A DNA stretch of 35,299 nt from Gemmata sp. GTDB taxonomy: Bacteria; Planctomycetota; Planctomycetia; Gemmatales; Gemmataceae. The first letter of the stretch is position 1. Every line of letters starts with the position of its first letter. Location of the stretch: positions 1 through 35,299 of the forward strand of contig JANWYJ010000092.1 in the NCBI GenBank assembly GCA_025055115.1, written 5' to 3'. The position numbers were made by a program, and so were the translations under genes. Positions 1-35,299 of this stretch are shown here, piece after piece. The notes below the pieces were generated by a model that saw only the letters and a list, made by a program, of their open reading frames with translations, did no database searches and had not been told where the DNA came from.

Positions 1-2312
1 GGGATGTCGCGGCGTTCACCGTTTTTGCCAAGGTAGGTATTGTTGAGGCTATCTTTGCCGCTAATAAAGGGCGTGCCGTAGGCCATGGCGACATCACGGC
101 AAGCTTCCGCGGTACGCACCAATGCGCCGAGAACCTGGGGATCGTGGATATTCCCCCAGCAGAAGTTATCCAGAAGGGCAATCCGCTGCGGGTCGGCACC
201 GACGGCGACGACGTTGCGAACGGCTTCGTCGATCGCACAGGCGGCCGCCCCATACGGGTCGAGATCGGCGTAGCGGGGGTTGATGCCACAGCCAATAGCC
301 AGCCCCGTGGTGGAACGCAGCACCGGGGCCAGCACCGCGGCATCGGAAGGGCCATCGTGGTTGAGACCCACCAGCGGTTTGATGACACTGCCGCTTTGCA
401 CTTCGTGATCATACTGGCGAATGACCCATTCTTTGGAACACACCGAATACTGGCTTAGGATGGCCAGGAGGGCGTCTTGCAGCGATAGCGTGGTGGGAGC
501 AACGGGGGGCAAAGCCGGCGTCGAGGGTGGTCGCCACTCCGCCGATTTCACAACCTTCGGCCGGCCCTCATGCAAGAAGTGCAGGTCGAGATCGGCCACC
601 CGATGGCCCTGATAGGAAAGCTGCAAGCGCCCGCTGGCTTCAAAGACGCCCACATCCGCGGCTTCCACATCCTCACTGGCGCATAACGCCTGGAGTTCGG
701 GCCATTTATCCGGCGGGACGGCCAGCACCATCCGTTCTTGCGATTCGCTGATCCAGATTTCTGTGTAGCTGAGTCCCTCGTACTTCAGCGGGGCTTTGTC
801 GAGTTGCACGCTAGCCCCCAGTTCCGCTGCCATTTCGCCAATTGCTGAGCTGAAGCCACCTGCGCCACAATCGGTGATGGCGGTGAAGAGGTTGCGATCG
901 CGGGCATGGAGAATCACATCGAGCATCTTCTTTTCGGTGATGGCATTGCCGATTTGCACCGCACCACCACTGACCGTTTCCGATTCATGCGTCAGTTCCA
1001 GGCTGCTGAAGGTCGCCCCGTGGATGCCATCGCGCCCGGTACGACCGCCGATCACCACAATCCGATCACCGGGGTTCACCCTCTTGAAGGCTTTGTCGCG
1101 TGGGATCAGACCCACGGTGCCGCAGAAGACCAGCGGATTGGCCAGATAGCGTTCATCAAAAAGAATAGCCCCGTTGACCGTAGGAATTCCCATGCGATTG
1201 CCATAATCGCGGACGCCGGCGACCACTCCTTGCATCACGCGCCGGGGGTGGAGCACACCCGCCGGCAACTGTTCAGGTGGATAGTCCGGTGGTGCGAAGC
1301 AAAACACATCGGTATTGCAGACGGGTTTCGCGGCCAAACCGGTACCCAGGACATCGCGGATTACCCCCCCCAGCCCGGTATTGGCTCCACCGTAGGGTTC
1401 AATCGCCGAGGGATGATTGTGCGTTTCGACCTTGATACAGAGATGGTGCTTGTCGTCGAACTGCACGACCCCGGCGTTGTCGGCAAAGACACTGACGCAC
1501 CAGTCGTTGCTGCCCAGTTGCTGCCGGATGGTTTCGGTTGCGGCGAAGATCGTTTCTTTGAGGAGGTTCTGGTAGGTGCGGGTTTCGCCGGTGGCATGGT
1601 CGGTGAAGGTGATTGTGCCGCGCAGGGTTTTGTGGGAACAATGTTCCGACCAGGTTTGGGCGATCGTTTCCAGTTCGACATCGGTGGGTTCGCGGTTGAG
1701 GCGGCGATAGTGGGCCTGCACCGCTTTCATTTCGTCGAGCGTGAGGGCCAAGGTGTTGTCGTGGCTTAGTCGCAAAAGCGCAGCGTCATCGAGTTCGCGC
1801 AAAGCGACGGTGACGAGTTGGAAGTGATAGGGCGAACCGATGGCTAAATGCTCGGTGTATAGGGGGCCGACGATGATTTGCTCGATGGCATCGTTGGCCA
1901 GCACTTTGCGGAAAAGGATATCGCGATCGACCGACGCGAGGCCCGGCGGGCCATAGTAGCGGCGGAATGTGCGCACCGCGACGGCGGGAATGCCGAGCAT
2001 GTGGAGGGTATCGAGCACCGTTTGCGCGACAGGGTCCATGACCCCGGGTTTTAGCAATACGGTATAGGCATGATCGCGCTGTTGGCCCAGCGGCTGAAAT
2101 GTGCCGGTTTCTACGAGCGGATCGAGTAACACTTCGTTCGCCAAGCGGTGGCGGTGTTCGTCGCTGAGGTCGCCTTCGATGAAAAAGCCACGGGCGGAGG
2201 CTGTGATGAGATCACCACCGCGCTGAGAGTGTGTGAGCAGATCGAATTCATCGCAGACGCGTTCGCGTTCGTTGTCGCGTCCACGCGGACGGATTTCAAG
2301 TTCCCAGAGCAT
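1..2312 (-). CDS. purL: Phosphoribosylformylglycinamidine synthase, PurS-PurL fusion (3' end beyond window)
   Basis: Fourth step of de novo purine synthesis: ATP- and glutamine-dependent conversion of FGAR to FGAM. Reading the minus strand from the ATG at 2312 gives about 770 residues with no stop, leaving the window at base 1. Residues about 80-110 ([15 protein letters not shown]) look like a PurS domain, so the small PurS subunit appears fused to the N-terminus. The PurL active-site signature SEHCSHK lies near residue 221, and [14 protein letters not shown] (metal and substrate binding) near 295. Further conserved glycine-rich blocks include the stretch [12 protein letters not shown]. The start overlaps the tyrA stop by 17 bp in another frame, which suggests translational coupling. 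A GGGGAAG run about 10 nt upstream may act as ribosome binding site. Family assignment is firm; whether a PurQ glutaminase part follows cannot be seen. Confidence 0.95.
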
Positions 2313-3135
2313 CGCGTACCTGCTTCCCCTCCACAAGCCACTGTTCCAGGCCGGCGGTGTCACCGGTGGCGAGCAGTTGGCGGAATTGCGTGAATCGGTC
2401 GATGAGCGCCTCAAGAGCGCAGCGAACATAGTGCCGGTTGGCTGCCAGGATCGCGGCCCACAGGCGCGGATCGCTGGCGGCGATGCGGGTGCTATCCCGG
2501 AAACCGCCGGCCGTAAACGGCAGCCACGCCGGCGGGGTGATCGCGGCCAGCGCACTGGCGACCGCGTGCGGCAAATGACTGGTAACGGCCATGACCCGGT
2601 CGTGCTCGGCGGCATCCATCACCACCACATGTGAGCCGAGGGCTTCCCAGAAGCGGATGATCGTTTGCTCAGCGGCTGTCTGGTTGGGGCGGCGCGGCGT
2701 CACCACGGTAACCCGTTGCGCGAATAAATCGGCGCGGGCGTAAGCCACTCCGCTTTTCTCGGCTCCAGCCAGGGGGTGAGCGGGAAGATAGGTCGCCTCG
2801 GGGGGGCGTTGCCCTTCCACGGCCTCGGCCAGTCCGTATTTCACGCTGCCCACATCGGTGTAGAGGGCGGCCTGCGCATGCGGGAATGCGGCCCGCAATA
2901 CGTCCACAATCCGATCCACCGGCGTACACACCACGACCAATTGGGCTTGCTGCACTCCCTCGGCAAGCTGTGTCGTGGCTCGGCTGATGGCTCCACGTTC
3001 CAAAGCGGCGTGCAGAGTCGCTTCGTTGGGGTCAATCCCGACGACATGCCGGGCTAGGCCCCGGGCTTGAGCTGCCAGCCCTACGGAGCCGCCGATCAGC
3101 CCAATTCCAACGATCGCGATTTGCTCGAACTGCAT
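2296..3135 (-). CDS. tyrA: Prephenate/arogenate dehydrogenase
   Basis: Oxidative decarboxylation of prephenate (or arogenate) in tyrosine synthesis, cytoplasmic and NAD(P)-dependent. The 279-aa product starts [19 protein letters not shown], a Rossmann GxGxxG loop at residues about 10-15. It continues with [24 protein letters not shown] and [12 protein letters not shown], all typical TyrA blocks; the last carries the catalytic-type His. There is no C-terminal ACT or chorismate mutase domain, so it is a short single-domain TyrA. The frame stays open upstream to 3267, but the extra residues are not TyrA-like, so ATG 3135 is chosen. That ATG has no Shine-Dalgarno; a perfect TATAAT ends 6 nt before it (see separate entry). 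The downstream purL start lies inside the last codons. Confidence 0.93.
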
Positions 3136-3141
3136 GGGGGG

Positions 3142-3147
3142 ATTATA
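3142..3147 (-). promoter_or_regulatory. -10 box (TATAAT) placed for a leaderless tyrA mRNA
   Basis: On the minus strand a perfect TATAAT is followed by CCCCCC and then the tyrA ATG at 3135. With the usual 6-7 nt from -10 box to start point, transcription would begin at or next to the A of the ATG. No TTGACA-like -35 is visible 16-18 nt upstream, so promoter strength is uncertain. Confidence 0.45.
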
Positions 3148-3284
3148 AGAAGAAGACCGGCGACGAACGCATAGTGTCGATCGGCCGCGACCGTTTCCAG
3201 CTACTGGGGGCGAACACGGGCAACGTAGTACCCTCTGTGGCGGAAACAGTCTGGGATTCTCTATCACCTAACCCTGAGTGAGTC

Positions 3285-3947
3285 ATGCGCAAGGTCCTCT
3301 GGCTGGCAGTTGTGGCGGCTCTTCCCACCGCATGGGCCGCCGACGATGGTTTCACCCCACTGTTTGACGGCAAATCGTTCAACGGTTGGGATTTCTACGT
3401 CCAAGATGGTAAAAGCAGTAAACGCACCGATGGCCAACAAACCTGGAGCATCAAAGACGGCATCATCTACTGCACCGGCAAGCCCAATGGCTACATGGTG
3501 ACACAAAAAGAATTCGGCGACTACATCCTCAAGCTCAAGTGGCGTTTCCCCGCGGATAGCAAAGGCGGCAACAGCGGCGTGCTGTTGCATGTGCAGGATG
3601 ACAAATTCTGGCCCACCTCGGTGGAAGCCCAGCTCTTCGCGGGCCGCGCCGGCGATTTCTGGCTCATCTACCCGCCCGAGGTGAAACTCGAAGTCGATCC
3701 CAAACGCCAAGACCCCAAACAACCCCGCCATTACTTCCGCATCGAAACGAAAGAGCCGGTGGAGAAAAAGTTCGGGGAATGGAACCAATACGAAATCACC
3801 TGCAAAGGCGGTGACATCACCTTGGTTGTCAACGGCCTGTTGGTCAACGAAGGCAAAAACGGCAGCCTGAAGAAGGGCCGTATTGCCTTGCAAGCCGAGG
3901 GTGCCGAAATTCACTTCAAGGATATTGAGATCAAGAGCTTGAAGTGA
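3285..3947 (+). CDS. Secreted DUF1080 (3-keto-disaccharide hydrolase-like) protein
   Basis: 220 aa. Residues 1-18 (MRKVLWLAVVAALPTAWA, cut before ADDGF) form a Sec signal peptide. The rest is a single DUF1080 domain: LFDGKSFNGWDFY near the N-terminus, then WSIKDGIIYCTGKPNGYM, a GNSGVLLHVQDD core and a final LQAEGAEIHFKDIEIKSL strand. This is a concanavalin-like beta-sandwich; some family members cleave 3-keto-glycosides, and planctomycetes carry many paralogues, probably for periplasmic or extracellular glycan breakdown. The length is normal for a one-domain member and the frame is complete. It is divergent from tyrA and stands alone. The substrate cannot be told from sequence. Confidence 0.9.
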   Translation: MRKVLWLAVVAALPTAWAADDGFTPLFDGKSFNGWDFYVQDGKSSKRTDGQQTWSIKDGIIYCTGKPNGYMVTQKEFGDYILKLKWRFPADSKGGNSGVLLHVQDDKFWPTSVEAQLFAGRAGDFWLIYPPEVKLEVDPKRQDPKQPRHYFRIETKEPVEKKFGEWNQYEITCKGGDITLVVNGLLVNEGKNGSLKKGRIALQAEGAEIHFKDIEIKSLK

Positions 3948-4046
3948 TCCGGTTGGGTGTCCGCAGTGTCTTCCCCGCCGATGGTCCTCCCCCCGTGGGC
4001 CGTTCGGTCTTTCCGCCATGCGGTCGGAATGACAATGGGTGGCGTC

Positions 4047-4151
4047 TGACGAAGCGGCTCCGCGGGCTATTCGTCGCCAACTGACCAAGCGGCTCCGGGG
4101 ACTAGTCGTCGCCAACTGACCAAGCGGCTCCGCGGGCTGGTCGTCGCCAGT
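4047..4151. repeat. 3 x 35-bp tandem repeat
   Basis: Three head-to-tail 35-bp units at 4047-4081, 4082-4116 and 4117-4151. They share a core like CAAGCGGCTCCGCGGGCT followed by TCGTCGCCA, with only a few differences between units. They lie in the 3948-4239 gap between two convergent genes. The rest of that gap shows no gene and no clear terminator. Confidence 0.9.
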
Positions 4152-4239
4152 GGCCGGTGTCCGTGCCGGCCCATGTGGTTTGTCCGCCGCAGCGATTTCG
4201 CCACGGGCGGTCCGGCCCGGGACGAGGTTGGGCGTAAGG

Positions 4240-5439
4240 TTAGGTTGTTGCCACAGAGTCGATATATTCGCGTGCCCCAGACCGGACGGCGCGAACGGCA
4301 CGCCAATAAACACCCGCGGCGAACAGCCAGCCGATCATCAACGCCGCCTGTTCATAGAGGCGCAGATCATCATTGAGGTTCTGCAGGCGGAACTCGGTTT
4401 TGTACAAGTCCCATCCCGCCAGCAGGATGAAGGCCAAGACACCCCACAGGAAGAGCAAGACACCAATCGAACGGACCGTGCGCGGCCGCTGAACCGCAAC
4501 GCCGCATGCGGCCAAACCGACCAAGAACATGGCCTCGCCCAAGATGGCGGTGATGAAAAACGCCGTCCAGGCGTAGCGTTCGTTGTCGGGCAGTTTGTGG
4601 AAGTAGGTGTAGGTGAAGCGTACGTCGTAGGTGTTCTCGATAAAGTTGAGCATCAAGGCCGTGGCCAGCGCAGGAAACGCGATCAGTACACACAGCGAAC
4701 TGAAGGCAAACAGACCGCTGGCCCCGGTCTGGCGTGGGGCTGCGCTGCAGATCAATCGGCCCAAGCCGAAGAACAGAGAGGCCAGAAACACCGGGATGCC
4801 ATACGTGAAGAAGTCCAACTCTTCCCCTTTGGTGGTATGCACGGCGTCTTTGTCTTCGGTGTTGAGATAGCCTTCGATGACAATCCAACCGCGGTCGGTC
4901 AATTTCGGCAGCGGGCCTTGGGTGCGTTCGTAAACCATCTTGCCGAAGCCGACAAACCCCATCAGGGCCAGGCAGAAAATGCCGACTTGGACGCAAAGCA
5001 GCCCGCGACGCACGCGCCGCCATTTGGCCGCAAGTGCCTGCGATGAGGGTTTCGCCGCCGCTGAGTCTGGGGCTGGTGTTGAAGCAGGTTGTGGGCGTGG
5101 TTCGGGTTTGGGCAGCTCGGCGCTGAAGCGTGCGAGTGGCGGTGGGGATGGCATGGCTGGTGTTGGAGTGGGTAATGGCGGCGTGGGTGAAGGAGCCGAC
5201 GTTGTGCCCCAATCGCCCGTGGGGGGAATGAGCGACCCGGCGGATGCCCCGGTGAGTCCAGCCGGCCGATCAAGACCAATACCTGGCGTTTCGCTGCCAC
5301 TGGCAGGGACCCCACCCTCACCCGGCGCAGGCACTTGCACCGCCACCTGACAATATGGGCAACGTACTTTTTTGCCCGCGGATTCGTCGCGCGCTCGGAA
5401 TCGCTTCGAGCACGATGGACAACTCAACGTAATCGGCAT
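4240..5439 (-). CDS. Zinc-ribbon plus six-TM membrane protein, function unknown
   Basis: 399 aa from ATG 5439. The N-terminus MPITLSCPSCSKRF with Cys at 7, 10, 27 and 30 (CPSC...CPYC) is an MJ0042-type zinc ribbon, common at the start of planctomycete membrane proteins. A proline-rich linker of about 110 residues follows. Roughly six hydrophobic segments come next, for example VGIFCLALMGFVGFG, GIPVFLASLFFGLG, LCVLIAFPALATALML, ITAILGEAMFLVGLAACG and VLLFLWGVLAFILLAG. A purine-rich GGTGGGGGG just upstream can serve as ribosome binding site. The frame is open to 5544, but the extra residues precede the ribbon and look non-coding. No enzymatic motif is seen. Confidence 0.8.
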   Translation of the reverse strand: MPITLSCPSCSKRFRARDESAGKKVRCPYCQVAVQVPAPGEGGVPASGSETPGIGLDRPAGLTGASAGSLIPPTGDWGTTSAPSPTPPLPTPTPAMPSPPPLARFSAELPKPEPRPQPASTPAPDSAAAKPSSQALAAKWRRVRRGLLCVQVGIFCLALMGFVGFGKMVYERTQGPLPKLTDRGWIVIEGYLNTEDKDAVHTTKGEELDFFTYGIPVFLASLFFGLGRLICSAAPRQTGASGLFAFSSLCVLIAFPALATALMLNFIENTYDVRFTYTYFHKLPDNERYAWTAFFITAILGEAMFLVGLAACGVAVQRPRTVRSIGVLLFLWGVLAFILLAGWDLYKTEFRLQNLNDDLRLYEQAALMIGWLFAAGVYWRAVRAVRSGAREYIDSVATT

Positions 5440-5913
5440 GGCGCCCCCCACCAAAAGTGAAGTTGAACAATCCCCGGTTCGCTCGCCTGCACCACCAGCT
5501 GCTGCCAGTACCTTCCCGAAGGCCCCCGCGCCTCGGACAGACACCAGCCACAGCCAGCCGTGGACTCAAGCAGCCCGACGCAAAAGAAATCGGCACTCTC
5601 GCTGGCCGCGCGAACCCATCGATGCGCAAAATTCTGCGGACATGGTAGGCCAGGATGCGCCGTCGCGAAACCCCGTGGCCAAGAAAATGCCGTGAAATCC
5701 CGCAATCCCCGCATTTTCGGCCCAACGGGCACAAAGCTGCCGAGCTACCACACCCCGCGAACGCCCGTTCTGGCCTCAGCCCCAACAGATGGCACTGGCA
5801 CCACACCTCACGCTGCGAACATGGTGTAGCGTGGCCCGCCGCGTGCCGACCGCTCCGCGCCAATGGCCCGCGACATCTCGCTACATCTCATGTCCGCTAC
5901 ATCCCATTGTCGG
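5440..5913. other. Gene-free stretch
   Basis: About 470 bp between the membrane-protein start and the stop of the 86-aa gene. Open frames exist on both strands but give arginine- and proline-rich translations with no recognisable motif. A short imperfect repeat of GCTACATC-containing 16-17-bp units (5880-5920) lies at its right end and runs through the neighbouring stop codon. Confidence 0.5.
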
Positions 5914-5920
5914 CTACATC
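5880..5920. repeat. Short 16-17-bp imperfect tandem repeat across a gene end
   Basis: GCTACATC recurs at 5880, 5896 and 5913, so the spacing is 16 and 17 bp. The last copy supplies the final ATG (Met) and TAG stop of the minus-strand 86-aa gene. Confidence 0.6.
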
Positions 5921-6174
5921 CGGGGTTGGGGGCGCGGCCAGTCCGGATCGTAGGGTAGAGAGAAGACCTGCTGGATCAATTCGGCTTTGTTGGGCGCTTC
6001 GCTCAACAGATACTCCAGAGCCAGCCGCAGTTTGGCTGCACGCGGGTCTTGCAGGGCTTCGACCGCCCCCGCGCCACGGCCTATGCGGTCAAAAATCGCT
6101 GCCAGATCGAGCAATTTGCTGCGAGCTTCGTGGAAATATTGATCTAACACACGTTGCGCAGGAAGAGGCGTCAT
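5914..6174 (-). CDS. Small hypothetical protein, larE neighbour
   Basis: 86 aa, beginning MTPLPAQRVLDQYFHEARSK. It is predicted all-helical and acidic/basic mixed, with no Cys pairs, signal peptide or membrane segment, and ends in a short proline-rich tail (DWPRPQPRM). Composition and third-position GC look coding. I believe similar short proteins occur in other planctomycetes but cannot confirm this. It starts 30 bp after the larE stop on the same strand, so the two are probably co-transcribed. No strong Shine-Dalgarno is visible. The function is unknown. Confidence 0.65.
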   Translation of the reverse strand: MTPLPAQRVLDQYFHEARSKLLDLAAIFDRIGRGAGAVEALQDPRAAKLRLALEYLLSEAPNKAELIQQVFSLPYDPDWPRPQPRM

Positions 6175-6204
6175 GGTCGTTGAACCGTCGAGGGTGACAA
6201 GGAA

Positions 6205-7074
6205 CTATCCGCTGGGTGGTGTCGCTGCGGCTTGATAATAGTGGCGAACTTCCAGGGGCACCAGTTCATTCAAACTGCCGCTGCGGAAGCCGTCGAGGTC
6301 GAGGGCCACAAACTTGAAGCCTAGGGCATGCAAGCGGCGGCTCAGCTCCGAGCGTAGCGGTTCGCTAGCCAGGCGGGGAATTTCGCTTGTGGGCACTTCG
6401 ATGCGTGCCAAATCGCCCTCATGATAGCGAACACGGCATTCGCGCACGCCGAGCGAACGCAGATAGGCCTCGGCTTGTTCCACACGCTGGGTCCGTTCGG
6501 GCGTGACCGCCAGCCCCGGCGCCAACCGGCTCGATAAACACGGCGACGCCGGCTTATCCCAGGTGGGCAATTCCCACAATCGCGCCAACGCCCGGACATC
6601 GGCTTTGGTGAAGCCCGCCTCCTGCAACGGATGGCGAACCGCGTGTTCGGCAGCGGCCACCAATCCGGGTCGATAATCTCCCAGGTCATCCACATTCGCC
6701 CCACTGACCACGACCGCCACGCCCAATTCCGGCAGCAGTTTCTGCACGGTCGAGTACAGTTCGGTTTTGCAGTGATAACAACGCCGGCCATCGTTCTTGC
6801 GATAGTCGGGATTCTCGAACTCGTGGGTGGCCACCACGATGTGGCGAATGCCGATCAGCTGCGCCAGATGCCGCGCGTCGTCCAACTCGCGCCGAGGAAC
6901 ACTGGGGCTATCTGCGGTGACCGCGACGGCACGTTCCCCCAAAGCCATCACCGCTGCTTTCGCCACCACGGTGCTATCAATCCCACCACTGAAAGCGACC
7001 GCCACGCCGGGCAATTCCCGCAACAGCGTCAGGAGGCGATCGCGTTTGGCCAGTAGCGTTGGAAGTTCACTCAT
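6205..7074 (-). CDS. larE: ATP-dependent sacrificial sulfur transferase LarE
   Basis: 289 aa. LarE adenylates the carboxylates of the pyridinium dicarboxylate made by LarB and transfers sulfur, building the nickel-pincer cofactor of lactate racemase and its relatives. The PP-loop SGGIDS sits at residues 29-34, a conserved CYHCK at 99-103, and SGANVDDLGDYRPG follows. The sequence WDKPASPCLSSR gives Cys179 at the position of the sacrificial cysteine, so this looks like the one-Cys, self-consuming type rather than the [4Fe-4S] three-Cys type. The length is typical. No larA, larB or larC lies in the window. A TATACT hexamer 7 nt before the ATG suggests a very short or absent leader. Confidence 0.92.
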   Translation of the reverse strand: MSELPTLLAKRDRLLTLLRELPGVAVAFSGGIDSTVVAKAAVMALGERAVAVTADSPSVPRRELDDARHLAQLIGIRHIVVATHEFENPDYRKNDGRRCYHCKTELYSTVQKLLPELGVAVVVSGANVDDLGDYRPGLVAAAEHAVRHPLQEAGFTKADVRALARLWELPTWDKPASPCLSSRLAPGLAVTPERTQRVEQAEAYLRSLGVRECRVRYHEGDLARIEVPTSEIPRLASEPLRSELSRRLHALGFKFVALDLDGFRSGSLNELVPLEVRHYYQAAATPPSG

Positions 7075-7081
7075 AGCCCTT

Positions 7082-7087
7082 AGTATA
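7082..7087 (-). promoter_or_regulatory. -10-like box (TATACT) adjacent to larE start
   Basis: On the minus strand TATACT is followed by seven bases and then the larE ATG at 7074. The same geometry is seen at tyrA and thiO. The intervening AAGGGCT could instead read as a weak ribosome binding site. No clear -35 is seen. Confidence 0.35.
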
Positions 7088-7203
7088 CGCGCCCAGCGTC
7101 GGCAACTCCACGGCGCAACAGCATCTCAGGTCGCACGCGGTGGCGTCGCAGAACGCAACAGCGCACCCAGTGACGATGAGGTGGCGCTGGCCGCGGTCAG
7201 CGT

Positions 7204-7521
7204 TTACGGCGCGCGTTCCTTGGCATCGGGAAGCTTGTGGAAATCGAACTCCGGATGATACCGTCGGTCGTCATCGGAGGTCGGTTGCGGTTGCAGGGGT
7301 GGTCGCCTGGGAGTGGTTCGTTGCCGATACCACACGAGGCTGGCGTACCATTTGGCGAAATTCCAGCCCGCCAGAAGGAAGGCCAATCCGGTGCCCAGGG
7401 CTAGGCGCAACGGATCGAAGCGTGCCGCTACTTCGGGCAAGCCGTAGCGGAAAACGAGCAAGCCCACGCCGCACAACAGAAAGAAAATCGCCCCACTGAG
7501 CCGCAATAGCCGAACATTCAT
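7204..7521 (-). CDS. Small two-TM membrane protein
   Basis: 105 aa from ATG 7521, which is preceded by a good GGGAGG ribosome binding site 7 nt upstream; this decides the start over the longer open frame. Two hydrophobic segments, LLRLSGAIFFLLCGVGLLVF and LALGTGLAFLLAGWNFAKWY, are followed by a charged, proline-rich cytoplasmic-type tail ending in DFHKLPDAKERAP. No family recognised. It stands between larE and the lipoprotein on the same strand, but both gaps exceed 120 bp, so it is probably its own unit. Confidence 0.7.
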   Translation of the reverse strand: MNVRLLRLSGAIFFLLCGVGLLVFRYGLPEVAARFDPLRLALGTGLAFLLAGWNFAKWYASLVWYRQRTTPRRPPLQPQPTSDDDRRYHPEFDFHKLPDAKERAP

Positions 7522-7714
7522 CACGCACCCTCCCGGCACAACGGCATTGTAGCCTTCTCGTGCCAGGGAATTTACGGCCACCAGGCGGAAAGAAACGGTG
7601 ACACGAAGGCCAGCAGCCACTCGCGCTCAAGCGGGGCCAACCACCAACAGCTGCTCGTGTTGGCTTCCTCTGACATCGTCCGACGGTAGGGTTTGGTCGA
7701 TGGCGTTCCAGGGC

Positions 7715-7732
7715 AGTTTACGGAGTTTACGG
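7715..7732. repeat. 9-bp tandem duplication over a stop codon
   Basis: AGTTTACGG occurs twice in direct succession (7715-7723 and 7724-7732). The second copy contains the stop of the minus-strand lipoprotein gene. Confidence 0.6.
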
Positions 7733-8185
7733 AATGATCACGCCGGCGGGGCCTTTCGGTTCCACGGGTCCCTTTTCGGCCGATGCGGGTACGTCGATAT
7801 CCTTGGTGACTGTGCCACCTTTGGGCACTTCAAAACTGACCTCGTAGCGGGCAAACAGCAGTTTTGCTGCCACATCGTCGGACTTATTTTTGGTGTCCTT
7901 GCTGCCTGGATCGATGCCTTCCACGGCGATGATGACCGGACCCACAGGGGCATCGCGGCCACCTGAAGACGACGTATCGTAGTAGCCGTCTTTGATATCG
8001 GCGTAGCCACTGGCGCCTTTGCCGCCTTTGGACGTATCAGGATTGAAGTAAATCTTGCCCGCAGGTACGGGAGCACCTTTGAACGTCACTTTCCCCGTCA
8101 CCCGGGTGGTCGTGTCACTGCCACAGCCCACGACGAACATCAGCCCCAGGAGCACAGGTGCTAGATAGTAATGGTTTGGTCGCAT
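7727..8185 (-). CDS. Lipoprotein with carboxypeptidase regulatory-like fold
   Basis: 152 aa. The N-terminus has a hydrophobic stretch ending in the lipobox VVGC (Cys21), so it is a lipoprotein. The mature part opens with VTGKVTFKGAPVPAGKIYF, a strand pattern usual for transthyretin-like/carboxypeptidase-regulatory domains of planctomycetes, where such genes commonly sit next to a DUF1559 gene, as here. AGGAG at 8194-8198 is a clear ribosome binding site for ATG 8185. It lies 88 bp downstream of the broken DUF1559 gene, with a strong hairpin between them. Its role is unknown, probably an envelope-surface function. Confidence 0.85.
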   Translation of the reverse strand: MRPNHYYLAPVLLGLMFVVGCGSDTTTRVTGKVTFKGAPVPAGKIYFNPDTSKGGKGASGYADIKDGYYDTSSSGGRDAPVGPVIIAVEGIDPGSKDTKNKSDDVAAKLLFARYEVSFEVPKGGTVTKDIDVPASAEKGPVEPKGPAGVIIP

Positions 8186-8227
8186 GAAGGCTTCTCCTCA
8201 CAAGTGTTTTCGGCAATGGAAATGACA

Positions 8228-8255
8228 GATGTCCGCGGAGAGAGCCGCGGACATC
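8228..8255 (-). promoter_or_regulatory. Perfect 11-bp stem hairpin between DUF1559 and lipoprotein genes
   Basis: GATGTCCGCGG at 8228-8238 pairs exactly with CCGCGGACATC at 8245-8255 around a 6-nt loop. No U-run follows on either strand, so it is more likely an mRNA stabiliser or processing element separating the two cistrons than a classical intrinsic terminator. Confidence 0.6.
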
Positions 8256-8273
8256 CGTGGGTAAGGACATTTC

Positions 8274-9280
8274 TTAGTTCAACGGGGCGACTTCACCGCA
8301 ATCCATACTGGCGGCGGCTTTGTAAATCGCCAAGTCAATGTTCTGATTGATAAACCGCACGCTGCCATCGCCCAGCGTGAAGTTACAGCCACCGGTGTGG
8401 TTACTCCCAAAGCTGATGTGGTTGAAGTTGCTCGAACCGTTGTAGAATGTCGAATTGATCGGATAGGTGACGTTTTTGGTTGCTCCACTGCCACCGTTGT
8501 TACCACGAATCCACGACCGGTAGTCGTGGTTGAATTGGTAGCCGTTGGGCATGAACACCGACCGTTCGGCCAGCATCAGGGTGTTGGTCAGGCCATCGGT
8601 CACATCGCTGAAGCGAACAAACCGCCGCGTACTGATGCTGCCGGGGCTATCGCGATACTGGCTCAACATGCCATGGCCCGACCACGCTGAGTTGTTCGCA
8701 CCCTCCCCCACGCGGTAAATAAACGTTTGGCCATTGACCACGTTGGGGGCGTTGTCGGTCAGGTCACCCGGACCCATCACACCGTAATAATGGGTGGTGA
8801 CGTTATTGGCCACGTTCGCGTTTGGGTCCAGGTAACGTGTCGGCAGCGGCCCCGACGGACAGTACAACGTCGGAACCACGTTCAACCCAATGGCCGCATT
8901 CCCCGTATAGGGCAACGTAAAATCGTACATACGGAACAAGGCTTCTTGTTCAATTTGCGGCAGGATGTAGACAATCCAGCTAGTACCACGAATGTAAGTC
9001 GTGCCACTTGTTACCCCTCGCGGAAAAACATCTTGCTCAGCGCCCGCGGAAAAACATCTTGCTCAGCGCCCGGTGGCAAGCGCCCGTTGGCATCGTGGAA
9101 GTTGTGCAACGCCAAACCCAACTGCTTCATCTTATTCTGGCAGCTCATACGTGCCGCGGCTTCACGCACTTTCTGGATTGCTGGCAACAGCAATCCAATC
9201 AGGATGGCGATGATGGCAATCACCACCAGTAGCTCAATGAGCGTAAAGCCCATTCGTTTGGGAGAGACAGGTTTCAGCAT
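8274..9280 (-). pseudogene. DUF1559 pilin-like protein, frameshifted by a 26-bp tandem duplication
   Basis: From ATG 9280 (GAGGG 9 nt upstream) the product begins [16 protein letters not shown], a prepilin/type II pseudopilin N-terminus, followed by a long hydrophobic helix. DUF1559 residues continue to [12 protein letters not shown], then the frame shifts and stops at 9011. The remaining domain is intact in another frame (8274 to about 9018), ending with the H-x9-DG motif NHTGGCNFTLGDG. A 26-bp unit is present twice at 9020-9071. Deleting one copy restores an uninterrupted reading [19 protein letters not shown] and a full-length protein of about 325 aa. So this is a recently broken gene, a reversible slippage switch, or an assembly error. 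DUF1559 proteins are probably surface or envelope proteins processed by prepilin peptidase; their role is unknown. Confidence 0.88.
9019..9072. repeat. 26-bp tandem duplication inside the DUF1559 gene
   Basis: The unit GCGGAAAAACATCTTGCTCA plus GCGCCC occupies 9020-9045 and again 9046-9071 without a mismatch, with one extra matching base on each side. Because 26 is not a multiple of three it shifts the reading frame. Confidence 0.95.
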
Positions 9281-9532
9281 CGGCAACAACCCTCACAGAG
9301 TAAAAAATGGCTTCAGGAGAGGACGATTTGTGAGCGAGAACCTCGCTAGCATATGTTACCATCATTAAACGGGAAGCACCCAAATGAATCATGAAAAATT
9401 TCTCGGTTGTGCCTTGTTATCATCTTTTTTTCCTTTCTCCAGACCCACCGCGGTCGCTGACAGGCCCAAAATTCACTCACTTCGACACCAGCGGATGTTG
9501 GCTGAACGATGTCGGCATTGCTTTCACGATCC

Positions 9533-9590
9533 AGATGCTCAACTTCTGAACAACCTGACCTAAGATGCTCAACTTCTGAACAACCTGACC
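9533..9590. repeat. 30-bp period tandem duplication
   Basis: A 28-bp sequence starting AGATGCTCAACTTCTGAACA is found at 9533-9560 and again at 9563-9590, identical, with a 2-base joint. Confidence 0.9.
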
Positions 9591-9592
9591 GG

Positions 9593-9626
9593 TGATGTCT
9601 TTCCATCAATGATGTCTTTCCATCAA
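9593..9626. repeat. 17-bp tandem duplication
   Basis: TGATGTCTTTCCATCAA is present at 9593-9609 and 9610-9626, exact and directly adjacent. It follows the 30-bp period repeat by two bases. Confidence 0.9.
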
Positions 9627-9669
9627 CAGGATTTGGCGGAAACCGGTTTGCGAGCCGTTTCGCCGTCGT

Positions 9670-10449
9670 TCAGTCCGCGACGCTTACAGGTTCCTTCAAA
9701 GACGGACGATTGGGGGGTGGGCCGGTGGGGGGGCGACAACCGGGGGGTGGCAAAAATGGGCCGTGGTTGATGTCGTCCACTGGCGGTGGAGCCGTCACGG
9801 CCCAGTAAACATCGCCACGCTCGCGAAACGTTTCCTTCAGCAGCATCAGTGGCGTATCGGTTTCATCCGGCGGAACGTTCTGCAGTGGGTGGCAGCCGCC
9901 CCACAGAAACACCGTGGCTTTTTCACGGACCGCCTGTTCGGCGCGAATCCGTTCATTGCGGCGAAAGACTTCCTCGCAGTGGGCGCGGTCTTCGGGTGTC
10001 CATCCGTTATCGACAGCATCGGCTGCATCGGGGTCAGCCGTAGCGGGGGGGGCTATGGTGGAAGAGCCACGCGGCGACGCGTGGGGTTTGGCCGCTGGCG
10101 ACGACGCCAGCTCCCGCCGCGTCTGCTCGCGACGGCGTGCGGCCAGATACTTGGCCACCGCCTCGGCGGCCCGCAGGGCGTGCGCAGGCTCGGCACTGCG
10201 CATCTGCTGCTGGAAGGTGTGCAGCATCTCTGCCTCCACTTCGTCGAGCAGTTCACGCTGTGCGGCCGCCAGATAGACGGCAAACCGGCTACTGTGCCGC
10301 ACCGCGGCGCGCAGCTCGGCGACGGTTGTATGCCGCTGGTCCGCGATCGACTCCCACGACTGCCCGCGGGCGCGGCTGTCGGCCACGGCGGCCAACTCCT
10401 CATCGCTCCACGTTTCATCCGAAGTGGCCCGCGGTATGGTTGCGACCAT
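9670..10449 (-). CDS. Hypothetical protein with N-terminal HTH/Myb-like region
   Basis: 259 aa. Residues about 12-50 (TWSDEELAAVADSRARGQSW onward) look like a Myb/SANT- or terminase-small-subunit-like helix-turn-helix. A long helical, Arg- and Ala-rich region follows (residues 60-120, for example AVAKYLAARRREQTRREL), then a low-complexity linker and a proline-rich C-terminus. A second helical patch, PEDRAHCEEVFRRNERIRAE, may be a coiled coil. ATG 10449 has GGGAGGAG 6 nt upstream. The gene lies behind a TTGACA/CATAAT promoter. The opposite strand also has a long frame here, but it lacks such signals. DNA binding is inferred only from the helix pattern; function unknown. Confidence 0.7.
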   Translation of the reverse strand: MVATIPRATSDETWSDEELAAVADSRARGQSWESIADQRHTTVAELRAAVRHSSRFAVYLAAAQRELLDEVEAEMLHTFQQQMRSAEPAHALRAAEAVAKYLAARRREQTRRELASSPAAKPHASPRGSSTIAPPATADPDAADAVDNGWTPEDRAHCEEVFRRNERIRAEQAVREKATVFLWGGCHPLQNVPPDETDTPLMLLKETFRERGDVYWAVTAPPPVDDINHGPFLPPPGCRPPTGPPPNRPSLKEPVSVAD

Positions 10450-10502
10450 AGCATCTCCTCCCCCAGCGGCCCGAAGTGTAGCGGGCCATCTCTCTAACTG
10501 TA

Positions 10503-10531
10503 ATTATGTTCAATAAGAATGACGTTGTCAA
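10503..10531 (-). promoter_or_regulatory. Near-consensus sigma70 promoter for the HTH-like gene
   Basis: On the minus strand TTGACA (10531-10526) is followed by a 17-nt spacer and CATAAT (10508-10503). Start of transcription is expected near 10496, giving a leader of about 46 nt that contains the GGGAGGAG ribosome binding site of the gene starting at 10449. Confidence 0.75.
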
Positions 10532-10760
10532 ATCGCGGACAGGAAAATTGTGGAAAATTTCTCATTCGTCGCCCGACGACGACACTTCCCGCCGACCTGG
10601 GCCAACAATCGGGTCGGCGGCTTGTCAAACAATTGGGGCGGCGGCTTCCCACCGACCGCATCCACCGGGTTGACACGGGGAGTTTGGGGAGGAGTTGGCT
10701 CCCCATCGGGGGTGGCGGCTTGCTATCGACGGTCACTGTGAATGTGGCTGCAGTCGTCAC

Positions 10761-10868
10761 CGTTGTGGTCGTCCGTTGTGGTCGTCACCGTTGTGGTCGT
10801 CACCGTTGTGGTCGTCTGTTGTGGTCGTCACCGTTGTGGTCGTCTGTTGTGGTCGTCCGTTGTGGTTA
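10761..10868. repeat. Minisatellite of GTTGTGGTCGTC(AC) units
   Basis: Seven units of alternating 13 and 15 bp built on GTTGTGGTCGTC with or without AC, beginning at 10761, 10774, 10789, 10804, 10817, 10832 and 10845. A decayed eighth unit starts at 10858. There are no spacers between units, so this is not a CRISPR array. Confidence 0.9.
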
Positions 10869-10899
10869 TTGGCGCCCTATTCCGGGGGGCGGCTTCCCG

Positions 10900-10929
10900 T
10901 TGACAGGGACACAATTGGCTTGTTAAAGT
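10900..10929 (+). promoter_or_regulatory. Promoter of the LPS operon
   Basis: TTGACA (10900-10905), an 18-nt spacer and TAAAGT (10924-10929). A start point near 10936 would give a leader of about 25 nt. That leader contains the small hairpin CCGCTC-TCA-GAGCGG (10933-10947) directly before the AGGAG ribosome binding site (10950-10954), which might tune translation of lpxK. Confidence 0.6.
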
Positions 10930-10960
10930 TCGCCGCTCTCAGAGCGGATAGGAGAATGCT

Positions 10961-12019
10961 ATTTCGCCGGAAACTTGGTACGCCCTGGTTACGGGAGAAC
11001 GCCGCGGACGGGTTGCGGCCATCGGTCGTGTCGGCCTGGCTGTGGCCAGCGGGCCGTATGCCCTGGGCGTGCGACTGCGGAATTGGCTGTACGACAGGGG
11101 TTGGAAGAGGGTGCATACCGCGCTAGTCCCGGTGGTGAGTATCGGCAACCTGAGTGTGGGCGGAACCGGGAAAACGCCGTGTGTCGAATGGGTAGCCCGA
11201 TTTTACCGCCAACGGGACCTGCGCGTCGCGATCATCAGTCGTGGTTACAAAGCGGAGAACGGCCGCAACGACGAAGCCATGGTACTCGAAGACAACCTTC
11301 CCGATGTGCCACACTTGCAGAACCCCGATCGCGTCGCGGCTGCAGAGATGGCCGTGGCGGAACTTGAAAGCGAACTGTTGATCCTCGACGACGGTTTTCA
11401 ACACCGCCGCTTGCATCGCGATATCGACCTGGTCTTGATTGACGCCACCCGCCCCCCCCAGCGTGACCATCTGTTCCCATGGGGAACACTCCGCGAGCCG
11501 GTCAGTAGCCTTCGACGCGCCTCGGCCTTCATCCTGACCCGCTGCGATCAAGCCGCCGCCGAGGACGTTGCAGCGCTTGCGGCATGGTTGCGGTCGAGCT
11601 GGCCGGAAATTCCCATCGCCACCAGCGAACACCGGCCCCGGGCACTCATTGGCGCAGCGGGAGCGGAACAGCCGCCATCGTGGCTGGCTGGGAAAACCGT
11701 GGCCGCGTTTTGTGGGATCGGCCATCCGGCCGCCTTCCAGGCCACCTTGGCGGCTTGGGGGGCCAAGGTGGTGGCGTTCCGTCGCTACCCGGACCATCAC
11801 CGCTACCGCCGCGCCGATGTGGACGATTTGACAGTCTGGGCCGCAGCACAACCCGCCGACGCCGTGATCGTCACCACCCAGAAGGATTGGGTGAAACTGC
11901 GTGTGGCCGCGTTCGCTCAGCGTCCATTGTGGGCCGTGCAGATTGGGTTGCACATGCGCAGTGGTGAAGAGGCGTTGGCCGCGGTGTTGGAGAAGCCGCT
12001 GCACGAGTGTGCACACTGA
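10961..12019 (+). CDS. lpxK: Tetraacyldisaccharide 4'-kinase, probable ATT start
   Basis: ATP-dependent 4'-phosphorylation of the lipid A disaccharide precursor at the inner membrane. The motif SIGNLSVGGTGKTPCVEW carries the Walker A loop; LILDDGFQHRRLHRDIDLVLID is the typical LpxK DDGFQHRxLxRD block; PDHHRYRRADV and TTQKDWVKL are further LpxK signatures. The first ATG/GTG in frame (GTG 11042) would remove a conserved-looking N-terminus. The in-frame upstream sequence reads ISPETWYALVTGERRG, matching the usual start of LpxK (S/D-P-E-x-Y...SG-x-RRG), and begins at ATT 10961 exactly 6 nt after AGGAG. I therefore place the start at ATT (352 aa). A small indel after ATG 10956 is the alternative. 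First gene of the LPS operon. Confidence 0.9.
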   Translation: MSPETWYALVTGERRGRVAAIGRVGLAVASGPYALGVRLRNWLYDRGWKRVHTALVPVVSIGNLSVGGTGKTPCVEWVARFYRQRDLRVAIISRGYKAENGRNDEAMVLEDNLPDVPHLQNPDRVAAAEMAVAELESELLILDDGFQHRRLHRDIDLVLIDATRPPQRDHLFPWGTLREPVSSLRRASAFILTRCDQAAAEDVAALAAWLRSSWPEIPIATSEHRPRALIGAAGAEQPPSWLAGKTVAAFCGIGHPAAFQATLAAWGAKVVAFRRYPDHHRYRRADVDDLTVWAAAQPADAVIVTTQKDWVKLRVAAFAQRPLWAVQIGLHMRSGEEALAAVLEKPLHECAH

Positions 12020-12086
12020 CGATCGCGGCGCGTGGGGGTCGGTCCCCCGTCTCCGCGGTCAGGTTGCGTGACAAAGGATGGTCACG

Positions 12087-13577
12087 ATGTCGGACCTCAT
12101 TGAACTGGTGCATCGCCTGGGTTCGCCCCACGTGCTGGTGATAGGCGATGTGATGCTCGATCGCTATGTGTGGGGCGATGCGGAGCGGATCAGTCAGGAA
12201 GCGCCGGTGATCCTGCTGCGGGCCGACCACCGCGAAGAACGCCTCGGTGGGGCCAGCAGTGTGGCCACCATGCTCCAAGCTCTGGGAGCGCGGACTCAGC
12301 TTGTCGGCGTTGTCGGTGACGATAGCAACGGTCAGCACACCCGGCAGATGCTCGACAGCCTGGGGATCGACGCCGAAGGCGTTCTGACCACCAACGACCG
12401 CCCCACCACGGTGAAAGAACGCTACATCGGCCGAGCCCAGGCCCGCCATCCGCAGCAGATGATCCGTGTCGATTACGAAAGCCGTGATTCCCTTCCCGCC
12501 GACCTCGAACAGCGCCTCGCTAGCATTTTGACAACGAAAATCCGCCAGGCCGACATCATTCTTATCAGCGATTACGACAAAGGCGTTTGCACCCCCGGCT
12601 TGCTGCGGACGGCGATCACCCGGGCGCAGGCCCGCGGCATCCGCATTCTCGCCGACCCAACGCGCGGCGGCGACTATGCGAAATACCGTGGCTGCTCGAG
12701 CATCACTCCCAACCGCCTGGAAGCCGGATTAGCGACGCGGCGGACCCTTCGCACCCCCGAGCAAGCTCTGGACGCCGCCGCCGAACTGTGCGCCACCCTG
12801 CAACTGGAAGCGGGCATCGTCACCCTCGACAAAGACGGCATGGCCTTCGCTCACCGCGACGGCCGCCGGCACCTTTTCCCCACCCGGCCACGTCAGGTTT
12901 ACGACATCACCGGAGCCGGGGACATGGTGATGGCCACGCTCGGCCTGGCCTTGGCTGCCGGTGCCGATTACGACGCCGCGATTCGTTTGGCCAACATCGC
13001 CGGCGGCCTGGAAGTCGAAAAAATCGGTGTGGCCACGGTCACACGGCAGGAAATTCTGGCCGACCTGCTCCATGCCCCCTTCGCTTCTGCCCACCGGCTG
13101 CCGAGTGCGGCCAAAGTCGTCAGCCTGGCGCAACTGGTCAACGAACTGGATGCTCGCCGCCGTAACGGCCAGACAATCGCCTTCACCAACGGCTGTTTCG
13201 ATGTCCTCCACGCCGGGCACGTTCAGTACCTGGCTGAAGCCCGCCGCCAGGCCGATTGCCTCGTCGTTGCTCTCAACAGTGATGACAGCGTTCGGCGCCT
13301 CAAAGGGCCGACGCGGCCACTCAACCCGGTCGAAGCCCGCGCGCTGGTGCTCGCCAGCCTGCACGATGTCGATTACGTCACCATTTTCGCCGAGTCTACC
13401 CCGGCGGCGCTGATCGCCGCAGTACGACCCAATGTGCTGGTCAAAGGGGCCGATTATCGCAAGGAGGACGTCGTCGGCGCGGCCTTCGTCGAAAGCTACG
13501 GTGGCCGCGTCCATCTGGCCGAATTCCACTCAGGCTTCTCGACCACGCAACTGATCGAACGGATGAAAGCGGCATGA
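12087..13577 (+). CDS. hldE: Bifunctional heptose-7-P kinase / heptose-1-P adenylyltransferase
   Basis: Makes the ADP-heptose precursor of the LPS inner core. The N-terminal half is a PfkB/ribokinase-type kinase (GDVMLDRYVWG near residue 20, GGASSVATML, and the catalytic anion-hole motif DITGAGD at about 273-279). The C-terminal part, from about residue 345, is a nucleotidyltransferase with TNGCFDVLHAGHVQYL (HxGH at about 374-377). Total 496 aa, normal for fused HldE. ATG 12087 is preferred over ATG 12078 because AAAGGA lies 8 nt before it. The next gene overlaps its stop by 4 bp. The phosphatase (GmhB), isomerase (GmhA) and epimerase (HldD) of the pathway are not in the window. Confidence 0.95.
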   Translation: MSDLIELVHRLGSPHVLVIGDVMLDRYVWGDAERISQEAPVILLRADHREERLGGASSVATMLQALGARTQLVGVVGDDSNGQHTRQMLDSLGIDAEGVLTTNDRPTTVKERYIGRAQARHPQQMIRVDYESRDSLPADLEQRLASILTTKIRQADIILISDYDKGVCTPGLLRTAITRAQARGIRILADPTRGGDYAKYRGCSSITPNRLEAGLATRRTLRTPEQALDAAAELCATLQLEAGIVTLDKDGMAFAHRDGRRHLFPTRPRQVYDITGAGDMVMATLGLALAAGADYDAAIRLANIAGGLEVEKIGVATVTRQEILADLLHAPFASAHRLPSAAKVVSLAQLVNELDARRRNGQTIAFTNGCFDVLHAGHVQYLAEARRQADCLVVALNSDDSVRRLKGPTRPLNPVEARALVLASLHDVDYVTIFAESTPAALIAAVRPNVLVKGADYRKEDVVGAAFVESYGGRVHLAEFHSGFSTTQLIERMKAA

Positions 13578-14635
13578 TGACGCGCATTGCCCTCTTTTTG
13601 CCCAACTGGGTGGGCGACGTGGTGATGGCCACACCCGCAATTCGCGCGGTCCGGAACACTTTTCCCCACGCCGAACTGATCGCGGTGTGCAAACCGTATG
13701 TGGCAGACGTACTGGCAGGTAGCCCGTGGTTGGCGAAAACGATTCTGGCCGACAAACGCGGCCCGCGTCCGCAGCGGCTGTGGGCCGTAGCTCGCACGTT
13801 GCGGGCCCAGCCGATTGATGCCGCTCTGCTCTTCCCCAACTCCTTCCGTACGGCGCTACTCGCCTACCTCGGCGGTGCCCAACGCATCATCGGCTCGGCC
13901 CGCTACGGCCGCTCGTGGCTACTGACCGACCGCCTGAAGCCCACAACCGACGCCCAAGGTCGCTTCGTCCCCACGCCCATCATCGACGACTACAACCGCC
14001 TGGCCACCACTTTGGGTACCCCCGACCCCGGGTACCGTCTGGAACTGTTCACCACGCCGGCCGACGAGGCTGCTGCCGAGGCCCTCTGGCAACGCTTCCA
14101 CCTGGCGCGCTACCCCCGCGTGGTCGCCTTCAATCCCGGAGCCGCCTTCGGTGCCGCGAAATTCTGGTGCCACAACCACTTTGCCCAACTGGCCCGCTGG
14201 CTCACAACACGGCTGGATTGTGGCATACTGATTCTCTGTGGACCTTCCGAACGAGCACTAGCCCGACACATTGCCGAGGCCAGCCGCAGCTTGCATGTTT
14301 TCCCCCTCAGCGAAGCGCCGCTGTCGCTGGGCCTGACGAAAGCCGTGATCCGGCGTTGCGATCTTCTGGTCACCACCGATAGCGGCCCGCGGCACTTTGC
14401 GGCTGCTTTCCACCGCCCCGTGGTGTCGCTGTTTGGCCCCACCCACATCGCCTGGACACACACCTACTACGCGCAGGAAATAGCCCTGCAGAAGCGTTTG
14501 CCGTGCGGCCCGTGTCAGAAGCGCATCTGCCCCGAAGGCCACCACCGCTGCATGCGGGAATTGACCCCCGAAGAAGTCTATGCCGCCGCGCACCGACTGT
14601 TGGCCGGACGTTACGAGGTGCCCCATGCGGCTTGA
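13574..14635 (+). CDS. waaF: LPS heptosyltransferase, GT family 9
   Basis: 353 aa. Starts MMTRIALFLPNWVGDVVMATPAIRAVRNTFP, the typical GT9 N-terminal Rossmann start. It contains FNPGAAFGAAKFWCHNHFAQLA and the C-terminal donor site TTDSGPRHFAAAFHRPVVSLFGPTH, where D and H positions are typical for ADP-heptose transferases. A cluster of Cys near the end (CGPCQKRICPEGHHRCM) is common in WaaF-type members. The expected role is transfer of a heptose from ADP-heptose to the growing core at the cytoplasmic face. ATGA overlap with hldE and an 11-bp overlap with the next gene argue for one operon. WaaF (heptosyltransferase II) is preferred over WaaC, which is not decided. Confidence 0.9.
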   Translation: MMTRIALFLPNWVGDVVMATPAIRAVRNTFPHAELIAVCKPYVADVLAGSPWLAKTILADKRGPRPQRLWAVARTLRAQPIDAALLFPNSFRTALLAYLGGAQRIIGSARYGRSWLLTDRLKPTTDAQGRFVPTPIIDDYNRLATTLGTPDPGYRLELFTTPADEAAAEALWQRFHLARYPRVVAFNPGAAFGAAKFWCHNHFAQLARWLTTRLDCGILILCGPSERALARHIAEASRSLHVFPLSEAPLSLGLTKAVIRRCDLLVTTDSGPRHFAAAFHRPVVSLFGPTHIAWTHTYYAQEIALQKRLPCGPCQKRICPEGHHRCMRELTPEEVYAAAHRLLAGRYEVPHAA

Positions 14636-16100
14636 CATCGTCCCGCCCCGAGAGCGGCTGCCGGCCGTGCAGCCACCTTCCGCGCCGCCCTGCCTCCCCC
14701 CAGACCCCGACGGCGTTCTGACCATCAATCCCGCCTTCGCGCAGTTATTGACCCAGTGGGGTTTGACCACCGCAACCGCCTTTCTGCAGCTCAGCGGCGA
14801 AATCGTCAGTGGCCATCCCGATCGGCACGTGGTCCGCGTCGAATTCCCGGGGACCGAACGGGTCTTCTACCTGAAACGCCAACATATCGTGGGTTGGCGG
14901 GAAAAGCTCCGCAATTGGTGGGCTGGTTTTGGTTGGGTTTCCCGCTGCCAGCGCGAAGGGCAACTGCTCGAGCAACTGAATGCCTTGCATCTGGCTGCAC
15001 CCCGATGGGTTGCCTACGGTGCTGCCCGCGGCCAGGCCTTTTTGCTGCTGGAAGAAATTCCCAACGCTGTTGAACTGCGGCAGCTGCTTAGCACCGACCG
15101 CCTCACCCCAGCGCAGCAGGATCGAGTGGCGGCCACCCTCGGGCAGGCATTGGCCGCCGTTCATGGCGCGGGTTTCTCCACGCCCGACCTCAGCGCCAAG
15201 CACATTTGGATCAATCCCGACACCGGCGCCGTCACGTTCCTCGATTGGCCCTCGGCCCGGCGCGGCCGACTGCGTACCGCCGAGCGCCTCGCCACCCTCG
15301 CGGCCATCCATGCGTCGCTAGCCGACGGACTGGCCCCACCGCGGCAACGTCTGCGGATGCTTCGCGCCTATGGCGAAATTTCTGACGTGGCGCGAATCGA
15401 GATGCTGGCCCGGCGGCTCGGTCGGCGGCGCTCGATTCGCGACCAACGGCTGGCTTCGACTATGACTTCACCTCCAGCCCCCACACAGCGGTTGGTGTGG
15501 TTGGCGGGGGAAGCGGTGTGTGCCATTCCGGAAATCGCCGCCGGCTGGCCGCAGCCGGTGATCGGTCCGCCGTTTTACGGCGCCAGTGCGATTGCGGAGG
15601 AGCGTTGTCTGCGCTGGGCGAATCGTGAGGCGGTGCTGGTTCGTGGCTGTTCTGTAGCGCCTTGGGGGCGGCTGTGGGCGTGGTGGCGAGCGGTGCCGTG
15701 GCGTTCGCCGGGTGTGACGGCCGCGCGGGTGCTGTTTCACCTCGAACGCTACGGGCTGGCGGCGCCACGTTTGCTCGCCTTCGGGCAACGCTGGGTCAGC
15801 CGCAGCCGGGCCGAGTGGTTCACCCTATACGAGCCGGTCCGCGGTGTTCCCCTCGGGGAGGCGTGGACCTGGGCGACGGCGAAGCAACGGCAACGCATCC
15901 GTGGGCGACTCGTTGCGTATTTGCAGCGTTTGCACGATGCGGGTCTGGTCGTCGTCGATCCGGCCCAGGCCTTCACCGTAAAAGACGACGATACCATAGC
16001 GCTGGCCAGACCGTTGGCGGTGCGCATCGTTCGCCAGGTGCGGGCCACGCGGCGGCAGCGCGATCTGCGGATGGTCTTTCGCTGGCTGGGAATTGTTTAA
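14625..16100 (+). CDS. Double kinase-fold protein of the LPS kinase family
   Basis: 491 aa from ATG 14625 (ACGAGG upstream). The first module (about residues 60-240) resembles the WaaP/Kdo kinase fold: a VFYLKRQH strand with the ATP-binding-type Lys, FLLLEEIPNAVELR hinge, GFSTPDLSAKHIWI catalytic loop (Asp near 188) and FLDWPSARRGR in place of the DFG segment. The second module (about 285-491) repeats the pattern in weaker form: WFTLYEPVRGVPL hinge, then AGLVVVDPAQAFTV and DDTIAL, with the usual His/Asn residues missing. So one active-looking and one degenerate kinase domain are fused. It lies between waaF and a WaaP-like gene, so core-sugar phosphorylation is inferred. The stop (TAA) is in the same frame as the following gene. 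Confidence 0.78.
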   Translation: MRLDIVPPRERLPAVQPPSAPPCLPPDPDGVLTINPAFAQLLTQWGLTTATAFLQLSGEIVSGHPDRHVVRVEFPGTERVFYLKRQHIVGWREKLRNWWAGFGWVSRCQREGQLLEQLNALHLAAPRWVAYGAARGQAFLLLEEIPNAVELRQLLSTDRLTPAQQDRVAATLGQALAAVHGAGFSTPDLSAKHIWINPDTGAVTFLDWPSARRGRLRTAERLATLAAIHASLADGLAPPRQRLRMLRAYGEISDVARIEMLARRLGRRRSIRDQRLASTMTSPPAPTQRLVWLAGEAVCAIPEIAAGWPQPVIGPPFYGASAIAEERCLRWANREAVLVRGCSVAPWGRLWAWWRAVPWRSPGVTAARVLFHLERYGLAAPRLLAFGQRWVSRSRAEWFTLYEPVRGVPLGEAWTWATAKQRQRIRGRLVAYLQRLHDAGLVVVDPAQAFTVKDDDTIALARPLAVRIVRQVRATRRQRDLRMVFRWLGIV

Positions 16101-16136
16101 CGGGCTATCCCCTCGGAGGCTTTTTTTCGTAAACGC

Positions 16137-17105
16137 ATGAACGCCAATTGCCCTCTTCGCTCCCGCACCCCTCTGACGCGGTTAGCTCCCGAACTGGGCG
16201 ACCCGGTCTCGGCTTTCTGGCCACGATTACTGCGCGGCGTGCGGCTTTTGCGCAAACAGGCCGACTGGGACCGGTTCGCAGGGCCAGACTGGCCGGAACG
16301 GATCATGCATCTGCCGCTGACCGATCGCGAACACCGCAAACAAGGGCGGTCGATCGGGCGGAAAATCTTCACCGAGGGAGGGGATACGCTCAGCGTCTAT
16401 CTGAAGCGGCACTTCCGGTTATCGTGGTGGCGCGGCTGGATGGCGACACTGTTTCCCAACGCGGCGTGGTCGCCGGGGTTGCAAGAGTGGTTGAAGCTGC
16501 GGTGGGCGTTGGCCGAGGGTTTCCCCGTACCGCGGGCGGTCGCGGCCGGTCAGTTCGTGGGTCCGTGGGGGAAATTGCAGAGCTTTTTGGCGGTGGAGGA
16601 GCTGCACGGCATGCTGCCGCTGCATGAGGCGATTCCGCTTGCGTTGGGGCGGTTGGAGGGGCGGGCTTTTCTGCGTTGGAAGCGGGGATTGGTGGCCGAA
16701 TTGGCTCGTTTGGCCCGAGAATTGCATATCCGGTCCGTCTTCCACAAAGATTTCTACCTGTGCCACTTCTACATCCCCGAAACCCTGACCCGCACTATCC
16801 CCGCGGATTGGAGCCATCGCGTCATTCTCATCGACTTGCACCGCTTGGCCCGGCACACGCTGACACGGATCGTCTGGCAGGTGAAAGACCTGGCCCAACT
16901 GTGTTTTTCCTCCGACATCGCCGGGATCACGGCCCGCGATCGTCTCCGCTTCTGGAAATATTACCGGGCGCAGTGGCCGCGCGAGCGCACGCCGGGGCAT
17001 TGGCTGGTTCCCCTGGTGCGGTGGAAAACGCAATTGTATGTGCGGCACCGTCGCCGCCGGCCGGACAACATTGTGGCCTTTCAGGACCATCGGAGAGCCG
17101 CGTAA
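16137..17105 (+). CDS. waaP: WaaP-like LPS core heptose kinase
   Basis: 322 aa. Shows the family signatures FHKDFYLCHFYI (His203, Asp205; compare RDxYICHF in WaaP) and VILIDLHRLARH (IDLHR, metal-binding Asp), with LSVYLKRHF as the N-lobe Lys strand and FLAVEELHG as hinge. The likely reaction is ATP-dependent phosphorylation of an inner-core heptose. The start ATG 16137 has no good Shine-Dalgarno at normal distance (a GGAGG lies about 19 nt upstream, before a run of seven T). The frame is open right back to the preceding stop at 16098-16100. The stop overlaps the next start as TAATG. The gene name is by family resemblance; substrate not proven. Confidence 0.85.
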   Translation: MNANCPLRSRTPLTRLAPELGDPVSAFWPRLLRGVRLLRKQADWDRFAGPDWPERIMHLPLTDREHRKQGRSIGRKIFTEGGDTLSVYLKRHFRLSWWRGWMATLFPNAAWSPGLQEWLKLRWALAEGFPVPRAVAAGQFVGPWGKLQSFLAVEELHGMLPLHEAIPLALGRLEGRAFLRWKRGLVAELARLARELHIRSVFHKDFYLCHFYIPETLTRTIPADWSHRVILIDLHRLARHTLTRIVWQVKDLAQLCFSSDIAGITARDRLRFWKYYRAQWPRERTPGHWLVPLVRWKTQLYVRHRRRRPDNIVAFQDHRRAA

Positions 17106-18274
17106 TGGACATTGCACTGTGTTACGAAAGCGTATTACCGGCGCGGGGGGGAGCCGAGACGTATATTGCCGACTTGGCCCGTCGGCTGGCCCAAGATGGC
17201 CACGCGGTGCACCTGTACGCCGCGCGCTGGGATACCAACGCCCTGCCGGCGGCAACACACTTCCACCGGGTGGAAGTACCACAGTGGCCGCGGTTTCTGC
17301 GGCCGTGGCGGTTTGCGACCGCGTGTATACGGGCTTTGCAGCACGCTCGGCATGATGTCAGCATCGGTTTCGACAAGACCTGGGGCCAAGATGTGCTGTA
17401 CCCGCAAGGAGGGCTGCACGCCGCCAGTGCTGTTCATAATTTGTACAAATACCCAGATATGTTTACCCGTACACTGGCGGCTGTCGGCAAATGGCTGGAT
17501 CCGGCGGCTTGGTCGTTTGCCTGGCTGGAACGCCGGCAGTACCTCGGCGACCAGCGGCCACTCGTGGTGGTCAATAGTGCGATGGTGCGGCGGCACTTTG
17601 AGGAGTTTTATGGGATTCCGGCCGAGTCGGTGCGTGTGGTTCACAGTGCGATCGACCCGGGGCGGTTTGTTGCGGACGATCGCTTGAAACGCCGCCAGGA
17701 CGAACGTCAGCGCTGGGCCGTAACGTCCGAAGAACCGGTGGCCCTGTTTGTGGCGATGAACTACCGGCTGAAAGGGCTGGCCCCCCTGTTGAAGGCTTTC
17801 GCGCTGCTACCACCCCAACAACCGCTGAAACTGGTTGTGGTCGGGCATCCGAACGTCGGCCGCTACCAACGGCAGGCGCAGCGGTGGGGCGTGGCGGATC
17901 GGGTGCGCTTTCTGGGCCACCGGGCCGATCCGCGCGATTGCTACTTCGCTGCGGATTTCCTGGTTCACCCGACGTTTTACGATCCGTGTTCGCTGGTGGT
18001 TTTGGAAGCCTTGGCGTGCGGATTGCCGGTCATTACCAGCCGCTACAACGGCGCCAGCGAATTGCTCAGCCCGCCGAAGGATGGCCTGGTCATCAACGAT
18101 CCGCACAACGCCGCGGAGCTGGCGGCGGCTCTGGTGCACTTCAGCGATCCGGCGGTGCGGCGTGAGGCGGCGCGGGCCGCACGGCAAACGGCCTCGAAGT
18201 GGACTTTTGAGCATCACTACCAAGCACTCTTGCGCATCTTCCAGGAACTGCGGCACACCCAACAAGCGGCCTGA
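17105..18274 (+). CDS. waaG: WaaG-like glycosyltransferase, GT family 4
   Basis: 389 aa. Begins MDIALCYESVLPARGGAETY, the GT4 N-terminal domain with a GG loop for the donor or acceptor. HVHLYA-type strands and SIGFDKTWGQDVLYPQGGLH follow, as in WaaG (core glucosyltransferase I). The C-terminal donor domain has VALFVAMNYRLKGLAPLL, VVVGHP and the E-x7-E motif in DPCSLVVLEALACGLPVITS...GASELL. It follows the WaaP-like kinase with a TAATG overlap, the usual waaG-waaP pairing. It should add the first hexose (or another sugar) of the outer core. Last gene of the LPS run; the downstream gap of about 170 bp shows no clear terminator. Confidence 0.88.
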   Translation: MDIALCYESVLPARGGAETYIADLARRLAQDGHAVHLYAARWDTNALPAATHFHRVEVPQWPRFLRPWRFATACIRALQHARHDVSIGFDKTWGQDVLYPQGGLHAASAVHNLYKYPDMFTRTLAAVGKWLDPAAWSFAWLERRQYLGDQRPLVVVNSAMVRRHFEEFYGIPAESVRVVHSAIDPGRFVADDRLKRRQDERQRWAVTSEEPVALFVAMNYRLKGLAPLLKAFALLPPQQPLKLVVVGHPNVGRYQRQAQRWGVADRVRFLGHRADPRDCYFAADFLVHPTFYDPCSLVVLEALACGLPVITSRYNGASELLSPPKDGLVINDPHNAAELAAALVHFSDPAVRREAARAARQTASKWTFEHHYQALLRIFQELRHTQQAA

Positions 18275-18431
18275 GGCGGCCACGCCACCGACAGAGGCCG
18301 GGTGTATCGGGGAGGATGTCTCTGGCATCGTGCAGGATGCGGGCCAGCGACCGACGCTTCGACCGATCGTCGCCCGGTTCCCAGCCAGCCGACGACGACC
18401 CGACGAGCCACCTAACGCTGCGACTTTTGCC

Positions 18432-18437
18432 TACAAT
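18432..18437 (+). promoter_or_regulatory. -10-like box (TACAAT) placed for a leaderless thiO mRNA
   Basis: TACAAT is followed by CACTTC and then ATG 18444, the same 6-nt spacing as TATAAT at tyrA. No Shine-Dalgarno precedes the ATG and no convincing -35 is seen. Confidence 0.4.
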
Positions 18438-18443
18438 CACTTC

Positions 18444-19535
18444 ATGGCACACTATCCGGATGTGGCGATTTTCGGCGGGGGAATCATTGGCCTGACCTGC
18501 GCCTATTATCTGGCGCACGAGGGTGTCGCGGTGGCGGTGTACGACCGCGGCGCGCTGGGCCAAGAAGCCTCGTGGGCGGGAGCCGGGATTGTGCCCCCCG
18601 GTAACCCGGCCCGGGCGGCTTCGCCCCTCGACCAGCTCCGCGGCCTTGGCGCCGAGCAGTTTCCTCGTCTGAGTGCCGAACTGCGGGAACTGACCGGCCT
18701 CGACAACGGTTACCGCCGTTGTGGGGCCATCGAGTTTCTCTCGGCCGCCGAGGCCGAGGTGCCGAATCTGTGGGCGGCCGAAGGGATCGCCTTCGAGCGC
18801 TTGTCGGTCACTGCCGCCCGGCAGTTGGAGCCTCTGGGCGAGATTCCCGGGGAGCCGTATCTGTTGCCCGACTGTGCCCAGGTCCGCAACCCCTGGCACC
18901 TGCGGGCGTTGATCGCCGCCTGTCAGCGACGGGGCGTGAAGCTGTACCCGCACACGACGATTCGTGACGACTGGTTTACACGGCCCAACCGCATTGCGGC
19001 TCGCTATGTCATCGCTGCCGGCGCGTGGACGAACGACATTGTTGGTCGGCTGTGGCAGTTGCCGGACCTTCACCCAGTGCGGGGGCAGATCGCGTTGCTG
19101 CGGGGCGCCAGTTGTTCGCGGATTGTCATGGTCGGCAAGCGGTATTTGGTCCCCCGCGGCGATGGTTTGACCTTGGTTGGCTCGACGGAGGAACCCGAAG
19201 CGGGCTTTGTGAAAGAAACGACCAGCGACGCCATCGCGGCGTTGGTCCGCTTCGCGCAGCAGCTGGTCCCGGTTCTACAACAGGCGACTTTGGAGCGGGC
19301 GTGGGCCGGGTTGCGACCGGCGAGTGGCGATGGGGTGCCGTATATTGGTCCGGTTCCGGGGTGGCCGGCGGTGGTGGTGGCCACGGGGCATTTCCGGGCG
19401 GGGGTGCAACTGTCGATTGGCACGGCGCAGGTGGTCAGCGATATGCTGCTGGAGCGGCCACCGCGGATCGCGGTCGAAGCCTTCGCCTTGACCCGGGCCC
19501 CACAACCACCGCGGCTGAGCGCTTTCCGCTCCTGA
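18444..19535 (+). CDS. thiO: FAD-dependent glycine oxidase-like protein (DAO family)
   Basis: 363 aa. The N-terminus has the FAD-binding dinucleotide loop in VAIFGGGIIGLTCAYYLAHE. The block EASWAGAGIVPPG is characteristic of ThiO/DAO proteins, as are YVIAAGAWTNDI, HPVRGQIALLRG and the C-terminal AGLRPASGDGVPYIGPVPG with VATGHFRAGVQLS. ThiO oxidises glycine to iminoacetate for thiazole formation in thiamine synthesis. No thiS, thiG or other thi gene is in the window, so a general D-amino-acid or glycine oxidase role is also possible. It opens the run thiO-GTPase-GTPase-CHAD, with 31 bp to the next start. The frame is open far upstream inside waaG, but that part is not homologous; ATG 18444 is chosen. 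Confidence 0.85.
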   Translation: MAHYPDVAIFGGGIIGLTCAYYLAHEGVAVAVYDRGALGQEASWAGAGIVPPGNPARAASPLDQLRGLGAEQFPRLSAELRELTGLDNGYRRCGAIEFLSAAEAEVPNLWAAEGIAFERLSVTAARQLEPLGEIPGEPYLLPDCAQVRNPWHLRALIAACQRRGVKLYPHTTIRDDWFTRPNRIAARYVIAAGAWTNDIVGRLWQLPDLHPVRGQIALLRGASCSRIVMVGKRYLVPRGDGLTLVGSTEEPEAGFVKETTSDAIAALVRFAQQLVPVLQQATLERAWAGLRPASGDGVPYIGPVPGWPAVVVATGHFRAGVQLSIGTAQVVSDMLLERPPRIAVEAFALTRAPQPPRLSAFRS

Positions 19536-19566
19536 GGCCATGCGATCCGGGGAAAACGAGAGATTC

Positions 19567-21429
19567 ATGGAACCGACTGAACATCGTTTGACCATCAGTC
19601 AACTGGCGGAAGATTTTCGCTGGCTCGAAGACCACTGCCGCCGCCAGCCAGACCTGGTGGCGCTGGCGGGGCGTTTGCGCCTGGCCAGTGCCCTGACGCG
19701 CAACGTGGTGGGGCCGTTTCTGGAAGGGCAGCCCGCGCGGCCCCTGCACATCGCCGTTGTGGGCGGCGCGGGCACGGGCAAAAGTACCGTGGTCAACTTT
19801 CTGGCCGGAGCCGTGGTCGCCGAAGCGAACCCGCAAGCGGGCTACACCCGCCATCCCACCGCGTTTCTGCCCCCCGGTCCGAGCTTCCCATGGCCGAGTT
19901 TTCTAGGTTTTCTCGGCCCCCTGCAACGCCTCAGCGACGACCAACCGGCCAACACCGATCGCGATGTGTATCAGGTGAAGCGCATCCCGGCCCGTGAGGG
20001 GGCCGAGCCACACCCGCTGGCCGGTTGCGTCATCTGGGATTGCCCCGACATGACGACCTGGGCCGCCGAGAACTATGTCAACCGTCTTTTGGAAGTGGCC
20101 GGCCTAGCGGACGTTGTCGTTTATGTCGCCAGCGACGAGCGCTACAACGACGAGGTGCCGACGCAGTTTCTGCATCTGTTGGTCAGCGCGGGCAAGGCGA
20201 TTGTGGTCGTTCTCACCAAGATGCGGGCTGCTGATGCTGCCGCCTTGGTAGGGCATTTCCGCCAGGAAGTGCTTGGTCGGCTGCCGGTGTCGCCCAGTGG
20301 GGCTATTCCTCCCATCCCCGTCATGGCATTGCCTCAACTGACACCCGATGAACGCCGCGACCCGGCCGGAGTCGCCGCCCCGCATCGCGCGGCGCTGGTC
20401 CAGGCCATCCGGGCGGTCTGCCCATCCGAGGACGCGGCACGGACACGCACGGTGGTGAACGCGGCTCGCTACCTGAGCGTTGCGGGCGAAGGGTTGCTCG
20501 ATGTTGCCCGTAGCGACCTGGCGCAACTGGAGGCGTGGAAGGCGGCCGTGGCCGCCGGTCAGCGCGACTTTGAAGAACGCTATCGACGGGAATTCCTCAG
20601 TGGCGAGCGGTTTGGCCGCCTTGATATTTACGCGGAGCGCCTGCTGGAACTTCTCGAACCGGCTGGGGCCGGGCGCATTGTCAGCCAACTTCTTTGGCTG
20701 TTGCGGTCGCCCTATCGGTGGCTGCGCGACTCTCTGTATGCCCTGGTGGTTCGGCCCGAGGTGCTGGGTGTGCCGGAAAAAACTGTGGTGGAGGCATCGT
20801 TCCAAAGTTGGCTCGATTTTCTTCAGGCCGAAGCGCTGCGCAAGGCGGGCACGCACCCGCTGTGGAAGCAACTGGCCACGCGCTTTGCGGCGGAGTTGGC
20901 CCCGCAGGCCCGCGAACGGTTTACCCACAATTTCCGCACTTTCGAGGTTCAGCAAAGGCAGGATGTCGAGGCCGCCGGGCAAGCGCTGATCGCCCGCTGG
21001 GAGAAGAATCCAGCGCTCCTGTACAGCCTGCGCGGCGGGAAATGGGGGCTGGATGTGGCCATCATCGCGGCGGTGACCTATTACACCTGGCCCCCGGGCT
21101 GGCTGCTGCTGTTGATTCCCGTGGGAGTCGCCCTGACGCATCAGTTGGCCGAATGGTTCATTCGGTGCCTCGTCGAAGGCACCCGGCAACGTCTGCGGGC
21201 GGAGCGCGAGGCCCTCCTGACGGCCACACTGACCCAACCCCTGGCCGACTGGCTGACGCAGTGGCCCTCCACCGGTGGTACCTCCTTGGAGAAGCTGCAA
21301 CAGGTGCTCCACCGCGTGCCCGTGGCGATCCGCCGTCTGGAACAGCGCGTCTCCGAGCGGGTCACAACGGCGTTTCCGCCCCCGGCTGCCTCGCCCTGTC
21401 CTGTACCCTCCGTGCCCAAAACCGCATGA
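19567..21429 (+). CDS. Membrane-anchored dynamin-like GTPase A
   Basis: 620 aa from ATG 19567 (GAGAG just upstream; ATG 19540 is an alternative). G1/P-loop GGAGTGKST at residues about 66-74; G3-like IWDCPD at about 157-161, with C-P instead of the usual x-P-G; G4 candidate LTKMRAAD at 216-223, where the specificity Asp of N/TKxD is replaced by Arg. A helical region follows (about 300-480). Hydrophobic segments at about 495-527 (VAIIAAVTYYTWPPGWLLLLIPVGVAL) suggest a membrane hairpin, then another helical stretch. The layout G domain-helical stalk-membrane hairpin-helix fits bacterial dynamin-like/YfjP-type proteins. The stop overlaps the next GTPase start by 4 bp. The exact role is unknown; membrane remodelling or signalling is inference. 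Confidence 0.8.
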   Translation: MEPTEHRLTISQLAEDFRWLEDHCRRQPDLVALAGRLRLASALTRNVVGPFLEGQPARPLHIAVVGGAGTGKSTVVNFLAGAVVAEANPQAGYTRHPTAFLPPGPSFPWPSFLGFLGPLQRLSDDQPANTDRDVYQVKRIPAREGAEPHPLAGCVIWDCPDMTTWAAENYVNRLLEVAGLADVVVYVASDERYNDEVPTQFLHLLVSAGKAIVVVLTKMRAADAAALVGHFRQEVLGRLPVSPSGAIPPIPVMALPQLTPDERRDPAGVAAPHRAALVQAIRAVCPSEDAARTRTVVNAARYLSVAGEGLLDVARSDLAQLEAWKAAVAAGQRDFEERYRREFLSGERFGRLDIYAERLLELLEPAGAGRIVSQLLWLLRSPYRWLRDSLYALVVRPEVLGVPEKTVVEASFQSWLDFLQAEALRKAGTHPLWKQLATRFAAELAPQARERFTHNFRTFEVQQRQDVEAAGQALIARWEKNPALLYSLRGGKWGLDVAIIAAVTYYTWPPGWLLLLIPVGVALTHQLAEWFIRCLVEGTRQRLRAEREALLTATLTQPLADWLTQWPSTGGTSLEKLQQVLHRVPVAIRRLEQRVSERVTTAFPPPAASPCPVPSVPKTA

Positions 21430-23363
21430 GTCACAACACCACCACGGCCGTCACCACCCCGCCCGCGGCGGAGGCTCCGCCGGTGCCCCCGGGTCTTGCC
21501 CCCCCCGCGTCGCCCCCCCCTGACGAGCCACCGCTTCTGCGCACGCTCGCCCCGCTTTTGCGTGGGCTGGAACGGCAATTGCGCCAGCTCCTCGATAGCC
21601 GCCGCCATGACCCGCTGACCCTGCTGCAACGGGCCGAACTGGAAGGCCTGGCCGACGACTTGCGCCGGCACGCCGACGCCCTCGATGTCGAGAAACCCTT
21701 GCTCGTCATCATGCTCATGGGCGGTACCGGGGTCGGCAAATCGACATTGCTCAACGCCCTGGCCGGCGCGCCGATTGCCGCGGCGTCGTTCACCCGGCCC
21801 ACGACACGCGATCCAGTGGTCTACTTCCACCAGAGTGTGAAACCCGAGCGGCTCGACCCCGCCTTGCGCCTGTGCCGTCTGGTCCAACACGATCGCCCTG
21901 CCCTCGAACAGAAAGTCATCGTCGATACCCCGGATCTGGACTCCAACGACCTGAGCAACCGCGACAAACTCCGCGCCCTATTGCCGGTGGCCGATATCGT
22001 CCTCTACGTGGGTTCGCAGGAAAAATATCACGATCGCCTGGGCTGGGAGCTCTTCAAGGAGCAACGGCAACGCCGGGCTTTCGCCTTCGTTCTGAACAAA
22101 TGGGACCGCTGCCTGACTGGCGAGCAGGGTCTGCGACCCGATGAAGACTGGCTGCGCGATCTGAAGGCCGAAGGCTTTGAGAAGCCGCTCCTGTTTCGCA
22201 CCACCGCCCAATTGTGGCTCGACGCCGCGCAGAACCACCCCGGCCCGGGGCTGCCCCCCCCGCCCCCCCAGTTGCCGCAAGGGGAACAATTCGCCGATTT
22301 GCGGAATTGGTTGGAACTGGGCCTGACCCGATTGGAAATTGAAGCAGTCAAAGCCCGCGGGGTGGGGCAACTGCTCGTGCATCTCCACGACGCGGTGGCC
22401 GCCGCACGCCCCCCCGAGCTGACCGCGCCAGCCGAGCGCGTTCAAGCGGCCTGGCAGGCCACCCTAGCCGCCGAGGCCGACATCCAAGCCGATGTTCTGG
22501 TCAGCACCCTGGAGCCGTATCAGACCGAAGTGGAGCACCATTTCAGCGTGGAAGGGCAAATGCCGTTTCGCGGCTTGATGGGTGCTTATCTGAAGCTCAC
22601 GACGCGGATGCGCTATGCCGGCAGCACACTCCGCGACCGGCTGCCGTTGAGTGGCTGGAAAGGGCGACTGCGGGGTAACCGTATCGAAACCCCCGCACGC
22701 TGGAACCTGGATGAATTTATCCACGAGTGCACCCGGACCGCCGGTGAACGAGTACTCGATCAGCGCACCACCGCCCTGATCAACCGCTTGCTCATCGATG
22801 CCGAGATGAAAGGTTTCCCGCTGGCCCTTTTGGCCGAAGCGACGAAAAGCGCTGGCCGGTTGGAAGATCGGGAACAGTGGACACAAGCCGTCATCGACGC
22901 TCTGGCGGAAATCGAACGGCAAGCCACCCACCCGACCGGTTGGCGGCGGTTGCTCCGCGCCACCCTGACGCTCCTGGGCAACACTGTGCCCGAGATTGCG
23001 CTGGTGGCCACCGCCGCGTGGATTTTGTGGAATTTCTTCATCTATGGCGACATCCCGGACTTCTTCCGCATGGCGTTGATCGTCGTGATCCCCCTTGTCG
23101 TCATCATCGTTTTTCATCTGCTCATCATACTGCTTCTGCCGGTGCGCTGGCCCGCCATTCGCCATCAGTTTCGTGCAGAATTGGGGCAGCGGCTGGCGGC
23201 GGCACTGGAGCGGGTGTATCTGGCGATTCCTCAGCAACTGGCCGCGGCCATCGCGCAGGAACGTCAACAGGTGGAACGGTTCCTCACGGAGGTGAAACAG
23301 GTCCAGGAGTGGCTCGCCGCGCGGCAACAAGCGGCCCGCATCGCGGAGCTGTATGGAAATTGA
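21426..23363 (+). CDS. Membrane-anchored dynamin-like GTPase B
   Basis: 645 aa. Proline-rich N-terminal 35 residues, then helices. G1 GGTGVGKST at about 99-107, a Thr-rich switch I (SFTRPTTRDP) near 121-130, G3 DTPDLDS at 167-173, and a canonical G4 NKWD at 224-227. A proline run near 277-284 follows the G domain. The helical middle contains LMGAYLKLTTRMRYAG. Two membrane spans lie at about 521-540 and 547-571 (VIPLVVIIVFHLLIILLLPV), then a C-terminal helix (QERQQVERFLTEVKQVQEW). Architecture parallels GTPase A, but sequence identity outside the G motifs looks low, so the pair may act as a hetero-oligomer. ATGA overlap with A; 27 bp before the CHAD gene. Confidence 0.85.
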   Translation: MSHNTTTAVTTPPAAEAPPVPPGLAPPASPPPDEPPLLRTLAPLLRGLERQLRQLLDSRRHDPLTLLQRAELEGLADDLRRHADALDVEKPLLVIMLMGGTGVGKSTLLNALAGAPIAAASFTRPTTRDPVVYFHQSVKPERLDPALRLCRLVQHDRPALEQKVIVDTPDLDSNDLSNRDKLRALLPVADIVLYVGSQEKYHDRLGWELFKEQRQRRAFAFVLNKWDRCLTGEQGLRPDEDWLRDLKAEGFEKPLLFRTTAQLWLDAAQNHPGPGLPPPPPQLPQGEQFADLRNWLELGLTRLEIEAVKARGVGQLLVHLHDAVAAARPPELTAPAERVQAAWQATLAAEADIQADVLVSTLEPYQTEVEHHFSVEGQMPFRGLMGAYLKLTTRMRYAGSTLRDRLPLSGWKGRLRGNRIETPARWNLDEFIHECTRTAGERVLDQRTTALINRLLIDAEMKGFPLALLAEATKSAGRLEDREQWTQAVIDALAEIERQATHPTGWRRLLRATLTLLGNTVPEIALVATAAWILWNFFIYGDIPDFFRMALIVVIPLVVIIVFHLLIILLLPVRWPAIRHQFRAELGQRLAAALERVYLAIPQQLAAAIAQERQQVERFLTEVKQVQEWLAARQQAARIAELYGN

Positions 23364-23390
23364 ACATGCGTTCCCCATGGGGATACGATC

Positions 23391-24347
23391 ATGGCCGAAG
23401 GGAAATGGATCGAAGGCTTGACAGCCAACATGTCGGTGGCCACCGCGGCTCAGCGGGTCCTGAGCGCGCGCCTGAGCGTAGTTGATCATTATCTGCCGCT
23501 AGCGTGCGACAAACCCTACGACGATGTCGAACACGTTCACCAATTGCGGGTGGCGACTCGGCGGGCGAATGCTGCCTTGCGCGTTTTTGCCGCGACCATA
23601 CCCCCCAAACTCTACAAAGAGGCCAAACAAACGTTGCGCGCGCTACGGCGGGCTGCGGGGGAGGCTCGCGATTGGGACGTGTTCTTACTGGCCTTGCCAA
23701 CGATCAGCGCTTTCCGTGCCCCGCGGACCAAGCCAGCGTTGGATTTTCTGATCGGTTACGCGTGCGGTCAACGGGCCGCAGCCCAAGAACGACTCACCAC
23801 GGCCGCCACAGAAGTAGGGCCGCGCTGGGCCGAACTGGCCCGCGAACTGCCAGAGCGTGTCCGGGCGGCGACAGACCATGGCAGCCCCCCACCGGCGACA
23901 CTGGGCGAACTGGCCACCCAGCAACTGGCCGAACGGATGCGCACCTTCACCGCGGATGTCGAAGCCCACCCCAAGACCCCCCCCGAACTCCATGCGCTTC
24001 GCATCGCTGCCAAACGCTTGCGTTATGCGATCGAAATTTTTGCCGATTGTTTCCCGCCGTTGCTCCGAGACACCATCTACCCCGCGGTCGAAACGGTGCA
24101 GGAATTGCTGGGCGGCATCCAAGATGCCGTGGTCGCTCTGGAGCGACTGCGCCAGGTTCGTGGGATGTTACAAGCCATCCTCCCCGCCCAGTGGCATCGC
24201 GTGCGCCCCGGCTTCGACGCTCTCAGCGCGGCTCTGCGGGCACGCCTACCCGCGGGCAAAAAGGCCTTCAACAGCTGGCGGAAAGACTGGCTGACGACCA
24301 TCCGGGACCTCAAGCTTGCCGTCGCCGCCGCTCTCACAACAGCCTAA
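23391..24347 (+). CDS. CHAD-domain protein
   Basis: 318 aa, essentially one CHAD domain. The two repeated helical motifs are VHQLRVATRRANAALRVF (about 49-66) and LHALRIAAKRLRYAIEIF (about 200-217), each rich in His, Arg and Lys on one helix face. CHAD domains bind inorganic polyphosphate through this basic pore. Often they are fused to CYTH triphosphatases; none is fused or adjacent here. No signal peptide or membrane segment is seen. It closes a same-strand run with two dynamin-like GTPases and thiO, which suggests but does not prove a common task. A palindrome (24380-24395) about 30 bp after the stop may end transcription. Confidence 0.9.
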   Translation: MAEGKWIEGLTANMSVATAAQRVLSARLSVVDHYLPLACDKPYDDVEHVHQLRVATRRANAALRVFAATIPPKLYKEAKQTLRALRRAAGEARDWDVFLLALPTISAFRAPRTKPALDFLIGYACGQRAAAQERLTTAATEVGPRWAELARELPERVRAATDHGSPPPATLGELATQQLAERMRTFTADVEAHPKTPPELHALRIAAKRLRYAIEIFADCFPPLLRDTIYPAVETVQELLGGIQDAVVALERLRQVRGMLQAILPAQWHRVRPGFDALSAALRARLPAGKKAFNSWRKDWLTTIRDLKLAVAAALTTA

Positions 24348-24379
24348 CCCTCCATCCAACAAGGACTTATCATTCGCGC

Positions 24380-24395
24380 GGCTCTGGCCAGAGCC
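24380..24395 (+). terminator. Possible terminator palindrome after CHAD gene
   Basis: GGCTCTGGCCAGAGCC is a perfect 16-bp inverted repeat 33 bp after the CHAD stop. It lacks a following T-run, and it would form only a tight hairpin. Half of it also belongs to the 36-bp direct repeat here. Confidence 0.3.
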
Positions 24396-24490
24396 TCCCA
24401 GCCCCCCGCGACCACCGCCCCGCTAATACGAAAACGCCACAAACACCCCCTCCACTGGCCAGAGCCTCCCAGCCCCCCGCGACCACCGCC
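24384..24490. repeat. 36-bp direct repeat
   Basis: A 36-bp sequence beginning CTGGCCAGAGCCTCCCAGCC occurs at 24384-24419 and identically at 24455-24490, separated by 35 bp (period 71). Confidence 0.9.
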
Positions 24491-24509
24491 GGCCCAGAAC
24501 TGCCTATCA

Positions 24510-24550
24510 CTTCTTTCAAGCCTCACGGTGCTTCTTTCAAGCCTCACGGT
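24510..24550. repeat. 21-bp tandem duplication
   Basis: CTTCTTTCAAGCCTCACGGT is found at 24510-24529 and again at 24531-24550, with a single G between them. Confidence 0.9.
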
Positions 24551-24621
24551 AGGAGGTCGAGCATTACGGTTCGAGTCGTGGGGCTATTCCAAACGCCACC
24601 GGCTTCCGGCAGAACCCATCG

Positions 24622-24843
24622 TCATGGCACCAGTGGCGCCGGCGGCGGAATGGGGGGAAGCGGACCGGAGCCGCCCGGCGGCGCTGGCCGCGGCGGGAGA
24701 GGGTCCGGGTTGGGGGGGGCCGGCGGCGGCAACTTGGCCCGACTGGGAAAGCAAGTATCCAGAAAACCCGCGATCGGAGCATTCGTGCAGCCCGTCGCGA
24801 GCAGTACAAGAGGCACCCCGACTCGGCGAAAAAGCCGCTTCAT
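24622..24843 (-). CDS. Short proline-rich lipoprotein
   Basis: 73 aa from ATG 24843. MKRLFRRVGVPLVLLATGC is a compact signal peptide with lipobox ATGC. The mature part opens TNAPIAGFLDTCFPSR and then becomes a proline/glycine-rich tail (PPAPPNPDPLPPRPAPPGG) to the end. ATG 24855 is an alternative start 12 nt upstream; AGGGG lies just before that one. The signal peptide and lipobox support it as real despite its length and the repeat-rich surroundings. Such short Pro-rich lipoproteins seem familiar from related planctomycetes, from memory only. Likely an outer-membrane or periplasmic anchor peptide; function unknown. Confidence 0.6.
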   Translation of the reverse strand: MKRLFRRVGVPLVLLATGCTNAPIAGFLDTCFPSRAKLPPPAPPNPDPLPPRPAPPGGSGPLPPIPPPAPLVP

Positions 24844-24980
24844 GAGCGCTGTCATACCCCTGGGCGTGGAAGAAACAAGAGGAACTGGCCGACACCAGCG
24901 GAAACACGCGCCGTCTGAGCAGTGACTGGCCGCTGGCGTGGAATACACAAGGAACGCAGAACACACACAACGAACAAGCC

Positions 24981-25085
24981 GGGGCGGAGGGCAACACCCG
25001 TGTGACACTGCGCGTTGGGCCTGCCTGTGGCAGGATCGGTGGCCATGACCGCCGAGGGGCGGAGGGCAACACCCATGTGGCGCTG
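24981..25085. repeat. About 30-bp direct repeat, period 75
   Basis: GGGGCGGAGGGCAACACCC begins at 24981 and again at 25056; similarity continues a further 11 bases with a few changes. Confidence 0.8.
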
Positions 25086-25128
25086 AGTCTTGGTGGGGGG
25101 ATATTCGTTGGGGCTATTCGTTGCGAGG

Positions 25129-25245
25129 GGCCGATGGCCGCCCGAGTGGTGGCTTTGTCGTAGAAACGGCCTCAGGGCGTTCGGGTTGACAGCGCCATCG
25201 AAGGCCGATGATCGCCCGAGTGGTGGCTTCGTTGTGGATAACGGC
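25129..25245. repeat. About 42-bp imperfect direct repeat, period 74
   Basis: Copies at 25129-25170 and 25203-25245 share GGCCGATG, CGCCCGAGTGGTGGCTT and a final AACGGC, with scattered differences, so this pair is older than the exact duplications elsewhere. Confidence 0.75.
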
Positions 25246-25308
25246 TGGTGGGGGGTATTGGTCGTCGGTGTCGAGGTTGGGCGGCCGCATTGGGGTCTGC
25301 CGCGACGC

Positions 25309-26334
25309 TTAAGGCCCTGGCGGAACGCGATTCGCGGTGAATTGGGCCACGATAGCTTCGACCACGAGAATCAATTGGACCCGGCGTTCCACGTAATGAT
25401 CGGCTTGCAGACATTGTTCGAGCAATTCCATCAGCCTGGCGGTGCCCAGCCGTTCCGCAAAGGCTTTCAGGCGCAGTAGTTCGGCCGCTTCCAGATCGCT
25501 GACGGTGGCCCCCAGCGACAGTTTCAGGGCGTGGCGGAGGGTATCGATGAGCATCTGGAGGACAAGCGCAGCGCGGGTGCGTTGGGCGGCGGAGTCTTTA
25601 CCGGCCTCATCGTGGAATTGCGTCCACAGCGCGGCCAGTGAGCGAAAATCGGGGCGCGGGGACAGCAACCCCTCCAGCAGTTGGCGGCGGAAGGTGGCGA
25701 AGGCGGGGTCGGCGAGGGCCACGGCCCGGGCGGCACTCCCGCCGGCCAGCCGCGCCAGCCGTGACCGCTGCGGAGCATCGCCGATACCATGCTGTTCGAG
25801 AATGGCGATGAGGTCGGCCTCACTCAGGGCGGCGCAGCGGACCACCTGACAGCGCGACAAAATCGTGGGCAGCAGCCGATCGGTGCTAGTCGCAACCAGC
25901 AGCAGCAATGTACCAGGCGGGGGTTCTTCGAGGGTTTTGAGGAAGGCGTTGGCGGATTCGTCGTTGAAGTCGTCGGCATCTTCCACAATGCCGATTTTGC
26001 GTGAACCCCGCACGGGGGTGAGGGCCAGGTGGGCACAGAATTCGCGCATGGCGGCCACGGGCAGTTCCTGTTTGCCGGCGGGCGTACGCAGAACGAGCAG
26101 GTCGGGGTGAGTTGCAGCGGCCACCTGAGCGCAAGCTGGGCAGCGGTTGCAGGCCGTGAGCAGCGCGGGCGGTTGCGGGCACAGCAGAGCCTGGGCCAGG
26201 GCGTAAGCCAGGCGTTTTTTGCCAATCCCTTCCGGGCCGACCAGCAGGTAAGCTTGCCCCAAGCGGTTCTGCTGCACGGCGTTGAGAAACAGTTGCCACA
26301 CCGCCGCGTGCCCACGAATGGCTGGCCATGACAT
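25309..26334 (-). CDS. holB: DNA polymerase III delta' subunit
   Basis: 341 aa from ATG 26334, with AAGGA a few nt upstream; the frame is open further up, but only over the tmk gene. Clamp-loader subunit. AAA+ features: LLVGPEGIGKKRLAYALAQALL (Walker A-like, GKK instead of GKS/T, as expected for a subunit that need not hydrolyse ATP), zinc module Cys52, 62, 65, 68 (CNRCPAC), KIGIVEDADDFNDESANAFLKTLEEPP, and the SRC finger in TILSRCQVVRC. The C-terminal third is helical and diverged as usual. It starts 20 bp after the tmk stop, the common tmk-holB pairing. Confidence 0.92.
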   Translation of the reverse strand: MSWPAIRGHAAVWQLFLNAVQQNRLGQAYLLVGPEGIGKKRLAYALAQALLCPQPPALLTACNRCPACAQVAAATHPDLLVLRTPAGKQELPVAAMREFCAHLALTPVRGSRKIGIVEDADDFNDESANAFLKTLEEPPPGTLLLLVATSTDRLLPTILSRCQVVRCAALSEADLIAILEQHGIGDAPQRSRLARLAGGSAARAVALADPAFATFRRQLLEGLLSPRPDFRSLAALWTQFHDEAGKDSAAQRTRAALVLQMLIDTLRHALKLSLGATVSDLEAAELLRLKAFAERLGTARLMELLEQCLQADHYVERRVQLILVVEAIVAQFTANRVPPGP

Positions 26335-26354
26335 GGTCCATTCCTTCCGCGATG

Positions 26355-26999
26355 TTACCCCAGGGCGACATCCCAGCCATGTTCCGTCAACACTCGGCTG
26401 ACGTGGCGGCGGACTTCCAGATGCACGGTGTCGATCGCGGGGGTGGCATCGATCAGCCGGAATTTCTCGGGGCGCATGCCCGCTTCGTAGGTGAAGCCCG
26501 TGCGAACGCGGGCATAGTATTCCGCTCCGCGATCTTCGAGGCGATCTGCATCGCTCTGGCGGCGTTGGACGGCCACATCCGGGGGAACATCGAAGACCAG
26601 CGTCAGATCGGGTTCGAGGCCGCCGGTGGCAAAGCGGCCTACGGCCCACACGTCAGCGGGGTTGAGTCCGCCGGCGTGGCCCTGGTAGACAACATTGGCC
26701 AGCAAAAAGCGATCGGAAACGACGACCTCCCCGCGGGCGAGGGCCGGGCGGATCACTTCCTCAACCAGCTGCGCCCGTGAGGCCATGAAGAGCAGCGCTT
26801 CGGTGATGACCGCCATCGCATGGTCGCGGCCGAAGAGCAACAGTTGCCGCAGTTCTTGTCCCAAGGCGGTGCCGCCGGGATCGGCACAGGCCGTGACCGG
26901 GACTTTCTGCGTGCGCAGCCAGTCGACCAGTAACCGGCATTGGGTCGTTTTGCCGGTGCCATCGACACCATCGAGCGAAAGGAAGACGGGTCGCGCCAT
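26355..26999 (-). CDS. tmk: Thymidylate kinase
   Basis: 214 aa. Phosphorylates dTMP to dTDP. P-loop LDGVDGTGKTTQ at residues about 9-20; DPGGTALG corresponds to the EPGGT motif (Glu to Asp); VVSDRFLLANVVYQG is the DR-x-substrate loop; the LID region is Arg-rich (QRRQSDADRLEDRG). ATG 26999 chosen because GGGGGGAA lies about 10 nt upstream and the P-loop follows at normal distance; the frame opens at 27017. Placed between the lipoyl-like gene (39 bp upstream) and holB (20 bp downstream), probably all one transcript with lipB-lipA. Confidence 0.95.
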   Translation of the reverse strand: MARPVFLSLDGVDGTGKTTQCRLLVDWLRTQKVPVTACADPGGTALGQELRQLLLFGRDHAMAVITEALLFMASRAQLVEEVIRPALARGEVVVSDRFLLANVVYQGHAGGLNPADVWAVGRFATGGLEPDLTLVFDVPPDVAVQRRQSDADRLEDRGAEYYARVRTGFTYEAGMRPEKFRLIDATPAIDTVHLEVRRHVSRVLTEHGWDVALG

Positions 27000-27038
27000 G
27001 ACGGTGGTTCCCCCCAACCGGCTTTTTGGGGCTGCCGG

Positions 27039-27287
27039 TTAGTAGTCTTCGCGAACGATACCGATCACCTGATGCACCGCGAGCGGATCGTCCGGATGGG
27101 CCATGCGGTCGATGAGCGTACCGCTGGTTGGGGCACTGACATCGACAATGGCCCCAGGAATGAGCAGCTCGGCCACGCGATCGCCCTCGGTCAGGTGCTC
27201 ACCCACCTCGACATGCCAGAGGCTGAAACGGATGGCGGCACTGCCCAACTCCGGTACGGCAATCGGTATCTGACGCGGTTCGTTCAC
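27039..27287 (-). CDS. Stand-alone lipoyl/biotinyl-like domain lacking the attachment lysine
   Basis: 82 aa starting at GTG 27287; the GTGA overlaps the lipA stop by 4 bp. The whole protein is one lipoyl-type beta barrel: IPIAVPELGSA at the start, WHVEVGEHLTEGDRVAEL, then LIPGAIVDVSAPTSGTLIDRM and DDPLAVHQVIGIVRE. Aligned by eye with the E2 pattern E-V-E-T-D-K-A-x-x-E-V-x-A-P, the Lys position falls on Gly45. No other Lys exists in the protein, so it cannot carry lipoate at the normal site. It lies directly behind lipB-lipA. Scaffold, assembly factor or a decayed GcvH-like carrier are possible; function unknown. Confidence 0.85.
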   Translation of the reverse strand: MNEPRQIPIAVPELGSAAIRFSLWHVEVGEHLTEGDRVAELLIPGAIVDVSAPTSGTLIDRMAHPDDPLAVHQVIGIVREDY

Positions 27288-28186
27288 GGTGTCACCATGG
27301 CGTCGGCATGATAACTGGAGCGAACATACGGTCCGGCGACCACCTGGCGGAAGCCCAACAACCGGGCCGTGGCCGCCAAAGCTGCGAACTCCTCAGGCGG
27401 CACAAAGCGCTGCACCGGGATATGCTTGGCGGTAGGGGCCAGATACTGCCCCAGCGTCAGGACGTCGCAATCGATGGCGCGCAAATCGGCCAAGACATCG
27501 AACAGTTCGTCGATCGTTTCGCCGATGCCCAGCATCAGCCCCGCTTTGGTGACGATGTGCGGCGCACGGCGTTTGACACGCTCCAACAGGCCCAAACTCC
27601 GCGCATACAAAGCCCGGCCGCGAACGACACGGTGCAGGCGCGGAACGGTTTCGAGATTGTGGTTGAAGACGTTGGGCTGGGCGTCAATCACGGCGTCGAT
27701 GGCCGCAGGATCGCCGAGAAAATCGGGCGTCAGCACTTCCACGGCCGCCTCGGGCAGGCGCTGGCGTACCGCGGCGATACAGCGGACGAAATGGGCCGCG
27801 CCACCGTCGGGTAGATCGTCGCGGGTGACGGAGGTAATGACGACGTGCTTCAGCCCCAGCCGCGCCGCCGCTTCGGCCAGCCGCTGCGGTTCATCGTCGG
27901 CCAGGGGTTCGGGTGTTCCCTTGGGCACTGAGCAGAAGCTGCAGGTGCGGGTGCAGTGGTTACCCATGATCATGAAGGTGGCGGTCCGGCGTGCCCAGCA
28001 TTCGGGACGGTTGGGGCAGCGGGCGCTTTCACAAACAGTTTCGAGGCGTAAATCCTCGATCAAGCGGGCGGTGAAATTGTTGCCGTTGCCAGCCGGCAGC
28101 GGCCGCTTCAGCCAGGCGGGCAAACGGGGACCGGGCGACCGCCCGGCCGGCGCAGGGGGATTGTCAAGAACCGTGAGGGAGTGCAT
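27284..28186 (-). CDS. lipA: Lipoyl synthase (radical SAM)
   Basis: 300 aa. Inserts two sulfurs into protein-bound octanoyl groups. Auxiliary cluster C-x4-C-x5-C at Cys52, 57 and 63 (CESARCPNRPEC); radical SAM C-x3-C-x2-C at Cys78, 82 and 85 (CTRTCSFC). LKHVVITSVTRDDLPDGGA, FNHNLETVPRL, KAGLMLGIGET and the C-terminal RSSYHAD (Ser ligand) are all standard. ATG 28186 is chosen; the frame runs on upstream inside lipB. Overlaps the end of lipB by 23 bp and the lipoyl-like gene by 4 bp, so translational coupling along lipB-lipA-lipoyl-like is likely. Confidence 0.95.
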   Translation of the reverse strand: MHSLTVLDNPPAPAGRSPGPRLPAWLKRPLPAGNGNNFTARLIEDLRLETVCESARCPNRPECWARRTATFMIMGNHCTRTCSFCSVPKGTPEPLADDEPQRLAEAAARLGLKHVVITSVTRDDLPDGGAAHFVRCIAAVRQRLPEAAVEVLTPDFLGDPAAIDAVIDAQPNVFNHNLETVPRLHRVVRGRALYARSLGLLERVKRRAPHIVTKAGLMLGIGETIDELFDVLADLRAIDCDVLTLGQYLAPTAKHIPVQRFVPPEEFAALAATARLLGFRQVVAGPYVRSSYHADAMVTP

Positions 28187-28949
28187 GGTGTCGGGATTGG
28201 GATAACGGAGCCGGGTCGTTGTGGAAGACCGAAAGCCGATCGAAGCCGAAACGGTGGGCCAGCAATTCAACCAAACGTTGCCGGACGGTGGTCCGGCGAA
28301 CGCGGTGCGGGCTTTCCCGGGCCAGGGACGTCATGGGCATAGGGTCGCCATCACAACGGACGTCCCAAAATGGGGCCAGGTCCGGATCGACATTCACAAT
28401 CAGGCCAAAGCCAGTCACGCCGCGACGGATGGCGACGCCGACGTGAACGAGCCGTCGTCCAGCCACCCGAACGCCGGGGCGTTCGTAATCGGGAGTGCCC
28501 GTCAGGCCGAATTCGCCCAGGAGATCGACCGCCAGGGCCAGCAATTCCTGTACAAAGCGGCCCGCGGTGAGGCGGAGGGCATCCAGGGCCACAATGGGAT
28601 AGCAAGTGACCTGACCGGGCAGATGGAGCATTGTCCCGCCGCCGCGGGCTACCCACCGCACCGGCCAGCCACGCAGCGCCAGTTGCTCGGCACTGGGGCG
28701 GACGTGGGCGGCACTGCCTTCCCGGCCAATGGTAATGCCCACCGGATGATCGCACACAATCACCGCCCCGCGGTCGCGGTCGCCGGACACTTCGTAGATC
28801 AGGCGGCGCTGCAGAGCGTTGAGCGTCTCGAAGTCGAGGCGACCCAGCAGATACGCGGTCAAGCCGCGCGCAGGGACATAATCCGGGAAAGCCTCCCCCG
28901 GTGGCGCATTCTCTGTGGAACCGCGGTCCTCTGCACGCACGTGCCGCAT
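28164..28949 (-). CDS. lipB: Octanoyltransferase LipB, atypical active site
   Basis: 261 aa from ATG 28949 (GAGG nearby); the frame is open to 29069 and the true start may be earlier. The conserved domain begins around LTAYLLGRLDFETLNALQ. Moves octanoate from ACP to lipoyl domains. Blocks seen: CDHPVGITIGREG, ARGGGTMLHLPGQVTCYP (RGG...H-x-PGQ kept, though YHGPGQ is changed to LHLPGQ), AIRRGVTGFGLIVNV, and RCDGDPMPMTSL with Cys199 at the catalytic cysteine position. Compared from memory with E. coli LipB, the catalytic Lys of GxKKI aligns with Arg166, and the His of FHGLALNV is Phe. LipB is still the best call given lipA next door; activity may differ. Confidence 0.85.
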   Translation of the reverse strand: MRHVRAEDRGSTENAPPGEAFPDYVPARGLTAYLLGRLDFETLNALQRRLIYEVSGDRDRGAVIVCDHPVGITIGREGSAAHVRPSAEQLALRGWPVRWVARGGGTMLHLPGQVTCYPIVALDALRLTAGRFVQELLALAVDLLGEFGLTGTPDYERPGVRVAGRRLVHVGVAIRRGVTGFGLIVNVDPDLAPFWDVRCDGDPMPMTSLARESPHRVRRTTVRQRLVELLAHRFGFDRLSVFHNDPAPLSQSRHHALPHGS

Positions 28950-29164
28950 CACCTCATCCGCGGGCCGCAGGCTCGCCCTCGACCTCTCCGCCGGCCCCTC
29001 CGGCGGTCTGAGGGGGCCGAGCACTGGCGACCGTCTGGAGATTAGTTTAGCACGCCCGGCCATTTTCACCTACCCGAAGTTGAGCGGCGGCAGCCCATTG
29101 ATTTCGCTTCTGCTGTGGCATAAGGTGGTTTTCGCGTCCGCATCATTCCCACCGGAGCCATACC

Positions 29165-30481
29165 ATGCCTCGGTTGACCCGCCGTACGGTGTTGAAAACC
29201 GCAACCACTGCCTGCGCGGCCCCGTTCGTCTGGCGGCTGCATGCCCACGCGGCCCCCAGTGAAACCATCCTTCATGCCGGTTTTGGGGCTGATGGCATGG
29301 CCTGGAGCGACATCAACGCTCTGACTGCCAGTCAACACGTTCAGCTGGTTGCCGTGGCTGAAGTCGATGAAGCGCGTGTGGCGAAAGTCAAGGATAAGTT
29401 TCCCCAGTGCCGCATCTACACCGACTATCGGGAGCTGTTGGACAAGGAGAAAAACCTCGATGCCGTGAATGTTTCCACCCCCGATCATATGCACGCCCCC
29501 ATCGCCCTGCGGGCGATGAATCGTGGCTTGCACGTATACGTTCAAAAACCCCTCACGCACACGGTCCATGAAGCCCGGCGGCTGACCGAAGTGGCGGCGG
29601 CCAAGAAACTCGTCACGCAAATGGGTATTCAGGTGCATTCGGCGCGCCCGCACAAGCTCATCGTGCAACTGATTCAGGATGGCGTTATCGGCCGGGTCAA
29701 AGAAGTCCATTCCTGGAGCGGCAAATCCTGGGGCGATAAGGCACCCAAACCCCAACGCACCGACCCCGTCCCGGCTGGTTTCCACTGGGACTTGTGGCTG
29801 GGGGTAGCCCGCGAACGGCCCTTCATCAAAGGTTACTATCACCCTGGCCAGTGGCGCAAACGGCTCGATTTCGGCACAGGCACCTTCGGCGATATGGGCT
29901 GCCACATTCTCGACCCCGTCTTTGGTGCCCTGGGAGTGACTCATCCCCAGCTGATTCGTTCCGAGTTGCCCGGCCCCAACGACTACAACTGGTCGCTCGA
30001 TGTGCAGGTCAAGTACGTCTTCCCTGGCACCAAGTACACGACCGATCCGGTCACGCTCACCTGGTACAACGGTTCGGTGCGTCCGCCTCAGGAGATCGTC
30101 CAAACGATCGGCTCCCACCCCCTCGATAGCCAAGGCTCGATCATCGTGGGAACCGAGGGGGTGTTGTACTCGCCCTACAACTCCGGCCGCGATCCCATCC
30201 TCATCGGTGACAAGTTCCGCGATTTTCGCATGCCCGCAGTCAAAAGCGACAACCACTACCTCCAGTGGGTGGAGGCGATCCGCGGCCACGGCCAGCCCTC
30301 GACCCCGTTCCGCTACTCTGGTCCTCTCACCGAGATGGTACTCCTCGGGTGCCTGGCCACCCGCTTCCCTCAAACCGACCTCAAATGGGACGCGGCCACC
30401 CTCCGATTCACCAATCACGACCAAGCCAACGCCTTCGTGCGCAAAGACTATCGCCGCGGCTTTGAAGCCGAAGGGCTGTAA
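29165..30481 (+). CDS. Tat-exported Gfo/Idh/MocA family oxidoreductase
   Basis: 438 aa. N-terminus MPRLTRRTVLKTATTACAAP: twin-arginine signal (RRTVLK), cleaved near AHA-APS. The NAD(P)-binding Rossmann domain follows (ILHAGFGADGMAW, then LVAVAEVDEARV, VNVSTPDHMHAPIAL). VYVQKPLTHTVHEAR matches the EKP motif with Glu changed to Gln. The C-terminal domain has GDMGCHILDPVFGAL, where D and H are the usual catalytic pair. Planctomycetes have many such exported dehydrogenases, thought to act on sugars or inositols in the periplasm. GGAG lies about 10 nt before the ATG. Stands alone; a terminator-like hairpin lies 95 bp downstream. Confidence 0.9.
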   Translation: MPRLTRRTVLKTATTACAAPFVWRLHAHAAPSETILHAGFGADGMAWSDINALTASQHVQLVAVAEVDEARVAKVKDKFPQCRIYTDYRELLDKEKNLDAVNVSTPDHMHAPIALRAMNRGLHVYVQKPLTHTVHEARRLTEVAAAKKLVTQMGIQVHSARPHKLIVQLIQDGVIGRVKEVHSWSGKSWGDKAPKPQRTDPVPAGFHWDLWLGVARERPFIKGYYHPGQWRKRLDFGTGTFGDMGCHILDPVFGALGVTHPQLIRSELPGPNDYNWSLDVQVKYVFPGTKYTTDPVTLTWYNGSVRPPQEIVQTIGSHPLDSQGSIIVGTEGVLYSPYNSGRDPILIGDKFRDFRMPAVKSDNHYLQWVEAIRGHGQPSTPFRYSGPLTEMVLLGCLATRFPQTDLKWDAATLRFTNHDQANAFVRKDYRRGFEAEGL

Positions 30482-30549
30482 CCCGCTCCCCCGGCGTGTC
30501 GAAAGTCCAGCCCGGCCGCCAACACCGCGCGGCTTTGAAGCCGAAGGGC
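30455..30549. repeat. 22-bp duplication copying a gene 3' end
   Basis: CGCGGCTTTGAAGCCGAAGG at 30455, which encodes the last residues of the oxidoreductase (RGFEAEG), reappears exactly at 30528-30549 in the non-coding gap. Confidence 0.85.
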
Positions 30550-30560
30550 GATACCCCGCC

Positions 30561-30710
30561 CCCCTACCGTGCCGACCGGGCCTTCGGACGGAGGCCCGGC
30601 CTTCATTTCTTTAAGTCTCTGGATCGCGGCGGCGACGTCGAATCATGGCTTGAATTTGCCCCCCTACCGCGCCGATTAGGCCTTCGGACGGAGGCCCGGC
30701 CTTCATCGCT
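30561..30710. repeat. About 50-bp direct repeat with hairpin, period 100
   Basis: Sequence from CCCCTACCG through GCCTTCGGACGGAGGCCCGG and CCTTCAT occurs at 30561 and 30661 at exactly 100-bp distance, with few changes (for example GACCGG against GATTAG). Confidence 0.85.
30576..30599 (+). terminator. Intrinsic terminator-like hairpin
   Basis: CCGGGCCT pairs with AGGCCCGG around an 8-nt loop, followed by a T-rich CTTCATTTCTTT. A second, weaker copy (5-bp stem at 30679-30696) lies in the downstream repeat and is followed by CTTTTTC. Both suit termination after the oxidoreductase gene. Confidence 0.55.
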
Positions 30711-30781
30711 TTTTCATTTCTAACCACTCCAACAACCCGACCTCGACCCGGCTCCACCGCAACCATCACCTCCGGCCACCC

Positions 30782-30817
30782 CATCGACCGGCAAGGAAGC
30801 ATCGACCGGCAAGGAAG
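30782..30817. repeat. 18-bp tandem duplication
   Basis: CATCGACCGGCAAGGAAG is present twice in direct succession, 30782-30799 and 30800-30817, without mismatch. Confidence 0.9.
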
Positions 30818-30905
30818 CGACTCTGGCCACATCCGTGGTGAAAGCCCTTCGCCGAATTTCGGTAGGAATCGTAAGACAACTCCACGGCCGTAGTACCAAC
30901 TAACC

Positions 30906-32213
30906 ATGAAGATCGCATTGATTACCGCTGGGGCCGCAGGTATGTATTGCGGCAGTTGCCTGCGCGACAATACGCTGGTCAATGCCTTGCGGCAACTAGG
31001 CCACGATGCCCTGCTCATCCCCACCTACACACCCATAACCACGGACGAAGACGATGCCTCCCAACGTCGCGTCTTCTTCGGGGGGGTCAATGTCTACCTG
31101 GAGCAGAAATTCTGGTTCTTTCGCCACACGCCGTGGATCATCGACCGGTTGTTCAACTTTCGCTGGCTATTGCGGTGGGTTTCCCGTTTCGCGGTCCAGA
31201 CCGACTACAGCCAGTTGGGTGAGCTGACGATTTCCATGCTCGCAGGCCAGCACGGTAGGCAGGCCAAGGAAGTTGAGAAGTTGGTCTGCTATCTCCGCGA
31301 CGAACAGCCGGAGGTGGTCCTGTTCACGAATGCTTTGCTCTCCGGCGCTGTGCCCGCGGTGAAGGCGGCCCTGGGCGTACCGGTGCTGGTCACGTTACAG
31401 GGCGATGATATTTTCCTCGATGCCCTGCCGGAGAGGGACCGAAGCCGCTGCCTGGAATTGATCCGGGCCAACGATCGGGCGGTCGATGCCTACATCAGCA
31501 CGAGCGTCTACTACGCCGACTATATGGCCCAGTATCTGGGAATCGCGCGGTCGCGCATCGAGGTTGTGCCGCCGGGGATTCAACTGGCCGGGCATGGTGC
31601 ACCGCGCCCTGTCAGCACTCAGGAACCCTTCGTGATTGGTTACTTCGCGCGCGTTTGTCCGGAGAAGGGGTTTCATCGCCTGGTGGAAGCGTTCATCCGC
31701 CTCCGCCAACAGCCCGGCGCGCCCCGCGCATCTTTGAAAGCCAGCGGCTGGCTGGGTGCCAACCATCGCGGCTATTTCGAGGAACAACTCAAGCGCCTGG
31801 AAGCCGCGGGATTGCGCGACGATTTCGAGTATGTCGCGTCCCCCACACACCAAGCCAAAGTGTGCTTCCTCCGCACGCTGGACGTGCTGTGCGTCCCCAC
31901 GACCTACCGCGAACCCAAAGGGCTGTACGTCCTGGAAGCGTGGGCCAATGGTGTACCCGTGGTCTTGCCGGCACACGGCGCATTCCCGGAGTTGGTAGAA
32001 GCGACCGGCGGCGGGCTGCTAGTGGCCCCCGATTCCGTGGAGGAACTGGCGGACGGGCTGCGGCGGATGCTGACGGACGCCGACCTCCGCGGCCGCGCCG
32101 GGCAGGCCGGCGCGGCCGCCGTACGCCAACGCTTCCACGCGGAAATCATGGCCCGCCAGACCCTGGCCGTTGTCGCACGCTTCTGTCCTTCCTTAGATCC
32201 ACCATCCGCATGA
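30906..32213 (+). CDS. Glycosyltransferase, GT family 4
   Basis: 435 aa. N-terminal domain begins MKIALITAGAAGMYCGSCLRDN, a GT4 opening with a rare Cys pair. It goes on through VLVTLQGDDIFLDALP and a YISTSVYYADYMAQYLGI acceptor-domain strand. The donor domain has VIGYFARVCPEKGFHRLVEAF and the E-x7-E region in REPKGLYVLEAWANGVPVVLP...FPELVEATGGG. Retaining transfer from a nucleotide sugar is expected, acceptor unknown. The stop overlaps the thioesterase start by 4 bp (ATGA), so it leads a five-gene same-strand run to the window edge. It is not close in sequence to the waaG-like gene. Confidence 0.87.
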   Translation: MKIALITAGAAGMYCGSCLRDNTLVNALRQLGHDALLIPTYTPITTDEDDASQRRVFFGGVNVYLEQKFWFFRHTPWIIDRLFNFRWLLRWVSRFAVQTDYSQLGELTISMLAGQHGRQAKEVEKLVCYLRDEQPEVVLFTNALLSGAVPAVKAALGVPVLVTLQGDDIFLDALPERDRSRCLELIRANDRAVDAYISTSVYYADYMAQYLGIARSRIEVVPPGIQLAGHGAPRPVSTQEPFVIGYFARVCPEKGFHRLVEAFIRLRQQPGAPRASLKASGWLGANHRGYFEEQLKRLEAAGLRDDFEYVASPTHQAKVCFLRTLDVLCVPTTYREPKGLYVLEAWANGVPVVLPAHGAFPELVEATGGGLLVAPDSVEELADGLRRMLTDADLRGRAGQAGAAAVRQRFHAEIMARQTLAVVARFCPSLDPPSA

Positions 32214-32620
32214 CCCCCTTCCAAACCACCCGTCGCGTCGAATTTGGTGATACCGACATGGCCGGTATCATGCACTTTGCCAACTACTTCCGCTTCATGG
32301 AAGTCGCGGAGACGGATTTCCTCCGCAGCCGTGGGTTGAACGTCAGTTGGTATGCCGAAGGGATGAAATTCGGTTTTCCGCGGGTGGCCGCCAGTTGCGA
32401 TTTCCTCAAACCGGCCCGTTTTCAAGATGTGCTGACCATCACCGTCACCATCGAGAAACTGGGGACCAAATCCATCACCTACCGGCATGAGTTCACCAAC
32501 CAACACGGCGAAACGGTCGCCGTGGGACGGATCACGGCGGTGCTGGTCCGCTCAATCGGTCCCGATCGTCTGGAATCGTTGGAAATCCCGGCTCAGATGC
32601 GCGCCCAACTCGAAGGTTGA
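32210..32620 (+). CDS. Acyl-CoA thioesterase, 4HBT/YbgC hotdog family
   Basis: 136 aa, single hotdog fold. RRVEFGDTDMAGIMHFANYFRFMEVAE carries the Asp of the 4-hydroxybenzoyl-CoA thioesterase/YbgC motif (DTDxxGxxxxxxY). The rest (ASCDFLKPARFQDVLTI, TVAVGRITAVLV) fits the family sheet. Length is typical. Likely hydrolyses an acyl-CoA or acyl-ACP in the cytoplasm. Translationally coupled to the upstream glycosyltransferase (ATGA), 21 bp before the next gene. Confidence 0.88.
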   Translation: MTPFQTTRRVEFGDTDMAGIMHFANYFRFMEVAETDFLRSRGLNVSWYAEGMKFGFPRVAASCDFLKPARFQDVLTITVTIEKLGTKSITYRHEFTNQHGETVAVGRITAVLVRSIGPDRLESLEIPAQMRAQLEG

Positions 32621-32641
32621 ATCGCCGCGCCCCCCCACCCC

Positions 32642-33586
32642 ATGACCGAACACGAACCCTACTTAACGCAACTGACCAACCGACTGCTGGCAGGCATCGA
32701 ACGGCTACCTGCCGACGTCCGGAGCCGCCATACGCAGTATCTGCTGGCCGCCCAGAACCCCGACGGCGGCTTTTCCGGCCGCGAGGGCGGTTCGGACCTG
32801 TACTACACCGGCTTTGCCCTGCGGTCGTTGGCGATCTTACAAGCCCTGACACCCGACGTGTGCCAACAGGCGGGGCAATTCTTACAAACAGCGCTGACCG
32901 GTTCGGCCGGCGTCGTCGATTTCTTCTCGCTGATCATCAGCTGCTATTTGGTTCCTCTGGGAGGTGGGCCAGACCTGCTCGCCCATGCCCCTGCCGGCTG
33001 GCAAGACCGCGTCGCCGCCACACTCGAAAGCTTCCGCACTCCCGATGGCGGCTATGGCAAAACGCCTGGAGCCATCCACGGCAGCACCTACACAAGCTTC
33101 CTGGTGGCTTTGAGCCTGCAACTGTTGGGCCGCGACCTGCCACAACCGGAAAAACTCGCCGCCTTCGTGCAATCGCGGCGACGGCCCGATGGCGGTTATG
33201 TCGAAATCAGCGCCATGAAGCGCAGCGGCACCAATCCGACGGCCGCCGGCGTGGGACTTTTGCAAATGCTCGGTGGCCTCAGCGCTGAAGAAAAACAAAC
33301 CACAGCCGCGTTTCTCGCCGCGCTACGGTCGCCCCTCGAAGGCGGCCTGCGGGCCAACGATCGCATCCCGGCCGCCGATTTGCTGTCGACCTTCACCGGC
33401 AGTTGGACGCTCGACCAACTCGGCTGTGCCCACCAGCTCGACTGGGAGCAAGTGCAGAACTACGCGTATGAGTGCGAGCGGCCCATCGGCGGCTTCCGCG
33501 GCGGCTTGTGGGACGAACAGACCGATGTCGAATACACCTTCTACGGCTTGGGTGTATTAGCACTCGCCGCCTTGATGATGGATTGA
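32642..33586 (+). CDS. Prenyltransferase beta-subunit-like alpha-toroid protein
   Basis: 314 aa. Five or more repeats of the prenyltransferase/squalene-cyclase type, each with a G-G-[FY] turn: NPDGGFSGREGG, TPDGGYGKTPGA, RPDGGYVEIS, PLEGGLRAND and RPIGGFRGGLWDEQ. The order and length resemble the beta subunit of eukaryotic Rab geranylgeranyltransferase. In the region of the zinc ligands (D-x-C and a later H), this protein reads ADLLSTFTGSW and VEYTFYGLG: Asp may be kept, but Cys and His seem to be absent. No alpha-subunit gene is nearby. So it may bind an isoprenoid without transferring it, or use another chemistry. It lies 7 bp before an ABC ATPase gene; no Shine-Dalgarno seen. Confidence 0.85.
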   Translation: MTEHEPYLTQLTNRLLAGIERLPADVRSRHTQYLLAAQNPDGGFSGREGGSDLYYTGFALRSLAILQALTPDVCQQAGQFLQTALTGSAGVVDFFSLIISCYLVPLGGGPDLLAHAPAGWQDRVAATLESFRTPDGGYGKTPGAIHGSTYTSFLVALSLQLLGRDLPQPEKLAAFVQSRRRPDGGYVEISAMKRSGTNPTAAGVGLLQMLGGLSAEEKQTTAAFLAALRSPLEGGLRANDRIPAADLLSTFTGSWTLDQLGCAHQLDWEQVQNYAYECERPIGGFRGGLWDEQTDVEYTFYGLGVLALAALMMD

Positions 33587-33593
33587 CACTGCT

Positions 33594-34274
33594 ATGTCGC
33601 TGCTTGTGAATCAGGTCACCAAAGAATACCCCACCCGCGGACCAGCACCGCTGACGGTTCTGCGTGGCGTGAACCTCCAACTTGAACGCGGCGAGGCCGT
33701 GGCCATCATGGGGCCGAGTGGTTCAGGCAAAAGCACACTGCTGCACATCCTCGGCACCCTCGATCGCCCCACCCGCGGTACGGTCACGCTCGAAGGCATC
33801 AATCCCTTCCAGTTGCCGGAATCCGAACTGGCAGCTTTCCGCAACGCCCGGATTGGCTTCATCTTTCAAGACCATCACCTGCTCCCCCAATGCTCGGTGT
33901 TGGAGAATGTACTCATTCCCACACTCGTTAACCGCTCGACCCAACCGGCGGAAACAGAAGCCTACGCCCGCGATTTGCTGGCGCGGGTCGGTCTGGCCGC
34001 ACGGCTTGATCATCGCCCCGCTGAACTGTCGGGCGGCGAGCGACAACGCGTCGCCATCGCCCGGGCCTTGGTTCTCAAACCAATCCTTCTGCTGGCCGAT
34101 GAACCCACCGGCAATCTCGACCGCAGCAACGCCCAGGCGGTCGGCGAACTGCTGGTGCAACTGCAGGAACAAGAACGCAATATGCTGGTCGTCGTGACAC
34201 ACAGCAGCGAACTCGCCAAACTCTTTGCCCGCCGTTACGACATGAACGACGGTGTACTGGAAGCCCGAAAATAG
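33594..34274 (+). CDS. ABC transporter ATP-binding protein, LolD/MacB type
   Basis: 226 aa. Walker A GPSGSGKST at about residues 41-49, Q-loop FIFQDHHLLPQCSVLENV, signature LSGGERQRVAIARAL, Walker B ILLLADEPTGNLD, switch His in VVVTHSSEL. The LLPQ...LENV block and GNLD are typical of the LolD/FtsE/MacB subfamily that works with FtsX-like permeases. It is 7 bp behind the prenyltransferase-like gene and 27 bp before the permease. It may power lipoprotein or envelope-component extraction, or mechanotransmission as in MacB. Not given a symbol because several paralogues are usual. Confidence 0.93.
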   Translation: MSLLVNQVTKEYPTRGPAPLTVLRGVNLQLERGEAVAIMGPSGSGKSTLLHILGTLDRPTRGTVTLEGINPFQLPESELAAFRNARIGFIFQDHHLLPQCSVLENVLIPTLVNRSTQPAETEAYARDLLARVGLAARLDHRPAELSGGERQRVAIARALVLKPILLLADEPTGNLDRSNAQAVGELLVQLQEQERNMLVVVTHSSELAKLFARRYDMNDGVLEARK

Positions 34275-34301
34275 TTCCCGCCCCATTGCCGAGAGTGGTT
34301 C

Positions 34302-35299
34302 ATGCTCACGGTCTCAACCTTGCTTCGCCGCAATCTGGCGTATCATGTTCGCGGTCATGCCGCGGTGCTCCTGGGCGTCGCGGTCGGGGCGGCGGTCCTG
34401 ACTGGGGCGCTGCTGGTGGGCGATTCCCTGCGCGGCAGTTTGCGTCAGCGCATCCAGCGGCAGCTCCAAGGTATCGACGCCGTCGCCTTCCTGCCACGCC
34501 CGATTCGCCTGGAACGGCGCGACGACAACCGCCAACTGACCGACGGTCTGCCGGGCTTCGTCGCTCCAGTGTTGCTACTACCTGGTTCGCTGCAAGCCAC
34601 CTCTGATCCAGCCACCGCAGCCTACCTCGGACGTATCACGGTGTGGGGCGTGGATGCTCGTTTCCCCCCGCCGGGCCTGGCCGATGACGGGAATGTGGAT
34701 TGGAATAGCACCTCCCGGCAGATTGTACTTTCCCACCGTGTCGCGGAGAAACTCGGGGCCACCCCTGGGGCGAGCGTGCGCCTGGGTGTCGAGCGATTCT
34801 CCGACGTGCCGCGGTCATCGTCACTGGCCAAACGCAGTCTCGATGATGTGACGGCGACAGAAGAGTTTGCGGTCGTCGCGGTCTTACCACCCGATGCGCC
34901 GGCGAACGACTGGAACCTGACGCCCAACCCGGCAGCCCCGCTCAATGTCTTCGTTCCCCTGCGGGCACTGGCCCGCCTGGCCACCGGCCAAGCCACCCCA
35001 ACCGCCACCCTGCTGGTCGCCCGTGGCGCGTCCACCCCTGAACTCGATCACGCCCTGCGACCACGCCTGCGCATCGAGGACTACGGCCTGAAGATTCGTG
35101 AAATCGACTTCCAGCGGCGTTTCCAAAGCGGCGGTTATTTGAGCATCGAATCCACAGAGTTGATTCTGCCGCCGCGAATCGTGGCCGCGATTGAATCCGC
35201 AGCGCACCATCAGGGTTTGCGCGCCGAGCCGACGGTGATCTACGTCGCTGATGCCCTTAGCCAAGAGCCTCGGGAAATTCCCTACCCGGTGATCGCGGG
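34302..35299 (+). CDS. FtsX/MacB-type ABC permease, N-terminal part
   Basis: 332 residues visible, running off the right edge. After a short N-terminus (MLTVSTLLRRNLAYHVRGH) comes a single transmembrane helix AAVLLGVAVGAAVLTGALLVG. A large extracytoplasmic domain follows, with beta-type segments (IVLSHRVAEKLGATPGASVRL, LNVFVPLRALARL), as in MacB/LolE-like permeases. The remaining membrane helices must lie beyond the window. GAGAG lies about 7 nt before ATG 34302. It forms a transporter with the ATPase just upstream. The substrate is unknown; the long periplasmic domain suggests lipoprotein, lipid or peptide handling. Confidence 0.85.
   Translation, partial: MLTVSTLLRRNLAYHVRGHAAVLLGVAVGAAVLTGALLVGDSLRGSLRQRIQRQLQGIDAVAFLPRPIRLERRDDNRQLTDGLPGFVAPVLLLPGSLQATSDPATAAYLGRITVWGVDARFPPPGLADDGNVDWNSTSRQIVLSHRVAEKLGATPGASVRLGVERFSDVPRSSSLAKRSLDDVTATEEFAVVAVLPPDAPANDWNLTPNPAAPLNVFVPLRALARLATGQATPTATLLVARGASTPELDHALRPRLRIEDYGLKIREIDFQRRFQSGGYLSIESTELILPPRIVAAIESAAHHQGLRAEPTVIYVADALSQEPREIPYPVIA

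Follow-up and report, generated by a model that had tools for sequence, protein, structure and literature searches.

The window, by which we mean the whole stretch of 35,299 nucleotides analysed, carries a tight co-directional run of four genes from a Gemmata-like genome, all on the forward strand. A ThiO-like FAD-dependent amine oxidase (DAO; 18444–19535, start ATG at 18444, PF01266 E 3.4e-59) is followed by two dynamin-like GTPases, here called A (19567–21429) and B (21426–23363), and by a stand-alone CHAD protein predicted to bind polyphosphate (23391–24347). GTPase A comprises 620 aa from the ATG at 19567, with an in-frame ATG at 19540 as another possible start. GTPase B comprises 645 aa from 21426, its start overlapping the stop of A as ATGA, and the CHAD protein has 318 aa from 23391, after a gap of 27 bp behind the stop of B. 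A sequence-only reading of this DNA had described the A/B/CHAD layout with these frames, coordinates, overlap and gap, all of which proved correct when checked against the sequence; the true first gene of the run is the ThiO-like oxidase. The top NCBIfam match of this oxidase was ThiO (TIGR02352), at 204.5 bits and thus below the cut-off of 250.8, and it is probably an unrelated passenger of the run. Scans of the window for promoters and terminators gave no useful operon boundary, with one promoter-like site against 0.9 expected and, in the same scan, eight terminator-like sites against 5.8 expected.

The two GTPases had been described as unlike proteins of low similarity. They are indeed two distinct genes, but their G domains are homologous: BLASTP found 32% identity over 139 aa (E 5e-7), and hhalign compared the two profiles with a probability of 99.7 (E 4e-25) over 197 columns, which rules out two unrelated families. 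The GKST loops claimed for both were present, as GTGKST in A and GVGKST in B. In the alignment, the P-loop Lys-Ser, the switch Thr and the Asp of G3 were kept in 55/55 A rows and 71/71 B rows. The altered G3 of A (DCPD) had been taken for a peculiarity of this protein. This was not the case since B carries DTPD; D-x-P-D is thus shared across the family, and A is not defective in this respect. The difference claimed for G4 was confirmed. This motif, which takes the form (N/T)KxD in dynamin-type proteins, reads NKWD in B and TKMR in A; its Asp, which reads the base, was missing in all 55 aligned A rows, and Asn and Asp were kept in all 71 B rows. The asymmetry is not absolute, as the G4 Asp was present in 5/20 further gammaproteobacterial A proteins and missing in 1/20 of the B proteins, and the G4 Lys of these B proteins was replaced by Q or H in 20/20. 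The Pfam Dynamin_N model scored 31.4 bits for B, above its gathering score of 27, and 15.8 bits for A, below it; at E ≤0.001 it matched 71/71 B members and 14/55 A members.

Since MMR_HSR1 heads the Pfam list of both A and B, we weighed whether they could be ribosome-assembly GTPases of the Era/Der type fused to helical membrane tails, and not dynamins. In NCBIfam, likewise, the list was headed by Der for A and by Era for B; these matches, however, covered mainly the P-loop region and lay far under the cut-offs. Indeed, every NCBIfam match of the two GTPases fell well short of its curated cut-off, and for CHAD no match was obtained. In the AlphaFold models of A and B (pLDDT 91 and 90), helices from both ends of each protein come together as a neck that packs with the G domain. 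In a Foldseek search, the B model found BDLP first (2j68, E 4.8e-11), then the Campylobacter DLP pair (5owv, rank 3), mitofusin 1 and IniA. The A model found BDLP first as well (2j69, E 8e-8); Drp1, OPA1 and dynamin came next, and IniA, the Campylobacter pair and Fzo1 lay lower, at ranks 11, 14 and 31. By VIA, the B model aligned with Mfn1 (5yew) at Z 24.7 (rmsd 3.6, 319 aligned, spanning 33–641 of the model) against 15.8 for Era, and the A model with Fzo1 (9kfd) at Z 20.5 (rmsd 5.4, 325 aligned, spanning 2–599) against 15.7 for Era, in both cases over G domain and neck. On this fold evidence we set aside membership in the Era/Der group, which we consider very improbable. The predicted models and the fold search thus support the earlier assignment of A and B to the dynamin superfamily. 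Long helices are predicted in both proteins and the full-length, query-normalised TM-scores were about 0.2–0.35, so that the firm match is limited to G domain and neck; the hinge angles or the trunk of A and B may differ from those of the matched dynamins.

Membrane hairpins had been proposed for both GTPases. The one in B, near residues 521–570, was clear (hydropathy 1.64 and 3.42), with at least two segments in 68/71 rows, whereas the one in A, near residues 499–532, was marginal (hydropathy 1.43 and 1.53), with at least two segments in 26/55 rows at the threshold used for B.

The association of the two genes reaches well beyond this genome. Among 59 related genomes searched, an A orthologue was found in 41/41 of those with a B orthologue, at thresholds of E 1e-70 or better for B and 1e-80 or better for A that were chosen after viewing the tables. 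In seven of these 41 genomes A lay outside the stretch upstream of B, yet was present; one further genome (G022, 79% complete) had A with B undetected. Gene order was followed in 80 loci, the best among 390 confirmed matches, a set therefore drawn from the closer part of the family. The neighbour tally covered 72 of these loci (L082–L153), including four whose titles name no planctomycete (L099, L144, L146, L149), and rows with short flanks were dropped (7 in the count of A, 9 in that of CHAD and 27 in that of ThiO). Within this set of the best 80 of 390 matches, A lay upstream of B in 50/65 testable loci and not beside B in the other 15/65, and it was upstream of B in all seven proteobacterial loci (L154–L160). 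Another 20 gammaproteobacterial genomes showed A directly upstream of B in 19 cases. With the A-B order found again in both Planctomycetota and Gammaproteobacteria, the arrangement exceeds chance, and the co-occurrence together with an order kept in two phyla bears out the view of A and B as a heterotypic pair that has been stable in evolution. When the B profile was run against the phylum, 208/294 genomes gave matches at E 0.001, mostly weak ones of the any-GTPase type, and about 60/294 did so at E 1e-15.

The A-B pair is related to dynamin pairs known from other bacteria and is itself uncharacterised. According to the portions of PMC6104087 consulted, the DLP genes of bacteria usually share an operon with at least one other DLP gene, and the Campylobacter jejuni pair Cj-DLP1/Cj-DLP2 assembles into a liposome-tethering 2:2 tetramer; the same portions describe DynA as a head-to-tail fusion of two DLPs. 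The two Campylobacter genes, like those of A and B, are dynamin-like neighbours dissimilar to each other. Both pairs have a BDLP/mitofusin-like fold, that of A and B being taken from predicted models. A and B differ from the Campylobacter pair in their predicted membrane hairpin, the D-x-P-D form of G3 and the non-canonical G4 of A. An N-terminal assembly domain of the Cj-DLP1 type was not apparent on viewing the A and B models. Their best fold matches, Nostoc BDLP1 and mitofusin/Fzo1, resemble them in the helical neck, which is drawn from both termini and lies around the G domain, and in a membrane segment, predicted in A and B, that is flanked by helices in the C-terminal half, but structural alignments gave about 11–17% identity, and A and B form a two-gene pair. 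LeoA, LeoBC and Bacillus DynA are bacterial dynamin-like proteins as well, with only weak sequence matches to A and B (DynA model NF052648, E 0.15 for B). To judge by titles and the beginnings of abstracts, none of the papers found on dynamins in Planctomycetes, Gemmata and Methylobacter deals with the A-B pair, and broader searches brought up no such study either. A literature search found no biochemistry on the A/B family, and the main text of the Tuwongella immobilis proteome paper mentions no dynamin, GTPase, GTP-binding, CHAD or polyphosphate.

The pair might also serve in envelope stress or phage defence by sealing or remodelling damaged inner membrane, as has reportedly been proposed for Bacillus DynA. 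Leo dynamins are listed in PADLOC. B matched LeoA and LeoBC from this collection weakly (E 8.7e-7 and 6.7e-7), as A did LeoA (2.6e-4), and the A and B of Methylobacter matched LeoA at 1.4e-8 and 5.5e-8. Membrane repair would be compatible with the fold, and a patchy occurrence of the pair in Gammaproteobacteria (22/276 genomes) points in the same direction. The best-matching stretches, however, were short parts of the Leo models, and none of the PADLOC matches was strong along the greater part of LeoA or LeoBC, A and B reaching at most 26.8 bits, with best stretches of 51–87 aa in models of 559–601. The presence of the pair in 41/59 related genomes with a largely kept order also argues against a defence system, and we regard this role as unlikely.

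Turning to the third gene, its identity as a CHAD protein was confirmed (PF05235, E 2.1e-42, 146 bits). It aligned to the solved CHAD 6qv7_A (E 1.3e-15), and its residues H50, R53, R57, R93, R211 and Y212 match the published polyphosphate contacts. All six residues were kept, here and in 26/26 CHAD proteins linked to the pair, which makes the protein a probable polyphosphate binder, as had been proposed. It shares the CHAD domain and the contact residues H, R, R, R and R-Y with the stand-alone CHAD proteins known as phosins. According to the portions of PMC6537752 consulted, those are often found in operons with polyphosphate-metabolising enzymes, whereas the CHAD gene here adjoins dynamin-like genes and the PPK1 of the genome lies on another contig (C54). 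A search of the literature for polyphosphate granules in Gemmata found no paper.

The three genes could form a single machine, in which CHAD would hold polyphosphate and the A-B dynamins would anchor or segregate polyphosphate granules at the inner membrane. Several observations are in line with this idea. CHAD, counted when its end lay within 2.5 kb of the stop of B on the same strand, followed B in 28/63 testable loci from the best 80 of 390 matches, mostly planctomycete, and by coordinates it adjoined B in 16/19 genomes of the same genus. The trio thus recurs in other genomes, and an adjacency unique to the source genome, named beforehand as grounds for dropping the idea, is ruled out. In 21/25 loci measured, the aligned start of CHAD lay within about 130 bp of the stop of B, and four loci whose B has no A next to it (L083, L112, L124, L131) still show the B-CHAD linkage. 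On a tree of B, built by a quick method and with several long branches, the linked loci were spread over deep branches; it had 61 labelled rows (27 linked including the window, 34 not), the count leaving out five unlabelled planctomycete and five proteobacterial rows. The conserved contact residues and the presence of PPK1 in 54/59 related genomes fit as well.

Other data speak against a single machine. Four genomes (G019, G028, G040, G041) contain A and B without any detected CHAD. In G040 and G041 (the latter 87% complete) PPK1 and PPK2 were undetected too, but G019 and G028 possess both kinases. CHAD as a necessary part of the system is therefore not supported, and a requirement of the pair for it was rejected. 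Fifteen changes of linkage were needed on the B tree, and on a CHAD tree with few well-supported branches several unlinked CHAD proteins nested inside linked ones, which suggests that CHAD left the locus repeatedly. No CHAD was seen at the locus beside the pair in the seven proteobacterial loci from the best 80 of 390 matches, nor in 20 further ones. The ThiO-like gene, moreover, adjoined A in 37/45 testable loci (L082–L153, from the best 80 of 390), a tighter linkage than that of CHAD to B, so that adjacency by itself says little about a common function. Taken together, we find a trio machine improbable.

The neighbours may instead have stayed together merely through old gene order, CHAD having no functional tie to the pair, an explanation to which we give about an even chance. 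The close linkage of the ThiO-like gene and the fate of the unrelated DNA polymerase III delta-prime gene downstream, kept in 9/48 loci and always with CHAD, are what inherited order would produce. CHAD, however, was kept more often than delta-prime in the same loci (19/48), and old gene order cannot account for A and B, paired as they are in a second phylum as well. Inherited order of the neighbours and a dynamin pair are compatible with each other. The best reading of CHAD is that of an often linked, optional-looking neighbour and not a core part of the pair. The overall interpretation first given for this locus is partly supported: the dynamin pair and a CHAD protein of the polyphosphate-contacting kind were upheld, CHAD as a necessary part was not.

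For the pair itself, we think it reasonably probable that the two proteins are subunits of one membrane-attached GTPase, dynamin-like and heterotypic, of BDLP/mitofusin type. This rests on shared G-domain ancestry, predicted folds, the hairpin (clear in B), co-occurrence with fixed order and the asymmetric G4. The Dynamin_N score of A under the cut-off, its marginal hairpin, its separation from B in some of the loci, its presence without detected B in G022, the low TM-scores and the gammaproteobacterial exceptions to the G4 asymmetry weigh on the other side. A and B would assemble together on the inner membrane, B as the main GTP-hydrolysing subunit and A, with its nucleotide handling altered, as the partner; contacts between G domains, driven by GTP, may tether, bridge or reshape the membrane. 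CHAD would be a separate probable polyphosphate binder, found beside B in many Gemmatales through inherited gene order and dispensable for the core role of the pair.

The membranes of planctomycetes such as Gemmata are heavily invaginated, as described in the portions of PMC8567305 consulted. A bolder scenario, which we hold to be very improbable, would see heterotypic dynamins of two phyla with opposite specialisation of their nucleotide sites, where A gave up guanine recognition to become regulatory, nucleotide-free or ATP-using and B drives the cycle; in Gemmatales, CHAD would have been added to the cluster and would couple polyphosphate state or granules to inner-membrane tethering and so help to shape the invaginated membrane. 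A conserved mitofusin-like pair, present in most family genomes sampled, would be a direct and deletable candidate for membrane shaping. The asymmetric G4 offers a sharp biochemical test of the division of labour within a heterotypic dynamin, and the link to CHAD one cheap localisation test for an involvement of polyphosphate.

The coordinates assigned by the sequence-only reading to the two dynamin-like GTPase genes and the CHAD gene were correct when re-read in the window. GTPase A (620 aa) occupies 19567-21429 and GTPase B (645 aa) 21426-23363, the two overlapping by ATGA, and the gene of the 318-aa CHAD protein (23391-24347) starts 27 bp past B, all on the plus strand. Directly ahead of A lies a ThiO-like FAD oxidase gene (18444-19535, plus strand), which ends 31 bp before the start codon of A, or 4 bp if an alternative ATG at 19540 is used; the tight run is thus one of four genes. 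The window is the entire contig C57 of an assembly of 4.93 Mb that is 98% complete, and among the best 80 of 390 matches the closest named locus, with 82% identity in B, belongs to an uncultured Gemmata MAG. Upstream of the run, on the same strand, an LPS-core-like cluster (12078-18274) contained a HldE-like bifunctional heptose enzyme, a heptosyltransferase II exceeding its NCBIfam cut-off, two Kdo/WaaP-type kinases and a GT4 glycosyltransferase. On the minus strand at 25309-29069, Pfam identified DNA polymerase III delta-prime, thymidylate kinase, lipoyl-synthase-like radical SAM and LplA/LipB-type genes, and parts of this block were retained in several CHAD-bearing loci.

The A-B pair is the unit of evolution. 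With thresholds chosen after the tables had been seen (E 1e-70 or better for B, E 1e-80 or better for A), a B orthologue was present in 41 of 59 related genomes, and all 41 carried an A orthologue as well. A alone passed these thresholds in two more genomes: G022, which is 79% complete and where B was undetected, and G049, where the neighbouring B is divergent (E 4e-32). Seven genomes (G006, G007, G019, G021, G030, G031 and G034) keep both genes though A lies outside the contig stretch upstream of B; in G019 the two are 9 kb apart on opposite strands. Sufficient flank was available for 65 of the 72 named loci of relatives (L082-L153), and A was upstream of B in 50 of them, at a spacing of 400 bp or less in 48 and of 1.1 and 2.2 kb in two. 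Tandem A-B-like pairs that are more divergent, with lengths of about 610-650 aa, also occur in other families within the class (L072, L073, L076, L077), which suggests that the pair predates Gemmatales.

The same order was found in Proteobacteria, with A upstream of B in all seven loci first considered (L154-L160). In a sample of Gammaproteobacteria, the class of Methylobacter, B was detected at E 1e-12 in 22 of 276 genomes; 20 of these 22 loci were examined. A immediately preceded B in 19 of them, and in the remaining one it lay 2.4 kb upstream. A DUF2959 (PF11172) gene precedes the pair in five Methylobacter/Methylococcaceae loci, identified by Pfam in L155 (6637-7296) and by phmmer in L154, L156, L159 and L160, and is a candidate third partner there. 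The sequences of L157 and L158 were too short to judge, and the gene preceded the pair in one of the 20 further gammaproteobacterial loci.

The CHAD protein of the window, P0003, scored 146 bits and has a relative of solved structure, the CHAD 6qv7_A (E 1.3e-15). We took this entry to be Chlorobium CtCHAD since six published residues fit at one constant numbering offset; the main text of PMC6537752 does not give the entry code. Mutation of these six residues weakens polyphosphate binding, as described in that paper, and they align to H50, R53, R57, R93, R211 and Y212 of P0003, which are kept in 26 of 26 linked CHADs. A CHAD match occurred in 51 of the 59 related genomes, mostly one per genome. 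CHAD follows B in 28 of 63 testable named loci and, by match coordinates, in 16 of 19 genomes of the same genus. Where the distance was measured, 21 of 25 loci had no more than about 130 bp between the B stop and the aligned start of CHAD. CHAD-linked loci are scattered over the B tree (15 changes), four loci link CHAD to B without A beside B, and in the CHAD tree several of the unlinked CHADs fall within groups of linked ones and others lie outside them. These trees and gene orders fit an old B-CHAD linkage that was repeatedly lost; repeated gain of CHAD beside B may be an alternative account.

A function of CHAD shared with the pair does not follow from linkage alone. In a gene-order baseline of 48 loci offering 5 kb or more of downstream sequence, CHAD was present in 19 and the unrelated delta-prime gene (PF13177) in 9, accompanied by CHAD in all nine. 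Of the 45 loci testable for the ThiO-like oxidase, 37 had it next to A, a tighter link than that of CHAD to B. The linkage of CHAD is therefore above that of one passenger and below that of another. Four genomes with both A and B but no detected CHAD (G019, G028, G040, G041) argue against a necessary role of CHAD. The polyphosphate kinases PPK1 and PPK2 were also undetected in G040 (93% complete) and G041 (87% complete); both were present in G019 and G028. At the level of the locus, no CHAD adjoined the pair in the 7 and the 20 proteobacterial loci.

The G domains of A and B are homologous. MMR_HSR1 was above the Pfam cut-off in both, Dynamin_N in B only (31.4 bits against a cut-off of 27; A, 15.8), and among relatives Dynamin_N reached E 0.001 or better in 71 of 71 B members and 14 of 55 A members. 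AlphaFold models built from alignments of the window proteins and the named loci were confident (A, pLDDT 90.9, pTM 0.81; B, pLDDT 90.1, pTM 0.79). By hydropathy, a hydrophobic hairpin is clear in B and marginal in A. Nostoc BDLP was the top Foldseek match of both, with E 4.8e-11 for B and 8e-8 for A. The next matches of B were the dynamin pair of Campylobacter, mitofusin 1 and IniA. Those of A were Drp1, OPA1 and dynamin; IniA ranked 11th, the Campylobacter pair 14th and Fzo1 31st. In VIA-align, B matched Mfn1 (Z 24.7, rmsd 3.6, 319 residues) and A matched Fzo1 (Z 20.5, rmsd 5.4, 325 residues), better than Era-type G domains (15.8 for B, 15.7 for A). Since both chain ends contribute to the neck, these matches extend over nearly the entire chain; query-normalised TM-scores of only about 0.2-0.35 mean that the match of the trunk is not firm.

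Across the aligned 55 A and 71 B proteins, the P-loop Lys-Ser, the switch Thr and the G3 D were invariant. Both share the G3 form D-x-P-D, with S replacing P in a single A row, and, past it, a motif S-x-E-[KR]-Y-x-D, with Q replacing E in two A rows. B retained both N and D of the G4 motif in all 71 rows; the G4 Asp was absent from A in 55 of 55, the first position being T in 45 of 49 planctomycete rows and N in the 6 proteobacterial ones. Dynamin itself has T at this position. In the 20 further gammaproteobacterial pairs (L196-L215), A had NK in all 20 and Asp in five, and B had N in all 20 and D in 19, with K replaced by Q or H in every one; here the two proteins leave the motif at different places, B at K, A keeping NK. 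The asymmetry is thus strict in planctomycete rows and looser in Gammaproteobacteria. S-x-E-x-Y was looser there too: D replaced E in 7 of the 20 A and one of the 20 B proteins, and three of the 20 B proteins had N or T in place of S.

Most likely, A and B would assemble into a hetero-oligomer on the inner membrane, which G-domain contacts would tether or reshape; B would act as the canonical GTPase and A as its partner, handling nucleotide in an altered way. We infer assembly and membrane action from the modelled fold and from the Campylobacter pair, for which PMC6104087 describes GTPase activity triggered by tetramerisation and tethering of liposomes. No paper on the A-B pair was found in the open-licence literature searched. 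New here are the breadth of the A-B family, its asymmetric G4, the motif common to both proteins, and the repeated occurrence of CHAD beside the pair in Gemmatales.
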